From positions 3,162,001 through 3,226,000 of the forward strand of contig NZ_CP013189.1 in the NCBI RefSeq assembly GCF_001444425.1: 64,000 bases of DNA, given 5' to 3'. The stretch comes from Pseudohongiella spirulinae (lineage in GTDB: Bacteria > Pseudomonadota > Gammaproteobacteria > Pseudomonadales > Pseudohongiellaceae). This document shows, piece after piece, positions 1 to 64,000 of this stretch. The position numbers were made by a program, and so were the translations under genes. Each line of letters begins with the position of its first letter. Positions within the stretch are counted from its first letter, which is position 1. The notes under the pieces were generated by a model. It was given only the letters and a program-made list of their open reading frames with translations. It made no database searches and had not been told where the DNA came from.

Positions 1-432
1 AGCAACGGCCAGTAGATTAAAGCTATCGTGCACCGTTGCGGCCGCAAACGCCTTGCGGAATTCATCGCCATTGCGTACATGCCCCAGACTGACCAGTGTG
101 CTGGTCAACGACGTGCCGATATTGGCTCCCATAGCCATTGGTATGGCTATCGAAATCGGCAGGCCGCCTGCAACCAGGCCGACAATAATCGATGTCACCG
201 TGCTGGAGCTCTGAATTAAAGCCGTTGCCACGAGACCGACAATAAGCGCCACGAAAGGATTCGAAGCAAAGCTGAACAGGTCACGGGCATTGTCGCCGGT
301 CGCTGCCTTGAATCCGTCGCCGATCGCACCAACTGCCGCCAGCAGCAGATAAATGAGCAGGAGCACCATCAGCCAGGATTGCCAATGAGATGCTTGCGAC
401 TGCCTGGATTCAGTTGCAGAAACGGTTTCCAC
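1..432 (-). CDS. Na+/phosphate symporter (NptA/PF02690 family), N-terminal part
   Basis: This is the first 144 codons of a sodium-dependent inorganic phosphate uptake protein of the inner membrane; the rest lies beyond the left edge. Reading the minus strand gives a hydrophobic helix (WLMVLLLIYLLLAAVGAIGD) followed by QSSSTVTSIIVGLV and GANIGTSLTSTLVSLG. The QSSS and GANIGTS elements are hallmarks of the Na/Pi-cotransporter II family repeat. I chose the GTG at 432 because CAGGAG lies 8 bases upstream and no better ATG exists. Family assignment is firm; phosphate as substrate is inferred from the family. Confidence 0.85.
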   Translation of the reverse strand, partial: METVSATESRQSQASHWQSWLMVLLLIYLLLAAVGAIGDGFKAATGDNARDLFSFASNPFVALIVGLVATALIQSSSTVTSIIVGLVAGGLPISIAIPMAMGANIGTSLTSTLVSLGHVRNGDEFRKAFAAATVHDSFNLLAVA

Positions 433-540
433 GCCCAGTACTCCTGAAGATCTTATTTAATCTGAGCGTGACAGAAAATTGTGACGTTGGTGTGAAAACG
501 GCTGATATCCGAATTCACGAATCTGCAAAAATTGACCTTT

Positions 541-1243
541 ATGCTGTCTGACCCTGGTTCCGATCAGGCCTTCAGTATGAAATCACGTCGAGTCTCTTTA
601 TCGCACCACTCGCTGACCTCCAAACTCATCGCTGGGTTCGCGCTGATCCTGCTTGTTATTCTGGTCCTTATCTCTGTGACACGATTGAGCCTGAGCAATA
701 TTGACGCCAACGTCGATGCAAACGTCAGCAGCTATCAGACCCTCGACAAAATCAGCACTCTTCTATCCAGCGTACTGACCATCGAGTCCGGTATGCGCGG
801 CTTTGCACTAACGGGTAATAATATGTACCTGGAGCGGCTGGATGAAGGCTCACTTAAAATAAAAGAGGTGAATGCCTCGCTGTCTGAATCTGACGCGCTG
901 AATGCGGAGCAGGTGAGTCAGCTGAGTGAGTTTTTCAATATTTATACGGACTGGTTTGCCAATGATATCGAACCCATCATAGGATAGCCGAGGCGCGTGA
1001 CAAAGAGAAAATGGATCGCATGCATGACGTTCTGGACAACATGTACATGCTTGAAATGGGCGGCCGGGATATCCGCCTGCAGGACATGGACATCAGCCAA
1101 AGCAATGCCGTGACAGCTCTGATAGTGTTTGAACTGTTCGCTATTTTCCTTGCCTTGACGGTAGCTGTCGCGCTGTCGCGATCAATAGCCTGCAACAGTT
1201 AGCCAGCAGCCTGCAGCGTCATATCTCTCAGTTCAAACTGTGA
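541..1243 (+). pseudogene. CHASE3-type membrane sensor remnant, two frameshifts
   Basis: The first frame encodes a membrane helix (KLIAGFALILLVILVLISV) and a CHASE3-like periplasmic segment (ESGMRGFALTGN ... WFANDIEPII) and stops at 987. The next frame continues the same protein through RIAEARDKEKMDRMHD and a second helix (TALIVFELFAIFLALTVAVA), then stops at 1202. A second shift near 1185 restores RSINSLQQLASSLQRHISQF to the stop at 1241-1243. No HAMP, kinase or methyl-accepting output domain follows, because the gene runs directly into the palindrome before fabV. It was probably a chemoreceptor or sensor kinase. Two frameshifts plus lost output make a decayed gene more likely than sequencing error alone. 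Confidence 0.75.
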
Positions 1244-1279
1244 CGCGGGGGACGGAGGCGGTCTACGTCCCCCGCGTCA
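1241..1279. repeat. palindromic repeat, copy 1 of the GGGGACGGAGGCGGT family
   Basis: Perfect 14-bp inverted repeat, TGACGCGGGGGACG and its complement, around an 11-base spacer GAGGCGGTCTA. It begins with the TGA stop of the sensor remnant and ends immediately before the fabV stop codon, so it fills the space between two converging genes. The core is shared with the elements at 49451 and 50629. Confidence 0.85.
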
Positions 1280-2476
1280 TCAGGCCTTGAAGTCGACCTC
1301 GGTGGCGACGTCGGCTTCGTAGTCTACATCACCGCGCTCGAACCCAAACAGTTTCAGGAACTCGTGCTTGTAGCCGGCGTAATCGGTAAGATCAAACAGG
1401 TTGTCGTTGTTGACCTGCTCCCACAATTGTTTGCACTCAGACTGCACATCGTCACGCAGCTCTTTGTCATCCATGCGGAAGCGCGCGGCATCGTCCAGAT
1501 CGAAGGACTTGCCGTCAGTGCGATAGAGCTGCTCGCTGAACAGGCGATTGAGTTGTTCGATAGTGCCTTCGTGCAGACCCTTTTCTTTCATGACTTTATA
1601 AACGAGTGCGATATAAAGGGGCATCACGGGGATTGCAGCTGAGGCTTGAGTGACTACTGACTTGAGTACAGCGACGTTAGCTCCGCCCTGGTACTTTTGC
1701 GCCAACAGTTTATCCAGTGCATGCGCCGCACGATCCAGATCTTCCTTGGCCTTGCCCAGCGCGCCATGCCAGTAGATTGGCCAGGTCATTTCAGTGCCTA
1801 TATAACTAAAGGCCACTGTTCGCGCACCTGGTGCCAGGACACCCGCTTTATCCAAAGCCTGCATCCAAAGCTCCCAATCCTGCCCGCCCATGACGTCGAT
1901 GGTGTCGGCTATTTCCTGCTCAGTGGCTGGTTCTACTTCTGCGTGAATAATCTGATTCTTGTTGGTATCAATCGCTGTCGACTGGTAAACCTCCCCAATC
2001 GGCTTTAACACTGAGCGTTTTACTTCGCCAGTGTCCGGCATTTTGCGTACCGGGGATGCCAGCGAGTAAACCACCAGATCGACCTCACCCAGATCCTGCT
2101 TGATGATATCGATGGCCTGCTCACGAACTTCATTAGAGAAGGCATCGCCATTAATGGAACGGGCATACAACCCGGCGTCTTTAGCTTGCTGCTCAAAAGC
2201 CCAGGAGTTATACCAGCCGGCCGTGCCGGGCTTGGTCTCGGTGCCGGGCTTTTCGAAAAATACGCCGAGAGTAGCGGCCTGATAGCCAAACGCCGCAGTG
2301 ATTCGCGCAGCTAGCCCGTAACCGCTGGATGCCCCGATGACCAGCACCTTTTTGGGCCCGCTGCCCTGTCCGATTGCCTGGCGTGTGACATCGATCTGTT
2401 CACGCACATTGTTGTAGCAGCCGCCAGGATGGGTGGTTGTGCAGATAAATCCACGGTATTTGGGTTTAATAATCAT
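1280..2476 (-). CDS. fabV: enoyl-ACP reductase FabV / trans-2-enoyl-CoA reductase
   Basis: Cytosolic NADH-dependent reductase that completes each cycle of fatty-acid elongation; FabV is the triclosan-tolerant alternative to FabI. The 398-residue length is typical of the family. The nucleotide-binding turn GASSGYG lies at about 48-54, and the catalytic Tyr-X8-Lys pair is Tyr235 and Lys244 in [12 protein letters not shown], the spacing that defines FabV. The start has GAGGA 5 bases upstream. The preceding gene on this strand is a GNAT acetyltransferase 16 bp away, so the two are probably co-transcribed. Whether it is the only enoyl reductase of the genome cannot be seen here. Confidence 0.96.
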
Positions 2477-2492
2477 AAATTGTCCTCAGTTA

Positions 2493-2978
2493 TTATTCGC
2501 CTGCCGCAAATTGCGTCAGGGCATCGCCATCCAGACGATAACGTATCCATTCCGCCTGTGGTTTGGCGCCAATGGATTCGTAAAACTCGATGGCTGGTGT
2601 GTTCCAATCAAGCACGCTCCACTCAAATCGACCACATTCCAGCGCCACAGCCTCACGAGCCAGATATTTTAGCAAAGCCTTGCCAGCACCTGCTCCCCGA
2701 TACTCATGCGACACGTAAAGGTCTTCCAGATACAGGCCGTTTTTACCCTGCCAGGTGGAGTAGTTAAAAAAATACACAGCAAAGCCAACCACCGACTCGC
2801 CGATATTGCAGATCAGCGCCCTCACGGTTGATCCGGCACCAAAGATCGACGTACGAATCTCATCGGGCGTGGTGACCACCTCGTGTTCGGCCTTCTCGTA
2901 GATCGCCAACTCTTTGATAAAGTAGAAGATTGTTTCCGCATCATCCGGCACGGCGGGCCGGATCGTTATTTCAGACAT
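2493..2978 (-). CDS. GNAT acetyltransferase, spermidine/diamine N-acetyltransferase-like
   Basis: A 161-residue single GNAT domain. The acetyl-CoA pyrophosphate loop is in LYVSHEYRGAGAGKALLKYL (about 90-109). The flanking FNYSTWQGKNGLYLEDLYV and WNTPAIEFYESIGA segments resemble the eukaryotic-type SSAT/thialysine acetyltransferase branch, which acetylates polyamines or small diamines. Start ATG at 2978 has CAGGAG 6 bases upstream. It is upstream of fabV on the same strand. The exact amine substrate is inference from the family only. Confidence 0.85.
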   Translation of the reverse strand: MSEITIRPAVPDDAETIFYFIKELAIYEKAEHEVVTTPDEIRTSIFGAGSTVRALICNIGESVVGFAVYFFNYSTWQGKNGLYLEDLYVSHEYRGAGAGKALLKYLAREAVALECGRFEWSVLDWNTPAIEFYESIGAKPQAEWIRYRLDGDALTQFAAGE

Positions 2979-3032
2979 GCCGCTCTCCTGTTTCGAAGGC
3001 GCCTAGTTTAACAGACTAATCAGCGCATCGGC

Positions 3033-4592
3033 TCAATCCAGCGCCAGCTCATGGGTAACACCCACGGCCTGCACAAAATCCGGGTCGTGCGAGACCAGCA
3101 TTAGCGTGCCCTGATAGTCATGCAGCGTCTCCTCCAGCATCTGCAGAGACTCCAGATCCAGGTGATTGTCAGGTTCATCAAGCAGCAGCAGATCCGGGGG
3201 ATGATGCCGGCCTGAGACAGACAGCAGAGCCACTTTCAATCGTTCGCCGCCGCTCAGCATCCTAATTGGCAGCAGTGCCTTGTCTGCTCGCAAGCGCAGG
3301 CTGCCCAGCCATGTACGCCACAGCTCTGCACTTACTTGCGGATCTATTGCCGCAAGATTATCCAATGCAGACAGATCCGGTTGCAGAAAACTGAAATGCT
3401 GGTCCAGATACAGACAACTGCCACGCAGCTCACAGCGGCCTCCAATCGGCTTTAAGCTACCGGCGATCACTTTGAGCAAGGTGGATTTACCAGTGCCATT
3501 GGCGCCGCTGATCAGCCATCGCTCACCACTGTGCACGGTCAGGTTGATCAGTGCCTTGTTCTGAACAAAGGGCAGTACCAGTTGCTCTGCGTGTACTACA
3601 ATGCCCCGCTTGCTCCCGGAGACCGGCGCTACCAGACGCTGGGCACGCAAACTGTCACGCAAGGATCTGGCGGCCTGCAGGTCCGCACTTAAAGCCTGAG
3701 TGCTGCGCTGTTGCCGCGCGACTTCTCTGGCCTGACTGCCAGCCGCTTTCTCTGCCTTGAAATCCAGCAAAATCTTGCCCTGCGATCCATCACGCCGCTG
3801 GCGTTCTCCCTGTTGCCGGCGCCGTGCCGCGCGCTGCTGACTGAGTTGCTGTTCCTGTTTCAGCCTGCGCACTTGTTTTTCAGTATCGAGTACCTGCTGT
3901 TCGACGGCATCAACCATCAGGGATTTTTGTTGCTGATAAAAATCGTAGGCACCACCATAAAGTTGCAGCCCCTGCCTGCTCAACTCAAGAATCTGATGTA
4001 CATGACGCAATAAATGACGATCATGGCTCACAACCAGTGCGCCGGCCGCATGGTGCACAAGTTTGTCAATCAGCCAGTCACGCCCCCGACGGTCAAGATG
4101 ATTACCGGGTTCATCCAGAAGCAAAAAATGATCCGGTTTACTGAACGCCACGCACAACATCAAACGAGTCTGTTGACCACCGCTCAAGGTCTGAACAGCA
4201 AGCCCAAGGTCGGTGGGCAGATGAGCAGACTCAAGCAGGCTCTGCCAGATTGCAGGTTTGTCCCAATGGTCGGCCAGCCGTTCAATGTCATCCTCATGTG
4301 GATGTCCCTGCTCGACCCTCACAAATGCGTCAAACAGCTCAGCGACACCCAACGCATCAGCCAGTCGCGCGAAGCCATCGGCCGCGAACTGATCAACATG
4401 AAGAAAAGGAACATGCCAGGTCACACTACCATGTATTGGCTGGAGCTTGCCCGCAAGCAACTTGAGCAAAACTGATTTTCCGGCGCCATTGGCACCCACC
4501 AGACCCGTCAGGCCCGGTGGGATGCGCCCGGTCAATCCTTCAAGAATATCCGGGCCGAAGGCAAGCTCATGAAAATTAACCGGATATTGCAT
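3033..4592 (-). CDS. ABC-F family ATPase
   Basis: Soluble protein with two ABC ATPase domains in tandem and no membrane segment, the ABC-F layout whose members act on the ribosome or as stress factors. Domain 1 has Walker A VGANGAGKS (33-40), signature LSGGQQTRL and Walker B FLLLDEPGNHLD. Domain 2 has SGANGTGKST, LSGGERLKV and LLLLDEPDNHLD. A long Arg/Gln/Lys-rich helical linker (RRLKQEQQLSQQRAARRRQQ) joins them. The ATG at 4592 directly follows the stop of the M20 peptidase gene; an alternative ATG at 4628 overlaps that gene by 32 bp. Neither has a strong ribosome site. Subfamily not assigned. Confidence 0.9.
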   Translation of the reverse strand: MQYPVNFHELAFGPDILEGLTGRIPPGLTGLVGANGAGKSVLLKLLAGKLQPIHGSVTWHVPFLHVDQFAADGFARLADALGVAELFDAFVRVEQGHPHEDDIERLADHWDKPAIWQSLLESAHLPTDLGLAVQTLSGGQQTRLMLCVAFSKPDHFLLLDEPGNHLDRRGRDWLIDKLVHHAAGALVVSHDRHLLRHVHQILELSRQGLQLYGGAYDFYQQQKSLMVDAVEQQVLDTEKQVRRLKQEQQLSQQRAARRRQQGERQRRDGSQGKILLDFKAEKAAGSQAREVARQQRSTQALSADLQAARSLRDSLRAQRLVAPVSGSKRGIVVHAEQLVLPFVQNKALINLTVHSGERWLISGANGTGKSTLLKVIAGSLKPIGGRCELRGSCLYLDQHFSFLQPDLSALDNLAAIDPQVSAELWRTWLGSLRLRADKALLPIRMLSGGERLKVALLSVSGRHHPPDLLLLDEPDNHLDLESLQMLEETLHDYQGTLMLVSHDPDFVQAVGVTHELALD

Positions 4593-4596
4593 CGCA

Positions 4597-5880
4597 TCAC
4601 AGCGGCGCTGTCCCCCGGGAAACGTCAATAATCATGCGGCTGAGAAGATAGAGACGAGGAATGACAGAATCCAGATCCACATACTCAGCATTGTTGGAAT
4701 GAGCACCAAAGCCACGTAAGCCAAAACGCTCAATAACGGCCGTATCCGTACCCAACGCAGCAAATGCCGCGTCAGTACCGCCGCCCTCAGCCTGCTCATT
4801 CACGGTCAATTCCATACCTATTTCACTATAGATACGCTGTGCATGCCCGGCCAACTGACGAGCGCCATCTCCAGGCATTAACGGTGGTCGACGATTTTCA
4901 AACTCAACAGTCACCTCGGTGTCCGGAATCAATTTATTGACAATACGTTCCTGAATTCTGTCTTCCAGACGCTGGAAGTCTTCCTGCCTCAGCATACGCA
5001 CATCGGCCGTCATGGTCGCCAGATCCGGAATCACATTTCGCGTGGTGCCTGACTGCGCTACCGTCCAATTTACTTTCAAGCCGGTTTCCGGTTCTGAAAG
5101 ATCACGCAACTGCAGCATCTGGTGCGCCATTTCATAAAGCGCGTTACGCCCCATTTCCGGTGCAGCGCCGGCATGTGATGCGCGACCGCGTACAGTCAGC
5201 GTGGCTGCACCGATACCGCTGGTGGCCAGCGTGAGGGAGTCATTGTCGATACGCGAGGGTTCTGCTGAAAACACCACATCATGCTCAGCGGCCATACGAG
5301 TAATTGTTGAGCGTGAGCCTGGCGAACTGATCTCTTCGTCGCCATTGATCAACACGGTGAGCGTACCGTATTCATCAAAGCCCAGATCTTGCAGCATGGC
5401 AAGGGTATGAATGATCAGTGCAACACCCTGTTTGTCATCAGAGATGCCCAGACCGTAGGCCAGATTGCCGTCGATGCGAAACGGCTGATCGGCGATCATG
5501 CCACGCGGATAAACGGTATCCATGTGGGCAATCAGCATGATGTTCTTGTCACCGCGCCCCCGAAACCTTGCATGCACCATCGGTCCAATCTGTTCCGGCG
5601 TATCAAACATGCGATAGACATCCTGATTGGCATCCAGAATTTCCACCTCACCGCCCAACGAGCGTAATTCTTCAGCAATCAGATCACCGAGCCGAACCAG
5701 GCCCTCATAGTCCCGGCTGCCCGACTCAATTTCAACCACACGTTGTAGGGTATCGATAAAGGCAGGTTTCTGCGCTTCCGCAGCAGCAAACACCCCCAAA
5801 TCCGGCTGCTGTGCCTGCAACAGGGAATGACCGAGCAGTGCCATGCATAACGCCATCAAACACAACATTCTTTTTTTCAT
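4597..5880 (-). CDS. secreted M20 metallopeptidase, glutamate carboxypeptidase (CPG2)-like
   Basis: Exported zinc peptidase of 427 residues with a signal peptide ending near LLQAQ (about 24). Metal-ligand motifs of the M20 fold are present: HMDTVYP (His ligand), GLGISDDKQG (bridging Asp), NGDEEISSPGS (catalytic Glu and ligand Glu) and GFGAHSNNAEY (C-terminal His). The dimerisation domain between residues of about 210 and 330 is intact (GRASHAGAAPE). Closest in layout to carboxypeptidase G2, which releases C-terminal glutamate from folates and peptides. GAGG lies 5 bases before the start, and the start overlaps the upstream small membrane gene by 4 bp. Confidence 0.88.
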   Translation of the reverse strand: MKKRMLCLMALCMALLGHSLLQAQQPDLGVFAAAEAQKPAFIDTLQRVVEIESGSRDYEGLVRLGDLIAEELRSLGGEVEILDANQDVYRMFDTPEQIGPMVHARFRGRGDKNIMLIAHMDTVYPRGMIADQPFRIDGNLAYGLGISDDKQGVALIIHTLAMLQDLGFDEYGTLTVLINGDEEISSPGSRSTITRMAAEHDVVFSAEPSRIDNDSLTLATSGIGAATLTVRGRASHAGAAPEMGRNALYEMAHQMLQLRDLSEPETGLKVNWTVAQSGTTRNVIPDLATMTADVRMLRQEDFQRLEDRIQERIVNKLIPDTEVTVEFENRRPPLMPGDGARQLAGHAQRIYSEIGMELTVNEQAEGGGTDAAFAALGTDTAVIERFGLRGFGAHSNNAEYVDLDSVIPRLYLLSRMIIDVSRGTAPL

Positions 5881-6170
5881 GAAAGCCTCATTCCGTTCTT
5901 TTTCAGATACCAGATTGCCAGCGGAAACTCGAGCGCCAGATAAGAGAGCAAGGTAAACCAGAACCAGTTCAGCGGTACGCCAAAAACCCGAAACTCCAGT
6001 CCGCTGCCCATATAAAGAGAACCAGCAACAATCAGCGCCACAATGGATGCCAGCAGATCATTCAGCGCCATCTTTTGCAGATTATCGCCAACGAGTCGCG
6101 GGAACAACAAAAAATAGGCCACAACAAGGATAATGCCGTTGATGGCGAGGATGGTCATTGGAGGTGGCAT
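5877..6170 (-). CDS. small three-helix membrane protein, function unknown
   Basis: Encodes 97 residues with three hydrophobic segments: ILAINGIILVVAYFLLFPRL, a segment around ASIVALIVAGSLYMGSGL, and FWFTLLSYLALEFPLAIWY. There is no recognisable catalytic motif. Its stop overlaps the start of the M20 peptidase gene by 4 bp (ATGA), so the two are translationally coupled, which hints at a related role in the envelope. AGGA lies about 9 bases before the ATG; a second in-frame ATG is at 6158. Confidence 0.7.
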   Translation of the reverse strand: MPPPMTILAINGIILVVAYFLLFPRLVGDNLQKMALNDLLASIVALIVAGSLYMGSGLEFRVFGVPLNWFWFTLLSYLALEFPLAIWYLKKNGMRLS

Positions 6171-6180
6171 ATCGACGATC

Positions 6181-6945
6181 CTAGTTCCTTAGGTAAGAAG
6201 CACCGTTGGCGTCGATTATAGCGCCAGTGAGGTATTCAGCATTATCACTGGCCAGGAAAGCGACGATGCTGCCAATTTCATCCGGTCTGCCGACCCGCCC
6301 CAACGGTGACTGGGCTGCGACACCCTCCCATCCCTGAGCAGCAATGCGCGGCGAGGCAGCCGGTGTTTCAGTCCAGCCGGGGGCCACAGCGTATACACAG
6401 ATTCCGTGCTGACCCAGTGCCAACGCCAGGGACTGAGTGGCAGAATTCAGCGCAGATTTTGCCGCCCCATAAGCGGGTGCCGCCGGTTCGCCACGAAACG
6501 CACCGCGCGAGGTAATATTGATGATACGCCCGGCGCCCGCATCTTGCATGAACCTGCCTACCAGAAAGGCCAGATTGACGGGTGCCTGAAGGTTCAGCGC
6601 CATACTGTGTTGCCAGGCCTGTTGCCATGCAACGTAATCATTACTGTGAATATCCTGCTGCGTATATTGACCGGCGGCATTGACCAGCACATCAATGCGA
6701 CCCAGTTTATCGCCAATTTCTGTGACCATTGCCTGTGCCTGCGACGGGTCGGCAACATCCGCCTTGAAAAGCTGATGCCCGTTCCCCGGCAAAGCCGCCA
6801 GCATCGCGTGGGCTTCCTGCTCGCGGCTGCGGTAGTTGGCAGCAATAATGAACCCTTTGGCCGCCAGCGCTTCAGCACAGGCTTTGCCAATGCCCGTGGC
6901 AGCCCCGGTCACCAGCGCCACTTTGTGCACCTGTTGATCTGTCAT
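6181..6945 (-). CDS. short-chain dehydrogenase/reductase
   Basis: Classical SDR of 254 residues, NAD(P)-dependent oxidoreductase. It has TGAATGIG at about 14-21, the NAAG motif (VLVNAAGQYT) and a catalytic Ser/Tyr/Lys arrangement in ITSRGAFRGEPAAPAYGAAKSA. The C-terminal LTGAIIDANGASY matches the usual tail of FabG-like members. The Arg at NYRSRE after the second strand suggests NADP(H) preference. AGGA lies 7 bases before the start, overlapping the stop of the preceding GNAT gene. Substrate cannot be told from sequence. Confidence 0.88.
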   Translation of the reverse strand: MTDQQVHKVALVTGAATGIGKACAEALAAKGFIIAANYRSREQEAHAMLAALPGNGHQLFKADVADPSQAQAMVTEIGDKLGRIDVLVNAAGQYTQQDIHSNDYVAWQQAWQHSMALNLQAPVNLAFLVGRFMQDAGAGRIINITSRGAFRGEPAAPAYGAAKSALNSATQSLALALGQHGICVYAVAPGWTETPAASPRIAAQGWEGVAAQSPLGRVGRPDEIGSIVAFLASDNAEYLTGAIIDANGASYLRN

Positions 6946-6948
6946 AAA

Positions 6949-7473
6949 CTAGTCCTGTGTAAAAATCCTCTGCCAGTAGCCGACATCCAGCCACTGCCCG
7001 GCCTTAAAACCAATCTCGTTGAATCGGGCAATCTGCTTCATGCCCATCTTTTCGTGTAATGCCACGCTGGCATCATTAGGCAGACAAATGCCACCCACTG
7101 CAGAATGGATACCGGCCGCCATCAGCCGTTCGAACAGCGCGCTGTAGAGCATTGTGCCCAGGCCATTGCGACGCAATTCCGGGTCAGTGTAGACAGTGGT
7201 CTCTACCGAAAACTTATAGGCGGCCCGCGTCTTCCAGCGCACTGCGTAGGCGTAACCGCTGATCGCACCGTCAGAATCTTCCGCCACAAGCCAGGGCAAA
7301 CCGAGCCCCTGGACATCACTGATGCGGCTGGCCATTTCAATTTCCGGTACAGCTTTCTCTTCGAATGTCACAACCGTGTTGAGCACATAATAATTGTAGA
7401 TATGTGCTATCTGACCCGCATCGCTGGCACGGGCATCGCGTAAAATTGTCTGCTTAATTTCCGGCTTCCTCAC
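6949..7473 (-). CDS. GNAT acetyltransferase of the phosphinothricin/methionine-sulfoximine type
   Basis: 174 residues matching the Pat/MnaT branch: IRDAR-like N-terminus (ILRDARASDAGQIAHIYNYYV), TFEEKA, SGYAYAVRWKTRAAYKFSVE, YTDPELRRNGLGTMLYSAL (acetyl-CoA loop) and NDASVALHEKMGMK. These enzymes acetylate glutamate analogues and can serve in detoxification of methionine derivatives. The start is GTG at 7473 with AGAAG upstream. It overlaps the end of the MscS-like gene by 20 bp out of frame, implying coupled translation. Confidence 0.85.
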   Translation of the reverse strand: MRKPEIKQTILRDARASDAGQIAHIYNYYVLNTVVTFEEKAVPEIEMASRISDVQGLGLPWLVAEDSDGAISGYAYAVRWKTRAAYKFSVETTVYTDPELRRNGLGTMLYSALFERLMAAGIHSAVGGICLPNDASVALHEKMGMKQIARFNEIGFKAGQWLDVGYWQRIFTQD

Positions 7474-8356
7474 GGTTTTCTTCTGCTTTTTGTTTTACCG
7501 AGAAATCATTCTGCAATAACACCTCAGTCAGCATGGATTGCTCTATAAACCCTCGCTCTCCCGATTTGGCAGGTACTCTCACCACCAAATGAACCTCGCC
7601 TGCGGTCGGGACCTGGATGGTAACTCGGGGGTCGACTGAGGGCACCTCCAGACCACGACGGATACTGACTTTGTTCATGTAGCGGCGCACCTCTTCCAGG
7701 TAGGATGCGCAGTGGCGCTGTGCTGAGGCCAGGAAAGCCTGCTGCGCACCATGCCAATCTTCTTCGCGCTTGAACGGCACAGTAAATACATGAAACACAT
7801 AATCGTGAGTGAAACTTTCGTTGATCAAAGGCTCAGAAACAAACAGGGAATTTGGAATGATTGTTGTTCGACCGGTACGCTGGTGAGTGATTTTACCCGG
7901 CCCTACCTCCATAATGGTTGTTGCGAGCAGATTCTGATCGATCACATCACCCCGGAAGTCCTTGATCTGAATGCGGTCTCCGAGATCGAAAGAGCGCGCA
8001 GCCGTTTTTACCAGAGAGCCAATCAGACAGAGTATCAACTCCTTGGTCGCAACAACAAAAGCAACGGCAATGGCAACAATGGACAGCGCCAGCGTGCGCA
8101 ATTCTTCGCCCCAGATGATGATCAGTCCCAGCGTCAGCAGCAGCAACAAAGCGCTGCGCGACTGCACCATCCAGCGACGCCTTACTTCTGTCACCGGCAC
8201 ATGTTTGGCCAGATAACGGTTGATCAGATTGCGAAGCGCCAGAATAGCAACAATCAGAATCAGGGTGCTGGCCAGCAGACTCAACATTGAGTCTGACAGA
8301 ACAAGATTACGGACGGTTATCTGGATTTGTTCCCACATACTGCTATCCATTCTCAT
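7454..8356 (-). CDS. small-conductance mechanosensitive channel, MscS family
   Basis: Inner-membrane osmotic safety valve of about 300 residues. Three helices are visible (SLLASTLILIVAILALRNLI, SALLLLLTLGLIIIWGEEL, and a pore-lining segment LSIVAIAVAFVVATKELILC), followed by the beta domain FDLGDRIQIKDFRGDVIDQ and a GRTTIIPNSLF strand, typical of MscS. The Gly/Ala packing of the pore helix is less regular than in E. coli MscS. Start is uncertain: ATG at 8356 or 8350, or GTG at 8359. The gene overlaps neighbours at both ends, consistent with one transcript. Confidence 0.85.
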   Translation of the reverse strand: MRMDSSMWEQIQITVRNLVLSDSMLSLLASTLILIVAILALRNLINRYLAKHVPVTEVRRRWMVQSRSALLLLLTLGLIIIWGEELRTLALSIVAIAVAFVVATKELILCLIGSLVKTAARSFDLGDRIQIKDFRGDVIDQNLLATTIMEVGPGKITHQRTGRTTIIPNSLFVSEPLINESFTHDYVFHVFTVPFKREEDWHGAQQAFLASAQRHCASYLEEVRRYMNKVSIRRGLEVPSVDPRVTIQVPTAGEVHLVVRVPAKSGERGFIEQSMLTEVLLQNDFSVKQKAEENREEAGN

Positions 8357-9047
8357 CACACTCAAGGGCGTACTGAACGGCTATTTTTGCATGAATCTCA
8401 GTGGTGTCATACAAGGGCAAAGGAGAGTCCTGCGCTCTGACCAGCAAACCTATTTCGGTGCACCCCAGTATCACCGCCTCGGCGCCTGCATGCTGCAAAT
8501 CGCGAATCACCTTCTGATATTGCTGGCGTGATGACTCGCGAATCTGTCCCAGGCAAAGTTCGTCGTAAATGACCCGGTTGACCTCAGAACGACCGGCATC
8601 ATCGGGAACCACCACAGTCAGGCCCCGCTCAATCAGGCGCTGCTTGTAGAAATCCTGCTCCATGGTAAATCGTGTGCCCAGCAAGCCGACGGTGCTGACA
8701 CCTTCAGCCAGCAGTTTATCGGCAGTTGCATCGGCTATATGCAGGAGTGGCAAAGAAACTTGCGACTGGATCTGCGCAGCCACCTTGTGCATGGTGTTGG
8801 TGCAGATAAGCATAAAATCGGCGCCCGCCTTTTGCAGTCCAGCCGCTGCATCAGTCAACAGCGCGCCGGCTGCCTGCCAGTCGCCGACATGTTGCAATTG
8901 CTCTACCTCGGCAAAATCCACGCTGACCAGAACAATTTTTGCGGAATGCAGCCCACCCAGGCGCTGCTTAATGCCCTCATTGATTAGTCGATAATAAGTC
9001 ACGGTCGATTCCCAGCTCATGCCGCCCAGCAGACCAATTGTTTTCAT
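8343..9047 (-). CDS. aspartate/glutamate racemase family (YgeA/RacX-like)
   Basis: Cofactor-independent amino-acid racemase, 234 residues. The N-terminus MKTIGLLGGMSWESTVTYY is diagnostic. The two catalytic cysteines are in LICTNTMHK (about residue 82) and ILGCTEIGLL (about 196), one from each half. Members racemise aspartate or have broad specificity producing D-amino acids. AGGAGA stands upstream of the ATG, and the start overlaps the asparaginase stop by 4 bp. The pairing with asparaginase I suggests a shared aspartate/asparagine salvage role, which is inference. Confidence 0.9.
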   Translation of the reverse strand: MKTIGLLGGMSWESTVTYYRLINEGIKQRLGGLHSAKIVLVSVDFAEVEQLQHVGDWQAAGALLTDAAAGLQKAGADFMLICTNTMHKVAAQIQSQVSLPLLHIADATADKLLAEGVSTVGLLGTRFTMEQDFYKQRLIERGLTVVVPDDAGRSEVNRVIYDELCLGQIRESSRQQYQKVIRDLQHAGAEAVILGCTEIGLLVRAQDSPLPLYDTTEIHAKIAVQYALECDENG

Positions 9048-10078
9048 AAGCTCATCTCTCCTGATACAGGTCGCTGCAGTTCACGGGTGATCTGTGCGGC
9101 ATCCAGGCCGCAGGCAATCAGGTAATACAATTTTGTCACCGCAGCCTCGGGGGTCAGGTCACCGCCACTGATGGCGCCTGCACCGGGTAATCCGCTGCCT
9201 GCCGCATAACGATCAAAACTGACTACCCCATCCAGCGGCTGGGAAACTACCAGCACCACAATGCCGCGCTTGACGGCTGCGCGGATTGCGTCCATCAAAG
9301 CCGGATCACGTGTTGGCGCATTACCTGAGCCATAGGCTTCCAGTACCAGACCACGTAAAGATGGCGCAGAACAGATTGCATTAAACAGATTCGCACTGAT
9401 GCCCGGAAACAGCCTCACCATGGCGACCGAATCGTCGGCAGGCGCTTGCAGCGGCCGACTGGCCAGGCGCTCCCCATGGGTCAGTCGGCGACTGCCCTGA
9501 AATTCGATATCAATGCCTATTTTGCCCAATAATGGATAACGTGGCGAGTCAAAGGCATCATAGGCCCGGGCTGAAATCTTGGTCACCCGATTACCGCGCA
9601 TAATACGCGAACCGAATACCACGCAAACCTGAGCGAGTGAGCCTGGCATCGTGCAAGCGACTTCGATAGCAGAAATCAGATTGGCACGTGCATCACTGCG
9701 CGGAAATCCAAACGGCAATTGAGCACCGGTGACGACCACCGGCTTGCCCCAGCGACGAATAAAATAGCTCAAAGCTGAGCTGGTATATGCCAGGGTATCC
9801 GTGCCATGCAGCACCACAAAACCATCATAATCGTCATAGCGTTTTTCGATATCGATAGCCAGTTTTAACCAGAGCGCCGGCCGCATATCCGAACTGTCAA
9901 TCAAGGGATCATAGGCTAGCGTCTCGAGAATCGGCGGCTGCTGCTGAAACGCCGGGCCCAACTCCACGAGACTGCGGATTTCCTCCGCCAGATCTGCCGC
10001 TGGCGCAAGCCCTTCGCGGGTCTGCTTCATGCCAATCGTACCGCCGGTATAGATAATCAGAATACGCTGACCCATCAT
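9044..10078 (-). CDS. ansA: type I (cytoplasmic) L-asparaginase
   Basis: Hydrolyses asparagine to aspartate and ammonia. It has no signal peptide, hence the cytosolic type. The two threonine signature motifs are present: IIYTGGTIGMKQT near the N-terminus (nucleophile Thr) and VLHGTDTLAYTSSALSY at about 90-106. Length 344 is typical of AnsA. Two consecutive ATG codons open the gene after a GGTGG ribosome site. It is followed at a 4-bp overlap by the racemase gene and preceded at a 4-bp overlap by the MaoC-like gene. Confidence 0.92.
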   Translation of the reverse strand: MMGQRILIIYTGGTIGMKQTREGLAPAADLAEEIRSLVELGPAFQQQPPILETLAYDPLIDSSDMRPALWLKLAIDIEKRYDDYDGFVVLHGTDTLAYTSSALSYFIRRWGKPVVVTGAQLPFGFPRSDARANLISAIEVACTMPGSLAQVCVVFGSRIMRGNRVTKISARAYDAFDSPRYPLLGKIGIDIEFQGSRRLTHGERLASRPLQAPADDSVAMVRLFPGISANLFNAICSAPSLRGLVLEAYGSGNAPTRDPALMDAIRAAVKRGIVVLVVSQPLDGVVSFDRYAAGSGLPGAGAISGGDLTPEAAVTKLYYLIACGLDAAQITRELQRPVSGEMSL

Positions 10079-10896
10079 GCCCGCCCACCCGGCGGCCTGA
10101 GACTATAAATAGCCCTTTGCTCAATAGCACACACGCAGCGTCCGTTATCTGCGCGGAACAGATTGAACTGGCAATCCGCAAACTCATGTCCTTTCCTGCT
10201 GAATAGCTCCAGAATTCGCATTTCACTGATCAGCTGAGTACCAAGCGGCACTGCTTCGAAATTTTGCGAACGAGTCTCAAGGTGTACCCACGGGTTCATA
10301 CTGGCCACGGCAGCAAAGTGCCGGTTGGCACACCCAAGAATAAACGACATGTTTGCGAAACCACCGCTACTGACTGCGTCATCAGTGCGCAGCAAAGCAG
10401 GCATGTCTGCCTGCGAGCGGAAGTATCGCGCCATTTCATGATCTGCAGACCACAAAAAGGCTTTTGCCATACATCCCCTGTCTTGCAGCGACAACATGGT
10501 TTCATAACTGGCTTGCGGGCCCAGATAATGATCAGGCATGACCGGATCACCACGGCGAGCAGTATCGGCCGGAACGGCGTCTACCTTGAGACTGACAATG
10601 GCGTTTGCGTTTTTTTTACCATCACTGTTCAGTTCTGCGCTGTAGCTATCACCGTTCCATTCAGAATGAACTTCGAATTCAGCTTCATCGTAGAGCGGCG
10701 AGGTGACAACAACATGTGCATGACCATGATTAAGCCAGTCAATGCCCCACTGCTCTATAGCCGGCTGCATCAGATAAGCCGATACTGTCACACCTGGCAC
10801 CAGAGCGCCTGAAAATCCGTATTCCCGCGCCAGTTCATCTGAATGGATTCGGTTATCAGAATCAGGCACCTGGTTGTAGGCAACACCTCCGATCAC
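10075..10896 (-). CDS. hot-dog fold (MaoC-like) protein
   Basis: About 273 residues with a MaoC/hydratase-like N-terminal half: DNRIHSDELAREYGFSGALVPGVTVSAYL resembles the dehydratase hot-dog with its helix and G-P turn. The second half (NPWVHLETRSQNFEAVPLGTQLI) looks like a second hot-dog. The start is set at GTG 10896, not the further upstream codon at 10956, because CCGGAGG lies 8 bases before it and it overlaps the TGA of the upstream gene as GTGA. Coupled to the halohydrin-dehalogenase-like SDR, it may act on the same substrate. No catalytic Asp/His pair could be assigned with confidence. Confidence 0.65.
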   Translation of the reverse strand: MIGGVAYNQVPDSDNRIHSDELAREYGFSGALVPGVTVSAYLMQPAIEQWGIDWLNHGHAHVVVTSPLYDEAEFEVHSEWNGDSYSAELNSDGKKNANAIVSLKVDAVPADTARRGDPVMPDHYLGPQASYETMLSLQDRGCMAKAFLWSADHEMARYFRSQADMPALLRTDDAVSSGGFANMSFILGCANRHFAAVASMNPWVHLETRSQNFEAVPLGTQLISEMRILELFSRKGHEFADCQFNLFRADNGRCVCAIEQRAIYSLRPPGGRA

Positions 10897-11564
10897 GCCC
10901 AGCCTCCGGACAATGGAAATACCTGCCCAACGTGGCAATTTGCGGCATCGCTGCACAAATAGGCTACCAACGCCGCGTCTTCTTCCGCAGTAACCAGTCT
11001 GCCCAGCGGTACCTCGCGCTGCAACCGCGCCTGAAAACGCGGATCGGCCTGCACTGTATCGGGGAAATACGTCGGATTATCAACAAAATTCTGGGCAATA
11101 GCATTTACCTGGATACCATGTCGGGCCAGCTCGACTCCGACGGCCCGCGTGTAGGAAAGTTGCGCCCCGCGAGCTGCGCTGTAGGTTGACGCCCGTTTCA
11201 TGCCTCGCTGCGCTGACGCGCTGCCCATGATCAGAATTTTCCCACTCTGCCTCTCTATCATTTGAGGTCCGACCGCAGCAAGCAGTCGAGGCAATGGGTG
11301 CACAAGTGCCTCAAAAACCGCAGTCCATTCCTCCTCATCTACATCAACGGCCGCCGTTGATGGGGCTGGTATCGCCAGATTGGCGATCAAGACATCAATC
11401 TGCCCGGCTGCAGAGACGACCTCCCTGACTTCCTGCTTATCGCTCAAACGCTCATAACTGGGGATAACTTTTGCCCCCAACTTGCCGAGCGATTCAATCA
11501 ACACTGGCCCCATAAAGGCGTCAGCGTGCGTCAACAGCACTCGTTTATCTTGTAGTGAAATCAT
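10893..11564 (-). CDS. SDR with halohydrin dehalogenase signature (HHDH-like)
   Basis: 223 residues, SDR fold, but it departs from oxidoreductases. The cofactor loop is replaced by Thr12-X4-Phe17-X-Gly19 (THADAFMG), and the triad is Ser115-X12-Tyr128-X3-Arg132 (GSASAQRGMKRASTYSAAR) with Arg instead of Lys. These are the two published sequence signatures of halohydrin dehalogenases, which convert vicinal haloalcohols to epoxides without NAD(P). The NPTYFPDTVQADPRFQARL stretch and the VGQVFPLSGGW tail also resemble HheB/HheD-type enzymes. AGGA precedes the ATG. A plain degenerate SDR remains possible, and activity is not shown. Confidence 0.8.
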   Translation of the reverse strand: MISLQDKRVLLTHADAFMGPVLIESLGKLGAKVIPSYERLSDKQEVREVVSAAGQIDVLIANLAIPAPSTAAVDVDEEEWTAVFEALVHPLPRLLAAVGPQMIERQSGKILIMGSASAQRGMKRASTYSAARGAQLSYTRAVGVELARHGIQVNAIAQNFVDNPTYFPDTVQADPRFQARLQREVPLGRLVTAEEDAALVAYLCSDAANCHVGQVFPLSGGWA

Positions 11565-11594
11565 TTAACTGTCCTGAGCTTAGCCATCTATAGT

Positions 11595-11873
11595 CTATTG
11601 GTGCGGTTTCAGCGGTAACTTTCTGACGATATCGTCGAACGTAGCCCCTTGAATTTGAACACGTTTATGCTGATTAGCATGTCCAGCGACAATTACCACG
11701 GCTGCCTGCGGCAACTTGAGGTATGTCGCAAGAAGCTTTTCGACAGCCCGATTCGCCTTGCCCGCCTCAGGTGCAGTTGCAACCTTTACTTTCAATTCTT
11801 CGCCCAACCAACCGGTTATCTGGTTTCGGGATGCTCCCGGAATGACTTTAAGACTTAACACGACTGTACTCAT
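11595..11873 (-). CDS. yggU: YggU/DUF167 family protein
   Basis: 92-residue basic protein of the DUF167 family. The conserved core VIPGASRNQITGWLGEELKVKVATAPEAGKANRAV is unmistakable in layout: a PGA(S/K)R turn near residue 12-16 and the APxxGKAN motif near 34-41. The biochemical function is unknown in all organisms; in other bacteria it often lies beside yggT or proC, which is not the case here. It begins the long minus-strand run, with the trypsin remnant divergent on its other side. Confidence 0.9.
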   Translation of the reverse strand: MSTVVLSLKVIPGASRNQITGWLGEELKVKVATAPEAGKANRAVEKLLATYLKLPQAAVVIVAGHANQHKRVQIQGATFDDIVRKLPLKPHQ

Positions 11874-11940
11874 CTTGAACTCATCGACTAGGCGGTTGAT
11901 TTGAGAAGTTTATCATGGGCGGCCGCCGATTCACCCTCCT

Positions 11941-12666
11941 ATGGGGTCAACCAACATAAACTCACTGTCTGACAATGCGAGTATTGTGGACGCTGTACGT
12001 GTCATTGTGCACCCGGATTACAACCCGGACCCTGAGTCCAGTTCGAATACCCACGATTATGATATCGCATTGATTGAGTTGAGCAGCGCTGTGTCAGCGC
12101 CCACGATCCGGCTGTACACGGGCACTGTCCCGGCCAACCTTCCTGTCATCGCTGCTGGATGGGGGGCAACAGTCGGCGACGGCTCAGCAGCGTCTGAAGA
12201 GCTTCTGCATACTCAATTACAGACGATTAACAGCAGCCGCTGTGAAACAGCACACGAGGGATCGATTACCGCTAATATGTTCTGTGCCGGTGGCTACACA
12301 CCAACTGACACATCTGACACTTGCCAGGGTGACAGCGGCGGGCCTCTATTTGCAATGATGGGACAGGAGGCGCTTCAGCTTGGCATTACCAGCTTTGGCG
12401 GCAGTGAAACTTCGAATTGCGGTACGCCAGGATCTCCGGGGGTCTATGCATCCGTGTCCGAACTTTATGGATTTATTCAACAGCACGTGCCGGAAACCAG
12501 CGTGCTTAATTCAACAAACAGTATAACGGTTGCCTATAACGTTTATGACGAGCAGACCGAGTCTGTCAGCATTCCGAAAGTCTATGGTGACGGTCTGAAT
12601 TATTCAGTGACACTGAAACATCTCGGAGATTTCAAATTTCTGGTCGAGATGGCGGACTACCCCTAA
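11941..12666 (+). pseudogene. trypsin-like S1 serine protease, N-terminus lost
   Basis: The reading frame starts in the middle of a chymotrypsin fold: MGSTNINSL corresponds to the strand after the catalytic His loop. The catalytic Asp (HDYDIALIEL) and Ser (CQGDSGGPLF) are intact, as are the disulfide cysteines. The signal peptide, the activation site and the TAAHC histidine are missing. The same frame has a stop at 11902 and the DUF167 gene occupies the DNA upstream, so no hidden 5' part exists. A C-terminal extension of about 70 residues follows the protease core. No ribosome site precedes the ATG. A truncated, inactive remnant is the best reading. Confidence 0.8.
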
Positions 12667-12686
12667 AGTCCGCCAGCAATGACGAG

Positions 12687-13259
12687 TTACTGAGGACGGT
12701 GGAACCGACCAATATAGACTGACTTGCCCAGCACGTGGCCTTCCATTGCCGCCATTACGCGATCCCGCGTTTCCAGCGGGTCATCGCTGGGCTCGACATT
12801 CAGTTGCGTATCCAGTGCATAGACCTCAAACATATAATGGTGCTTCGGGCGCACCGCGGGCGCGCCGGGACCACGATACACGCGCCCGGTTGCACTGATC
12901 TGCCAGGCGCCATTGGGCAATCTATCGCCAGCCGGTTGATCCTCTGCCAGACCCGTTGCACTGCCCGGAATATTCCAGACGACCCAGTGCACCTGCGTGC
13001 GCGTGCCGCGATTGGGTGCAAAGTCCAGATCTTCCATATTGACTACAAAACTCTGTGTGCCGGCAGGTGCGTTCACCCAGCTCAGTGCTGGTGACGTGCC
13101 ACCGCCCGGAGCGGCACCGGGCGCTGCCTGAGAGAATCGCACGGGAATGTCGCCGCCGTCCTCAAAACCATCCACGGTCAGCACAAAGTTCTGGGCACTG
13201 GCCTGACTCATCAGTCCCAGTGCAAATATCATTGGCAATACATAACGTCGCATTATCAT
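12687..13259 (-). CDS. exported PEBP family protein (YbhB/YbcL-like)
   Basis: 190 residues with a signal peptide cleaved after ASAQ (about 22). It carries the phosphatidylethanolamine-binding-protein fold: SPALSWVNAPAGTQSFVVNMEDLD (ligand-pocket Asp), VHWVVWNIPGSATGL and the RPKHHYMFEVYALD strand with its His. Bacterial periplasmic PEBPs have no settled role. AAGGAG lies 7 bases before the start. Its start overlaps the stop of the upstream membrane-protein gene by 4 bp, so they are co-translated. Confidence 0.9.
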   Translation of the reverse strand: MIMRRYVLPMIFALGLMSQASAQNFVLTVDGFEDGGDIPVRFSQAAPGAAPGGGTSPALSWVNAPAGTQSFVVNMEDLDFAPNRGTRTQVHWVVWNIPGSATGLAEDQPAGDRLPNGAWQISATGRVYRGPGAPAVRPKHHYMFEVYALDTQLNVEPSDDPLETRDRVMAAMEGHVLGKSVYIGRFHRPQ

Positions 13260-13888
13260 TGTTGTTCTCCTTTTGGTTTTTCATTAATTGGGTCTTCCCA
13301 GTCACAGCGCACCTTCTGAAGCTCGTTACGCCATGCCTCGGCATCGCCGTAATCAAGAAACTTTTGTTCCCGGTCGTGCAAACCCTTTACCCTTACAGCA
13401 TGTTTGATAGGACACCAGAATTGTTCGGTGCGGGCAATCACTTCACGCGCGTAAGCAATCAAGCCGTTTCCATAACCACAATACACACAGTTGATCTTCT
13501 GGATAGTATTTAAATAGGGCAATTTATGACGGTCGATCACCACATATTCACTACGCACGACACGTGGCACCTTATAGACACGAAAGCATATATGTTGGTA
13601 AATGGTGATTGTCAGATCCAGCAAAGCCAGAGGGATTAGCATGCCGTAGATGATCGGCGAAGTCAGAATTGTCAGCCAGGGAGCTGAAAATATGTAGCGC
13701 AGGCTACCGACGCGTTGCTTTTTCTGCAGCTTACTGACATTACGATCAAAAATAACCTTGCCACGTTGCAGGGTATAACTGAACTGCTTGCGTTTGCCCT
13801 CCAGCAGACGATCAATCTCGGCTTCCAGCTCGTCCCTGGTCTTTTTCAAGCGATCGAGCAGGTCGTCTAATCGTTGCTGGTGACTCAT
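13256..13888 (-). CDS. membrane protein with N-terminal coiled coil and cysteine motif, function unknown
   Basis: 210 residues. Residues of about 1-60 are charged and heptad-like (LDDLLDRLKKTRDELEAEID), followed by two hydrophobic segments around 67-100 (APWLTILTSPIIYGMLIPLA). A cytosolic C-terminal region contains CVYCGYGNGLIAYAREVIAR, a further Cys (FWCPIKHA) and one near the end. The CxxC plus downstream Cys could bind zinc or a cluster, but no family name comes to mind. AAGGGT stands 7 bases before the ATG. It is coupled to the PEBP gene downstream. Confidence 0.75.
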   Translation of the reverse strand: MSHQQRLDDLLDRLKKTRDELEAEIDRLLEGKRKQFSYTLQRGKVIFDRNVSKLQKKQRVGSLRYIFSAPWLTILTSPIIYGMLIPLALLDLTITIYQHICFRVYKVPRVVRSEYVVIDRHKLPYLNTIQKINCVYCGYGNGLIAYAREVIARTEQFWCPIKHAVRVKGLHDREQKFLDYGDAEAWRNELQKVRCDWEDPINEKPKGEQQ

Positions 13889-13893
13889 GTTAT

Positions 13894-14745
13894 TTACCCT
13901 TTTTCAGCGTGACAATGGATGGGTGCCATTCTGCCTATTTCCAGTGTCAGCTCATCACCTTTACCGACTACCGTGTTGGGACCATTGGAATAACGAAAAC
14001 CTGAGGCGCTGGGCTCTTGCTGTAACTCTATGGTGTTGCCATTACGAACCAGGACGGCAACACCCTGCATTGGAAAGAATCTCAGCTCAATGTCACGATT
14101 ATCATCGCAACTAAAACTGACCCTGCGTTCGGCCGTTGACTCTCCAACAGCTCCTGGTTGACCGCTGTTGATGGCCCAGTCAATCAATTCTGCAGCCAGG
14201 GTATTAGCCGCTGCGCCAAGTGCAACCACGGCTGCCCCGGCGTGCGTAGCACCGACGGGCTCATACGCGCTAAAGCGACGACTGGCCACTATCCGGCGGT
14301 CTGATACATTAACCAGACGGGCATCAAACTGAATCACCGCCTGCGGCTGCGAGCCCGACTGATCAATATTGAAAGCCCTGAGCATGCCACCCAGCTCAAA
14401 CTGAGCCTGTAATCCATCACTGGCAGCACTCAGGCTGCCGACCCTGCCATCGCGCCAGAATGCATCCAGCAACCAGTCGCGCCACAGCAGAGGGGTGGCA
14501 GCCACCCAGCGCACATCGGCGTAGGCCTGCAATTGCTGGTCTTCGCGCATGATCAGCAGGCGATTGCCGCCCAGCGCCTCACTGGTCGACGGGCGATCCA
14601 CACGCAAAGCCGATAAAGCCTGCCCTTCCGTAGCGGTTGTAATGGCCGGCGGCGGCAATTGGTAAAGGTCGAAAGGCACCCGCTCAGGCAGCACGGTACA
14701 GGCAGATGCGGCCAGAACTAACAGTATGCAAATCAATCTGCTCAT
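13894..14745 (-). CDS. MCE-transporter auxiliary lipoprotein (PqiC/DUF330-like) fused to an MliC lysozyme-inhibitor domain
   Basis: 283-residue lipoprotein: signal ends at the lipobox LAASAC (Cys16). Residues of about 20-200 match the ABC-type transport auxiliary family that accompanies MCE systems (DLYQLPPP ... LRVDRPSTSEALGGNRLL ... FWRDGRV). The last 75 residues form a separate module: FSCDD, then SASGFRYSNG and VVGKGDELTLEIG, with Cys213 and Cys278 positioned as a disulfide. This is the layout of MliC/PliC inhibitors of c-type lysozyme, including the Ser and Lys that enter the lysozyme active site. Overlaps the MCE gene by 4 bp. The fusion is unusual; the inhibitor activity is inferred. 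Confidence 0.8.
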   Translation of the reverse strand: MSRLICILLVLAASACTVLPERVPFDLYQLPPPAITTATEGQALSALRVDRPSTSEALGGNRLLIMREDQQLQAYADVRWVAATPLLWRDWLLDAFWRDGRVGSLSAASDGLQAQFELGGMLRAFNIDQSGSQPQAVIQFDARLVNVSDRRIVASRRFSAYEPVGATHAGAAVVALGAAANTLAAELIDWAINSGQPGAVGESTAERRVSFSCDDNRDIELRFFPMQGVAVLVRNGNTIELQQEPSASGFRYSNGPNTVVGKGDELTLEIGRMAPIHCHAEKG

Positions 14746-15656
14746 GGTTGATACTCCCTGATCTGGTCGTTGCCCAACACAAAATTGGCCGGATCGTCGG
14801 CCAGTCGACGAGTGATTGAGTCGATTGTAGTCAAAATACTTCTCAAATCCCGGACCGCCGGCCCCAGCTCGTTCAGGCTTTGCATGCCTGCCGTGACAGC
14901 CGGCGAATTCTCAGTGAGCAGACTATTCAACTGCGCCGTTGCCTGTTGCAGTTCATCCAGCGTACCTGTGACCCCTTCATAGACAGTATCTTCATAGCGT
15001 GACATCTGATCATTGATCCGGGACAACAGGGCGTTGAGTGACTCGCCGCTGGCAGCCAGGCTCTGGATGCCATCTTGCAGACTTTGCTCCTGCCCGGCCA
15101 GCGCATCGGTCAAGACCACCACATTGTCCAGCACCCGCGAAACTCGGGCGGCGTTTTCCTCAGATAACAGTGTATTTGCCCGCTCCAGCAGATTGGAAGC
15201 GCTCAACAGTATTTCTTCGCTGGTCAGACGTAATTGCGCCAGTGACGAAGGCGAGGCCTCTATTACCGGAATCCCATTATCTGATCGCAGCAGCGGACTT
15301 TCAGGCAAGCCTTCCCCCAATTCAATTGCAGCGGCACCGGTAATATTCAGAAGTGTCTGCCTGGCAACGGTGTCAACTTTAATCGGCGCGCTGGCCAGCA
15401 CCCGAACCCGGGCTCTTACCACCCGAGGATCAACAGGATCCAGCCTCAACTGTTCAACTTCCCCGACCCGGATTCCGCTGTATTGCACCGGGCTGCCCAC
15501 CGACAAGCCAGATACCGGCTCGTGGAACATCACCTCGTAGTAATTGACCTCGCGCTCAGAACCCGCACCGGTCACCCACAAGGCAAACAACAACGCACCG
15601 ATCCCCGTACCCAGAGTAAAGAGCCCAACCAATATGTAATGCGCCCGGGTTTCCAT
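14742..15656 (-). CDS. MCE-domain substrate-binding protein (MlaD-like)
   Basis: 304 residues: an N-terminal anchor helix (YILVGLFTLGTGIGALLFALWV), one MCE domain at about 38-115 (YYEVMFHEPVSGLSVGSPVQ, YSGIRVGEVEQLRLDP, ARQTLLNITGAAAIELGEG) and a long C-terminal helical region rich in leucine heptads that would form the periplasmic barrel or stalk. It carries phospholipids or other hydrophobic molecules between membranes. Encoded between the ATPase and the auxiliary lipoprotein of the same operon. GAAGGAAG is about 11 bases before the ATG. Confidence 0.92.
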   Translation of the reverse strand: METRAHYILVGLFTLGTGIGALLFALWVTGAGSEREVNYYEVMFHEPVSGLSVGSPVQYSGIRVGEVEQLRLDPVDPRVVRARVRVLASAPIKVDTVARQTLLNITGAAAIELGEGLPESPLLRSDNGIPVIEASPSSLAQLRLTSEEILLSASNLLERANTLLSEENAARVSRVLDNVVVLTDALAGQEQSLQDGIQSLAASGESLNALLSRINDQMSRYEDTVYEGVTGTLDELQQATAQLNSLLTENSPAVTAGMQSLNELGPAVRDLRSILTTIDSITRRLADDPANFVLGNDQIREYQP

Positions 15657-15662
15657 AATGCT

Positions 15663-16436
15663 TTAATCTTCCTTCAGCCGTGTAGCGGCCAATTGGGCCG
15701 CACGCCCCCGCGGACCGTGAAAATACGCCTGAATCCAGGGGTCGTCTGTAGCAGCCACCTTGTCCAGGGTATCGTTGACCAGCACTTTCTTCTGCGACAA
15801 CACCGCCACTCTGTCGCAAGCTGTGTACAGCGTATCAAGATCGTGGGTAATCAGGAACACTGTCAGCCCAAAAGCATCACGGACAGTCATCAATAGCTGA
15901 TCAAATGCAGCGGCACCAATCGGATCAAGCCCCGCTGTGGGTTCGTCCAGAAACAGAATATCGGGATCGAGTGCCAATGATCGCGCTAATGCAGCCCGCT
16001 TGACCATACCGCCTGACAGATCGGCGGGATAAAGATCAGGCGCATGCGCCGGCAATCCGGTTAAAGCGATTTTTACTCGAGCAATTTCGTTGGCCTGCCT
16101 GCGCGCCAGACCTGCTTTTTCGATAAGTGGCAATGCCACATTCTCCAGCACGGTGAGCGAGGAATACAAGGCACCCCGCTGAAACAAGACACCAATCCGA
16201 TGCACGGTATCAGCATCGCGCCCCAACAAGCGAACTTCACCCGCGTCGGGTTTCCGCAGGCCGACTATTGAGCGCAGCAATACCGACTTGCCGGATCCCG
16301 AACCGCCGACCATACCCAGAATTTCACCCTTGTACACATCCAGATCAAGATCCTTATGCACGATATGTGAGCCAAAGCGGTTCTCCAGGCCCCGGATCTG
16401 TATGATGGGTTCAGTCCGACGATTCACCTCTACCAC
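15663..16436 (-). CDS. MCE lipid-transporter ATPase (MlaF-like)
   Basis: 257-residue cytosolic ABC ATPase. Walker A is GGSGSGKSVLLRS, the signature is DLSGGMVKRAALARSLA, and Walker B is DILFLDEPTAGLDP. The SGGMVKRAA form of the signature is characteristic of MlaF/Ttg2A/Mkl ATPases. The start is a GTG inside the last codons of the permease gene (7-bp overlap), with a second GTG at 16427 after an AGAGG stretch. It energises the permease and MCE protein encoded on either side. Confidence 0.92.
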   Translation of the reverse strand: MVEVNRRTEPIIQIRGLENRFGSHIVHKDLDLDVYKGEILGMVGGSGSGKSVLLRSIVGLRKPDAGEVRLLGRDADTVHRIGVLFQRGALYSSLTVLENVALPLIEKAGLARRQANEIARVKIALTGLPAHAPDLYPADLSGGMVKRAALARSLALDPDILFLDEPTAGLDPIGAAAFDQLLMTVRDAFGLTVFLITHDLDTLYTACDRVAVLSQKKVLVNDTLDKVAATDDPWIQAYFHGPRGRAAQLAATRLKED

Positions 16437-17545
16437 CCCATCTGCATAAAAAATAAAGCGGCTACGGCATCCAGCAGAATTACCGCAAATATTGACTGAA
16501 CGACCGCCGAGGTGGTGTGCTCACCGACTGACTGAGCGCTGCCCGCCACTTTGAGCCCCTCAAGGCAGCCTATCAGCGCAATCAACACCGCAAATATCGG
16601 TGACTTGCTTAAACCCAGCAGGATATGGCGAATGGGAATCTCCTGCACAATCGCGATATAGCGCGCCAGAGAAATATCCAGAGTCAGCAGCGAGACGACC
16701 GCACCGCCCAACATGCCAGCCAGAATGGCGAGAAAGGTCAGCAGGGGCAACACAATCACCAGGGCCAGCATGCGTGGCAACACCAACAGCTCCATGGTAC
16801 TGAAGCCCTGAACGTGCAAGGCATCCAGCTCCTCATTGATTTTCATGGAACCGATCTGTGCCGTGAACGCGCTGGCCGTTCGGCCGGCCAGCAGAATTGC
16901 CGCCAACAACACGCCCAACTCTCGCATAAAGGCGTAAGCCACCAGGTCAACCGTATAGATCGTGGCGCCAAAATCCCTTAATACGGTTGCCCCCAAAAAA
17001 GCCACCACGGCGCCGACCAAAAAGTTCAGCAACAATACAATTGGCACTGCATTCAGTCCGGCCTGATGTATCTGCGCAACCAGGGCCGTGACCCGCCAGC
17101 GCCACGGACGCGGTAATAATGAGAAAAACGACAGCAGTGCTTCACCCAGAAAGCTCAGAAATTGTAATACCTGGCGCCAACCACTCATCACCTGACGGCC
17201 GAAGTGCTCAAGGCCGTCACCAAAGCGCCATCGTTTTGACGGCAGATTGCCGGACTGATCAACAAGTGCTTGCGCGACCGTATTCAGCAAAGCCAGGCGC
17301 TCATCCGACAGACCGCGACTTTGCGGCAACAGCGCCAGTAAACGTTCTGCTCCCAATAAATTAATCAGTGCGGTAGCGCCGGCTGTATCCAGAGCAATCA
17401 GTTCTGATGCATCAATAGAAGTAGTATCAGTGGACCCATCCAGCCGCAATGTTCTGAGCAGCGAATAATCTGCCAGCGTCCACTCGCCTCGCAGCCGGAG
17501 CAAGCCGTCGCTGCCTATTTCCAGAACATCAGCCTGCGCTTTCAT
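16430..17545 (-). CDS. MCE lipid-transporter permease with N-terminal STAS domain (MlaE-like)
   Basis: 371 residues. About 1-100 form a STAS-like domain (LRLRGEWTLADYSLL, IDASELIALDTAGATALINL), in other bacteria a separate MlaB subunit or a fused one. The remainder is the MlaE permease with five to six helices and the diagnostic loop IGSMKINEELDALHVQGFS. The start overlaps the stop of the PNPOx-like gene as TAATG. The order permease, ATPase, MCE protein, lipoprotein defines a complete MCE transport operon. No MlaC shuttle gene is present. Confidence 0.92.
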   Translation of the reverse strand: MKAQADVLEIGSDGLLRLRGEWTLADYSLLRTLRLDGSTDTTSIDASELIALDTAGATALINLLGAERLLALLPQSRGLSDERLALLNTVAQALVDQSGNLPSKRWRFGDGLEHFGRQVMSGWRQVLQFLSFLGEALLSFFSLLPRPWRWRVTALVAQIHQAGLNAVPIVLLLNFLVGAVVAFLGATVLRDFGATIYTVDLVAYAFMRELGVLLAAILLAGRTASAFTAQIGSMKINEELDALHVQGFSTMELLVLPRMLALVIVLPLLTFLAILAGMLGGAVVSLLTLDISLARYIAIVQEIPIRHILLGLSKSPIFAVLIALIGCLEGLKVAGSAQSVGEHTTSAVVQSIFAVILLDAVAALFFMQMGW

Positions 17546-18087
17546 TACTCATTGATACCTGTATCCCTGCCATCCAGACTGAGTGTATTTTTTTCCTGCC
17601 AGTATTGTCTGATGCCATCTCGGCCGCGCTTGTCGGCCCATTTGGTCAAGGTTGGTCGCTCTCCTGTGTAGTCATAAAACGGCACAGCATAACCACAGGA
17701 CGTTTGGACCAGCGTAATATTCAAGACAAAAATCTGCCGTGCACCGGTGTAATCCGGAAACAATGCAGACAAGCCTGGCCACTCTGCATCTCGCGCGTGT
17801 ATGGTCCGCGCCTGCCCGTACAACCGCAGAATCAGTGGCTGACGTTCAAATGAACAAAACATGACTGTCATACGCGAATTTTCAAGCAAGTGCGCCGCTG
17901 TTTCATTGCCACTACCCGTCAGATTCATCCAGGCAACGGTATTGGCGTCGATTATTCTGAAGGTGTCAGTTCCCTTCGGCGAGACATTCACATGCCCTTC
18001 AGCCGCCGCAGTGCCAACAAAATAGAGATGCTGATCAGCAATAAAATCCATGTGCTGCTGGTTCAGGTCGGGAAAACGTTCTGCCAT
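17545..18087 (-). CDS. pyridoxamine 5'-phosphate oxidase-like flavin/heme split-barrel protein
   Basis: 180 residues of the PNPOx-like split barrel. Visible elements are FVGTAAAEGHVNVSPKGTDTF (strands that bind the flavin phosphate), VAWMNLTGSGNETAAHLLEN and RQPLILRLYGQARTI. This subfamily is large and mostly uncharacterised; true PdxH is longer and lacks this pattern. AGGTGA lies 6 bases before the ATG. It overlaps the start of the MCE permease gene by 1 bp, but a functional link is doubtful. Confidence 0.8.
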   Translation of the reverse strand: MAERFPDLNQQHMDFIADQHLYFVGTAAAEGHVNVSPKGTDTFRIIDANTVAWMNLTGSGNETAAHLLENSRMTVMFCSFERQPLILRLYGQARTIHARDAEWPGLSALFPDYTGARQIFVLNITLVQTSCGYAVPFYDYTGERPTLTKWADKRGRDGIRQYWQEKNTLSLDGRDTGINE

Positions 18088-18097
18088 GGTTGTTCAC

Positions 18098-19021
18098 CTA
18101 TCGGATTGCAATCGGGTTAATGACTACCTGCACGGCACCTTTGAACTTCGGCTGGCCCAGCACGAACATAAACTCCTGAACACCATCAGCCGCGAGTTCG
18201 GCTGTATTCATACTCTCAAGTATGTAAACGCCTTTTTTCGCCAGCAGCGTCTGGTGGACAGCAAACACTCGCTGAGGGTTCTCAAAGGGTATCACTTCCA
18301 GAGCCGGTGTATCGGCGCCGATGGCAACCACTCCCAGGTCTGCCAGGTATTCAGCACCTTCCACACCCGGGCCGGGTTGACTGGAAATGAACCGCTCATT
18401 GTCACGGCCCAGAAGCTGCATCCAGCCCGTGTGAAAAAGTACAACATCGCCCTGCTGTAACTGTACACCCTGAGCCTGAGCCACCGCCTGTATTTCGGCG
18501 CGATTAAAAGCCGTGCCCTCGGGCACCATATCCACTCCGTAGTGTCGGGTCATATCCAGCAAGACGCCACGTGTCACAATAGGAGGTATCGTATGAGTGC
18601 CCAGCTCAGCCAGACCATCCGGGCGGACAATCTCCGCCGCGGTCAGGCCATTGTAATACTGGTTGCCGATGCCGAGGTGTCCCAGCCCGTCAATCTGCGA
18701 ACCGATACCAAAACTGGTCGTCACCCGCTCATCGTTTGAGGTGACCACGTCGGCACCAACCGGAACCTGGGTCCCGGACGCGATGATTTGCATGTCGAAA
18801 GTGCGCGTACCGTATGCGGGAGAGTCTTCGGCTGTTTCGATGCCCAGCGAATAGACTTTGCCAGTTGTTATCAATCCCGCAGCCTGCAATACCAGCTCTG
18901 GACTGAGGTGGTTCGCAGCACCAATACGATCATCAGCGCCGAATTGTGATGGCACCCAATCCTGGGCAACGACTGAACTGCATGCAAAAACAAAAAACAA
19001 CACAACAGGCACAATTTTCAT
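18098..19021 (-). CDS. exported cyclase/kynurenine-formamidase family protein (PF04199)
   Basis: 307 residues with a signal peptide ending at SSVVAQ (about 20). The family normally carries HxGTHxDxPxH; here the segment is GIGSQIDGLGHLG, so Asp and the last His survive but the first His and the GTH are changed to GSQ. Other family features, such as FHTGWMQL and IGADTPALE, are present. Metal binding is therefore likely altered. It overlaps the upstream epoxide-hydrolase-like gene by 4 bp. AAGGGAA stands 7 bases before the start. Confidence 0.8.
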   Translation of the reverse strand: MKIVPVVLFFVFACSSVVAQDWVPSQFGADDRIGAANHLSPELVLQAAGLITTGKVYSLGIETAEDSPAYGTRTFDMQIIASGTQVPVGADVVTSNDERVTTSFGIGSQIDGLGHLGIGNQYYNGLTAAEIVRPDGLAELGTHTIPPIVTRGVLLDMTRHYGVDMVPEGTAFNRAEIQAVAQAQGVQLQQGDVVLFHTGWMQLLGRDNERFISSQPGPGVEGAEYLADLGVVAIGADTPALEVIPFENPQRVFAVHQTLLAKKGVYILESMNTAELAADGVQEFMFVLGQPKFKGAVQVVINPIAIR

Positions 19022-19389
19022 GGTGTGATTCCCTTCATATAAGTGTTGAGGTCAAAATAGTCTCGCCAGATATGAATCTTTCCGTCCTGCATTTCAAACA
19101 CGCCACAGCAGGGCAGATGAACATCGCCAGTGCTGGTCCTGGTTATGTCAAGGCGCTCGCAAATTACTGTATCGCCATCTTCAACAATCGTCAGAATATC
19201 CCATGACGTGGAATTCCAGTTGGCAATAAACTTTTCAATAAACAGCTTGATGTTGCGCTTCCCCACAACCGGCTTTGATGGCATATTGTGGTAGGTTCCG
19301 TCGTCAGAAAAGAAATCTGCCAACTCATTGGCATCCAGTCGGCTCCATGCATGGATAAAACTCCTTATTACTTCTTTGTTGCTGCTCAT
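19018..19389 (-). CDS. limonene-1,2-epoxide hydrolase-fold protein
   Basis: 123 residues of the SnoaL/LEH cone fold. The catalytic Arg/Asp elements of limonene-1,2-epoxide hydrolase can be matched to CERLDITRTSTGDVHLP (Arg, Asp) and to IWRDYFDLNTY (second Asp); in LEH an Asp-Arg-Asp triad activates water against the epoxide. The beginning, VIRSFIHAWSRLDANELADF, is typical of the fold. GGAGGT precedes the ATG. It is coupled to the cyclase-family gene. The epoxide substrate is inference; ketosteroid-isomerase-like function is the alternative. Confidence 0.78.
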   Translation of the reverse strand: MSSNKEVIRSFIHAWSRLDANELADFFSDDGTYHNMPSKPVVGKRNIKLFIEKFIANWNSTSWDILTIVEDGDTVICERLDITRTSTGDVHLPCCGVFEMQDGKIHIWRDYFDLNTYMKGITP

Positions 19390-19412
19390 CTTTAGAACCT
19401 CCCGAACTTCTT

Positions 19413-20168
19413 TTATTTTAGTTCCAGTAGACCCATCGCTGTCAGACTCTTACGACCCAGTTGTACCTGTTGTGTGATATCTGACTCGTTATTAACATCC
19501 AGGTTCAGTGCAAAGGTATAGAGCTGCTCTCCCCTCGTGAGCCAACCAACCCACCAGCCAACTCCCGTACCGGACGCTTCGTCAATGCCCGAAATCGCAT
19601 ACAGTCGCCAATCATCACCTTGTTCCTGAAGCACCAGCTCTCGTACATCGCTGAGTATTTCCCGCGAAAACGGCAGGGCGTCCCGAGAAAGCAGCGACAA
19701 AAATCTGACCTGCTCAATGGCACTGATCTGTAAAGGTCCGTCATGCCAGAAAGTGTCCAGCACTGAGCCGAATTCACGGTTCCCGTAAATTAATGCAGAC
19801 AAGTGCCATTGCATCTGAATAGGCCCGATCAGGCGGGCCAGTGTCTGGTAGGCATCAGGGTCATGAGAGATAAGGGCTTCTCGTAAAGAGATATCCAGTG
19901 AGCGCGAATCGTCCAGGTCAGATACTGAACCGGTGGATAAGCCGATCAGTGTGTGTGGCAGGTTGAACGTGGCGGCCGGAGGATAGCGCAGGTTTGCGCG
20001 GTGGTGATCAAAGCCAATCATCTGATTAGCACTCACATCATAAACAACAAACGTCCCGCTTATATTTTGCGCACGAAACAACGCCGCAACGGCCGGACTG
20101 TCTTGCCAGTCGTCGGCGTCAACCAGTGTTGTACACAACATTAACAGGGCAGCAAAAACTCTCTTCAT
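19413..20168 (-). CDS. class D (OXA-type) beta-lactamase homologue with all catalytic motifs lost
   Basis: About 251 residues with a signal peptide, co-linear with OXA enzymes: FVVYDVSANQMIGFDHHRAN, then RYPPAATFN where OXA has P-A-S-T-F-K, YGNREFGSVLDTFWHDGPLQ, ISAIEQVRFL and WWVGWLTRG. The nucleophile Ser and carboxylated Lys are Ala66 and Asn69. The SxV motif is SHD, and the KTG motif is ISG. The YGN motif and core hydrophobic residues are conserved, so the fold is kept while hydrolysis is excluded. I start at ATG 20168 (MKRVFAALL) and not at the TTG 30 bases upstream. A binding or sensing role is inference. Confidence 0.85.
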   Translation of the reverse strand: MKRVFAALLMLCTTLVDADDWQDSPAVAALFRAQNISGTFVVYDVSANQMIGFDHHRANLRYPPAATFNLPHTLIGLSTGSVSDLDDSRSLDISLREALISHDPDAYQTLARLIGPIQMQWHLSALIYGNREFGSVLDTFWHDGPLQISAIEQVRFLSLLSRDALPFSREILSDVRELVLQEQGDDWRLYAISGIDEASGTGVGWWVGWLTRGEQLYTFALNLDVNNESDITQQVQLGRKSLTAMGLLELK

Positions 20169-20218
20169 GACTGAATTGTGCCACAGCCTGAAAAACAATG
20201 CGTGACTGATCGATGCCG

Positions 20219-21151
20219 TCAGACCGCAAGCGGCCAGACGGGTGCCGGGCCATCAGGGTCTTCAGGTTCAGTCTGGCTGCTCAGGTAGTCCAGAATCGCG
20301 TCCTTGAGCACCGAACCCTGAGCCAGCCCTTGATTACCAAACAGGCGGTTAAACTCAAGTACATAGGGGTGGCCATCGACCAGCGCGATGTCGAATCCCG
20401 CATGATCGACGCCCAGAGATTTAGCCAGGCGCAATGCCAGATCTGTCATTATCGGTGGCACTGGGCTATCGTCAAGCTGGCCGCCTTTCGAAAGATTATT
20501 GTAGAAACCCTGCTCGGCCTGCAGCCGCCAATACGCAGCAACTACGCGCTCACCCACCACCACAATCCTGGCATCGCGCGTGATCGGCAGATATTCCTGA
20601 ACGTAGAGCACCGGTGACTGCTGACAATATGCCTGCCAGTCCTGCCTCGATTCGATCAGCCACACACCATTGCCCATACTTGCCCTGGGGAGTTTAGCCA
20701 CGAATGGCAAGGACATTTGCTCCCACAGTCGCTGCTGAGTTTCGGGCGAGTTCGCTTCTATCAGCGTCAGTGGCACCGCTTCCGGCGCAACCATCTCAAA
20801 GGCACGAGTCATTTCAACTTTATCGTGTCCGATGCGATAACTGGCCTCACTTGGAAAGACCCGACAGTTCAAGCCGTATACCAGCGCGTTTAACTGCCAA
20901 TATTCTGGAAACAGCACCCAGTCAGCCTCACGCAGAAGATCTTTGCTGGCGAATATCTGAGAGGACTTCAGCACAGTGGTATTGGGAAAACCCAGAGTAC
21001 GAAACACATCAAAAGAGACCAGATTCATGATGGCCCGAAGAGGTGAAAAAGATGGCGTATCATGCCCGAAGCTGACTGTACGTTCAATCTGAATTTTTGC
21101 GTCTGACAGTCCAGCGCTCATCGAGACAGAGTACGCAATTATCACCTTCAA
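20219..21151 (-). CDS. ATP-grasp (RimK-type) ligase-like protein
   Basis: ATP-grasp protein of up to 310 residues. It has the expected elements: VAKLPRASMGNGVWLIES (ATP-binding lysine and glycine loop), VLYVQEYLPI, DARIVVVGERVVAAYWR and a C-terminal AGFDIALVDGHPYVLEFNRLFGNQG with the Mg-binding Glu/Asn. RimK-type enzymes ligate amino acids to a carboxyl acceptor. The start is unclear: TTG 21151, ATG 21121 and ATG 21028 are in frame, none with a good ribosome site. ATG 21028 is plausible because it gives the usual N-terminus and avoids a 68-bp overlap with the upstream gene. Confidence 0.8.
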   Translation of the reverse strand: MKVIIAYSVSMSAGLSDAKIQIERTVSFGHDTPSFSPLRAIMNLVSFDVFRTLGFPNTTVLKSSQIFASKDLLREADWVLFPEYWQLNALVYGLNCRVFPSEASYRIGHDKVEMTRAFEMVAPEAVPLTLIEANSPETQQRLWEQMSLPFVAKLPRASMGNGVWLIESRQDWQAYCQQSPVLYVQEYLPITRDARIVVVGERVVAAYWRLQAEQGFYNNLSKGGQLDDSPVPPIMTDLALRLAKSLGVDHAGFDIALVDGHPYVLEFNRLFGNQGLAQGSVLKDAILDYLSSQTEPEDPDGPAPVWPLAV

Positions 21152-21989
21152 ACAATCGGGCGGCCTGCTTATCGCCCAGCAAGTGCCAGCGTAACCAGGC
21201 TGTCATAGGACCGCGGTAACTGCCCCCGGTACTCATTGGAGCCATATGGGTTGCGCCGCGCAATGTCAGCCAGGTCACCGGCACATTAGCCTGCTCGAAC
21301 ACCGGTTGCTGATTGGTTTCCGGACTCGATGTCAGATCATCTGCACCGGAAAGCAATAATACCGGACCGTTCTGGTGCGCCGATGCAGACAGATTGTGAC
21401 CCAGCCCCAGAATGTAGGGCTGAATGGCGATCGTGGTTGTTACGCGCAGGTCACGCCCCAGCATCAATGCGCCACCGCCACCCTGCGAGTGACCGGCAAC
21501 TCCAATACGGGATGGGTCGATTTTATTCAGAAACACACTGCCACTGCGTATATTTTCATCGAGCAATGCTGTCATACATTGGCGCATTTCTACACCTCGC
21601 CCTGCATTTGGCGCCATTGCCGCAGCCACCACAAATCCATGGCTCGCCCAGTGCTCCAGAAGATCCCGATACGATGCCGGGCTGGCATGAGTGCCGTTAC
21701 CCCAGACCACCAGTGGATGACGCCCGTCCGTCATATTAACCGGGTGGAAAACCCTGCAATGCAATCCGACGCGAGTTTCCTGGATTCCCGCGTAAACACC
21801 ATGGCGAAAGTAGCTGAGCAGCAGTGCGTCATTGTCACGGACCTCCAAGCTGACTGGTACACAGGCGACGAGAAATCCGACAGCCAGAATGAGTGGCAGC
21901 CTGATAAGTTGTATTGACCGACGAGAATTCCGTAACAGATCTGACAATACAGTGTGGTTCGTGGTATTTTTCATTCCAGTAGCATACAT
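21084..21989 (-). CDS. lipid-anchored alpha/beta hydrolase, cutinase/dienelactone-hydrolase-like
   Basis: 301 residues. A basic N-region is followed by a lipobox-like LILAVGFLVAC, so the product is probably a lipoprotein or membrane anchored. The catalytic triad is in AGHSQGGGGALM (Ser), LLLSGADDLTSSP (Asp) and GATHMAPM (His). The oxyanion region VVWGNGTHASPASYRDLLEHW resembles polyester hydrolases and chlorophyllase-like esterases. A C-terminal CVLC pair may be a disulfide. Polyester, lipid or acyl-ester substrates are possible. The start at 21989 has no clear ribosome site; ATG 21974 is an alternative. Confidence 0.78.
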   Translation of the reverse strand: MYATGMKNTTNHTVLSDLLRNSRRSIQLIRLPLILAVGFLVACVPVSLEVRDNDALLLSYFRHGVYAGIQETRVGLHCRVFHPVNMTDGRHPLVVWGNGTHASPASYRDLLEHWASHGFVVAAAMAPNAGRGVEMRQCMTALLDENIRSGSVFLNKIDPSRIGVAGHSQGGGGALMLGRDLRVTTTIAIQPYILGLGHNLSASAHQNGPVLLLSGADDLTSSPETNQQPVFEQANVPVTWLTLRGATHMAPMSTGGSYRGPMTAWLRWHLLGDKQAARLFEGDNCVLCLDERWTVRRKNSD

Positions 21990-22054
21990 CCTGAGTCATT
22001 CTGGATCTCCGGAGGTAACGCCTGACAGCGATACGTCACAGGAGCGAGGGTCAC

Positions 22055-22558
22055 ATGCCGACCAAATGCCTGAAATCCAGGTCAGTCCATCCTTATCTTA
22101 CCGCGCTGATGATCACGGTGGCCACTTTTGTCGGTTGTTTCACTCATGCACAAAGCAATGAGTCATTGGAGCGCCAGGACCCCGTGAATGTAGCAATTGT
22201 CGGCCCAATGGCAGGCACCAGTTTTGCGGTTGGTATGCAATTCAAGGCAGGCGTTCATGCAGCCATAAACAATATGGCTGAAGGATCCTTATTGGGCCGC
22301 CACATCCGCATAACGGAATACGATGACCGATGCGCTGAAGCGGTCGCTGAGTCCTTGTCACGAGATTTGGTGAAATCACCGCCAGACATTGTTATCGGTC
22401 ATTCCTGCTCTGCAACAACGCAGGTATCAGCTCCTATTTACGCTGCCAGTAACATTCTGCAGATCTCACCGGCATCAACCGGTTCCGGCATTACAGAGAT
22501 GGGCATCACCACTATTTTCAGGATGATCGGGCGTGATGACGAACAAGGGCTGATATAG
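22055..22558 (+). pseudogene. periplasmic substrate-binding protein (LivJ-type) fragment, truncated and frameshifted
   Basis: Signal peptide (TALMITVATFVGCFTHAQ) followed by the first lobe of a type-1 periplasmic binding protein: VNVAIVGPMAGTSFAVGMQFKAG, HIRITEYDDRC, IVIGHSCSATTQVSAPIYA, ILQISPASTG and MIGRDDEQG. The frame stops at 22556. One missing base near 22548 explains the stop, since the next frame reads ADIAAQLL, the normal continuation of RDDEQG. After that the sequence jumps into a sensor domain, so the second lobe is absent. The strong ribosome site GGAGCGAGGG shows that the gene was once expressed. Confidence 0.8.
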
Positions 22559-22587
22559 CCGCGCAACTGTTACCTGGCTTTACAGGT

Positions 22588-23565
22588 TTGCATGATCAGG
22601 TAACTGAAGCTGGCGGCTTACTGAACCTGCGAAGAGACGAGTTGTTACTGGTTATCCGGGCAGAACATCTGAACCAACAGAATCTGGCACTCATTGGCAG
22701 ACTGGATCAGGCAACTGCAGCATTGGTCAATCACGAGTTGCTCACCATAGATCAGCAAGGCGCGAGTCTGGCCGCCAGCGGTCGATTGTCGTTGATTTTT
22801 CTGATTTCCGTCGCTGCACTGGGGCTTAGTGGTTTGATCGTTTTCTTCTATTTGCATGTGCAGAGACATCTTGTCAGAAGACTGGGAGAGCTTAGCGAGG
22901 GTATGCAAATGATTGCAACAGGCCGCTATGATATTGCGCTCCCGTCTCAGAGATCCGATGAACTGGGTCGCCTCGGACGTGCGGTCCATCAGTTTCATAA
23001 AGTGACTCTGGAGGCCAGTCGCCGGGAAGCAGAATTACAACGGCTCAACAAAAGACTGGAACAACTCTCTATTTCAGACCCACTCACCGGGATGCCGAAC
23101 AGACGTCGCTTTGATCAGGTATTGCCTAATGAATGGGCACGTGCGGCACGAGCTGGCAAATCGATTGCTGTCCTGATGATTGATGTTGACTGGTTCAAGG
23201 CCTATAACGATCTTTACGGGCATCAAAAAGGTGACGTTTGCCTGAAAATGATTGCATCGGCGATGATGGATGAACTGAAACGGCCTACCGACCTGGCATC
23301 CCGCTACGGTGGTGAAGAGTTCACTGTTGTATTGACTGACTGCACCATTGACGGCGCTTTGCACGTAGCAGCCAGAATCAGGCAAGCCGTGGAGGCCATG
23401 CACATACCCCACAAGGGTTCAGACTACGGGGTGGTGACTGTCAGTATTGGTGCTGCCGCTGCCAAACCATCATCGGACTCGGATGCTGAATTGATTGTGC
23501 GACAGGCAGACCAGGCGCTTTATCGCGCAAAATCTGCCGGTCGCAATACGATCATTGATTATTAA
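22588..23565 (+). CDS. HAMP-GGDEF diguanylate cyclase with truncated TorS-like sensor
   Basis: 325 residues (the frame is open from 22540). Residues of about 1-70 resemble the membrane-proximal end of a TorS-type helical sensor (DELLLVIRAEHLNQQNLALI), followed by a transmembrane helix (LSLIFLISVAALGLSGLIVF), a HAMP domain (LGELSEGMQMIATGRYDI) and a complete GGDEF domain. The latter has DPLTGMPNRRRF and the active-site RYGGEEF, so c-di-GMP synthesis is possible. No convincing ribosome site precedes the TTG/ATG-like codon at 22588. The open frame joins the binding-protein remnant upstream, so the gene is probably the 3' part of a broken chimera. Confidence 0.72.
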   Translation: MHDQVTEAGGLLNLRRDELLLVIRAEHLNQQNLALIGRLDQATAALVNHELLTIDQQGASLAASGRLSLIFLISVAALGLSGLIVFFYLHVQRHLVRRLGELSEGMQMIATGRYDIALPSQRSDELGRLGRAVHQFHKVTLEASRREAELQRLNKRLEQLSISDPLTGMPNRRRFDQVLPNEWARAARAGKSIAVLMIDVDWFKAYNDLYGHQKGDVCLKMIASAMMDELKRPTDLASRYGGEEFTVVLTDCTIDGALHVAARIRQAVEAMHIPHKGSDYGVVTVSIGAAAAKPSSDSDAELIVRQADQALYRAKSAGRNTIIDY

Positions 23566-25310
23566 AAATGTGCAGCATTGAGCTCAACATCTGCATCAGC
23601 CCATGCCTGGGCCTGGCGTGCACGCACCTCCGCAGCTTGCGCTGCATCGCCAACAGCTTCCAGGGCCTGTGCCAATCCATGCAACGCCCAGCCATTTTCA
23701 TTCAGCAGCAGCAGATCGCGCTCAAACACGGCAATCGCCTCTTCGGCTCGGCCTGCATTGATCAGTGCCTGACCCAGGAATAGACGCGTCGATTGCAGCC
23801 AATCCGGTGGCTCCATGTAACGTAACTGATCCTGCAGCGCTACCGCTTGAGTAAAGTGGTTAATGGCGCTGTCGTACTCCTGTTTAGCGTTATCAATTTC
23901 ACCAGCCAGCATGTGATCGGCAATTTCCAGCAGGTCGGCTGCGGTGTTGGTGCTAGCGCGCATGGTGCTCAGTGCCGGTGTGTCTTGACGGATCTCTCGC
24001 AAAGACTGCAGCTCAGATTCTGCCATGGGAATATGACCTTTGCTGGCATGAGCCGCACCCTGTAACCAATGCAGCATACCCTTCAAATAGGGCTGATCGG
24101 GTGCCGGATTCTCGATTGCCAGCAGATCGTCGAAGCGACCGAAGGCTTTAAGTGTCATCCAGTGCGCGACCGGCGTGCGCAAGCCCGACCCTCGACCCAG
24201 TGCTTCGGCATTGGCCATTTGCACCATCGGGCCGGAGACGCTGGCAGCACGCTCAAAATTGCCTTGCAGCAGGCCACCCCAGTGAATAAACATACGCGCA
24301 TGGCCACCGTGATTGGTCGCCGACACAAAGTAAGTTCCAGTGCGGGGCAACTCACGATTCCCCCACGCCTGTCGAACCACATCGTCAGCCGCCAAAGAAC
24401 GTTCGTTGGTTGTGATGGCATCATCATAACGGCCCAGTCGCATGTAAATATGGCCAGGCATGTGCACCATATGGCCGGCCATCGGCATTAACGACTCCAG
24501 GCGATCTGCAGAGGCCTCTGCGCTCTGCGGCTCAAACGATGCCTCCAGCAGGTGGATATGCAGGTGCGTCAGTCCCGGGTGCTCCGGGCTTTGTGCCATG
24601 CCCTGCTCCAGCACCTGCCTGGCACGCTCGACCCTGGGCAGCGGGCTACCATCTATATAGGAATAATAGGTCCACGGCGTGGACATCATGATGCCATGAG
24701 CAACCAGAAAGGCGGCTTCCAGATCAGCGCTGTGAGAACTGTAGTTTCGCTCGGCGGCTTCAATAAAAGCCTCAGTGCGAGCCATCTGATCAGGGTAGTT
24801 TTCAACATCATACAGGGCGGCCAAGGCGTCTATCAGACCCCGCTCTGCTGGCGGCAGAGTGTCGCTGAGCGACCTTGCCCTCTCAATAGCAGCCTTGCCT
24901 GCGCCTTGCGGATCATCCGGCGCACCGCCATAACGGCTATTGGGATTGGGGCCTATGGCCAGGGCCTTGCCCCAATGAATCATGGGATTATTGGGCTCAA
25001 AACACAGTGCCGCGTCGAATGACGCAATTGCTTCGGGAAAATAATAGCCATAAGTCAGCCTCAAACCCTGATCAAAATAGGCCTGGGCAATCTCCGCCCC
25101 GGTTCCGATCGGCCGACTGAAACTGCCCGTATTGTCAATCAGTGGCGCCAGCTCCTCAGCACAGATCATCATGTCGGAGATTGCCAGCTGCGGCAAAGCC
25201 GCAGCTGGCGCACGCGTCTGAACAGGTTCCTGACTCTGTTCCTGACCGCAGGCAGCGAGGGTTGCCAACACGGCCAGCATGGGAAGGCTCTTGAATCGCA
25301 GGGGTTTCAT
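23562..25310 (-). CDS. TPR-repeat lipoprotein, function unknown
   Basis: 582 residues with lipobox LATLAAC (Cys about 21). TPR-like helical pairs run through most of the chain, for example FDQGLRLTYGYYFPEAIASF at about 79-98 and GHIYMRLGRYDDAITTNERS in the middle, and again near the C-terminus. Motifs such as GLTHLHIHLLEAS and HMVHMPGHIYMR are conserved in a family of bacterial TPR proteins without known role; the His clusters might bind metal. AAGGTGA lies 7 bases before the ATG. It converges with the GGDEF gene with a 4-bp overlap and is divergent from the TonB receptor. Confidence 0.85.
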   Translation of the reverse strand: MKPLRFKSLPMLAVLATLAACGQEQSQEPVQTRAPAAALPQLAISDMMICAEELAPLIDNTGSFSRPIGTGAEIAQAYFDQGLRLTYGYYFPEAIASFDAALCFEPNNPMIHWGKALAIGPNPNSRYGGAPDDPQGAGKAAIERARSLSDTLPPAERGLIDALAALYDVENYPDQMARTEAFIEAAERNYSSHSADLEAAFLVAHGIMMSTPWTYYSYIDGSPLPRVERARQVLEQGMAQSPEHPGLTHLHIHLLEASFEPQSAEASADRLESLMPMAGHMVHMPGHIYMRLGRYDDAITTNERSLAADDVVRQAWGNRELPRTGTYFVSATNHGGHARMFIHWGGLLQGNFERAASVSGPMVQMANAEALGRGSGLRTPVAHWMTLKAFGRFDDLLAIENPAPDQPYLKGMLHWLQGAAHASKGHIPMAESELQSLREIRQDTPALSTMRASTNTAADLLEIADHMLAGEIDNAKQEYDSAINHFTQAVALQDQLRYMEPPDWLQSTRLFLGQALINAGRAEEAIAVFERDLLLLNENGWALHGLAQALEAVGDAAQAAEVRARQAQAWADADVELNAAHF

Positions 25311-25524
25311 TATTATTTCACCTTTCTGTTTTTTTCGTGACCTAGACTATAACGATTATTGAAAGCCGTGGGTATTTTTTCCTGCCGGTGCTGGCGCTAT
25401 CAGGCATCCGGCACCAACTCTGCTACCGCCAAAATTATTTTGCCAGCATCACTATTAATATTTATTGTTACACTATAACATATCACTACTCATTCATTTC
25501 CAACAAAACCATGGAGCAATAATT

Positions 25525-27675
25525 GTGTGGCGATTCATGACATCACCTCTTCCCGTCAGGCTGCTGAGTGCCTCCCTGGCCGTCACCGGTCTCACACTTG
25601 CCAGCCCCGCGCTTATCGCACAAAGCGCCGCAGAAATAGAAGAAATTATTGTGTCCACCCAGCGCCAGGCTTACCGTGGCGATTTCACTGCACTGGAAAC
25701 ACCACAGTCAATCCAGGTTCTCAACGTAGAGCTGATGGAGCAGGCCGGCGTCACTGACCTGAATCAGGCACTGGATCTTTCAGCGGCTGTGGCACGCCAG
25801 AACAATTTTGGTGGTCTGTGGAACAGCTTTGCGGTGCGTGGTTTTGCCGGCGATGAGAACCTGCCCAGCAATTACCTGGTCAATGGGTTTAATGCCGGCA
25901 GAGGCTTTGGCGGCTCGCGCGACATTTCCGGCATTCAGGCTGTTGAAGTGCTCAAGGGGCCGATGGCTGCGCTGTTCGGCCGCGGTGAACCGGGCGGTGC
26001 CATCAATCTGGTAACCAAGCGCCCGACTGGCGTATCTGCGGGACAATTACGGGCAGGTCTGGATGAGTTCGGCACAGTGCGCACTGATCTCGATTACAGC
26101 TCCAATGTCATTGGTGACCGGGCCGCCTTCCGTCTGGTGGGGTTCCGTGAGAACGGTGAGAGCTTTCGGGATACTGTGGACTGGCAAGCATATGGATTCA
26201 CTCCATCGGTCATCGTTCAGTTGGCCGAATCCACAACACTGGTTTATGAGCTGGAAACATCGCGCAATAAAGTACCTTTCGACCGGGGCGTTGTCGCGGT
26301 CAATGGTGAGCTCGGCCTGATACCCCCATCACGCTTTCTGGGCGAGCCCGGCGATGGCCCAATGGACGCCCAGGTCACCGGGCATCAGATTGAGCTGAAT
26401 CAAGAGCTCAACACCAGCTGGAATCTGTTGCTGGGTTACAACTATCGCGATACCTCGCTGACAGGCTTCTCAACGGAACCGGAATTGACAGGCAGTCGGC
26501 AACGCCTTGATCGAGACGGCCGCAACCTGACCCGCCAGCGACGCCTGCGAAATTATGACGCTGAATATCAGGTCATCCGGGCTGAACTGAATGGCCAGAT
26601 TGAGCTGGGCGGCCTGTCACACCGCTTGATTGTCGGTATTGATTCGGATCGCTTTGACAACGATCAGATATTTCGTCGCTATCGCGCACCGGTCCTCGGG
26701 TCCGGTACGACACTGGAACAATCGCTTGCCATCGACATATTCAACCCTGTGTATGGCCAGTTTGCGCTACCCGCCCCGACACCACTGACCGATCGCCTGG
26801 AAGTCCTCAAAGCTACTGGCATTTACGTTCAGGATCAGATCAATCTGACCGATGCCCTGCAGATTCGTGTCGGGCTGCGTTTTGACGATTTCAGCCAGCG
26901 AACAGACAATCGCCTGAACGGCAGGTCATCGCGACAGTCAGACAGCCGCTTCAGCCCGCAACTGGGAGCCGTCTACATGCTTGGCAATCAGGTAAGTCTT
27001 TATGGCACCTACGGACAAGGCTTTCGGGCGAACTCTGGCACTGACGTGTCCGGCAACTCATTCGCAGCCAATGAAAGCAGCTCCACGGAGGTCGGCGTCA
27101 AGTTCGAACTGCTGAACGGTGGATTACAGGGCAATGTAGCGCTTTTCCGGCAGAATCAGGAAAACATGCTCAGTGGCGATGCTCAGAATCCAGGTTTCTC
27201 TGTGGCTGTTGGTGAAGCACGCAGTCGCGGACTTGAGTTTGATCTGGCAGGCAGCCATGAGGGTTATGACCTGCACTTTTCCTACGCTTATGTCGATGCA
27301 GAAGCCACCAAAGGTGTGCTGGATTTCAATTTCGGCCGCCAGATTTCAGCAGGCGACAAGTTGATTAACGTGCCGCGTCACTCACTCAGCGCAATGATCA
27401 GTCGAGACCTGACTCTGGATGGCAGGGCAGTCACCTTTGGGGGCGGTGTCATTTACGTTGGCGAGCGTGCAGGCGAGACCGCCACATCATTCATGCTGCC
27501 TGGCTACGCGGTCTGGCGCGCTTACACGGCTGTTGAGCTGATCAACAACTTCAACATAAAGGCTGAGCTGGATAACGTGTTCGACAAGACCTACTATTCC
27601 AATTCGTTCTCCCCCCTGTGGATCCAGCCGGGCACACCGAGGCGTGCCCGGATTTCAGCTGAATTGAGGTTTTAA
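25525..27675 (+). CDS. TonB-dependent siderophore-type receptor
   Basis: Outer-membrane beta-barrel receptor of about 716 residues. The signal peptide ends at ALIAQ. The plug domain begins at IEEIIVSTQRQ and contains ETPQSIQVLN, SFAVRGFAGD and GPMAALFGRGEPGGAINLVTK; the last barrel strand ends in RARISAELRF with a terminal Phe. The FGRGEPGG plug pattern is that of ferrisiderophore receptors. I use GTG 25525 because GGAG is 8 bases upstream; the open frame begins earlier at 25465. The 214-bp region upstream is A/T-rich and contains a TGCCGG/CCGGCA hairpin near 25383-25412, but I could not find a convincing Fur box. It is followed by an ABC transporter with a 1-bp overlap. Confidence 0.92.
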   Translation: MWRFMTSPLPVRLLSASLAVTGLTLASPALIAQSAAEIEEIIVSTQRQAYRGDFTALETPQSIQVLNVELMEQAGVTDLNQALDLSAAVARQNNFGGLWNSFAVRGFAGDENLPSNYLVNGFNAGRGFGGSRDISGIQAVEVLKGPMAALFGRGEPGGAINLVTKRPTGVSAGQLRAGLDEFGTVRTDLDYSSNVIGDRAAFRLVGFRENGESFRDTVDWQAYGFTPSVIVQLAESTTLVYELETSRNKVPFDRGVVAVNGELGLIPPSRFLGEPGDGPMDAQVTGHQIELNQELNTSWNLLLGYNYRDTSLTGFSTEPELTGSRQRLDRDGRNLTRQRRLRNYDAEYQVIRAELNGQIELGGLSHRLIVGIDSDRFDNDQIFRRYRAPVLGSGTTLEQSLAIDIFNPVYGQFALPAPTPLTDRLEVLKATGIYVQDQINLTDALQIRVGLRFDDFSQRTDNRLNGRSSRQSDSRFSPQLGAVYMLGNQVSLYGTYGQGFRANSGTDVSGNSFAANESSSTEVGVKFELLNGGLQGNVALFRQNQENMLSGDAQNPGFSVAVGEARSRGLEFDLAGSHEGYDLHFSYAYVDAEATKGVLDFNFGRQISAGDKLINVPRHSLSAMISRDLTLDGRAVTFGGGVIYVGERAGETATSFMLPGYAVWRAYTAVELINNFNIKAELDNVFDKTYYSNSFSPLWIQPGTPRRARISAELRF

Positions 27676-28412
27676 TGATGAGCGCAGCAATTGAGGTAGT
27701 CGGTCTGCATGTCAACCGCCAGGGTGCCGAGGTGCTCCGCGACCTGAATTTTCAGGTCGCTCCCGGCGAAGTATTCGCGTTGCTGGGCGGCAATGGGGCC
27801 GGGAAGTCCACTACCCTGCTTACCTGTATCGGCATGCTTAAACCCGCTAAGGGAGATGTGATGATATGTGGCAGGTCCGCATCAAATGAACCTGAGCTTG
27901 TGCGAGGTTCGCTGGCCTACCTGTCGGAGACAGCCAGCCTGTACGAGCACCTTAGCGCCCGTGAGAATCTGCACTACTTTCTGGAGCTGGCTGGCATGAC
28001 GCCAGATCCGCAGGCCATTGAGCAAGCTCTGGACACAGTGTCTCTGCAAAGTGAAGCACGCGACAGACGCAGTGCGGGGTTCTCCAAAGGCATGCGACAG
28101 AAGGTCGCCATTGCGCTGGCATTGCTTCGTCAAACACCGGTGCTGCTGCTTGACGAACCAACCTCGGGACTGGATCCGATAGCCGTTGAAGAGTTCAATC
28201 AACTGCTCACAACACTGTGTCAGCGCGGCGTTGCCGTTCTGATGGTCACCCATGACCTGTTTGGAGCCTGCGAAGTCTCTGCTCGCATCGGGCTGCTTCG
28301 CAATGGACAGCTGGTCACGCAGTTTGAGGCCGGTATTGACGACAAGGGAGAACGCGTACACATTGACGTCGAGACAGTCAAGCGCGCCTTTGCCGGCAAG
28401 GAGGCAGCATGA
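27675..28412 (+). CDS. ABC transporter ATP-binding protein (NosF-like, partner of DUF3526 permeases)
   Basis: 245-residue ATPase with Walker A LLGGNGAGKSTTLL, signature SAGFSKGMRQKVAIALALL and Walker B VLLLDEPTSGLDP. The signature FSKGMRQ belongs to ABC-2-type exporters of the NosF/CcmA kind, not to iron importers. The ATG overlaps the stop of the receptor gene as TAATG, so receptor and transporter are translationally coupled. Two permeases follow with 4-bp overlaps, giving a four-gene operon. Confidence 0.9.
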   Translation: MMSAAIEVVGLHVNRQGAEVLRDLNFQVAPGEVFALLGGNGAGKSTTLLTCIGMLKPAKGDVMICGRSASNEPELVRGSLAYLSETASLYEHLSARENLHYFLELAGMTPDPQAIEQALDTVSLQSEARDRRSAGFSKGMRQKVAIALALLRQTPVLLLDEPTSGLDPIAVEEFNQLLTTLCQRGVAVLMVTHDLFGACEVSARIGLLRNGQLVTQFEAGIDDKGERVHIDVETVKRAFAGKEAA

Positions 28413-29851
28413 GTCTGACGGCCCGCGTCGCAGGTGGCGAATGGCAGCATCTGTTGCGGACAAGGCTGGCGCTGACAGTTATCGTCATGATGCTGACACT
28501 GATCGCCATCGCTGCGGCAACTTCCGCCTATCAGTTATCCAGTGAAGCACAAGTGCGGGAGGCCTACCAACGCGAAGCAGAAGAGTCTTTTCGTAATCAA
28601 CCCGCACGGCATCCGCATCGGGTTGTTCACTACGGCCACTATGTATTCCGTAATCCCGCGCCGCTTGCCGCCATTGATCCCGGCGTAGATACATACACCG
28701 GCCGATCGATTTTTCTTGAAGGCCATAGACGCAATACCGCCACATTCTCGGAAGCCAGGGAAACTTCCGTTCTGACCCGTTTCGGCGCTGTGTCACCTGC
28801 ATTTTTACTCCAGGTAATTGCACCTTTATTGCTGATACTGATCGGCTACAGCAGTGTTGTCCGAGAACGCGAGCGCGGCACATTGCTGCAGCTGCTTGCG
28901 CAGGGAGTGAGACCTGCCACGCTTATTTACGGTAAAGCCTTCGCCATTGCCGGTATTGCCGTTCTGGCGACAGTCCCCTTACTGATCAGTGCACTGTGGT
29001 TAACTGTCCGCTACCCTGAAGAGCTCATACCGGGCGTGATACTGTTTTCAGGTCATGCCATCTACATTGCCTTCTGGGTCATCACGATTGTGGCAGTATC
29101 AGCTATGTCCCGAACAGCACGTAGTGCGTTGATCAGCCTGATGATCATCTGGGCAGTCAGCACGATTCTGCTGCCGCGCATTGCCGCTGATGTCGCCGCA
29201 ACGGCAGTGCCATCCCAGACCCAGACAGAAATGGACATCCTGATTCAGCGAGACATGCGGGTAGTCGGTGACAGCCACAACATCAATGATGCCGGGTTTC
29301 AGAATTTTCAGGCGCAGGTACTCGCGCAATACGGCGTCGATCGAATTGAAGACCTTCCTGTAAACTATCGTGGCCTGGTGTCACTGCAGGGAGAGGCTGA
29401 GGGGAGCGCCGTGAAGAATCAGTATGCAGCGCAACTGCATGACACTCAGCGCCAGCAGGCAACTGTTGTAAATGCCTTTTCCCTGCTCAGCCCCTATATT
29501 GCCATCAGGAATCTGTCGATGAGGGCGGCAGGCACCGATCTGATCAATCATCAGCGATTTCTTGATGCGGCAGAAGCGCACCGTTTTGCATTGATTCAGG
29601 AACTCAACACGATCCACGCTCACGAATTGAGTTTTGAAGATGATGCGGCGCGCAGCATCGACTTTGAAGCGGAACAACGGACGCGTGTCAGCCCCGAATT
29701 CTGGCAACGGCTTCAGAGTTTCAGCTTCTCACCGGCACCCGTGCCGGAGCGTTTGTCAGCCGCAACGCCGCTCCTGTTGGCACTGTTCCTGTGGCTGATC
29801 GCTGCTCTCGTGCTGGTCCGGCGCGCAGCTGGCAGGGCGGGTGAAGCATGA
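28409..29851 (+). CDS. ABC-2-type permease, DUF3526 family (first copy)
   Basis: 480 residues. There is one N-terminal helix (LALTVIVMMLTLIAIAAATSA), then a large periplasmic region, then four to five helices from about residue 135 (FLLQVIAPLLLILIGYSSVV, IAGIAVLATVPLLISALW), a second large soluble loop and a C-terminal helix (LLLALFLWLIAALVLV). The RERERGTLLQLLAQGV turn after the second helix is typical of ABC-2 permeases. AAGGAGG precedes the ATG. Substrate unknown. Confidence 0.85.
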   Translation: MSLTARVAGGEWQHLLRTRLALTVIVMMLTLIAIAAATSAYQLSSEAQVREAYQREAEESFRNQPARHPHRVVHYGHYVFRNPAPLAAIDPGVDTYTGRSIFLEGHRRNTATFSEARETSVLTRFGAVSPAFLLQVIAPLLLILIGYSSVVRERERGTLLQLLAQGVRPATLIYGKAFAIAGIAVLATVPLLISALWLTVRYPEELIPGVILFSGHAIYIAFWVITIVAVSAMSRTARSALISLMIIWAVSTILLPRIAADVAATAVPSQTQTEMDILIQRDMRVVGDSHNINDAGFQNFQAQVLAQYGVDRIEDLPVNYRGLVSLQGEAEGSAVKNQYAAQLHDTQRQQATVVNAFSLLSPYIAIRNLSMRAAGTDLINHQRFLDAAEAHRFALIQELNTIHAHELSFEDDAARSIDFEAEQRTRVSPEFWQRLQSFSFSPAPVPERLSAATPLLLALFLWLIAALVLVRRAAGRAGEA

Positions 29852-31098
29852 CAATACTCAAGGATATTTTGAGAGAATCAAGGTTCGTTCTTGGCAATCG
29901 GGTAACCCGACTGACCTGGCTCATATTGAGCGTTATCTGCGCGGCCGCCCTGGTGCTGGGACAAGCAGAAATCAATCGTCAGACAGATACTATAGAACGT
30001 ACCCGCGCCCAGGACCGGATCGAGCTGGCACAGGCACTCGACGGTGCCGCCGACTACGGTGGCGCTGCCTATGATGCGTTCTCACTGACCTGGAACCCAC
30101 CTGACGATGTCGCCTTCCTGGCGATCGGGCAACGCGATATCGCACCATGGATGCTTCGAATACGGGCGCTGGCACTGGAGGGGCAAATTCATGAGTCAGA
30201 TAATTTCAATCCTGAACTGAGTCTGGCCGGTCGATTCGATTATGCGTTTGTCATCGCTTTTGTGCTGCCTCTGTTTATTATTGCGTTGCTCTACGATGTT
30301 TATGCTGGCGAACGCGATTCAGGGCGAGTCGCAATGCTAACCGCCACAGCACGCAGAGCTGGTCGCCTGTGGGCACCGAGAATTCTGGCGCTGAGCGGTG
30401 GGGCCGCCCTGGCATGCCTGCTGCCGCTCTGGTTGCTGGGGCTCTCTTTCGGAGGCAACGCGGCGGCATTGCTGGCTGTCAGTGCCATCGTGATTGCTGC
30501 CGTCATATTCTGGAGCCTGCTGGTGTCAGTCGTTGCATTCCGCACATGGTCAGCATCTGTTTCGGCAGCACTGGCGACAAGCTGCTGGCTGATTCTGGCT
30601 TTGCTGGTGCCGCTGTCGGGAAAACTTCTGATTGACCGGGCCGTACCCGGTATTGACGGTGCCCGGATCAGCCTGCTGCAGCGTGAAACTGTCAACGGCG
30701 CATGGGATCTGCCCAAAGCCGCGACGATGGATCGATTCTACGCCAGCCATCCCGAATGGTCGCACTCAGCGCCCGTCGCTGCGCCATTCCACTGGAAATG
30801 GTATTACGCATTTCAACAGGTCGGTGACGAAACAGCGGCACCCCTTTCGGCAGCTCACCGGGAATCAATTATTGCGCGGGACCGGCTGACCGCTTATACA
30901 GCCATCTTTTCTCCACCGGTTGCGGTCATGCGATCGCTGCAGAAAATTGCAGGGACCGATACTCAATCAGCGCTGGCATATGAGCAAAAAATTCGCGATT
31001 ATCATGCCGAAATCCGACATTTCTTTTATCCTTTGCTGTTTGAGGAAGTTGCATTCTCAAGGGAAAACCTTTCAGGCTTCCCGCTGTTTGAGGATTAA
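29848..31098 (+). CDS. ABC-2-type permease, DUF3526 family (second copy)
   Basis: 416 residues, distantly paralogous to the preceding gene. Shared order is an N-terminal helix, a periplasmic segment with FNPELSLAGRFDYAFVIAFV, the turn YAGERDSGRVAMLTATARRA, and four more helices (LALSGGAALACLLPLWLLGL, LLAVSAIVIAAVIFWSLLVS). Two non-identical permeases with one ATPase would make a heterodimeric transporter. It ends the operon 16 bp before a convergent GNAT gene. Its substrate may be the ligand of the upstream TonB receptor or an exported partner molecule; both are inference. Confidence 0.85.
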   Translation: MTILKDILRESRFVLGNRVTRLTWLILSVICAAALVLGQAEINRQTDTIERTRAQDRIELAQALDGAADYGGAAYDAFSLTWNPPDDVAFLAIGQRDIAPWMLRIRALALEGQIHESDNFNPELSLAGRFDYAFVIAFVLPLFIIALLYDVYAGERDSGRVAMLTATARRAGRLWAPRILALSGGAALACLLPLWLLGLSFGGNAAALLAVSAIVIAAVIFWSLLVSVVAFRTWSASVSAALATSCWLILALLVPLSGKLLIDRAVPGIDGARISLLQRETVNGAWDLPKAATMDRFYASHPEWSHSAPVAAPFHWKWYYAFQQVGDETAAPLSAAHRESIIARDRLTAYTAIFSPPVAVMRSLQKIAGTDTQSALAYEQKIRDYHAEIRHFFYPLLFEEVAFSRENLSGFPLFED

Positions 31099-31114
31099 CT
31101 GATGCTGAAAAAGC

Positions 31115-31576
31115 TCAATCAAAATCAATCGACATAATTGTCACCATGGTGCCATTGTAGCTTTCCCGACTGAGCAGCGACCAGCCCAGTCGGGCATAGA
31201 GCTGCTCCTGATCGGGTGTGTAGAGATACAGGCGTTTTACCCCGTGTTCCCGCGCGTGCTGCATGACCCGCCGCACCAGCGTCGAACCGATGCCCTTGCC
31301 GCGCTGCGCGTCATCTACATACACACTGGCCAGCCATGGCGTCAGCTCCGGATGCGAACTCATATCATCAGCCAGAATTGTGGCAGAGCCCAGCAACCGA
31401 CCATCTACCTCAGCCACATAGGTTGTCGGAATTGGCTTACCTTGCAGATCCTCCTTCATCTCCGTCACCCGTTCTTCAAAGCTGCGTGCCGGGTTCAGGT
31501 AGGACCATTCCGCGTGGTGCCACTTTGCCAGTTGCATCAGGTGCTCTGGCTTATCCTTGAGTGAATATATCTGCAA
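31115..31576 (-). CDS. GNAT family N-acetyltransferase
   Basis: 153 residues with a complete GNAT core: TYVAEVDGRLLGSATILADD, WLASVYVDDAQRGKGIGSTL (acetyl-CoA loop) and LYLYTPDQEQLYARLGWSLL. The longer open frame up to 31780 overlaps the dehalogenase gene by 187 bp, so I take the TTG at 31576, which has GGAG 6 bases upstream and gives a sensible N-terminus (LQIYSLKDKPEHLMQLAKWH). Substrate unknown. It lies 17 bp downstream of the haloalkane dehalogenase gene and is probably co-transcribed. Confidence 0.82.
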   Translation of the reverse strand: MQIYSLKDKPEHLMQLAKWHHAEWSYLNPARSFEERVTEMKEDLQGKPIPTTYVAEVDGRLLGSATILADDMSSHPELTPWLASVYVDDAQRGKGIGSTLVRRVMQHAREHGVKRLYLYTPDQEQLYARLGWSLLSRESYNGTMVTIMSIDFD

Positions 31577-31593
31577 TGTTTTCTCCTGCCCTT

Positions 31594-32526
31594 TTAGATG
31601 TCTGAGGTCTTGAACGCCTGGCGAGCAATCTGCTCGCCATGCTCCTGGACAAAGTGTCCGGCCTCGGCGATTTCCATTGGTGGAGGGCAACCACGGATCA
31701 ATTTGCGCAAATGCTGCATGACAGGAGCACCCAGCACCGGATCGCGCATACCGATAGCCATGAAGCTTTCGCCCTGCCATTTATTGGCAAAAAACTCCCT
31801 TGCCTGCCGGGACAAGGCTGCTCCATCAGCATCCGGATGATCCGGTACCAGATTGGGAAAGCGCCGCACCCCGGCTTTGTAGCGCTGATCAGGAAAGGGG
31901 GCAGCATAAGCCGCGGCTTCCGAATCTGACAGCGTCGGTTCTCCCCGTTTCATCAGGGCAGCGATATCCAGATCCGGGCGACTGTTGGAATAGGCCCGCC
32001 AGTCCAGAAAACCTTGGCCCAGAGGCACATCGCCGGTGCCGAGCGCCGTGTTCATGATAAGCAGACGATTAATGGAATCGGGGAACGCCATCGGCAGGGT
32101 GAGGCCCAGAAGTCCGCCCCAATCCTGCACCACCAGTGTGATACTGGCATGAGGACGCTGTGCAAGGACGATATGCTGAATGAAGCTGAGCAGCATGTCC
32201 CGATGACGGCTGAACGTATAAAAAGACTCGTCCACCGGCTTGTCTGAACGTCCGAAACCAATCAGGTCCGGGACCAGGACTCGGTGCCCGCGCTGCACAA
32301 ACACAGGGATCATCTTGCGGTACAGATAGCTCCAGGTCGGCTGGCCGTGCAGGCACAATACAACGTCATCACTATCAACACTGCCTTCATCAAGGTAGTG
32401 CACACGGATCCCTTCAAACCCTGGCAGCTCACCATAATTCGGCGCAAACGGGAAATCCGGCAGCTTGTCGAAACAGACGTCCGGGGTCCTTAACACATCG
32501 TTCTTGTGGGATTTCGTTGTATTCAT
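31594..32526 (-). CDS. haloalkane dehalogenase, subfamily HLD-I
   Basis: Cytosolic alpha/beta hydrolase of about 310 residues that replaces a carbon-bound halogen by hydroxyl. The oxyanion motif HGQPTWSYLYRKM is followed by the nucleophile elbow LVVQDWGGLLGL with Asp (not Ser), plus Trp as halide ligand. The acid is in FMAIGMRDPVLG and the catalytic His in AEAGHFVQEHG. The Asp after strand beta-7 places it in HLD-I with DhlA/DhmA. I start at ATG 32526 (MNTTKSHK), preceded by GGGAAGG. Subfamily members include epoxide-hydrolase-like outliers, but the VQDWGG elbow fits dehalogenases well. Confidence 0.88.
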   Translation of the reverse strand: MNTTKSHKNDVLRTPDVCFDKLPDFPFAPNYGELPGFEGIRVHYLDEGSVDSDDVVLCLHGQPTWSYLYRKMIPVFVQRGHRVLVPDLIGFGRSDKPVDESFYTFSRHRDMLLSFIQHIVLAQRPHASITLVVQDWGGLLGLTLPMAFPDSINRLLIMNTALGTGDVPLGQGFLDWRAYSNSRPDLDIAALMKRGEPTLSDSEAAAYAAPFPDQRYKAGVRRFPNLVPDHPDADGAALSRQAREFFANKWQGESFMAIGMRDPVLGAPVMQHLRKLIRGCPPPMEIAEAGHFVQEHGEQIARQAFKTSDI

Positions 32527-32621
32527 CTCGCCTTCCCTCATCCCGATTTCAACTGACTAAAGGTGCTATCATAGCCTGCAGCGCACAATCACCCAACATT
32601 CGCCCAAGGGCTATTCACGTT

Positions 32622-34004
32622 TTGTCTGCACAAACACATCCCCGTATCATTCTGGCCATGCTGCTGCTGAACAGTTTTGCAGTGCCGCTGATGCTATCCT
32701 CCGCCAATGTGGCTCTGCCCACAATTGCCAATGAATTGTCACTGACTGCCATTGCCCTGAGCTGGGTGCCCATGGCCTTCCTGATGGCCAGTACCATGTT
32801 TGTGCTGATTTTCGGACGGCTGGCAGACAACATAGGGCGCAAGCGAGTCTTTCTGGTCGGCACGGCCGCTGTAATAGTCACGTCGCTGATCGCGTCGCTG
32901 TCCCAAAGCGATGTCATGCTGTTGACCGCCCGCTTTCTGCAGGGCGCCAGCGCGGCCATGCTGCATGCCACACAGATGGCCATTATCAGCTCGGTGTTTC
33001 CCGCCAATCAGCGCGGCAAATATATTGGCCTGGTAACCGGCTCCATCTACATAGGACTGTCCGCGGGCCCGCTGCTGGGCGGCCTGGTGATAGACAGTGT
33101 CGGCTGGCGGGCAGCCTTTCTTATGCATGTGCCTCTGGCGGCGATGGTATTGATCATGGGCGTATTCTTTGTGCACGATGAGTGGCGCGGTGAGAAAAGT
33201 ATTCCCTTTGATCTGCGCGGCGCCGTTGGCTGGATCATCAGCATATTGCTGTTCTGCCTGGGCGTGTCCCGGCTGCCAAACACGGACAGTTACTTGCTGC
33301 TGCTCGCCAGTGCCGTCAGCATTACCCTGTTTATTCGTCATGCACGAACAACCCTGCACCCGCTTTGGGACGTTAAATTATTCTTTGGCAACCGGACCTT
33401 CACGCTCTCTGCCGCTGCATCGTTAATGATGTATAGCGCCACCTATGCCAATGTGGTGTTGTTGAGCCTGTACCTGCAGTCCGTTAAAGGTCTCAGCGCC
33501 AGCAGCGCGGGCATGATCATGATGATTCAGCCTGCGGTCATGGCCCTGGGCTCACCCATCATGGGGCGTCTGTCTGATCGGCTGGAACCGCGCTGGCTGG
33601 CCTCAGCAGGCATGGCGGTGACGGCAGGCGGGCTGTTTGTGCTGGCAAACCTGCATCCGGACAGCAGCCTCATGTATGTTGCTATTGCTCTGCTGATGAC
33701 CGGCGGCGGTTTTGCACTGTTTTCCTCACCTAACGTGAATGCCATTATGGGTTCGGTTGAAGCGAAACACTTTGGCAGCGCTTCAGGAGCTGTAGCCACT
33801 ACACGCCTGATCGGCCAGCTTAACAGCATGGTGCTGGTGACCCTGGTAGTGGGCCTGGTCATGGGCAACACGCTGATCAGTGCAGACAGCATTCCGCAAC
33901 TGGCGCGGGCGATTGATCTGAGCTTTGCGATTGCCGGGCTGATCTGCCTGCCGGGCATTGCATTTTCTCTGGCACGTGGCCGACTGCATAGCAAACCAGC
34001 CTGA
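32622..34004 (+). CDS. MFS drug transporter, DHA2 (EmrB/QacA) family
   Basis: Inner-membrane proton antiporter of about 460 residues with about 14 hydrophobic segments. Motif A is FGRLADNIGRKRVFLVG and the DHA2 motif C region is GLSAGPLLGGLVIDSVGWRAAF. The frame is open from 32517 but that part overlaps the dehalogenase promoter. TTG 32622 after AAGGG (spacing 11) gives a natural N-terminus just before the first helix (RIILAMLLLNSFAVPLMLSS). Divergent from the haloalkane dehalogenase. Substrates cannot be predicted. Confidence 0.85.
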   Translation: MSAQTHPRIILAMLLLNSFAVPLMLSSANVALPTIANELSLTAIALSWVPMAFLMASTMFVLIFGRLADNIGRKRVFLVGTAAVIVTSLIASLSQSDVMLLTARFLQGASAAMLHATQMAIISSVFPANQRGKYIGLVTGSIYIGLSAGPLLGGLVIDSVGWRAAFLMHVPLAAMVLIMGVFFVHDEWRGEKSIPFDLRGAVGWIISILLFCLGVSRLPNTDSYLLLLASAVSITLFIRHARTTLHPLWDVKLFFGNRTFTLSAAASLMMYSATYANVVLLSLYLQSVKGLSASSAGMIMMIQPAVMALGSPIMGRLSDRLEPRWLASAGMAVTAGGLFVLANLHPDSSLMYVAIALLMTGGGFALFSSPNVNAIMGSVEAKHFGSASGAVATTRLIGQLNSMVLVTLVVGLVMGNTLISADSIPQLARAIDLSFAIAGLICLPGIAFSLARGRLHSKPA

Positions 34005-34082
34005 CCATCAACAACTTATCAAACAGGCCGGGCTTCTGTTAATCTCGGCGACATAACAATAACTCCATGAGAGGACATCACC

Positions 34083-34781
34083 GTGCGACAACTCACCGCT
34101 TTGCTTTCCAGCCTGTCTTTAACCCTGTTTATTGCCTTGCCCATCACGGCACAGGACTTGCCAGATCCGACTCGTTTCGAGGCAGCCATTGAACGCTTTG
34201 AAGAAGCTGACCGCAACAACCCGCCACCCAAAGGTGCCATTGTGCTTACCGGCAGCTCCAGCATCATGTTCTGGAATGAGGACGCCCCGGCGGATCTGGC
34301 ACCGCTGACCGTCATACCCCGCGGCTTCGGTGGCAGCGTGATGAATGACCTGCTGCATTATCTGGATCGGATTGTGCTGAAGTATGAACCACGTGCCGTG
34401 CTGATTTACGAAGGCGATAATGACACCGGGCGCAACTTCATACCCAATGACACCATCATGACGCACGTTCGCCAAGGCATAGAGCGCATTCACGCGCGAC
34501 TGCCGCAAGCGCGTATTTATCTGCTCACAGTAAAACCCAGTGTTGCGCGTGTCGCCCACTGGCAAGTGGCCTCTGAACTGAACCAGCGCTACCGTGCCCT
34601 GGCGGCCAGCGACCCACGTATTCATCTGATAGACGTGGCCACTCCGTTTCTGGATGCTAACGGCAAGGTCATGACTGACATTTTTGTGGCTGACGATCTG
34701 CATCTGAATGAAAAAGGATATGACATCTGGGCTTCCAGTATCCGGGAGGTTCTGATGGCTCACGAGGCTCAGTATGAGTAA
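34083..34781 (+). CDS. exported SGNH/GDSL hydrolase
   Basis: 232 residues with a signal peptide ending at ALPITAQ (about 24). The four SGNH blocks are visible: Ser in VLTGSSSIMFW, Gly in RGFGGSVMNDL, Asn in YEGDNDTGRN and Asp/His in FVADDLHLNEKGYDIW. Such enzymes are periplasmic esterases or lipases acting on acyl or acetyl groups, often of polysaccharides. The start is GTG with GAGAGG about 7 bases upstream. It stands alone between the MFS gene and the Fur-regulated receptor. Confidence 0.9.
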   Translation: MRQLTALLSSLSLTLFIALPITAQDLPDPTRFEAAIERFEEADRNNPPPKGAIVLTGSSSIMFWNEDAPADLAPLTVIPRGFGGSVMNDLLHYLDRIVLKYEPRAVLIYEGDNDTGRNFIPNDTIMTHVRQGIERIHARLPQARIYLLTVKPSVARVAHWQVASELNQRYRALAASDPRIHLIDVATPFLDANGKVMTDIFVADDLHLNEKGYDIWASSIREVLMAHEAQYE

Positions 34782-34857
34782 CTAATCCCTGCCAGGCAGG
34801 CATGCGGGCAGGCGTTAATCAATGTCTACTCAATCGTTATAAAAAGTGATAACACAA

Positions 34858-34887
34858 TTGACAATCGTTATCATTTGCATCTAATAT
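34858..34887 (+). promoter_or_regulatory. sigma-70-type promoter overlapped by a Fur box
   Basis: A perfect -35 (TTGACA, 34858-34863) is followed after 18 bases by TAATAT (34882-34887). TTGACAATCGTTATCATT at 34858-34875 matches the Fur consensus (TGATAATCATTATCA) at 13 of 15 positions, and GATAAC 13 bases upstream adds an inverted half-site. Binding of Fur-Fe would block the -35 element, so the receptor gene below should be iron repressed. Confidence 0.72.
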
Positions 34888-34938
34888 CTCGCCCCATCGA
34901 GAAAGATCCATTTTTTATTGTTTTATCAGGGGACGAGA

Positions 34939-37026
34939 ATGTCAGTCAGAACACCTTTCACAATTACCAGACTCGCCATGGCCGTTGCTTTATCTGCGCT
35001 GCCACTGACGGCTTTTGGCCAGCAGGGTCAAGCCAGCAACCCGGACGCCGAGCGCCGCCAGGCCGCCCCGGGCATTGAAGTCATCCGTATTACGGGCAAT
35101 CAGCAAGGCCACTCCTACATTGAGACCGGCACGGTTAATCTGATCAGCCGCGCTCAGATCGAAGCCGTGCAGCCTCTGTCGACTGAAGATGTTTTGCGTC
35201 GCATTCCTGGTATCAATATCAAAGGTGAGGAGGAGACTTCCATTGTCGCCAACTTCGGCTTGCGCGGACTGTCGGCCAGCGAGTCCAAGTCACTGCTGCT
35301 GGAAGACGGCGTGCCGGTTGCGCCGGGACTGTTTATTGGCAATGACCGATACTTCAATCCACGCATTCAGCGCGTCGACACCGTTGAAGTTCTGAAAGGA
35401 TCTGCCTCTCTGCGTTACGGCCCGTCAACTATCGGTGGCGTGGTGAACTACATTACCAAGACACCGGATGACGGCGTGAAGCTGTCCGGCCGTGTTGGCT
35501 CATTTAATATGCGCGAGGTCAATGTCGAAGCAGGTGGCCGCAGTACCTCCGGCGAAGCGTATGCGGGCGTCGTGGCCAGCTATGCTGAAAGTGACGGTTT
35601 TATGGACAAAGGCTATGAGATGTCGGATGTCATGTTCAAAGCCGGCACAGCCATTGGCAACAACCAACTGTTGGGCGTGAAATTCTCCTACTATCAGAAC
35701 GATGCCAATATCTCTTACCGCGGCCTGTTGCTGGACGACTACCGCGCCGGTGAGCGATATAACCCGGCACCCGATGATTGGTATCTTCAGGATCGTGTAG
35801 CGGCAGATCTGAATCACGAATGGATCATCAATGACTCAGCCACGCTAAAAACACTGGTTTACTGGAGTGATGTGAGCCGTGACTACTGGCGTTACAACAC
35901 CAATACCACCGCCTCCAACGCTGCTGGTCGCTGGGTATACACTGACGCGTTGACAGGCAACAACCGGAGCTTTGAACGCGTTGGCGCGGAGACACGATTG
36001 TCTTTGTCTCACGAACTCGGCGGCATGATGGCGAATACCGAAGTCGGATTCCGCGTAATGAGCGAAGAATCCAACGACACCCGTATCCGGGCGACGCGTC
36101 AACAGGATCGTACCGGTGTTAACGACCGTCACCGTATCGACTCAGCCGACAGTGTGGCCGCCTATGTGCAGACGCGCATTGAGTTTAGCGATCAATTAGC
36201 CGTCACTCCCGGCCTGCGTGTCGAAGACTATGAGCAAAAACAGCTCATCCTGACGCAGAACAATGCCACGGCGAAAACCAGCAACACTGAGTACTTGCCC
36301 GGCGTAGGTATCACTTATGAAGTCACCGAATCCGCGCAGATTTACGGCGGTGTGTATCGCGCGTTCTCGCCGGCATCCAATGGCGTAGCACTGGACGGGC
36401 TGACCGACCAGAATCTGGACGGCGAACGCTCTACCAATTACGAAGCCGGGATTCGTGGCAGTGAAGGCCCCCTGTCTTACGAAGTCGCCGCATTCATCAT
36501 GGATTTCAGCAATCAGGTAGTCACTGGCAACAGCGATCCGAACCTGTCACAGTCCAACGCCGGAAAAACTGAACATCGCGGTATGGAGTTCGCTCTGGCC
36601 TATGATTTTGGTGCAGGTTTCAGCGTAGACAGCAACGCCACCTGGGTACCGACGTCTAAATTCACAACCGGCGCTTTTGACGGCAACCGCCTGCCCTACG
36701 CCCCTGAGTTTATGGCAAATGTATCGCTTAACTACAGCACCGACCGGCTGCAGGCGGCACTAAGCGCACACCACCGTGGCGAGCAATACGGTGACCCAAG
36801 CAATCAGCGTGATCTGCCAACTGGTGCAGGTGGCGGTATCTGGGGAGGCCTGCTGCCATCCTATACAGTCCTGGATCTGACGGCTCAGTATCGTGTACAG
36901 GACGATTTCTCGGTCTTTGGCGCCGTAAAGAATCTGACTGACAAAGATTATATTGCCGGGCTGCGTCAGGGTATCTATGCAGGACCTGAGCGCTCGGTGG
37001 AAGTGGGTTTCCGCTACGGCTTCTGA
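34939..37026 (+). CDS. TonB-dependent receptor, FecA-like
   Basis: Outer-membrane receptor of about 695 residues. The signal peptide ends at LTAFGQ. The plug contains IEVIRITGNQ (TonB-box region), STEDVLRRIPGINIKGEEE, NFGLRGLSASESKSLLLEDG, VPVAPGLFIGNDRYFNPRIQ and GSASLRYGPSTIGGVVNYIT. These plug motifs match the ferric dicitrate receptor FecA more than catecholate receptors. The last strand ends with VEVGFRYGF. ATG 34939 is preceded by GGGGACGAGA. No FecIR genes are nearby, and control is probably through the Fur box above. A terminator follows 22 bp after the stop. Confidence 0.9.
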   Translation: MSVRTPFTITRLAMAVALSALPLTAFGQQGQASNPDAERRQAAPGIEVIRITGNQQGHSYIETGTVNLISRAQIEAVQPLSTEDVLRRIPGINIKGEEETSIVANFGLRGLSASESKSLLLEDGVPVAPGLFIGNDRYFNPRIQRVDTVEVLKGSASLRYGPSTIGGVVNYITKTPDDGVKLSGRVGSFNMREVNVEAGGRSTSGEAYAGVVASYAESDGFMDKGYEMSDVMFKAGTAIGNNQLLGVKFSYYQNDANISYRGLLLDDYRAGERYNPAPDDWYLQDRVAADLNHEWIINDSATLKTLVYWSDVSRDYWRYNTNTTASNAAGRWVYTDALTGNNRSFERVGAETRLSLSHELGGMMANTEVGFRVMSEESNDTRIRATRQQDRTGVNDRHRIDSADSVAAYVQTRIEFSDQLAVTPGLRVEDYEQKQLILTQNNATAKTSNTEYLPGVGITYEVTESAQIYGGVYRAFSPASNGVALDGLTDQNLDGERSTNYEAGIRGSEGPLSYEVAAFIMDFSNQVVTGNSDPNLSQSNAGKTEHRGMEFALAYDFGAGFSVDSNATWVPTSKFTTGAFDGNRLPYAPEFMANVSLNYSTDRLQAALSAHHRGEQYGDPSNQRDLPTGAGGGIWGGLLPSYTVLDLTAQYRVQDDFSVFGAVKNLTDKDYIAGLRQGIYAGPERSVEVGFRYGF

Positions 37027-37048
37027 TGTAAGGTAAGGCATCTCCTTG

Positions 37049-37077
37049 AAACCCGGCCCTGGTGCCGGGTTTTTTTT
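37049..37077 (+). terminator. intrinsic terminator after the TonB receptor
   Basis: A 9-bp stem AAACCCGGC / GCCGGGTTT with a 6-base loop CCTGGT, followed directly by a run of T (37071-37077). It ends the receptor transcript before the homoserine kinase gene. Confidence 0.9.
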
Positions 37078-37150
37078 GTCTGTGCATACTGCCATTGGCT
37101 GGCGCGTTTGTGTACGATAGTGCATGAATCCCGTCTCAGCCGATGTTTAA

Positions 37151-38134
37151 ATGTCAGTTTTTACACCCCTGCACGAAAGTGATATCAAAGAATTCCTTAT
37201 CCCGTTTAATGTGGGAGAGCTGATACGTTATTCGGGCATTGATGGTGGCAGCGAGAACACCAATTACTTTGTTGATACCCGCGACTCAGAAGGCCAGCAT
37301 CACTCGCTGGTTTTGACTCTGGTTGAGCGCGGCCCGGTCAATGAGCTGCCATTTTTCATCGAGCTACTTGCCTGTCTGCACAAGTCGGACCTGCCAGTGC
37401 CTTACTCAATCGCAGACCGAACCGGCCTGGCTCTTCACACTCTGAAAGACCGGCCAGCGCTATTGCAACCTCGACTGAGTGGAAAGCACCCGGACCAACC
37501 CACAATCGGACAATGTGCCGCATTAGGCGAATTTCTGGCCGCTCTTCACAAGGCAAGCTGCACCGGCAGACTGCAACGCCACAATGACCGCGGACCTGAT
37601 TGGGTATTAAAAAGCGCACAGCTCATGTTGAATAAGCAGTGGCAAGATGATGCCGTGTGGTTGATCCCTGCCCTGAAGCAACTGTGTGACTGGTACAAAA
37701 CAACGCCCCGGTTACCAGAAGCCATCATTCACGGAGATTTGTTCAGGGATAATGCCATGATGACGGAGGATAAGGTCACTGGCGTGATCGATTTTTACAA
37801 CGCCGCCACCGGCTGGATGCTAATGGACCTGGCGATCTGTGTGAATGACTGGTGTGTTTCATTACCCGGAGAGGACAAACTCTCACTGGATCCTCAAAGG
37901 ATTGACGCACTGCTGCAGGCATACGCGACATTACGCCCATTCACCGAGGAAGAAAAATCAGCCTGGCCTTATGTGTTACAACTGGCCGCTCTTCGCTTTT
38001 GGGTCTCACGCCAGCAATACGCCAGCCAACATCAGAACAAGGCCGGTGTGTTGATCAAAGACCCTGACTATTTCCGGCAGACTTTTATGCTGCACGCTGC
38101 CAGCGCAAACACTAATCTGACACCGCATTCATGA
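37151..38134 (+). CDS. thrB: homoserine kinase, APH-fold type
   Basis: Phosphorylates homoserine in threonine synthesis. Unlike GHMP-type ThrB of enterics, it is the aminoglycoside-phosphotransferase-fold form found in pseudomonads and relatives. It has SVFTPLHESDIKEFLIPFNVG at the start, GGSENTNYFV, the catalytic loop AIIHGDLFRDNAMM and the metal-binding VIDFYNAATGWMLMDLAIC. The 327-residue length is typical. The ribosome site is weak. No other thr gene is adjacent. It converges with and overlaps the serine hydrolase gene by 23 bp. Confidence 0.93.
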   Translation: MSVFTPLHESDIKEFLIPFNVGELIRYSGIDGGSENTNYFVDTRDSEGQHHSLVLTLVERGPVNELPFFIELLACLHKSDLPVPYSIADRTGLALHTLKDRPALLQPRLSGKHPDQPTIGQCAALGEFLAALHKASCTGRLQRHNDRGPDWVLKSAQLMLNKQWQDDAVWLIPALKQLCDWYKTTPRLPEAIIHGDLFRDNAMMTEDKVTGVIDFYNAATGWMLMDLAICVNDWCVSLPGEDKLSLDPQRIDALLQAYATLRPFTEEEKSAWPYVLQLAALRFWVSRQQYASQHQNKAGVLIKDPDYFRQTFMLHAASANTNLTPHS

Positions 38135-39638
38135 CCGCTTCAGTCAAAGCCCAGATCGGTCGGGGTCCGCGCGTGGTAACACCCATTCGCAATACGATTA
38201 ACTCCTGATCTGGCAGCATCACGATATTCTGCCCTTCGAACCCCGACAGGTAGTATGCGTTGGTCGGCAGATTGGGCAGCGGTCTGTCCTGGGAGTTGCC
38301 GGCTGCACCAGCATTCAGCCAGATCTGCATGCCATACTGTCCGCGCGTCGCCGAGCCGGCAGGCGTCAAACTGTACTCGACCCAACCCTCAGGCAGAATA
38401 CGCTCACCGTTCCAGACTCCATCCTGCATGAACAATAATCCAATCTTCGCCCAGTCGCGCGGTGTCGCATACATGTAAGACGAACCAACAAATGTGCCGC
38501 TTGCATCCGCTTCCATAACAGCGGAATTCATTCCAAGTTTGCCAAACAGTCGCTCTTGTGGAAAATTAAAATAAGACTGGAAGTTATTGAACAATTGTCT
38601 GTTAAGACGGGAGATTATGTTGGTTGTACCACTGGAATAATAAAACGTGCTACCTGGGTCGTACTCCAGAGGCTTGTCAATACTGAAGCCTGCCGTGTCC
38701 CCGGTTGTATAGAGCATCAAAATGACATCGGACATGGAACCCGCGGTGTATACCTCAGAATATTGCAGACCACTGGACATGCGTAGCAACTGTTCCAGGG
38801 TAATAGCGCGCCGCTCATCCCCGTTTGCCCGCCATTCCGCCACGTTGGCGGGCATATCAATATGCGCCAGGCCATCGCCGGCAAGAATGCCTGTTAGCGC
38901 AGCTGTGACTGTTTTAGTCATTGACCAGCCGAGCTGCGGCATATCCGCGTGAAAAGGTTCCGCATACTTTTCGGCGATGATGCGACCTTTGTGAATAACC
39001 AACACCGCGCGGGTGTCGATGTTCTGGTCAGGCTCCATGTCCTCAAAAGCCAGATCCACCGCTTGATTGATGGCCTGCAGGTCAACGCCGGGAATACTGT
39101 CAGGCAATGTGACCTGATTACCCAGCGGCCACTCCGCATCGGGCAGAACCGGCCTTGCAGGGAATAAATCCGGGTTGAATTGCGCACGCAGAACATCTGC
39201 TGAGGTATTCTTCAGCAGAGTACAGCCAATCTGGTCGCGGTAAAGGGCACTGACACTCTGGTCGCCACCGATAGCGGTCACCAGGTCATTGTCAAAGGTA
39301 AACGTCACCTGCGCCAGTGCCGGATTATTCAGTTCGTTTTCCATAACATGCTGTTGCGTGCGCCCGCTTACCAGAACTGAGGAGCAAAGGCGCTTCACTG
39401 CACTACCCAGCAGTATCTCCGTCTCCAGAGTAGAAGCCGCTTCCGATGCGTCTTGAGACCGCTGTGCAGCCTGGCTGGCCGGCTGTTCTGCCAGATCTAC
39501 GCGAATCGCGGAGTCTGCCGTATTGGCGGTATCAGGTTCGCCGGGGGCGTCCGAACAGGCAATCAGCATGGCTGACAAAGTCAGCAGGGTCATCAGACAA
39601 CGGAAATCAGTTTTCATAGCGGAGTCCATCTGGCTCAT
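38112..39638 (-). CDS. beta-lactamase-related serine hydrolase lipoprotein
   Basis: Up to 508 residues, with a lipobox SAMLIAC near residue 28. The N-terminal part (about 60-190) is an extra domain without a match I recognise. The C-terminal half is a class C beta-lactamase/DD-peptidase fold: SMTKTVTAA gives the S-x-x-K nucleophile, with YSSGTTN as the Y-x-N-like element and YGMQIWLN towards the end. Substrates in this family range from peptidoglycan to esters. ATG 39638, 39629 and 39617 are all in frame; the basic MKTDFRCL at 39617 makes the best signal peptide. Confidence 0.82.
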   Translation of the reverse strand: MSQMDSAMKTDFRCLMTLLTLSAMLIACSDAPGEPDTANTADSAIRVDLAEQPASQAAQRSQDASEAASTLETEILLGSAVKRLCSSVLVSGRTQQHVMENELNNPALAQVTFTFDNDLVTAIGGDQSVSALYRDQIGCTLLKNTSADVLRAQFNPDLFPARPVLPDAEWPLGNQVTLPDSIPGVDLQAINQAVDLAFEDMEPDQNIDTRAVLVIHKGRIIAEKYAEPFHADMPQLGWSMTKTVTAALTGILAGDGLAHIDMPANVAEWRANGDERRAITLEQLLRMSSGLQYSEVYTAGSMSDVILMLYTTGDTAGFSIDKPLEYDPGSTFYYSSGTTNIISRLNRQLFNNFQSYFNFPQERLFGKLGMNSAVMEADASGTFVGSSYMYATPRDWAKIGLLFMQDGVWNGERILPEGWVEYSLTPAGSATRGQYGMQIWLNAGAAGNSQDRPLPNLPTNAYYLSGFEGQNIVMLPDQELIVLRMGVTTRGPRPIWALTEAVMNAVSD

Positions 39639-39795
39639 CGGGGTGGTGTAAACAGTAACCCAGTCAAGTCACCGCAACAAGCACCGCTTCCATATATCGA
39701 CTGATTGCCTGTCTGCTGGGGCTAACTTGCTGGCCTGTTCGGGGATAGGTGTTTAAACTGCACACTCACGTTCATGACACTAGCGCCTGGCCACC

Positions 39796-40629
39796 TTGAA
39801 GTCGATGCTTAAAACATTCAAGACATATAACCGGATTCTGACCTGCGCACTCTCCGTGTCTGTGTTCGGCATCGCCATTGCAGATCAATTACCCGGTGTT
39901 TATGTCGACAATCCCGAGCTGATACCTCCCCTGGTTGAAATACCAGCCGGATGCGTTGAAACCGGCACCATGCTGATGAATGACCGCGGCATTCTGCCCG
40001 GTGAAGTATGCGTTGAGGGCTTTGCCATGACGCAGTATGAGATTCGTTACGCTGAGTTCGAGCATTTCCTGGCTGACCGGGCCAGCCCTGCCGCCATGAG
40101 CAGCGTGTTATTCAAGAATACCGGCGACCTGGCCATGTTCCCTGTCACCGAAATCAGCTGGTTTGAGGCGATGGAATATGCCATCTGGCTAAGTAATAAA
40201 ACCGGTCGCACCTTCCGCCTGCCCACCGAAGAGGAATGGGAATATGCCGCTCGCGCCGGCATGGGTTTTGGCGCGCAATACAGCTGGGGCAACCAGCCGG
40301 ACCCTGACGCCGCACACTGCCTGGATTGCAGCACTCATTCAGACAGTGACGCCAGCTTACCCAGCGGTCAATTTGCGCCCAATGCCTTCGGACTCTACGA
40401 CATGCACGGCAATGTGGCCGAATGGACCATTGGCTGTTACCACGGTCAGGACGAGGTGCTACAACGTAATCGCGGCGGTCGGCAACTGACGACCTGCCGC
40501 ATCGGTGTGGTAAGGGGCGGATCCTGGCGCAGCCATCAGCAAAACATCACTTTCTGGGTGCGTTCCGCTCAGGAAAGCACCAAACCAGCGGTTGACGTGG
40601 GTTTCCGTCTGCTCATGGAAACACCATAG
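39796..40629 (+). CDS. exported SUMF1/FGE-fold protein, probably not a true formylglycine enzyme
   Basis: 277 residues with a signal peptide (ILTCALSVSVFGIAIAD). The SUMF1 fold is clear: VEIPAGCVETGTM, YEIRYAEFEHFLA, PVTEISWFEAMEYAIWLS, FRLPTEEEWEYAARAG, FGLYDMHGNVAEWT and VVRGGSWR. Formylglycine-generating enzymes need a Cys pair near the C-terminus; here that region reads TFWVRSAQEST, without Cys. The four other cysteines probably form disulfides. No sulfatase gene is nearby. The start is TTG 39796 or ATG 39805, neither with a good ribosome site. Confidence 0.82.
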   Translation: MKSMLKTFKTYNRILTCALSVSVFGIAIADQLPGVYVDNPELIPPLVEIPAGCVETGTMLMNDRGILPGEVCVEGFAMTQYEIRYAEFEHFLADRASPAAMSSVLFKNTGDLAMFPVTEISWFEAMEYAIWLSNKTGRTFRLPTEEEWEYAARAGMGFGAQYSWGNQPDPDAAHCLDCSTHSDSDASLPSGQFAPNAFGLYDMHGNVAEWTIGCYHGQDEVLQRNRGGRQLTTCRIGVVRGGSWRSHQQNITFWVRSAQESTKPAVDVGFRLLMETP

Positions 40630-40948
40630 ATATCGCAAGTAAAAGTACACCTGCCTGCATCAGATCCAGTAACCACCCTGCTTTGGATAGACGAACCGTA
40701 TCAGGGACATCATCGCTCGTTCCGACGAAATCCACGTAGAATTGTGGCGTCAACAATAACGCCAGAATTGATATACGTAAGTATAGGATGGTTGCGGCCG
40801 AATCGGACTGACTGATCACCATAGCGCTCAGAAAACTCAGTATCAAACAGCTAAGGGCCGCTATCAAAAACACAATGTGGTGGCTCTCAGACACGGCAAC
40901 TTTCCGGCCTAAGCCGGAAAGCTGAAAATATCTTTGCAGCACAACCAT
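40613..40948 (-). CDS. small membrane protein, candidate microcin immunity protein
   Basis: 111 residues from ATG 40948 (an open frame reaches GTG 40972, which overlaps the microcin gene). Three hydrophobic stretches are visible: HIVFLIAALSCLILSFLSAM, ILYLRISILALLLTP and LLDLMQAGVLLLAISMVF. It begins 4 bp after the stop of the GG-leader peptide gene on the same strand. Immunity proteins of class II microcins are small multi-helix membrane proteins encoded immediately beside the toxin, which is the whole basis for this call. No homologue is recognised. Confidence 0.6.
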   Translation of the reverse strand: MVVLQRYFQLSGLGRKVAVSESHHIVFLIAALSCLILSFLSAMVISQSDSAATILYLRISILALLLTPQFYVDFVGTSDDVPDTVRLSKAGWLLDLMQAGVLLLAISMVFP

Positions 40949-40952
40949 ACTT

Positions 40953-41204
40953 CTATGAACCCTGACTTGCACAGTAGGAAGCCCGTGCAGCCACCATGCC
41001 GAATACTCCGCCAGCTATCCTGCCGGGGGCGCCTCCAAAAAGACTGGCTGCCGACACAACCATGGATGCGGCAAACGCGACCTCAGCGCATCCAATATCA
41101 ATGGTCGGTGCCGGATAATCCGGATTTGACCGCAGTGCCACATTCGAAGGCACAGTGATTCCTCCAGAAACAAAATCAACTTCACTATCAGATAAAACAC
41201 GCAC
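40953..41204 (-). CDS. class II microcin-like precursor with double-glycine leader
   Basis: 83 residues. The first 15 (MRVLSDSEVDFVSGG) fit the class II microcin leader: same length and pattern as that of microcin V (MRTLTLNELDSVSGG), with cleavage expected after Gly15. The predicted mature peptide of 68 residues is rich in Ala, Gly, Ser and Val. It has a hydrophobic middle (EVAFAASMVVSAASLFGG) and two cysteines (39 and 78) that could form a disulfide, as in microcin V. The start is GTG 41204 with AAGGAG 7 bases upstream. No exporter (CvaAB-type) is encoded in the window. The function is inferred. Confidence 0.75.
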   Translation of the reverse strand: MRVLSDSEVDFVSGGITVPSNVALRSNPDYPAPTIDIGCAEVAFAASMVVSAASLFGGAPGRIAGGVFGMVAARASYCASQGS

Positions 41205-41211
41205 TTCACGA

Positions 41212-41247
41212 CTCCTTGTATGTTTGCGTTCAGGTAGAAAAAGTATA
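41212..41247 (-). promoter_or_regulatory. ribosome site and candidate -10 box of the microcin-like gene
   Basis: On the minus strand AAGGAG occupies 41217-41212, an ideal Shine-Dalgarno sequence that fixes the GTG start. Upstream, TATACT at 41247-41242 is a good -10 hexamer about 40 bases before the start. I see no clear -35. The surrounding DNA to 41300 is markedly A/T-rich compared with neighbours. Confidence 0.45.
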
Positions 41248-41388
41248 GTTGACGGTTTTGTCTATTGCTGATTTTTTTGACATTAATAAAGATGGATTAA
41301 AGTTAATGGGCGGATTACAGTCGAACACAGCGCCGGGTGGTGCTATTCCAATGAATGACCCAAGCCTGCCAACAAACAGGAGGCGGAC

Positions 41389-41542
41389 ATGAGCAAGATT
41401 CTTGATCCAGAAGAAATTGAATCACCATCCTGAGTGGTCCAACGTCTACAACACCGTGCGAATACAGTTGCAAACGCATGACGCGGGCGGCGTGACCCAT
41501 AAAGATATTGAACTGGCGGGGCGAATCTCGGAGCTTCTCTGA
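41389..41542 (+). pseudogene. pterin-4a-carbinolamine dehydratase (PhhB/DCoH) remnant
   Basis: A strong ribosome site (AGGAGGCGGAC) and ATG at 41389 open a 14-codon frame, [14 protein letters not shown], then a stop. In another frame from 41423 the DNA encodes [20 protein letters not shown] followed by [19 protein letters not shown] and a stop at 41540. That is the C-terminal half of the dehydratase that recycles the pterin cofactor of phenylalanine hydroxylase, with its HHP catalytic motif. The N-terminal half of about 40 residues is deleted. The surrounding 359 bp between the microcin-like gene and ppk2 hold nothing else I can support. Confidence 0.8.
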
Positions 41543-41563
41543 AGTGCATGACTTCCCGTTCGG

Positions 41564-42331
41564 TCAGGGTGCCAGCCGGTTGCTGGCGGGCTCATCAAGT
41601 TGATAGGGCATGATATAGCGGGTGTCCGGTATCGGCAGCGATTCGCTTTTACCCCGGTAACGCAGTCGAGTAAGAATATCATTGATGATATTGATTCGAG
41701 TATGGCGCTTGTCGTTGGCATGCACTATGGCCCATGGTGACGCCACGGTGTGCGTTCGACTCAGCATCTCATCCCGCGCTTGAGAATACGCCTCCCAGTA
41801 TTTAAGCGCCTGGGCATCAATGGGGCTGATCTTCCATTGTTTGAGCGGGTTTGTTTTTCGCGCAGCAAGCCGTATTTCCTGCTCATCACGACTGATATCC
41901 AGATAGTACTTCAGCATCTTCAGGCCTGATCGCACCAGCATGTCCTCAAACTCGACCACTGACCCCATAAACTCTTCGTACTCAGCATCGGTACAGAACC
42001 CCATGACACGCTCGACGCCGGCCCGGTTGTACCAACTGCGATTGAACAGCACCAGCTCCCCGGCGACCGGCAAATGCGCAGTATACCGCTGAAAGTACCA
42101 CGCGCTCTGTTCACGGTTAGAGGGTTTTCCCAGCGCCACCACACGCGTTTCACGCGGACTAAGATGCTCTGTAATCCGTTTGATGACGCCGTCTTTGCCT
42201 GCCGCATCACGGCCCTCAAAAATAATCAGAATTTTGTCATCGCTTTCGATAAAATGCCGCTGCAGCTTGACCAGCTCAATCTGCAACTCGCGAAGTCGAC
42301 TCGTATAACGCACTTTGCTGAACCTGCTCAT
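41564..42331 (-). CDS. ppk2: polyphosphate kinase 2
   Basis: 255 residues, single-domain PPK2, which uses polyphosphate to phosphorylate nucleotides. Walker A is FEGRDAAGKDGVIKRI (about 43-58), the lid has RETRVVALGKPSNREQSAWYFQRY, and Walker B is FNRSWYNRAGVERVMGF. ATG 42331 is preceded by AGGA 10 bases upstream; a TTG 21 bases further up is also in frame. Nucleotide specificity (ADP, GDP or AMP) cannot be fixed by eye. It is divergent from the small pilin-like gene. Confidence 0.93.
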   Translation of the reverse strand: MSRFSKVRYTSRLRELQIELVKLQRHFIESDDKILIIFEGRDAAGKDGVIKRITEHLSPRETRVVALGKPSNREQSAWYFQRYTAHLPVAGELVLFNRSWYNRAGVERVMGFCTDAEYEEFMGSVVEFEDMLVRSGLKMLKYYLDISRDEQEIRLAARKTNPLKQWKISPIDAQALKYWEAYSQARDEMLSRTHTVASPWAIVHANDKRHTRINIINDILTRLRYRGKSESLPIPDTRYIMPYQLDEPASNRLAP

Positions 42332-42364
42332 GTTATAGTTGTCCTGTATCAACGAGGCAAGCTA

Positions 42365-42772
42365 ATGATCTCACGCATTCTGACAGGCATTGTATTCCTG
42401 CTGCTGGCTGGCGTGATGAGCCTGCTGGCTCTTTCTGTCTGGCCAGAGCCTGACCCGGAAGACGTAAAGACGCGCCACGATCAGCAGCGCATTGAACACC
42501 TGAATGCCATCATCGAACACCTGCACTCATTTCGCAACCAGCAAGGACGGCTGCCTGTTTCACTACAGGAGCTCAGTAACCACCTGCCACGCCTTCAGTG
42601 GCGTGACCCGCAAACCGATTTACCGTTTGAGTATCAGTTAATACGAGCTGATGTGTACAGCTTGTGCGGGGTTTTTGAAACCTCAACCAACGATGGTACG
42701 TTTGGCAGCCTGCCCGGATTCAATCGTCACGACCAGGGCAGACATTGCGTCTATCGGACTTTTGAACCATAA
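42365..42772 (+). CDS. small membrane-anchored protein, pseudopilin-like
   Basis: 135 residues starting at ATG 42365 after a GAGG ribosome site; the open frame further upstream is antisense to ppk2 and not real. It has an N-terminal helix (ISRILTGIVFLLLAGVMSLL), a charged helix (HDQQRIEHLNAIIEHLHSFR) and then QQGRLPVSLQELSNHL and FEYQLIRADVYSLCGVF, an arrangement like minor pseudopilins or the SctF-like exported proteins that follow them. Two cysteines near the end could pair. No prepilin peptidase site is evident. Role unknown. Confidence 0.65.
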   Translation: MISRILTGIVFLLLAGVMSLLALSVWPEPDPEDVKTRHDQQRIEHLNAIIEHLHSFRNQQGRLPVSLQELSNHLPRLQWRDPQTDLPFEYQLIRADVYSLCGVFETSTNDGTFGSLPGFNRHDQGRHCVYRTFEP

Positions 42773-42781
42773 AATTGTCCA

Positions 42782-44092
42782 TCAATTCATTTCCAGCTTT
42801 CGATACAGGGAACGGACGCTGATTCCGGCAATTGCCGCTGCTTTTTCTTTGTCTCCCTGGCAGGCCGTGAGCACACGATCCAGGTATAGCGACTCATTGG
42901 TTTTCAGGTCCGGAAGGTCGTCAGACTCCGGAACCGAGCGGCGATCAACTGCCAGACAGCTGCGAACAACTTTGCCATCAATCACATGCGTGTTGGCCAG
43001 CACCAGAGCGCGCGCCAGAATGTTGCGCAGCTCGCGGATATTGCCGACGTAGCGATGCTTTTGCAGCACTTTAATGGCCGAGTCAGTGAGTAAACATCGG
43101 CCAGTTCCATCCAGCTTACGCAGTATGGAATTGGCCAGCACCGGTATATCGGCACTGCGCTCATGTAATGATGGCATGTGGATGGGAAATACATTGATCC
43201 GGTAGTACAGATCCTGACGGAACCGTCCGTCGCACACCATCTGAAAAATATCTTTGTGAGTCGCACAAACCAACCGGAAATCAGCCCGCTTTATTTCGCG
43301 ACTACCAACCGGACGATAGGTGCCGGTTTCGATCAGGCGCAACAGTTTGACCTGCATATCCAGCGGCACATCTCCTATCTCATCCAGAAACAGCGTGCCA
43401 CCGTCAGCCGCCTCAACCAGGCCGGGCGAATTAAACGTGGCGCCTGTAAAAGCACCCTTCACATGGCCGAACAATTCACTCTCGAACAGGGTTTCAGTTA
43501 AACCAGAGCACTCCAGCGTCACCATGGCCGACTGGCTGCGGGCGCTGGCGCGATGAATAGCCATGGCCGCCAGCTCCTTGCCTGTCCCGGACTCACCCAG
43601 CAGCAGCACAGACGCGTCAGTCGGTCCTACCCGCGTGATATTTTCCAACATGGCATTAAAGGCCGGACTGCTACCCACCATATCAGCTGTGCTTATTTCT
43701 GCGCTGGCGACGGGAACCGGTTTCAGTAATTCGACGAAATATTTTAGGCTGCCGTCAGCTGCTTTGATAGGCAGCATCTCCACATCAACATGCTCGCGAC
43801 CGCGAGGCGTCTGATGGATGTGCAGTACGCGTTCTTTGGCCCCGGATACACGGGCTGCATTCAAGGGGCAACTCTCGCCAGCCTGGTCGCAGGGAACATC
43901 GTATCCATGAGAAACCCTGTAGCAGCGCGGCGCCTGCCGATAATCGATTTCACCGAAACTGTCGCGATAGTGGTGGTTAGTCGCCAGAATCTGATAATCC
44001 GCGCTGACCAGGATGGCGGGCACATCGAAACCATCCAGCATGGCAGCCAGGTCTGTTTGTACGTCCGTTGCAATGAGAGTCATTGATATCAT
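42782..44092 (-). CDS. fisR: FisR-type sigma-54-dependent activator of sulfide oxidation
   Basis: 436 residues: a PAS-like sensor domain (1-125), an AAA+ domain and a Fis-type helix-turn-helix ([20 protein letters not shown]). The AAA+ domain has Walker [10 protein letters not shown], the sigma-54 contact loop GAFTGAT and [11 protein letters not shown]. The sensor contains Cys57, Cys68 and Cys75 ([20 protein letters not shown]). The 11 and 7 residue spacings equal those of Cys53/64/71 in FisR of Cupriavidus, the cysteines that react with sulfane sulfur. Divergent from a sigma-54 promoter and sulfide-oxidation genes. ATG 44083 is an alternative start. Confidence 0.88.
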
Positions 44093-44094
44093 CC

Positions 44095-44114
44095 AATGCC
44101 AAGATTGGCATTAA
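44095..44114. promoter_or_regulatory. candidate FisR operator: palindrome AATGCCAA-GA-TTGGCATT
   Basis: Perfect 8-bp inverted repeat with a 2-base spacer (44095-44112) directly upstream of fisR. Its right arm extends to TTGGCATTAA (44105-44114), whose complement recurs at 44187. It lies about 140 bp upstream of the sigma-54 promoter, the usual distance for an enhancer-type activator site. Confidence 0.6.
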
Positions 44115-44186
44115 TTCTGTCACTTATGGCAATTATTCGCCAGTCATAAGTAAGCCAGCCATCCTGACAAGACCGGAAAAATCCAA

Positions 44187-44196
44187 TTAATGCCAA
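44187..44196 (+). promoter_or_regulatory. second copy of the candidate activator half-site (TTAATGCCAA)
   Basis: Exact 10-base match to the complement of 44105-44114, about 55 bp upstream of the sigma-54 promoter. With the palindrome it would give a multi-site enhancer for the divergent activator. Confidence 0.5.
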
Positions 44197-44241
44197 TAAA
44201 ACCAATCACTTCCCGATTTTCATCAAAAGCGCCTCAAGTCT

Positions 44242-44257
44242 TGGCACGGCTGCTGCA
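44242..44257 (+). promoter_or_regulatory. sigma-54 (-24/-12) promoter of the sulfide-oxidation operon
   Basis: TTGGCACGGCTGCTGCA: the -24 GG (44243-44244) and the -12 GC (44255-44256) are 10 bases apart, as required, and only the first T of the TTGCA box is changed. It faces the bd oxidase genes, with transcription expected to begin near 44268. It requires an activator of the kind encoded divergently. Confidence 0.78.
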
Positions 44258-44356
44258 ATAGCCAGGACAGAGAATTGTGATTACAGACTTATCCACCAGC
44301 ACCTGCTTGTCTGTAGTCGTGGTTTGCACACGTAGTCCCTGTAAGGAAGCCCTCAT

Positions 44357-44385
44357 GGGGCAGGTACACTGACTGCCCCTTTTTT
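44357..44385 (+). terminator. intrinsic-terminator-like hairpin in the leader of the sulfide operon
   Basis: GGGGCAG and CTGCCCC form a 7-bp GC-rich stem with a 9-base loop, followed by six T. It lies between the sigma-54 promoter and the first gene, about 90 bases into the predicted transcript. Just before it, GCCC and GGGC (GCCCTCATGGGGC) can pair and would compete with the terminator stem. That suggests attenuation, or a short leader RNA. The whole gap 44093-44421 holds only these regulatory elements. Confidence 0.65.
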
Positions 44386-44430
44386 CCGGCAACCATATGC
44401 AGGGATCATGCTAATCAACAGGTGAGCCGT

Positions 44431-45801
44431 ATGTTTGACATTGATCCCTTCATTCTTGCCCGCGCTCAGTTTGCTGCCAATATCAGCTTTCATATCCTGT
44501 TCCCGTCCATCACTATCGGACTGGGCTGGATCTTGTTGTTTTTCCGCCTGCGCTACACCATGACGGGCGACACACACTGGGAAAACGCCTATCACTTCTG
44601 GGTAAAAATTTTTGCTCTGTCCTTTGCCATCGGCGTTGTATCAGGCATCACCATGAGCTTTCAGTTTGGCACCAATTGGCCAGGGTTCATGGAAAGAACC
44701 GGGAACATATCCGGCCCGCTGCTCGGCTATGAAGTGCTCACCGCGTTTTTCCTGGAAGCCACGTTTCTGGGCGTCATGCTGTTTGGAAAAAATCGCGTTT
44801 CCAATAAAGTTCATCTGCTCGCCTGCTCGCTGGTCGCAATAGGCACCACGCTGTCGGCATTCTGGATTCTGAGCCTGAATTCCTGGATGCAGACACCTAC
44901 TGGTTACGTAATCGAAGACGGTGTCTTTTATGTCGACAGCTGGCTGGCAATCATCTTCAATCCTTCATTCCCCTATCGCCTGGCACACATGTTAATCGCT
45001 TCCATGCTAACCGCCGCCTTTCTGGTGTTGGGCATCAGCGCCTGGCGCATGCGCATGAAGGTTGACGGTCCGGCAACTGCCAAAGTATTCAAGGCCATGA
45101 CGGTGATCGCCATGATATTCGCGCCACTGCAGGTTTTTGTTGGCGATCTTCACGGACTTAATACCTTTGAGCATCAGCCAGCAAAAGTGGCAGCTATCGA
45201 AGGCGTCTGGGAAACGCACAGCGGAGTTGGCTTCACTCTCTTTGGCTTCCCTGATGAAGAAACCCGCACGACGCGATTCGCGCTTGAAATCCCATATGCT
45301 GCCAGTCTGATACTGACGCATGACATCAACGGCGAAATCCGCGGCTTAAATGAGTTCGAAGGCGAACACCCTCCGGTTGCCATCGTATTCTGGTCCTTCC
45401 GTGTCATGGTCGGCATCGGCATGTTGATGATCCTGGTCGCCTGGTGGTCCGGATGGCAATTGTTCCGCCGCAAACAAAAGCCGGGTGTCTGGCTGTTGCG
45501 TGCCGCATCCTGGATGACTTTCTCGGGATGGGTTGCCGTACTGGCAGGCTGGTATGTCACCGAAATCGGCCGGCAGCCCTGGATAGTTCAGGGCCTGCTG
45601 ACCAGCGCCGAAGTGGTGGCGGATCATTCCAGTGGCATCATGCTAAGCACGTTCACGGGTTACATGGCACTGTATGTATTCATCCTGATTTCTTACATCG
45701 CCACACTTCGATACATGGCTACCAAACCGGCTGCGTCACTGATGGCAATGAATCAAGTGCCGGGTCAATCCACTCAACCGATCGCGGCGGCACGAGGATA
45801 A
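44431..45801 (+). CDS. cioA: cytochrome bd-type quinol oxidase subunit I (CioA-type)
   Basis: Large subunit carrying hemes b558, b595 and d, 456 residues from ATG 44431 (AGGTGAG upstream). The N-terminus ILARAQFAANISFHILFPSI includes the heme His; GYEVLTAFFLEATFLGVMLF and NPSFPYRLAHMLIASMLTAA are conserved helices. The quinol loop between the helices is short, as in the cyanide-insensitive Cio branch, not the long E. coli CydA loop. bd oxidases resist sulfide inhibition, which suits this operon. Four bases separate it from subunit II. Confidence 0.93.
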   Translation: MFDIDPFILARAQFAANISFHILFPSITIGLGWILLFFRLRYTMTGDTHWENAYHFWVKIFALSFAIGVVSGITMSFQFGTNWPGFMERTGNISGPLLGYEVLTAFFLEATFLGVMLFGKNRVSNKVHLLACSLVAIGTTLSAFWILSLNSWMQTPTGYVIEDGVFYVDSWLAIIFNPSFPYRLAHMLIASMLTAAFLVLGISAWRMRMKVDGPATAKVFKAMTVIAMIFAPLQVFVGDLHGLNTFEHQPAKVAAIEGVWETHSGVGFTLFGFPDEETRTTRFALEIPYAASLILTHDINGEIRGLNEFEGEHPPVAIVFWSFRVMVGIGMLMILVAWWSGWQLFRRKQKPGVWLLRAASWMTFSGWVAVLAGWYVTEIGRQPWIVQGLLTSAEVVADHSSGIMLSTFTGYMALYVFILISYIATLRYMATKPAASLMAMNQVPGQSTQPIAAARG

Positions 45802-45805
45802 GCAT

Positions 45806-46807
45806 ATGGACCTGGATTTCTGGTTACCTTTATTTTTTGCCAGCGCCATGGGGCTGGCCTTGTTGATCTACGTGATTCTGGACGGATATGACCTGGGCAT
45901 TGGCTTGTTACTGCCGCTGGCCAATGAGCACGACAAAGATCTGATGATAGCCTCCATCGGTCCATTCTGGGACGCCAACGAAACCTGGATTGTGCTTGGC
46001 ATAGGCATTTTGCTGATTGCCTTTCCGCAGGCGCACGGCCAGATACTCACAACAATGTATATTCCCGTCACGCTAATGTTGATGGGATTGATACTTCGCG
46101 GAATCGCCTTTGATTTTCGTGCCAAGGCGGTGTCCCATCGCAAGCGTATGTGGAACGCGATTTTTTCGACCGGTTCGCTGATCACCGCGTCAGCTCAGGG
46201 CTGGATGCTCGGTACCTACATCACCGGCCTGGGGCATGGTGGACTGAACTACCTGTTTTCGGTGTTGATCGCAGTCACCTTGCCCGCGTTATACATACTG
46301 CTGGGTGCGGCCTGGCTACTGATCAAAACCGAAGGCGCACTGTTTGACAGAGCATTGGTCTGGGCACAGAGAGCAATTCTACCAATGGGCTTTGCGTTAC
46401 TGCTGGTCTCCATAGCAACTCCCCTGGTCAGCCAGGCTATTGCTGCCAAATGGTTTACCTTTCCTGACGGGCTTAAATTACTGCCTATTCCATTGCTCAG
46501 CACTGCGCTTTATACCAGCCTGCTGTGGCTGCTGTTTGATCAGCGTGCGCTGCGCCAACCCGGTAAAGAGTGGCTGCTGTTTGGTGGCCTGATCGCGCTA
46601 TGCCTGCTGGCCGGGCTGGGACTGGCATACAGTATTTTGCCGGACATCATTATCGGCAAGATGACTATCTGGGAATCCGCTTCCAGCACTGATTCACTGC
46701 TGTTTACCTTCTGGGGAACAGCTATCGTCCTGCCAGCGATCATTGCCTACACGTTTTTTGTGTACCGTATTTTTTCTGGCAAAACCACAACACTCACTTA
46801 CGAATAA
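45806..46807 (+). CDS. cioB: cytochrome bd-type quinol oxidase subunit II (CioB-type)
   Basis: 333 residues with eight or so helices. The family start DFWLPLFFASAMGLALLIYV and ILDGYDLGIGLLLPL, then GPFWDANETWIVLGIGILLI with its conserved W-D-x-N-E, are all present. It is the structural partner of CioA without hemes of its own. No CydX/CydS-like small subunit frame follows it in the 18 bp before the next gene. Same transcript as the persulfide dioxygenase. Confidence 0.93.
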   Translation: MDLDFWLPLFFASAMGLALLIYVILDGYDLGIGLLLPLANEHDKDLMIASIGPFWDANETWIVLGIGILLIAFPQAHGQILTTMYIPVTLMLMGLILRGIAFDFRAKAVSHRKRMWNAIFSTGSLITASAQGWMLGTYITGLGHGGLNYLFSVLIAVTLPALYILLGAAWLLIKTEGALFDRALVWAQRAILPMGFALLLVSIATPLVSQAIAAKWFTFPDGLKLLPIPLLSTALYTSLLWLLFDQRALRQPGKEWLLFGGLIALCLLAGLGLAYSILPDIIIGKMTIWESASSTDSLLFTFWGTAIVLPAIIAYTFFVYRIFSGKTTTLTYE

Positions 46808-46825
46808 TACAGAGGGGATATCGCT

Positions 46826-47698
46826 ATGAACAGTACGCTCAAACCAGAAGTTTTTACATTCTACGACCAGCAAACATTCACTTTCTCGTACGTGGTCAAG
46901 GACCCCACTTCCAATGACTGCGCCGTCATTGATTCGGTACTGAATCTGGACTACAACTCGGGCAGGATCAGCTATACCTCGGCCAATGAGATCATCGAAC
47001 ATATCCAGAAACACAAGCTGAATCTGGTTTGGCTGATCGAGACTCATGTTCATGCCGATCACCTTTCAGCAGCTCCTTATATCCAGGAGAAGCTGGGCGG
47101 AAAATTGGCCATCGGTGCGCATATCACCACTGTGCAGAATGTGTTTGGCAAGGTGTTCAATGCCGGCACTGAGTTCGCCCGTGATGGCTCTCAGTTTGAC
47201 CACCTTTTTGAGGACGGTGAGGCTTATCAGGTCGGCGCCCTGCAATGCAAAGCTATTCACACGCCCGGTCACACACCGGCCTGCATGACTCATGTAATTG
47301 GTGATGCCGCATTTGTTGGCGACACTCTGTTTATGCCTGACGGTGGTACGGCGCGCGCTGACTTCCCCGGCGGCGATGCCCGCACGTTGTATCGCTCTAT
47401 CAAAAAAGTGTTGAGTCTGCCGGGTGATACCCGTCTTTTCATGTGCCACGACTATCAGCCTGACGGTCGCGAAGTTGAGTATGAAACGACCGTCGAAGAT
47501 GAGCGTGCGCAGAATATTCATGTGCATGACGGCATTACTGAAGATGAGTTTGTTGCCATGCGTGAAGCACGCGACGCCACACTCGATATGCCGGTTCTGA
47601 TCCTGCCCTCATTGCAGGTCAATATGCGGGCCGGGCATTTCCCGCCAGCAGAAGATAACAACATGATCTATCTGAAAGTGCCAATCAACGCCCTTTAA
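46826..47698 (+). CDS. pdo: persulfide dioxygenase (ETHE1/Blh-like metallo-beta-lactamase fold)
   Basis: 290 residues. It oxidises glutathione persulfide to sulfite with O2 at a mononuclear iron. Iron-site motifs are IETHVHADHLSAA, HTPGHTPACMTHV and FVGDTLFMPDGGTARADFPG; RLFMCHDYQPDGREV carries the last His. The SARADF-like loop (TARADF) and the CHDY motif separate it from glyoxalase II. GGGGAT precedes the ATG. Placement between the bd oxidase and SQR indicates sulfide detoxification or sulfide respiration. Confidence 0.9.
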   Translation: MNSTLKPEVFTFYDQQTFTFSYVVKDPTSNDCAVIDSVLNLDYNSGRISYTSANEIIEHIQKHKLNLVWLIETHVHADHLSAAPYIQEKLGGKLAIGAHITTVQNVFGKVFNAGTEFARDGSQFDHLFEDGEAYQVGALQCKAIHTPGHTPACMTHVIGDAAFVGDTLFMPDGGTARADFPGGDARTLYRSIKKVLSLPGDTRLFMCHDYQPDGREVEYETTVEDERAQNIHVHDGITEDEFVAMREARDATLDMPVLILPSLQVNMRAGHFPPAEDNNMIYLKVPINAL

Positions 47699-47728
47699 AA
47701 GATCATTGTTTATACCGCGGAGGTACCC

Positions 47729-49453
47729 ATGAACATTAAAAAAATGACGGATGAATTTTCAGTAACTGAACAGTTGAGCCCGGAAGATTTGACAAACGTG
47801 GCTGACGCAGGATTTCGCACGATTATCTGCAATCGTCCGGATGCGGAGGAAGGTCAGCAATACCCGCTGGACATGATCGAAAACGCGGCGAATGCCAATG
47901 GTATAGACGTCCTATACGTGCCAGTTGTACACGATACGATCTGTTCTGCCGATGTGCGCGAATTCACCAAAGCGTGGAGCGGCGCAGCCAAGCCTGTGCT
48001 CGCCTATTGCCGCTCGGGTCTGCGCTCCTGCACTTTGTGGTCACTAATGAGGATCAGCAATGGCGCCAGCAGTAACGCTGTCATAGAAGAGGCCAGCAAA
48101 GCCGGTTTTGACTTCAGTAGTTTCAAAGAAAAATTTGCACATGTAATTGCAGAGATTTCTGGCATATCAGATTCGACAAAAAAGCAAAAAGATCCAATTA
48201 ATGAGGCACAGGTTATGAGCTATCAGGAAACCCAGTATGATGTGGTAATAGTAGGTGCTGGCGCATCCGGAATTTCGGTTGCATCAAGCCTTCTCAGTCG
48301 CGAACGTCGGCTACGTATCGCGCTAATCGATCCTGCAGAAACACACTACTACCAACCAGGTTTCACCATGATTGGTGGTGGTGTTTTCGATGCCGAAGAA
48401 GTCAAACGCCCAATGGCGTCACTGATTCCCAAAGGCGTCAAGTGGATATCTCTGGCTGTTGAGTCTTTCGAACCGGAAGACAATGCAGTTGTTCTGAACG
48501 ACGGCTCGCGTGTTGCATACAAACGCCTGATTGTTTGCCCGGGTATTAAATTGAACTGGGATGCAATTGAAGGCCTGCCTGAAACACTGGGCCGCAACGG
48601 TGTCACTTCAAATTATAGAGCAGACCTGGCGCCTTATACATGGAAATTGATTAGCGGGATGACGTCAGGCAAGGCGGTATTCACACAACCACCGATGCCG
48701 ATCAAATGTGCCGGCGCACCACAGAAAGCGCTTTACCTGGCCGGTGATCACTGGTTCAGACATGGTCTGATTGACAATGTGGACATCTCCTTCTACAACG
48801 CCGGAGCCGTGTTATTCGGCGTCAAGGACTATGTACCTGCATTGCAATCCTATATGGATAAGTATCAAGCTGAACTGCATTTCTCTCATAAACTGGTAAA
48901 AGTGGATGGCGATAAAAAATTAGCCTGGTTTGAGACTACAGATGCTGACGGCAATGTACAAACTGTAGAGACAGACTTTGATATGTTGCACGTCTGTCCA
49001 CCACAAACCGCGCCAGATTTTATTCGCAACAGCCCGTTGGCTGATGAAGGGGGCTGGATTGACGTGGATCCCGGCACGTTGCAACACAAGAAATTCACAA
49101 ACATCTGGGGGCTGGGTGATGCCGCCAATACCAGCAACGCTAAAACGGCCGCCGCGGTGCGTAAGCAGGTGCCTGTGGTTGCCGCCAACATCGTGGCAGA
49201 CATCAAGGGTCAGCCGCAGCAATATCACTATGATGGATACGGTTCCTGCCCGCTGACCGTGGAGCGCGGCAAGATCGTTCTTGCAGAGTTCGCCTATGGC
49301 GGCAAGCTGATGCCAACATTACCGGTATGGATGCTGGATGGCACCAAACCGACGTCGATGGCCTGGCACATGAAAAAGAGCATGCTGCCGGCACTTTACT
49401 GGCATGGGATGCTGAAAGGTCATGAGCTGCTGGTTAAGCCGGTGGCCGGCTGA
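47729..49453 (+). CDS. sqr: DUF442 phosphatase-like domain fused to type II sulfide:quinone oxidoreductase
   Basis: 574 residues. About 1-140 form a DUF442 domain of PTP fold with the P-loop AYCRSGLRSCTL. From about 163 (MSYQETQYDVVIVGAGASGI) the protein is a flavoprotein of the SQR/SQOR family: FAD-binding GAGASG, active-site cysteines in VCPGIKLNW and MPIKCAGAPQKALYL, and IWGLGDAANTSNAKTAAAVR. The KCAGAPQK motif is that of the type II, mitochondrial SQOR-like branch. GGAGGT precedes ATG 47729. An internal ATG at 48215 has GAGG 8 bases upstream and could also give free SQR. The gene ends in the palindrome. Confidence 0.9.
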   Translation: MNIKKMTDEFSVTEQLSPEDLTNVADAGFRTIICNRPDAEEGQQYPLDMIENAANANGIDVLYVPVVHDTICSADVREFTKAWSGAAKPVLAYCRSGLRSCTLWSLMRISNGASSNAVIEEASKAGFDFSSFKEKFAHVIAEISGISDSTKKQKDPINEAQVMSYQETQYDVVIVGAGASGISVASSLLSRERRLRIALIDPAETHYYQPGFTMIGGGVFDAEEVKRPMASLIPKGVKWISLAVESFEPEDNAVVLNDGSRVAYKRLIVCPGIKLNWDAIEGLPETLGRNGVTSNYRADLAPYTWKLISGMTSGKAVFTQPPMPIKCAGAPQKALYLAGDHWFRHGLIDNVDISFYNAGAVLFGVKDYVPALQSYMDKYQAELHFSHKLVKVDGDKKLAWFETTDADGNVQTVETDFDMLHVCPPQTAPDFIRNSPLADEGGWIDVDPGTLQHKKFTNIWGLGDAANTSNAKTAAAVRKQVPVVAANIVADIKGQPQQYHYDGYGSCPLTVERGKIVLAEFAYGGKLMPTLPVWMLDGTKPTSMAWHMKKSMLPALYWHGMLKGHELLVKPVAG

Positions 49454-49535
49454 GGCGCTGGGGACGGAGGCGGTTACCCTGGGGACGGAGGCGGTCTCTG
49501 TCCCCAGGGTAACCGCCTCCGTCCCCAGCGCCTCA
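49451..49535. repeat. palindromic repeat, copy 2: perfect 36-bp inverted repeat
   Basis: Arms 49451-49486 and 49500-49535 are perfect complements around a 13-base loop GGAGGCGGTCTCT. Each arm contains two tandem GGGGACGGAGGCGG-type units (the inner one is split by the loop). The arms start at the TGA of sqr and end at the TCA (stop, minus strand) of the next gene, so the element spans exactly from stop to stop. It could act as a two-way transcription terminator, although there is no T-tract. Confidence 0.9.
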
Positions 49536-50612
49536 CTCGATCAGGTTATAGATACGCCTGATCGCTCTGACGTCGGCACCTGCTGCACGGATTTGTGGGT
49601 AGTTTGCGCTGTGGTTGGTCATGTCGATCTGCTGGGCGGCATCCTCTGCGCTTAGACCACTGCGCTTTAGCTCGGCGGTTTTGGCCCACAGGTCGCGCAG
49701 ATAAGCCTGGAAGGCATCTATACGTTCGCGGCTCTCAACCAGAGGACCGTGGCCTGACAGCAGGATGTCAAAATCCAGGGCTTTGATTCGCTCCAGCACA
49801 TCTGCCCATTCGTTTGCGTAAGCGTCACCCATGTAAATCAGATTCTGGCCTACCAGGTCGCCGGCATAGAGGATTTTTTCGTGCGGCAGAAACACAACCA
49901 CGTCACCTCCGGTGTGACCTCTGCCTGTATGGATGAGTTGTATTTCCCGACCGCCGCCAACAACATCCTGGTAGATTGTCATGGTATCACTGACGGTTAT
50001 ATTTGGCGGAGTGGGCTCGATCTGCGCCACTGAATTCAGGTGGGCTTCGTGCATGGCAATCTGTCCCTGGATTGACGCCCGCTCGTGTACATCATTGGAC
50101 TGCTCAAGCTGCGCACGAAGACGCTCTATTTGCACCGGGACTCCCTGCGTGAAGCTGATAAACGTCGATTCTTCCAACACATTACCCAACTCACCGTTCA
50201 ATTTCTCGCGGGTATACTGCGAGCCGATTATCTCAACATCACGCGGAAACACTTGATTACCGTGAGCGTGATCAAAGTGGTAATGCGTGTTGATCAGGTA
50301 ACGAACCGGCTTATTGCTGACCGCCTTGATCGAGTCCAGCAAGGCCAGACCTGCATTAGGCGACACATGGGAATCCACAACCAGCAGGTCATGCAAGCCT
50401 TCGATAAGCATGGACTGGCTGGTGAGGTTCACCGCGCCAGTCGCCGTGATGAAGTAGATGCCATCAGCCACCGGTGTAAAGACGTGGCTGCGGGTTTCTA
50501 TCACACCCGAGGACTGTACGTTCTGAGCAGAGCTTATACTGAGCACGGTCAATAGCGACATACCGATAGCAGCGGCTGCAACAAGCGCCAGTAGACTCTT
50601 TTTATTCTTCAT
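49533..50612 (-). CDS. exported metallo-beta-lactamase-fold hydrolase
   Basis: 359 residues with a signal peptide (LLALVAAAAIGMSLLTVLSI, cleavage near SSAQ). The zinc motif is INTHYHFDHAHGN (HxHxDH), with further ligands in IHTGRGHTGGDVVVFLP and LYAGDLVG, and ILLSGHGP carrying the last His. An insert of about 60 helical residues (QIERLRAQLEQSNDVHERAS) separates the halves. It resembles periplasmic SoxH/quinoprotein-relay hydrolases. The context beside the sulfide operon is suggestive but it is on the opposite strand. Substrate unknown. Confidence 0.85.
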   Translation of the reverse strand: MKNKKSLLALVAAAAIGMSLLTVLSISSAQNVQSSGVIETRSHVFTPVADGIYFITATGAVNLTSQSMLIEGLHDLLVVDSHVSPNAGLALLDSIKAVSNKPVRYLINTHYHFDHAHGNQVFPRDVEIIGSQYTREKLNGELGNVLEESTFISFTQGVPVQIERLRAQLEQSNDVHERASIQGQIAMHEAHLNSVAQIEPTPPNITVSDTMTIYQDVVGGGREIQLIHTGRGHTGGDVVVFLPHEKILYAGDLVGQNLIYMGDAYANEWADVLERIKALDFDILLSGHGPLVESRERIDAFQAYLRDLWAKTAELKRSGLSAEDAAQQIDMTNHSANYPQIRAAGADVRAIRRIYNLIE

Positions 50613-50628
50613 GGTTGCTCCTTGATAG

Positions 50629-50700
50629 TAACGCTGGGGACGGAGGCGGTCTACGTCCCCAGAGCGCTGGGGACGTAGACCGCCTCCGTCCCCAGCGTTA
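50629..50700. repeat. palindromic repeat, copy 3: perfect 34-bp inverted repeat
   Basis: Arms 50629-50662 and 50667-50700 are perfect complements with a 4-base loop AGCG. Each arm is itself a hairpin unit, CTGGGGACGGAGGCGG then TCTACGTCCCCAG. The right arm includes the TAA stop of the M48 gene; the left arm lies just upstream of the metallo-hydrolase start. Confidence 0.9.
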
Positions 50701-52176
50701 CTGCAGAATTTTGATCCACTCGCCCGGCTGCGGATTACCGATCGGGTAGTAGCCGTTCAGCAGGCGCAGTGTTTCTTCCGGGTACTGGGGGATCGGGCTT
50801 CGAGCTGCCAGGGCACGCCAGTCAAAACCTTCGGTGACCTGCACGTAGCGCACGCGCAGGCTACTGCTGCCGGAGCGCTCGTTCATCTGGATGGCTCTGA
50901 AAGTGCGGATGGACGACAGCAGCAGTCGATCCAGATCCTGCACGGCTTCAGGGTCGGGAATCTCCGCCCGGAATACAAAGACACGTGGCCCCAGATAGAT
51001 GGCTGCTACGCGCTCATGGTTGCCAGCATCATTGGTATGGGTGCCCGTGTACCCGATCAGTCGATACTGTGACAATGCTTCGGACTGCTGCAAATCAGCG
51101 ATGCCCAGATTCTCGCGGATATACAAGCGAGGCTCTTTGTTTTCCTGTAGCCGCTGCGCTTCGACGCGAATTGATGCACTGCCTTCTGGCGCGCTGGCCG
51201 TCACAGTTGTGGGAGTCTCACGGATCGACCAGGCATCCGGAAACACCATGGTGTAACTAAGCAGGTCCTGATAATAGCGGTTACGGTCCCCGGTGCTGGT
51301 GACATTCTCTCCAAATGGCAAGCCGTCGATGTGCTGACGGAAGATCAGCGGATCAGTCTCACGCATCTGGTCGGCCGACAGATTTCCAGCCTGCGAAACG
51401 GCCTGCTGCAAGCGAACATCGTTACGCGGGTGCGTGGTAAACAGACCGTGATAGCTCGGTTGACGCTGCGCCACGCGGACATTGAAATCCTCCTGACTTT
51501 TCAGCACGCTCAGCACATCGATCATGGCTCGCGGGTTATAGCCAGCATTGTATAAATACTGAGCACCCAGACTGTCGGCTTCCAGCTCATTCTCCCGGCC
51601 AAAACCACTGACTCCGGCTGCCGCCCAGATAGAGCCAATCTGCGCCAGCTCAGAGCCGATATAACCGCTGCCCGTCGCAACGGCAGCTACCACACCACCC
51701 ACCGTTGCGGCGGCGCTGCCGAGACGGCCACGGGCCTGCTGCTGGATTGCATGGCGTGCGGTAATATGCCCCACCTCGTGCGCAAGCACCGCCGCCAACT
51801 CATCTTCAGATTTCAGGTATAAAAGCAGACCGCGGTTGATGTAGACATAACCACCCGGCAGGGCAAAAGCGTTAATCTCGGGACTGTCGATAACGGTGAA
51901 GGTATAACTCAGATCAGGGCGATGACTGGTCCTCGCCACGCGTTGCCCGACTTCGTTCACATAGGCATTGAGCGCTTCGTCTTCCATGATACGCATGGAG
52001 GCGAGCACCTTCTCATGTTCCTCCTGGCCAATCTCCAGCTCGCGCCGCTCGCTCATCAGTACAAGATTACTCTGCCCGGTGGCAGGATTCACGGCACAGG
52101 CCTGCAGACCAGTGGCCAACAGAATGCCCGCCAGCACTGTCAGCCGGATGTAGTTGCCGCCCCACTGCAGGATCAT
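50698..52176 (-). CDS. M48 family metalloprotease lipoprotein with C-terminal extension
   Basis: 492 residues from ATG 52176, just after the upstream stop (AAGGCGG as ribosome site). The lipobox is ATGLQAC. The zinc motif LAHEVGHITARHA is followed by ENELEADSLGAQYL with the third ligand Glu, as in BepA/LoiP-type periplasmic proteases. After the protease (to about 270) a further 200 residues end in an SH3-like or TPR-free region (FRAEIPDPEAVQDLDRLLLS) containing a DWRALAARSPIPQYPEETLR motif. It is last in the large operon that starts beyond 64000. Role in envelope protein quality control is inferred. Confidence 0.85.
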   Translation of the reverse strand: MILQWGGNYIRLTVLAGILLATGLQACAVNPATGQSNLVLMSERRELEIGQEEHEKVLASMRIMEDEALNAYVNEVGQRVARTSHRPDLSYTFTVIDSPEINAFALPGGYVYINRGLLLYLKSEDELAAVLAHEVGHITARHAIQQQARGRLGSAAATVGGVVAAVATGSGYIGSELAQIGSIWAAAGVSGFGRENELEADSLGAQYLYNAGYNPRAMIDVLSVLKSQEDFNVRVAQRQPSYHGLFTTHPRNDVRLQQAVSQAGNLSADQMRETDPLIFRQHIDGLPFGENVTSTGDRNRYYQDLLSYTMVFPDAWSIRETPTTVTASAPEGSASIRVEAQRLQENKEPRLYIRENLGIADLQQSEALSQYRLIGYTGTHTNDAGNHERVAAIYLGPRVFVFRAEIPDPEAVQDLDRLLLSSIRTFRAIQMNERSGSSSLRVRYVQVTEGFDWRALAARSPIPQYPEETLRLLNGYYPIGNPQPGEWIKILQ

Positions 52177-52177
52177 A

Positions 52178-52867
52178 TCAACCGCCTTGCACAAACTGCT
52201 TGAGCTGATCGGCCAGACTATTGCAGGCATTGGCCTCAACACGGGCTATCAGCGGAATGGGCACAAATACGGCGGGCATATAAGACTGACCGCTGGCATC
52301 GGCGCTGATTGTGCCTACCGCCAGATTGGACGAAACATCCCATACCCGGGCCTCAAAACTGGAGTCATCTTCCCAGGAGCCAAAGCCGAAGCAACCACCG
52401 CCACCCGGGCCTACAGTGCAGGAAATTGAACCCATGCGATTGGATGTCTCCGTCTGGCCATCCAGCCAAACGATATATCGCACCCCGAACTCATTCATCT
52501 TGTCACTGACCATGGGTTGCGCCATCAATTGCTGCAGGTCGTCACTTCGCAGCGGTGCCGTGCGCGGCTCAAACCAGGGAAACAGCGCATCCACGAACTG
52601 CTGCTCCGGCACCACGTTCAGCCCATCACGCCCGCGTGCCATGCGATCACCAACACACTGCACAAAATCGGCGGCTGTCTCGTACCCTGCGCCCTGACGG
52701 CGACCCAGAATAACAACCGTTTCTCCTGTGTTCAGGCCGGTTTCCGCCTGACGGAATTCATCAATCGTGGTGCTGGTGCAAGCCGACAGCGCGGCCAGCA
52801 AAACGAGCCAAAGACCGGGCCAGAAACGTTGCCTGGCCAGCGTCAGACACTTGTTTTTGATCTTCAT
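52178..52867 (-). CDS. lipoprotein of the 50-64 kb operon, function unknown (CsgG/GNA1162-like pattern)
   Basis: 229 residues with lipobox LAALSAC. The segment FGVRYIVWLDGQTETSNRMG followed by the glycine-rich TVGPGGGGCFGFGSW and FEARVWDVSSNLAVGTISAD has the alternating strand pattern of CsgG-like periplasmic lipoprotein domains, but I cannot assign a family. Five cysteines include three in the central region. It starts 13 bp after the previous lipoprotein gene and ends 1 base before the M48 start. Confidence 0.7.
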   Translation of the reverse strand: MKIKNKCLTLARQRFWPGLWLVLLAALSACTSTTIDEFRQAETGLNTGETVVILGRRQGAGYETAADFVQCVGDRMARGRDGLNVVPEQQFVDALFPWFEPRTAPLRSDDLQQLMAQPMVSDKMNEFGVRYIVWLDGQTETSNRMGSISCTVGPGGGGCFGFGSWEDDSSFEARVWDVSSNLAVGTISADASGQSYMPAVFVPIPLIARVEANACNSLADQLKQFVQGG

Positions 52868-52880
52868 GCTGACTCCTGTT

Positions 52881-53516
52881 TCAATTGCCTGATAGCTGGA
52901 GTTGTTGTCTGCTTAACCAGTCCCGGATATCAGGCACTGCCCGAAAACTGATTGAAAAATTTGAAGCCAGATCCCGCAAGGCCGCTACTGCCGCATCATT
53001 AATACCGCGCTCTGCCGACGTAAAATTACCCTGCGTCGATTTACCATAAGCGGTCATTACCCAGTCCGCCACATAAGATCCATCCGCGCCGGTCATACGC
53101 ATGTTGTACTTTATCCATACCTCATAAGCATCCAGACGGGTTTTCTGCGGCATGCCCAGCTGAAACTCATCAATCTGCGGCATAAACACAGCATCCACTC
53201 CCCTGGCACCCGCTTCCGTGGGGTTATTCAGCACCACGACCTGCGAAAACATCGCGGGCAACACTGTGTTAAACAGCTCCATATGAGTATTACCGGCTGC
53301 AACCAGATATTCTTCCTTACCAGTATCAGACAATTCGGTGTAGATATAGTTGCGCAGGTCATCACTGTAGTACACACCCAGCGTTAGCGGCAGCGGTGGC
53401 ACATTGGGGCTCGGATAGCTGCCCTGCACCTCAACGGTGCTTGCCGCGCAGGCCGTCAGGCTGACCAGCGCCAGCAGTACCAGTAGTCGGAAGGATTTAA
53501 TGCTGTTGATCACCAC
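52881..53516 (-). CDS. lipoprotein of the 50-64 kb operon, function unknown
   Basis: 211 residues, lipobox VSLTAC. Its middle part, LGVYYSDDLRNYIYTELSDT and NTVLPAMFSQVVVL, followed by VDAVFMPQIDEFQLGMPQKT, looks like an outer-membrane-associated mixed alpha/beta lipoprotein, perhaps LptE- or DUF4136-like. A C-terminal helix ends the chain. Gap to the VWA gene is 12 bp, so it shares the operon. No activity can be assigned. Confidence 0.7.
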   Translation of the reverse strand: MVINSIKSFRLLVLLALVSLTACAASTVEVQGSYPSPNVPPLPLTLGVYYSDDLRNYIYTELSDTGKEEYLVAAGNTHMELFNTVLPAMFSQVVVLNNPTEAGARGVDAVFMPQIDEFQLGMPQKTRLDAYEVWIKYNMRMTGADGSYVADWVMTAYGKSTQGNFTSAERGINDAAVAALRDLASNFSISFRAVPDIRDWLSRQQLQLSGN

Positions 53517-53528
53517 GCACTCCTGCAG

Positions 53529-54533
53529 TTACTGATAGGAATTGAGGCCGACAAAACTGCCGCCGTTTCGCTCTGCCAATTCGCGCATCAGGGTAGCAAA
53601 GCGATAGACGCTTTCATGATAACGCGGGTCCAGGTCAAACAATACCGGAAATCCGACGGCGTGAATACGTACCAGTCGGCTACCGTCTGAGCCGGCCTGA
53701 TTGATTCTATCCACCGTTTCCACCACCCGGGTAATCGATCCGCCAGGCTGAAAGTCATCGCCAAAGACATAAATACTCACTTTCTGGCCCGGCTGGTAGA
53801 AAGTGCTGATCGCGCGCGTAATGCCTTCAACAGGACTGCTGTTACTGAATGGAGACCAATTACGCAAGGTCGAGATAATGGCCTGGCGACGCGCCGGGGT
53901 ATCCGGGATCCACTGACCACGGTAGGCCGGGAACATATAGTCACCCATATCATTCATGACCTGTATGCCCCGAACCTCCGGATAAACATCCAGCACCTCA
54001 CTGATCATGTCCAGCACCCGAGGCCAGGCGTTGTAAAACATACTACCCGAGGTGTCGATAAGGAAAATAATATATTCGCTATCCACCGGAATACCACCAA
54101 TCACATTGTTGCTGCGCGTGAAATCCTGGCCCAGCAAGCGCTGCATTTCAGCGGTCAGCGACTGGCGGGCAATGGCCAGTCGGTTTTCTTCCTCACTGAC
54201 TTCCTCGGCCAGCTGGCTTGAGGTTTCGAAACGCCCCTGAATATTGGACATCTCGCGCTCAAGGCGGGCAATACGGTCGCGATAAGCAGACAACTGTTCC
54301 CGCCGGGCATTGAGGTCGCGGTTTGCAATTTCGGTTTCGCCCCGGATCTCAAACAGCGTCTGTTGCAGCTCGGCGATCGGCTGATCCCGCTGCACTGCGG
54401 TAAACTCGAGACTGACCGGCGCCGAATTTTCAGTAATCATCAGCAACAGGATAATGGCCCCGAAACCACAGGAAATCACATCCAGAAAGGCGATACTGGA
54501 GCTGTCTTCTTCGCGTTTTCTGCGTCTGCTCAT
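53529..54533 (-). CDS. ExbD/MotB-like helix plus coiled coil plus VWA domain (copy A)
   Basis: 334 residues: a basic start (MSRRRKREEDSSS), one membrane helix AFLDVISCGFGAIILLLMIT with an Asp in the position of the proton-carrying Asp of ExbD/MotB, a coiled coil at about 50-130, and a VWA domain from about 150 with an intact MIDAS (IFLIDTSGSM). VWA replaces the peptidoglycan-binding domain of MotB. Overlaps copy B by 4 bp. With the TolQ/MotA-like gene upstream it should form an ion-driven complex. Confidence is high for domains, low for the function. Confidence 0.82.
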   Translation of the reverse strand: MSRRRKREEDSSSIAFLDVISCGFGAIILLLMITENSAPVSLEFTAVQRDQPIAELQQTLFEIRGETEIANRDLNARREQLSAYRDRIARLEREMSNIQGRFETSSQLAEEVSEEENRLAIARQSLTAEMQRLLGQDFTRSNNVIGGIPVDSEYIIFLIDTSGSMFYNAWPRVLDMISEVLDVYPEVRGIQVMNDMGDYMFPAYRGQWIPDTPARRQAIISTLRNWSPFSNSSPVEGITRAISTFYQPGQKVSIYVFGDDFQPGGSITRVVETVDRINQAGSDGSRLVRIHAVGFPVLFDLDPRYHESVYRFATLMRELAERNGGSFVGLNSYQ

Positions 54534-55630
54534 GGCCAGTCCCGTGACGGTGTGATGAAAGAACCCCGACTGATCTGTCCCAACTGCCAGAATGCAGCAG
54601 CCGCTGCCGGGTCGCCTTCCATTGGCAGCAATATCGTATTGACCGGAATATTGCGGGGCAAACTTTCAATGGCTTCGGCGTAGAGATTCAAGCGCTGGCG
54701 CGGCGTGATCGTCGTCGCGTTGCTCGGTCGGTTGCTTTGTGTGGGCAGGCTGTCGGTAATCAGGTAAACGTTATCCGGCGGCGGGTTCATGCCCGCAATC
54801 GCCTGAAACGCAGCCTGCAGGTTGTTACCGCCGCCAGGCACAACATCCTGCACCGCCAGAATGACTTCGTTCAATTGATCCTGGTCGGCAACTTCCAGCC
54901 ACATTCCCTCAGTACCCTCCAGCACAGGACGCACCGTCTCATCAAACGCCAGCACCTGATACTGGCTGATCACTGGCAATTGACTGCTTATCCACTCCAC
55001 GATTCGCACTGCCCGCTGCCACTTGGGCGCCTCTTTTTTGACCCGGTCCGGCATGTTGCGTGTGCGTATGACGTTGACCAGCGTATCGTCCAGCATACTG
55101 GCTGAACTATCCAATAATATGACGATGCGATTACCGCCCAATAACATGCCTGACAGATACTGTCTGTCACCGTCACCCAGAAACTGTCGGCTACTCTGTC
55201 CGCGTTCTTCCTCGGCACTGGCCTGCAGGCGCAACAACTCTTCTTCCATGGCGCGGATATCAGCTCGCAGCGCTTCCAGACTTTCCTCGGTTGCCATTGA
55301 ATTGCCTTCAAGCGCGGCGAGCTGCGACATAAAATCATCGATCTCACTTTGTATACGCTCTGCCAGCCCCTGCGCCTCTACAACCTCCAGACTTACTTCG
55401 TTGAGCGTATTTCGAATTCGAAACAGGTTCTCTTCACCTTCGGCGATGTCTTCTTCCAGCAGACGCACTTCAGCAGTCATATTGGGGTCGGCTTCCTGGC
55501 GGGCTTCCGTGGCAGTATGGTCAAGAATAAGAAACAGCAGCACCACGGCACCAAAGCCGCAGGACATCACGTCAAGAAATGCCAGGCTCAGTGGATTGAA
55601 TCCACCGCGTTTTTTTTTAGCCGACGCCAT
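54530..55630 (-). CDS. ExbD/MotB-like helix plus coiled coil plus VWA domain (copy B)
   Basis: 366 residues and a tandem paralogue of copy A. N-terminal helix LAFLDVMSCGFGAVVLLFLI keeps the F-L-D-V and S-C-G-F-G-A pattern. A longer coiled coil (about 45-140) and a VWA domain with MIDAS VILLDSSASML and NVYLITDSLPTQ follow. It overlaps the actin-like gene by 14 bp. Two different stator-like chains suggest a heterodimer in place of the ExbD or MotB homodimer. Confidence 0.82.
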   Translation of the reverse strand: MASAKKKRGGFNPLSLAFLDVMSCGFGAVVLLFLILDHTATEARQEADPNMTAEVRLLEEDIAEGEENLFRIRNTLNEVSLEVVEAQGLAERIQSEIDDFMSQLAALEGNSMATEESLEALRADIRAMEEELLRLQASAEEERGQSSRQFLGDGDRQYLSGMLLGGNRIVILLDSSASMLDDTLVNVIRTRNMPDRVKKEAPKWQRAVRIVEWISSQLPVISQYQVLAFDETVRPVLEGTEGMWLEVADQDQLNEVILAVQDVVPGGGNNLQAAFQAIAGMNPPPDNVYLITDSLPTQSNRPSNATTITPRQRLNLYAEAIESLPRNIPVNTILLPMEGDPAAAAAFWQLGQISRGSFITPSRDWP

Positions 55631-56822
55631 GATGCACTCTGATCAATTGTAATTGCCGGCCCTGGTGATTTATAAGCTCACCAAGCCGATGTTTTTGCAG
55701 CAGCTCTGTCAACTCCTGCTGGCTGAATACCGGTTGATTATTCAATGGCCAGGCAGAACCATCTACCAACAGATGTGTTGCCGCCGCAGGCTGAGGTTCG
55801 TTTTTTGTCGCCTGCTCCCTTGTACGCAGGTTGACGCTGGTCAGATATGGCACGGCCGTTTCATTGCCAGGCAAGTCATTAAGCAATTGCACACAGCTGT
55901 GTGCCAGCTGCTCACCACTGACTATCTGTTTTTGCTGTCCGAAGTGCTGCACCAGCCCCGGAATGGAGGCAGAGCGTGAGGAAATCAACAGCGGAACGTC
56001 GCTCGCATCGACATCTGAAAACTGCAGCAGTTGCTGGCTCAATTTATCCAGCGCAGGACTTATGCTTTCCCGCAAATCGGTAGCCGACACACTCGCTTTA
56101 TGAGTCGATTTATCGGTCTCTATTTCTACTACAATTTCATGCGCGCCCGCGGCAAGAGTACTCAGCCATTGCGGCAGTTCGTTGAACAGCTGCTGCTCCC
56201 ATTGCGCGCTGTGCTGCGGGTTGAAACGGCATTGGGAAATGAACTCATCATTCACTGTCTGCACCAGCGCATTGCTCATGGCATCCCAGCCGGCACTCTG
56301 GGTCTGCAATACCTGCTGTCGCACCAGTCGCTGACCTTCTTTGCGCATAACAGTGAACACAGCCTGATGCAGTTGCAGGTCAAGATAGACCAGATAATCA
56401 GCCTGAGCGTTGGACCCGGCAGCGGCGGCGATACCGCTGTCCAGCATTGCACTGACTGTAAAGGGACTGTGTCGCACAATGCCACTCAGAATGGCTAATT
56501 GCTCGCGATTGAAGTTACCGGGCACCGCCAGCACCACTGGCCCCTCATAGTCAGCCAGTTCGCCCAATTGCAGCAAATGCGCATGCGCCATATCCGCGTA
56601 ATGCCGAAAATTGGCCACCGGCCTGGACAGAGGCGACATGCTCAAACGGTTCCAGAACTCGTTATTGGTGCTGACCGGATGCAGGCGACTTTGACTGGCC
56701 GCCTGCACACCAAATTGGGGCTGTTTGCCAATACTGAGCACGTAACCCGGACTGCTGGCCAGCAATTGACCGTCCTGATACAGACTCAGTGCCTGATCGT
56801 TCAATTCCAGAACAGCACTCAT
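55617..56822 (-). CDS. actin/Hsp70-fold protein (PilM/FtsA-like)
   Basis: 401 residues without signal peptide or membrane helix. The middle part VVLAVPGNFNREQLAILSGI with SAMLDSGIAAAAGSNAQADY and YLVYLDLQLHQAVFTVMRKE reproduces the Hsp70/actin core: the adenosine region and the phosphate-2 strand. The first phosphate loop (VLELNDQALSLYQDG) is degenerate and lacks the usual DxGxx, so nucleotide hydrolysis may be lost. It overlaps the ion-channel gene by 4 bp and the VWA gene by 14 bp. Probably a cytosolic platform for the complex, which is inference. Confidence 0.72.
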   Translation of the reverse strand: MSAVLELNDQALSLYQDGQLLASSPGYVLSIGKQPQFGVQAASQSRLHPVSTNNEFWNRLSMSPLSRPVANFRHYADMAHAHLLQLGELADYEGPVVLAVPGNFNREQLAILSGIVRHSPFTVSAMLDSGIAAAAGSNAQADYLVYLDLQLHQAVFTVMRKEGQRLVRQQVLQTQSAGWDAMSNALVQTVNDEFISQCRFNPQHSAQWEQQLFNELPQWLSTLAAGAHEIVVEIETDKSTHKASVSATDLRESISPALDKLSQQLLQFSDVDASDVPLLISSRSASIPGLVQHFGQQKQIVSGEQLAHSCVQLLNDLPGNETAVPYLTSVNLRTREQATKNEPQPAAATHLLVDGSAWPLNNQPVFSQQELTELLQKHRLGELINHQGRQLQLIRVHHGVG

Positions 56823-57667
56823 GCTGGCTCCGCAACTCCGTTGTCAGGCAAGGTGCGCGTCGGAGCCTTGCCGGGTACCTGCAGAAAATTCACCAGATGA
56901 TTATCGCAGTATGTTTGTGTATCCAACACCAGACGGTCCTGGATCAATGATAATTGGTGCAGAACAAACATCAACATGATACTGGTCAGCAAGGCCACAA
57001 AGGTTGAGTTAAACGCCACACCAAGACTGACCGTAACACCCAGAATATCGCCGGTCACCGCCTGATGTGCCTGACCCAGGGCCGTACCAATGCCGCGCAC
57101 TGTGCCCAGGAAGCCGATTGACGGTATCGCCCACGCGATATAACGGACAATTGCCAGCTCGCTTTCCAGCCGCTCCGATTCGCTGTCACAGACATCACGG
57201 ACAGTGGCTGCCACATCCTGCACGTTGCGTGTAGTACCGAATCGATGCAAACCTGCCAGCAAGGCACGCGGTAACAGGTAGGCGCGTTCCTTCTCTGGCA
57301 GAGCCTGAACCGGCCTGGCATATTGCCTGGCGTCTTCCGGCAAAATACTGGTGCCATCCGAGACCTGCAAGAGCTCGCGATCAAGCAACGAACGCTCCCT
57401 CATTGTGCGCAGTGTTTTCATACCAACGATGGACAACGCCCAGAGGAACAGAATGATGCAGGTTTCCTGCTCAAAGTCCTTCATGACAATATAGATAGAA
57501 CGCTCCGGCACATAATTCTCATCGGCTTCCTGCATCATGGTCTGCTGTTGCTGAATGATCTCCGCATTAGGCCTGATAACGGCCACATACACGGCATGTA
57601 CCACAATCACGACAATGATCAGGGCGAAAATCTGGTAGATAATTTCAGACAGATACTTTTGTTTCAT
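56819..57667 (-). CDS. MotA/TolQ/ExbB-type ion channel subunit
   Basis: 282 residues, four membrane helices: IFALIIVVIVVHAVYVAV, CIILFLWALSIVGM, AIVRYIAWAIPSIGFLGTVR and LGVAFNSTFVALLTSIMLMF. The diagnostic PF01618 motif GFLGTVRGIGTALGQA sits before the last helix pair, as in TolQ/ExbB. A cytoplasmic domain lies between helices 2 and 3. It would form the pentameric channel around the Asp helices of the VWA proteins encoded next. In the same operon there is no TonB/TolA-like gene in view. Confidence 0.88.
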   Translation of the reverse strand: MKQKYLSEIIYQIFALIIVVIVVHAVYVAVIRPNAEIIQQQQTMMQEADENYVPERSIYIVMKDFEQETCIILFLWALSIVGMKTLRTMRERSLLDRELLQVSDGTSILPEDARQYARPVQALPEKERAYLLPRALLAGLHRFGTTRNVQDVAATVRDVCDSESERLESELAIVRYIAWAIPSIGFLGTVRGIGTALGQAHQAVTGDILGVTVSLGVAFNSTFVALLTSIMLMFVLHQLSLIQDRLVLDTQTYCDNHLVNFLQVPGKAPTRTLPDNGVAEPA

Positions 57668-57686
57668 TCAGCGATCCTGCTATCTG

Positions 57687-57959
57687 TTAAATGTCGACTG
57701 GAAACGAGACGCCCAGATCCTGGGAGATTTGCTCAGAAGGTATAAAGCGACCTGGTGCTTCTCCTTCAGCTCGTTGTATGGGTTGGCTGTCAATGTCAGG
57801 CCTGTCCGCATCATTATCTGCAGCACTCTCCTGATTGCTCTCAGAAGATTGTTCGGTCTGATCGGTTTGATCGTCTGAAGAGGTTTCCTGCGCCTGCAAC
57901 GGTGTGAGTGTCATAAGCAGGCAGGCAGCAAACAGCCAGACAATGCGCTTGTGTGTCAT
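57687..57959 (-). CDS. small exported acidic protein, function unknown
   Basis: 90 residues with a signal peptide (LFAACLLMTLTPLQAQ). The mature part is Ser/Gln/Asp/Glu-rich and disordered (TSSDDQTDQTEQSSESNQES), ending in RFIPSEQISQDLGVSFPVDI, the only ordered-looking segment. Its start overlaps the stop of the PEGA-SUMF1 gene by 4 bp, and it precedes the ion-channel gene by 20 bp. I recognise no homologue; the tail could be a docking peptide. Confidence 0.7.
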   Translation of the reverse strand: MTHKRIVWLFAACLLMTLTPLQAQETSSDDQTDQTEQSSESNQESAADNDADRPDIDSQPIQRAEGEAPGRFIPSEQISQDLGVSFPVDI

Positions 57960-60049
57960 TCAAGGTACCTCGCGACGCGAAAACCCAGATCATTGCGCGG
58001 CTCTTCTCCGAAGTCACGATAGGACGCACGCAGTTCCACGATGGAGCCATGTGACCAGGCCGACCCTTTGATGGTGCGGTAGCGTCCCTCTTCCGGCCCC
58101 AGTGGATCTGTTTCGGTCACTGAGCTCAGACCACTGACCGCTCCGTAGACATCATGCATCCACTCAGACACATTGCCACCCATATCAAAGAAACCGCGGG
58201 CATTGGGCGGGAACGAGCCAACATTGGCAGTACCTGCATAACGGTCATCGTAGCCACGCAAATACTGCCCCAGAAAAGCACTGGTTGACTCATCAGCAAA
58301 GTTCCCCAGGCCGGCTTCAGGGGGCCAGGTATCCCCCCATGGGAAACGATAACTGTTACCGGCATCGTCGGTCCGTGCAGCCCACTCCCACTCCGCCTCT
58401 GTCGGAAGCCTGTAGCCTGTTGAGCTGGCATCGAATCCGCTCACCTGACCGTCTTCAATGATATAAAACGGCTGCAGTCCTTCCTGTTCACTCAGCCAAT
58501 TGGCATACATCACAGCATCCAGCCAGGAGACCTGCACAACGGGCTGCTGCGGCAAATCCAGTGACTGGCCCTGCAATACGCCAGATGCATGATCCGGCCG
58601 AAAGCGCTTAAACTGTTCGTTGGTCACCAGATTAAGTGACAGATAAAAAGGTCGCTCCAGGATGACATCGCGAAGCGTCTCGTTGGCGCGGCGGCCCGGC
58701 TCGCGCCTGGATGAACCCATGGTATAGGCGCCAGGATACATCAACGTCAGGGTCTGGCCACCGGCACTGGTAATCACCGGCTCAATAGATTCCAGGCGAG
58801 CCTGCTCTTCAGTTTTTAACTGAACGCGAATTTCCTGGTCCAGACCCGGCCGCGAGGTGAAATTTGTTGTGTAGGCCACGTAGCCCTCTTTGCGGATTTC
58901 GATGCGCTGATTGGCCGCCAGCAATTCGACAGTCTGATTGGCCGCACCCATTGCACGCCCGTCAACAAACAGTTCCGCATCGGGCGGGTCTGCAATTACC
59001 CGCACCAGATTGGTCACTGGCGTCAGTGCAACCGTAATGTCGCTCTCTTGCTCTGCCGATGTAGTAATTCGCTGCACGGCCGTCTCGAAACCCGTTCGGA
59101 ACAAGCGCAGTTCGTGCTGCTGTCCGGGTGGCAGAGACACCTCCAACGGCGTCTGTCCACGGAACTCACCATTGATGGTTACATTGGCATTGCCTGGCTC
59201 GGAACGTATGAAAACCAGGCCGTCGGCCTGTTCCAGACTAACCTCAGGCAATTGCTGATCCTGCCCGGCTATTATCTGTAGATCATCTTGCCATGCCTTG
59301 AAGCCAGCCCGCTTTATCGTGACTTCGTAGGCACCCTGAAGCATTTCCAGACGAGCAGGTGTCACACCCAACAATTCACCATTGGCAATGATGTCCGCAC
59401 CGGGCGGGTCACTGCGGAATTCGACGTGCGCCCATGCCGGGTCAAGTGTAATATCAAATTCCTGCTCGGCCAGACGTCCCTCTATAGAGATAGTTTGCGA
59501 GGCGTTCAAATAGCGACTCATCTCTGCCTGCAGCGTGTAGTCGCCAGGTGGCAATTCCAGCGCCTGCACCGGAGCAGCCCCGATATCGACACCATCAAGA
59601 AGCAGACGTGCACCGGTCAGCGGCTGATATTGCGCATCCAAAACACGAATATCTGCATAGCCCGGACGCGGCTGCATGGCAATGGCACGTGTCTGAGCCT
59701 GTTCTTCTGAAATCTGTAACTCTGAGCTGCTGTCAAAATAGCCATAGGCGCTCAAGTCAACCTGATACGTACCAGGTCGCATCAAATAACGCGGACCTAT
59801 CCGAACGGCGAAACCATCGGTAATCTGAATGTCAGCCAATGGCGGGTCGGTATCAATAAAAACGGATCTGGCGGTTAATACAAACCAGCCGGCGGCGACT
59901 GCAAGTGATAAGGCAAGCAATACAAGTGCGTGATACCAGCGCGGTCGCCACTTTATCTGCCGACCACCTTTTGGTGGCGGGGAGAAATCAACCGGGGTGA
60001 TGATTTCAACGGCATCATCGTGTCCGGGTTCAACATGTTTATCCTGCAT
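57956..60049 (-). CDS. membrane-anchored PEGA-repeat protein with C-terminal SUMF1 domain
   Basis: 697 residues from ATG 60049. One membrane helix (YHALVLLALSLAVAAGWFVL) after about 40 cytosolic residues is followed by four or five PEGA-type beta repeats, for example EFRSDPPGADIIANGELLGV and IRSEPGNANVTINGEFRGQT. The last 230 residues are a SUMF1/FGE fold (YRLPTEAEWEWAARTDD, GFFDMGGNVSEWMHDVYGAV). The catalytic cysteines of formylglycine-generating enzymes are absent (KGSAWSHGSIVELRASYRDF), so a binding role is likely. PEGA repeats are often wall- or matrix-facing. Confidence 0.88.
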   Translation of the reverse strand: MQDKHVEPGHDDAVEIITPVDFSPPPKGGRQIKWRPRWYHALVLLALSLAVAAGWFVLTARSVFIDTDPPLADIQITDGFAVRIGPRYLMRPGTYQVDLSAYGYFDSSSELQISEEQAQTRAIAMQPRPGYADIRVLDAQYQPLTGARLLLDGVDIGAAPVQALELPPGDYTLQAEMSRYLNASQTISIEGRLAEQEFDITLDPAWAHVEFRSDPPGADIIANGELLGVTPARLEMLQGAYEVTIKRAGFKAWQDDLQIIAGQDQQLPEVSLEQADGLVFIRSEPGNANVTINGEFRGQTPLEVSLPPGQQHELRLFRTGFETAVQRITTSAEQESDITVALTPVTNLVRVIADPPDAELFVDGRAMGAANQTVELLAANQRIEIRKEGYVAYTTNFTSRPGLDQEIRVQLKTEEQARLESIEPVITSAGGQTLTLMYPGAYTMGSSRREPGRRANETLRDVILERPFYLSLNLVTNEQFKRFRPDHASGVLQGQSLDLPQQPVVQVSWLDAVMYANWLSEQEGLQPFYIIEDGQVSGFDASSTGYRLPTEAEWEWAARTDDAGNSYRFPWGDTWPPEAGLGNFADESTSAFLGQYLRGYDDRYAGTANVGSFPPNARGFFDMGGNVSEWMHDVYGAVSGLSSVTETDPLGPEEGRYRTIKGSAWSHGSIVELRASYRDFGEEPRNDLGFRVARYLE

Positions 60050-60053
60050 CAGT

Positions 60054-60359
60054 TTAACGCCTGTCCAGAGCTGCAAGCTGCTCACTGCATTGAACCACAA
60101 CAGCCTCTGGCTGATCGTCGATACCTACAACAAACTCCTCACGCACATCGCGATATCCCGGTCGCGTGCCCACAGCCACATAGCGACCGGGTGTCAACAT
60201 CAGTGTCGTCTGGGAAAAGGCACCTAGCTCACCGACCCGGTATATTGTTACCTGTGTGGCATTGTCGGACATCAATCGGATTTCTCTCGGCTGTGTCATC
60301 TGCTGAAGTAGTTCTTCGGTTTGCTGGATCTGCGATTTCAGTCTGGTTCCCAGTGCATC
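60054..60359 (-). pseudogene. C-terminal beta domain of the TPR gene, separated by an amber codon
   Basis: Continues in the same frame after TAG at 60360-60362: a helix (LGTRLKSQIQQTEELLQQ) then TQVTIYRVGELGAF, LTPGRYVAVGTRPGYRDVRE and VVVQCSEQLAALDRR, a PEGA-like beta domain. ATG 60299 lies within this stretch but has no ribosome site (ACCGAAGAACTACTTCAGCAG region), so it is unlikely to be expressed on its own. Either a nonsense mutation or programmed read-through separates it from the TPR part. Confidence 0.75.
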
Positions 60360-61544
60360 CTAGTTTTGAGCCATCAGATCCTGTGCCAGATCACTTGCCA
60401 CCCTGAACACGTCCAGTGCTTCCTGATAAGCGGCAGCATCAGACAGACGCAAGGGATCGTCCAGATTAGTCTGCAGCAGGGTATCGAGCTGTAGACGACG
60501 CTCAGAGTAATCTTTACCTTCCTGGGCGAAAACCAGATTGGCGTCCAGATCCAGTGCCGCGGCGTAGGTATCGATGGCCTGTTGCCATTGCTCCTGTTGC
60601 TCATGGCGCTCGGCCTGGAGGCGGTATTGTTCAATGCGCACCAGGGTTAACTGCTCACGGGTCTGGGTAATTGCTTCGTTGGCCTGCTGTGAACCGGGCC
60701 GCACCTGCAAGGCGCGCTGGAAGGCAGTGATTGCCGATTCAGCTTCTCCTCGATCCAGTAATGCAAACCCTTCTGACATGATGCGAGTGAACTCTGCGTC
60801 GATCATTCGCTGCTCATTGTCCTGACGCAGTGCTGTCGCACGATCATGCAAGGGGTCAAGTAACACAGCCTGATCGTAGAGTGCCTGTGCCTGCGCAAGT
60901 TCGCCGCTTTCCTGTAGTTCACCGGCATCGCTGAGCAATGCCTCCACCTGGTCCAGTGTCTCGGCTCGCTCTCGGCCGACAGCAACATCTTCACTGGTCG
61001 GATCAAGGCGGGCAGCCAGCTCGAACCGGGCCAGTGCAGTTGTTGCGTCTGCAGCTTGCAGCGCAGCCTGACCTTCTTCCATTATGCGCGCCAGCACTGT
61101 GTCTGTCTGATCCAGCAATGCACCGAGACGCTGGTCTCCTTCCTGATAAGCCGCTGCCGCATCACTGAATGCGCCGGTGCGATAGAACTCGTCACCACGG
61201 CGAGCAGCCTCCAGACCCTGACTGAATTGTTCAGCTGCCCACTGCTCGACGCCCATCATTTCGAGTTCTGACTGCTTATTCAGCAGATCAGCCAGAGCGT
61301 CCTGAGCTTCGCGCCTCTGACGGGCCAGCTGGGCTTCTTCAAAAGGAGAAATGGCGGGGGGTTGGGGAGCATCCGGTGACGGCACAATCGCAGCTGGGGG
61401 CTGCTCAACACGCTTGACCAATGGCAACTCGTATCGCTCAACTACTTGCGGCAATACAAATATGACGGCCAGCGCCAGCAAACTGAGCGCGGCCAGACCA
61501 ACCCAGACCCAGGGCGAAATACCTGACTTTCCTGCTGCTGCCAT
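60360..61544 (-). CDS. membrane-anchored TPR protein ending at an in-frame amber codon
   Basis: 394 residues from ATG 61544, which overlaps the stop of the upstream gene as TAATG (GGTGG upstream). One N-terminal helix (WVWVGLAALSLLALAVIFVL), a Pro-rich linker and then tandem TPR-like helices with a repeating A/L pattern (EGQAALQAADATTALARFEL, EGFALLDRGEAESAITAFQR). It stops after DLMAQN at TAG 60360; the same frame then encodes 101 more residues of a beta domain. Assembly scaffold for the envelope complex is a reasonable guess. Confidence 0.82.
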   Translation of the reverse strand: MAAAGKSGISPWVWVGLAALSLLALAVIFVLPQVVERYELPLVKRVEQPPAAIVPSPDAPQPPAISPFEEAQLARQRREAQDALADLLNKQSELEMMGVEQWAAEQFSQGLEAARRGDEFYRTGAFSDAAAAYQEGDQRLGALLDQTDTVLARIMEEGQAALQAADATTALARFELAARLDPTSEDVAVGRERAETLDQVEALLSDAGELQESGELAQAQALYDQAVLLDPLHDRATALRQDNEQRMIDAEFTRIMSEGFALLDRGEAESAITAFQRALQVRPGSQQANEAITQTREQLTLVRIEQYRLQAERHEQQEQWQQAIDTYAAALDLDANLVFAQEGKDYSERRLQLDTLLQTNLDDPLRLSDAAAYQEALDVFRVASDLAQDLMAQN

Positions 61545-62725
61545 TAAAGTCCACCGGTCTCCGTCAGATAAATCTCCATGAGGATGTCCTGCCACTGCTC
61601 ATACTGCTCTTCCACGGTGCCGCTGAGCATGATGGTGCGGTCTTCCAGTTCGATGACCTTGGGAGCCACTTCCGCCTGCAAGGACTCACCGATTTCCTGT
61701 AGCGCCGCAATATGCATACTGGCTTCTGCGGAGCGGTCAAAACCGCTGCGCACCAAATAAGCACCGGCACCTACGCCAACAATACCGGCCGTCTGCGCAG
61801 CGGCATTATTCTGTCCGACAGCCGCAATGCCGCCAGCGATGGCTGCAGCACCTGCCACAAAACGTCGACGTGCGGAGCGCTCAGCCTCCTCAAGTTGCAG
61901 GGTCTCCCGGAAACTGACTTCGCGCCAGGCATCGTAAGGCCCGCGCATTTCCCGGACGTATGTCGCGTAATAGTCCTGAATGGTATCGACGAACAGGTAG
62001 TCACGTTCGCGGATATCCCGAATGCGCGCCATGGTCGGATCGTTGTCGGCCGGCAGGCGCACGGCACTGGTAATGCCACGATTGTCAGTCTGCAGATAAT
62101 CAGCATAAATTTCCGGCGCAAACTCCGCAGCGAATTTCAGCTCTGCCACGGTGCGGATATTGCGCATGTCATCGTTGCTGATATTCTGCTGACGGTATGC
62201 AAGCATATCGTTGGCAATAGTATTGTAGATGACCTGAAAGGGATCGTGTGACTGTCGCTGCGACGGGTCATAGTTATACTGGCTGATATGCTCTTCATAT
62301 TCCTTGCTGAACCACTGTCGGCCGGTGGCGTCGGTCACGGTGATGTCGAGAATCATGCCCTCACCATTGGACAGCAGAATCTGACCATGGACGTAGACAT
62401 CCATCACGCTGCGCTCGGTAGGAATGACGCGCACAACGCCCCAGTTTCCCGAACGCTGCAACGTGTCCGCCATCAGATAAGGCGCATAGCGAGACTCGGC
62501 GCGGCGAATTTCAAAGTTGGTGCGCTCAAGATCGCGGCGCTCAACCTCATCAATACCGGGATCAAATACCTTGACCCCTACGTCCAGAATCAGATCTTCA
62601 TCCATCGGCAAGGTGCCCTGCACCACGGGCACAAACTCGGTCGATTTAACCGATGTGGTCGCACAACCACTCAAGCCCAACAAAAGCATCGCTGTTAGCG
62701 CGAATATCGGTTTCAGTGCCTGCAT
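61544..62725 (-). CDS. lipoprotein of the 50-64 kb operon with glycine-rich helix
   Basis: 393 residues from ATG 62725 (AGAGGA 7 bases upstream), lipobox LLLGLSGC. Its first half, DEDLILDVGVKVFDPGIDEV and NWGVVRVIPTERSVMDVYVH, with ILDITVTDATGRQWFSKEYE, has a conserved-looking periplasmic beta domain. The middle is helical (YADYLQTDNRGITSAVRLPA, then RDIRERDYLFVDTIQDYYAT). A glycine/alanine stretch (FVAGAAAIAGGIAAVGQNNA) near 295 could insert in or across a membrane. Family not recognised. Confidence 0.75.
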   Translation of the reverse strand: MQALKPIFALTAMLLLGLSGCATTSVKSTEFVPVVQGTLPMDEDLILDVGVKVFDPGIDEVERRDLERTNFEIRRAESRYAPYLMADTLQRSGNWGVVRVIPTERSVMDVYVHGQILLSNGEGMILDITVTDATGRQWFSKEYEEHISQYNYDPSQRQSHDPFQVIYNTIANDMLAYRQQNISNDDMRNIRTVAELKFAAEFAPEIYADYLQTDNRGITSAVRLPADNDPTMARIRDIRERDYLFVDTIQDYYATYVREMRGPYDAWREVSFRETLQLEEAERSARRRFVAGAAAIAGGIAAVGQNNAAAQTAGIVGVGAGAYLVRSGFDRSAEASMHIAALQEIGESLQAEVAPKVIELEDRTIMLSGTVEEQYEQWQDILMEIYLTETGGL

Positions 62726-62750
62726 ACTTCCGTCCTCTTGACCCGTCTGA

Positions 62751-64000
62751 TCAATTGCTGATGCCAGTGTAACGGCGATATTCATCCCAAAGCGCTTCAC
62801 GCAGCTCAGGATCCGGCTCGCGCATGGCGGCCTCTCTGATCTGGCGGGCAACAACATCATCGTCCCGACCCGATGGCGGAATATCATCCGGTATCGGATA
62901 TTCCCCCTGCTCGCCAGACGGGCCGCCCTGCAGGCCGCCGACCGACCCGCCGGAGCCACCGGCCTGAGGACCCTGTCCGCCGCCGTTCGACGCTATCACG
63001 CCGCCCTGACCTTCGCCAGTACCTTCTATGCTGCCCCGGCCTGCGGCTGTAACACCCGGCAAGCCACCAGGCTCACCTCCACCACCGGGCTGATTAGCCA
63101 TGCCACCAGAGCCACCCTGACCCTGCTCATCATAAAGTCCGGCAGGATCAGCACCCACTTCATTGCTCTGTCGTTGGGCACGGCTGCGCTCAGCCAATAT
63201 GAGACCATCAAAATCTTCGTAGCCACGACCCAGCGCGCCATCTAGCACGGCCACGCGCTCAGCAGCGGTCATCACACCACTGCCGGTACCACTACCTGAC
63301 CCTGCACCAGCGGGAACACCTGACACACTTCCCGCACCCGCAGCACTGCCACTCCTATTTCCAGTTCTTGTCTGGGAGCCTGGTATGCCTCCCGGCAAAC
63401 CGCCTGCAGCGGTTGTGCCGCCGCTACCCGATCCTGCTGAGCCTGATGGCATGGCGCCACCGACAGCACCAGCAATTCCGCCAGTACCCGCGCTGCCACC
63501 GGTCTGCATAGTGGCCCCACCTGCCGCTGATTGCGCACCCGTACCTGTCTGCTGAGTACCGCCACTGGTGGTCCTGGATCCGCTCTGACCAGAGCTGCCT
63601 TGCGGCATTGAGCTGCCGCCTGCGCTTGCTGCCTGCGCTCCCCCGGATTGCTGACCAGTGCCGGACTGCTGCGAACTTGAGCCCGATTGCTGAGAGCTGC
63701 TGGCACTCTGCTGAGAGCCGCCACCCTGGCTGGATGATCGCCGCCCGCTGGAGAAGTCCGGCAGGCGCGATGAGGCGGTGGATCCTGCTGAACCAGAGGG
63801 CATAGAGGAACTCGACGGCATGGACGATCCGGAAGATGGCATGGACGGCCCTGATGATGGCATCGATGAGCTGCTGCCGCCAGATGACGACGAAGACGAA
63901 GACGAGGATGACGAAGACGACGGCATCTGCGGCATTTGCGGCATACTGGACTGAGTCTGCTGGGTGCTTTCACAGGCACTGAGAATCAGCGCTGCCGCGC
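62751..64000 (-). CDS. Ser/Gly/Gln-rich lipoprotein, 5' end outside the window
   Basis: Open to the right edge. At the edge the frame reads AAALILSACESTQQTQSS, a lipobox (LSAC) followed by MPQMPQMP and a run of 13 serines. About 230 residues are of low complexity (Ser, Gly, Gln, Pro, Thr, Ala), with a more complex section in the middle (GVMTAAERVAVLDGALGRGY) and an ordered tail (REPDPELREALWDEYRRYTG). It is the most upstream gene visible in the large operon, 25 bp before the next. The serine tract uses many synonymous codons. Surface fibre or flexible tether is possible. Confidence 0.72.
   Translation of the reverse strand, partial: AAALILSACESTQQTQSSMPQMPQMPSSSSSSSSSSSSSGGSSSSMPSSGPSMPSSGSSMPSSSSMPSGSAGSTASSRLPDFSSGRRSSSQGGGSQQSASSSQQSGSSSQQSGTGQQSGGAQAASAGGSSMPQGSSGQSGSRTTSGGTQQTGTGAQSAAGGATMQTGGSAGTGGIAGAVGGAMPSGSAGSGSGGTTAAGGLPGGIPGSQTRTGNRSGSAAGAGSVSGVPAGAGSGSGTGSGVMTAAERVAVLDGALGRGYEDFDGLILAERSRAQRQSNEVGADPAGLYDEQGQGGSGGMANQPGGGGEPGGLPGVTAAGRGSIEGTGEGQGGVIASNGGGQGPQAGGSGGSVGGLQGGPSGEQGEYPIPDDIPPSGRDDDVVARQIREAAMREPDPELREALWDEYRRYTGISN

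Follow-up and report, generated by a model that had tools for sequence, protein, structure and literature searches.

A recurrent gene set around a putative ion-driven, VWA-bearing envelope motor in Pseudohongiella spirulinae

Motors of the ion-driven 5:2 type are at work in flagella, in nutrient uptake, in division, in gliding, and in type 9 secretion. An operon of Pseudohongiella spirulinae that combines a channel gene of the TolQ/ExbB/MotA family with two genes for VWA proteins raises the question of whether a further motor of this kind may exist, and which other parts of the cell envelope belong with it.

Layout and recurrence of the operon

The window, by which we mean the whole stretch of 64,000 nt that was analyzed (GCF_001444425.1, NZ_CP013189.1 positions 3,162,001 to 3,226,000, forward strand), carries a minus-strand operon, g02 to g13, at 50698-64037. 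The initial annotation had delimited the cluster at 50698..64000, and its genes were found at or near the positions given there, on the minus strand, but the cluster runs beyond the window, with g02 reaching 64037 and g01 (TPR, TonB_C below cut-off in Pfam) lying entirely outside at 64098-65498. The overlaps of 1-14 bp ascribed to most of the genes hold as 4-14 bp at g05/g06, g07/g08, g08/g09, and g09/g10, but elsewhere short gaps separate the genes, or the junction varies with the start codon that is chosen. A promoter scan returned a single promoter-like site, weak and close to where g01 starts, and a terminator scan of the locus returned none. The features are as follows.

62751..64000 (on to 64037 outside the window), minus strand: g02, Ser/Gly-rich lipoprotein of 428 aa, with lipobox LSAC in the sequence
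61544..62725, minus strand: g03, core lipoprotein, predicted FlgT/PelC/CsgG/TolB-N-like part at residues ~38-180
60360..61595, minus strand: g04, N-terminal membrane helix, then TPRs; ends at an in-frame TAG
60057..60359, minus strand: g04 C-terminal domain, same frame 3' of the stop (profile E 4e-46)
57956..60100, minus strand: g05, membrane helix, PEGA, and SUMF1/FGE-like domain; likely start ATG near 60049
57687..57959, minus strand: g06, small protein with signal-like N-terminus; present in 26/43 loci
56819..57667, minus strand: g07, TolQ/ExbB/MotA-family channel (Pfam MotA_ExbB)
55617..56822, minus strand: g08, predicted Hsp70-type fold (family profile and model of a relative)
54530..55630, minus strand: g09 (VWA1), membrane helix with FLDxxxCGFGA, middle part, VWA domain (Pfam VWA_2)
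55571..55573, minus strand: codon for Asp20 in the VWA1 membrane helix, invariant (42/42 frames)
53529..54533, minus strand: g10 (VWA2), architecture as VWA1; 4-bp overlap with g09
54480..54482, minus strand: codon for Asp18 in the VWA2 membrane helix, invariant (41/41 frames)
52881..53516, minus strand: g11, lipoprotein with lipobox; present in 23/43 loci
52178..52867, minus strand: g12, lipoprotein with lipobox; present in 23/43 loci
50698..52242, minus strand: g13, M48 metalloprotease with lipobox LQAC; likely start ATG near 52176; 18/43 loci

Genomes were sampled from the window's own phylum, and the VWA2 gene was found in 29 of 369 gammaproteobacterial genomes (~8%) and in 13 from another class. 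A group of seven genes (g02 to g05, the channel gene, and both VWA genes) stands together in 36 of 43 neighborhoods, some of which are near duplicates (e.g., L010 and L011), so that the gene set recurs more than by chance and the gene order picked out in the initial annotation proved to be shared by other genomes. Both g07 and g09 occur in 41 of the 43 loci, the exceptions being L016, where the contig ends, and L094, where both VWA genes are present but neither g07 nor g03 was found in the 20 kb examined. Because g07 is placed after g10 in L090 and L095, and g08, g11, g12, g13, and g01 are often absent, the set is not fixed; this variation and the locus L094 count against the machine proposed below. 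In L085 and L087, g12 lies upstream of g02.

This optionality, and the fact that PEGA, TPR, and M48 proteins are common, could be taken to mean that the operon is a loose chromosomal neighborhood of envelope genes that share no common machine. We regard that reading as very improbable, since the seven genes stay together while identity to the window copies falls to 27-40% in distant copies (comparisons of g03, g07, g09, and g10), the matched genomes are spread over 20 numbered families, and the distance matrices of the same four genes correlate at 0.90-0.96 (34 loci, without host-tree control).

The channel and the paired VWA proteins

The channel assignment is upheld by a match of g07 to MotA_ExbB (PF01618) at 50.2 bits against a Pfam cut-off of 22.9. 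It does not score as TolQ: the equivalog model TIGR02796 gave 27.0 bits where 221 are required, and the genome's own TolQ, encoded elsewhere, reached 286.7. Residues T189, N220, and T222 are invariant in all 38 aligned copies, for which hydropathy gave three segments in 26, four in 5, and two in 7; the window copy has four predicted segments, two of them overlapping. Among the seven channel genes of this genome, g07 alone is without a neighboring ExbD/MotB gene, and a search of the genome found no ExbD match near it. The fourth ExbD gene of the genome (812363-812743) has no channel match nearby, so it could be the partner of g07 in trans, which weighs against the motor proposed below, as does the failure of the g07 profile to match any PDB chain at E 0.01.

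Both proteins annotated as tandem Asp-helix VWA proteins do carry the helix, and its Asp, which aligns with that of ExbD and MotB, is conserved in every homologue counted (42/42 VWA1 and 41/41 VWA2 frames), as the initial annotation anticipated. VWA1 matches VWA_2 at 29.7 against a Pfam cut-off of 27. VWA2 falls below every Pfam VWA cut-off (E 0.018 for both VWA_2 and VWA), a further point against our reading, yet it keeps the DxSxS motif in 41/41 frames, compared with 41/42 for VWA1. The middle part of VWA1 matches coiled-coil models, and the VWA2 profile retrieved mainly coiled coils from the PDB, with an integrin VWA at E 0.23. The two genes are adjacent in all 41 loci that have both, and no SHLS motif occurs in the first 120 residues of any of the 42 VWA1 or 41 VWA2 frames. 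These counts of Asp and motifs, like that of Cys given below, also cover the loci omitted from alignments A8 (L011, L014, L018, and L022), A9 (L011 and L014), and A10 (L011, L014, L016, and L018).

The initial annotation knew of no named system with this composition, a claim that does not stand for the motor core. According to PMC12204202 (Mol Biol Evol 2025), vWA proteins form heterologous pairs next to a tolQ-like gene that has no tolR or exbD alongside, and an ExbD-like Asp helix is placed by AlphaFold3 inside a TolQ-like pentamer, where the Asp faces a Thr ring; T189 and T222 of g07 are invariant in our copies. Idiomarina proteins served for that vWA work, and its AlphaFold3 models are of relatives. 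By the refuting condition that the initial annotation itself set, the core is prior art, and in the features compared the putative motor matches the TPH-vWA/TolQ-like kind, whose second vWA family (section 8 of that paper) shares with ours the absence of adjacent tolR/exbD, the heterologous vWA pair with Asp in an ExbD-like transpore helix, the lack of the SHLS motif that marks side-binding transducers, and occurrence in Proteobacteria. In contrast, PEGA-SUMF1, a second-family TPR gene, the g02/g03 lipoproteins, and an Hsp70-FHA protein are not mentioned in the text of section 8. What is new here is the conserved list of envelope parts around the predicted core; a search of the open-licence PubMed Central literature, a scope that excludes preprints, found no description of the wider set.

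Envelope and cytoplasmic partners

The PEGA-SUMF1 membrane protein g05 is as first annotated: a single membrane helix at the N-terminus precedes five PEGA stretches and a C-terminal FGE-sulfatase (SUMF1) domain at 144 bits in Pfam. None of the 41 frames that reach the C-terminus has a Cys in its last 90 residues, and the catalytic Cys pair of FGE is therefore absent. The best NCBIfam match of this domain is GldK (E 1.1e-24), at 87.6 bits well short of the cut-off of 350, and the only matches of the NCBIfam scan to models named for type 9 secretion (T9SS) or gliding are those of the same domain to GldK and GldJ. The TPRs of the proposed scaffold are present at 60360-61595 (Pfam), but the gene is not intact here: one in-frame TAG interrupts g04, and in relatives the C-terminal domain is continuous with it.

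Where four lipoproteins had been counted, there are five lipoprotein-like proteins, since the M48 protein g13 also has a lipobox (LQAC). By a loose pattern applied to extended frames, a lipobox was counted in 25/38 copies of g02, 34/36 of g03, 21/23 of g11, 20/23 of g12, and 11/18 of g13; in the window copy of g03 the pattern picked an upstream stretch, and LSGC is visible in the sequence. The annotated protease g13 does match peptidase M48 (Pfam), its nearest NCBIfam model being BepA, far below cut-off. No Pfam family was matched above cut-off by g02, g03, g11, or g12, and only the C-terminal part of g02 is well conserved. Residues ~38-180 of g03 are predicted to fold like FlgT/PelC/CsgG/TolB-N; what follows is helical and includes a low-confidence Gly/Ala-rich stretch. 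The fold matches are nearly tied among small lipoprotein folds, with none by Foldseek at E 0.001, which speaks against our reading, and the g03 profile retrieved nothing credible from the PDB.

A Cys-less FGE fold repurposed as a structural part is a likeness to the PorKLMN/GldKLMN machinery of T9SS, where the ring protein PorK, of FGE-like fold, also lacks both catalytic Cys (PMC12421860) and the ion-driven 5:2 motor has its putative equivalent here. The operon differs in that its FGE-like protein bears a membrane helix and PEGA repeats, that the axle ends in VWA, and that the GldK score stays below its cut-off. That it is a convergent proteobacterial counterpart of the type 9 secretion/gliding motor, in which motors with VWA axles would drive an envelope assembly composed of the repurposed FGE-fold protein g05 together with FlgT/PelC/CsgG-like lipoproteins (g03) arranged as a ring in the outer membrane, and so move adhesins or export material across that membrane, is a tentative idea that we think unlikely.

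The window copy of g08 has no Pfam match above cut-off. Its family profile matches DnaK/Hsp70 at E 1.2e-5, and a model of the L017 copy (pLDDT 90) has an Hsp70-type fold, for which Foldseek matched the Hsp70 of RAC (E 1.8e-17). We conclude that g08 has a predicted Hsp70-type nucleotide-binding fold (ASKHA), which gives the "actin-fold protein" of the initial annotation a more specific identity; the canonical glycine-rich phosphate loops are not recognizable by eye in the alignment.

Such a protein could also belong to a mechanosensing or signaling complex, with the channel and the VWA pair acting as a load- or ligand-gated ion conductor read out in the cytoplasm by Hsp70/FHA, and no work done at the outer membrane. 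VWA domains are binding modules, and besides its Hsp70-type fold g08 has a C-terminal FHA domain above the Pfam cut-off in 3 of 9 scanned proteins (L085, L087, and L089). Yet FHA is not recognizable in the window copy, g08 is present in only 30 of the 43 loci, the neighbors outside the core vary among the 18 loci listed (by domain among the ten scanned), and the constant nonmotor parts are membrane proteins and lipoproteins. On balance we consider mechanosensing or signaling an improbable function.

The proposed machine

We propose, with a probability of about 0.6, that the products of the operon make up a machine that spans the envelope, generates force from the ion motive force, and conveys it to an assembly of lipoproteins at the outer membrane, distinct from Tol-Pal and unconnected with flagella. 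In the inner membrane, the channel g07 would assemble into a TolQ-like pentamer, and the Asp helices of the two VWA proteins, standing where ExbD/TolR/MotB stand elsewhere, would turn or tilt inside it during ion passage. Through the middle parts and VWA domains this movement would reach the periplasm and go on from there, perhaps via g05 (PEGA/pseudo-FGE) and g04 (TPR), to g03 and g02, the lipoproteins of the outer membrane, with g08 as an optional factor for assembly or regulation in the cytoplasm. The work would be exerted at or on the outer membrane, alongside Tol-Pal and outside the flagellum. The initial annotation offered an ion-driven envelope machine as inference, and we likewise infer the complex, its stoichiometry, ion flow, rotation, the links between parts, the outer-membrane placement, and the biological output. 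The coupling of PEGA, TPR, and lipoproteins to the motor is suggested by gene order, such proteins being common. The Agl-Glt gliding machinery of Myxococcus likewise unites a TolQR-like motor with TPR and VWA proteins, though its CglB is a surface VWA adhesin and not a motor subunit, a difference from the VWA pair described here.

With Tol-Pal the operon shares a TolQ-family channel and, among other matches of the g03 domain, a likeness to TolB-N, but the cluster holds no ExbD/TolR or OmpA/Pal family (Pfam) and its carriers possess their own TolQ, which was matched in all 44 carriers tested. Flagellin was found in 12/29 carriers compared with 188/340 noncarriers, some carriers being incomplete drafts, which is no association (Fisher p 0.18), and we dropped a flagellar link. 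That the operon serves the flagellum or Tol-Pal as an accessory, such as an extra stator or a division-site helper, is accordingly quite unlikely.

A Zorya-like system for antiphage defense or conflict, in which a MotA/MotB-like sensor acts with effectors, has in its favor the shared MotA-family channel with an Asp-helix partner (in Zorya, ZorB), together with weak ZorA-model matches of g07 (E 0.036) and, to another model, of the VWA2 middle part (E 0.0019). As the initial annotation rightly noted, the composition is different: VWA replaces the wall-binding domain, Pfam found no nuclease, helicase, or other effector domain in the cluster, and PADLOC models were not convincingly matched. Among ten of the 13 proteins (all except g01, g02, and g06), no PADLOC match was better than E 0.0007, matches were confined to the VWA middle parts, the channel, and a short stretch of g03, and ZorB, ZorC, ZorD, and ZorE were not matched. 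Searches with VWA2 of 72,556 plasmid records and 50,697 phage records returned no match, and the immediate flanks of the operon, which we take to be mutM, coaD, and metabolic genes, likewise speak against defense. Unsupported by the PADLOC, plasmid, and phage searches, this reading is the least probable that we considered.

The machine that we favor would be a further kind of ion-driven motor, with a VWA-bearing axle, in ~8% (29/369) of the gammaproteobacterial sample. With the conserved list of a channel, a VWA pair, a pseudo-FGE PEGA protein, a TPR protein, two lipoproteins, and an optional Hsp70-FHA protein, what was a bare prediction becomes a definable machine, and the list points plainly to genes for deletion and to a residue for testing.

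The operon and its flanks

The window spans positions 3162001-3226000 of a genome that consists of one 3.345 Mb contig, and the operon reads along its minus strand in the following order.

Operon genes, all on the minus strand (window coordinates)
g01, 64098-65498 (L008 16099-17499), outside the window: TPR protein, TonB_C match under cut-off
g02: lipoprotein
g03: lipoprotein
g04: TPR protein
g05: PEGA-SUMF1 protein
g06: small protein
g07: channel
g08: Hsp70-fold protein
g09: VWA1
g10: VWA2
g11: lipoprotein
g12: lipoprotein
g13: M48 lipoprotein

The closest named relatives of the g07 channel, at 76-89% identity, are in Pseudohongiella records, which makes a Pseudohongiella the probable host. 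The TPR gene g04 is broken in the window genome by a single in-frame TAG at 60360-60362 (minus strand), past which its C-terminal domain continues in the same frame, and in relatives this domain is unbroken with g04; the TAG may be a real split, a sequencing error or a readthrough site. We take the upstream flank to be mutM-like and coaD-like genes, and downstream there are presumably a gene with a metallo-beta-lactamase fold and one resembling sulfide-quinone reductase. The former (49533-50612) faces the latter, a fusion gene, and is found downstream of the operon in L010, L011, L012 and L015 as well. The protein at 47729-49453 presumably resembles sulfide:quinone reductase in its C-terminal part and a phosphatase in its N-terminal fusion part.

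Recurrence across genomes

In the named genome collection, the channel has the same neighbors at 14 loci, several of them truncated by contig ends, and 28 further neighborhoods were annotated with profiles made from the first loci. The VWA2 profile matched 29 of 369 gammaproteobacterial genomes (22 of 272 genera) and, across the phylum, 16 of 398 genomes, 13 of which belong to one family outside the class; matching genomes represent 20 numbered families, and a VWA2 search of plasmid and phage records returned no match. Seven genes (g02, g03, g04, g05, g07, g09 and g10) lie on one strand in 36 of 43 loci, and 35 of these 36 (35 of the 43) share a single order. The operon is confirmed as initially observed. 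Contig ends truncate five loci short of the full set (L014, L016, L018, L098 and L107), and neither g03 nor g07 was found in the L094 stretch. L095, in which g03 was not found, is probably a decaying copy of the locus. The channel gene is placed after VWA2 in L090 and L095; at 4003-6900 of L095, an integrase-core (rve) gene sits between short g04 and g05 pieces.

Among the 43 loci, the other genes occur in 30 (g08), 26 (g06), 23 (g11), 23 (g12) and 18 (g13), while g01 adjoins the system in 19; in four of these (L083, L085, L086 and L087) it sits at the opposite end and is encoded on the other strand. Loci outside the class (L103-L109) hold core genes only; no ATG was seen upstream of the Asp helix in their VWA1 frame, and it is possible that this VWA1 uses an unusual start codon.

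The Hsp70-fold protein g08

The initial annotation called g08 actin-like, of which an Hsp70-type fold can be upheld: the family profile matches DnaK (E 1.2e-5), and the model of the L017 homologue (pLDDT 90) has an Hsp70-type nucleotide-binding fold, its top structural matches being Ssz1, the Hsp70 component of RAC. The phosphate-binding loops of g08, compared by eye with what we take to be the canonical Hsp70 loops, are unlike them, and ATPase activity is therefore doubtful on the sequence. An FHA domain scored above the Pfam cut-off in three of nine scanned g08 proteins.

g08 homologues ending in a C-terminal FHA domain
L085 8042-9430
L087 8092-9483
L089 10207-11568

In the window g08 the FHA region is short and the domain is not recognizable; phospho-signaling may have been lost in this copy.

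The channel, the VWA pair and the predicted motor kind

The channel family matches seven places in the window's genome. Four of these genes lie near an ExbD gene, two of the four sharing one, and two are adjoined by a MotB-like gene, leaving g07 as the only channel without either neighbor; downstream of it, with g08 in between, is the VWA pair. A fourth ExbD gene (G000:C1:812363-812743) has no PF01618 channel match nearby, and is either an orphan or paired with a channel that has diverged beyond the reach of the profile, so that g07 could possibly have an ExbD partner in trans. A separate cluster at G000:C1:1652676-1654064 (L003, L005) contains an ExbD gene, a TonB-like gene and two ExbB-like genes, of which one carries a long extension at its N-terminus.

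Both VWA proteins begin with a short basic stretch followed by a helix, FLDxxxCGFGA in the window copies. Its Asp is conserved, the motif being kept in 42/42 VWA1 and 41/41 VWA2 frames in a frame-wide check, while the Cys and Gly differ in some VWA copies. A blind alignment placed this Asp in one column with that of the genome's ExbD and two MotB-like proteins, and T189, N220 and T222 of g07 are invariant in 38 copies. VWA1 adjoins VWA2 in all 41 loci that have both, and 20 of 28 show a 4 bp overlap of the two genes, which fits coupled translation.

Three other roles were considered and rejected. TolQ was also matched in all 44 carrier genomes tested, above cut-off in 40, and the operon is thus no substitute for Tol-Pal. 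Flagellin occurred in 12 of 29 carriers versus 188 of 340 non-carriers (p 0.18; draft genomes may miss genes), giving no flagellar link. A defense system was set aside, the PADLOC matches of the ten proteins scanned being only weak and VWA2 having no match among plasmid or phage records.

The initial reading was partly supported overall; its claim that no named system has this set fails for the motor core, which a 2025 paper already contains (PMC12204202). The part of that paper describing the class reports a tolQ-like gene that has no tolR/exbD and is accompanied by genes for heterologous pairs of vWA proteins. These proteins bear an Asp helix like that of ExbD, which AF3 models place within the pentamer. 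Every testable feature described there was also found in the window operon, whereas the wider parts list is absent from the text of section 8, whose gene-cluster figure may show some of the genes. We therefore file the window operon as a fresh variant within this recently predicted motor kind, likely an ion-driven envelope motor acting on an assembly of outer-membrane lipoproteins.
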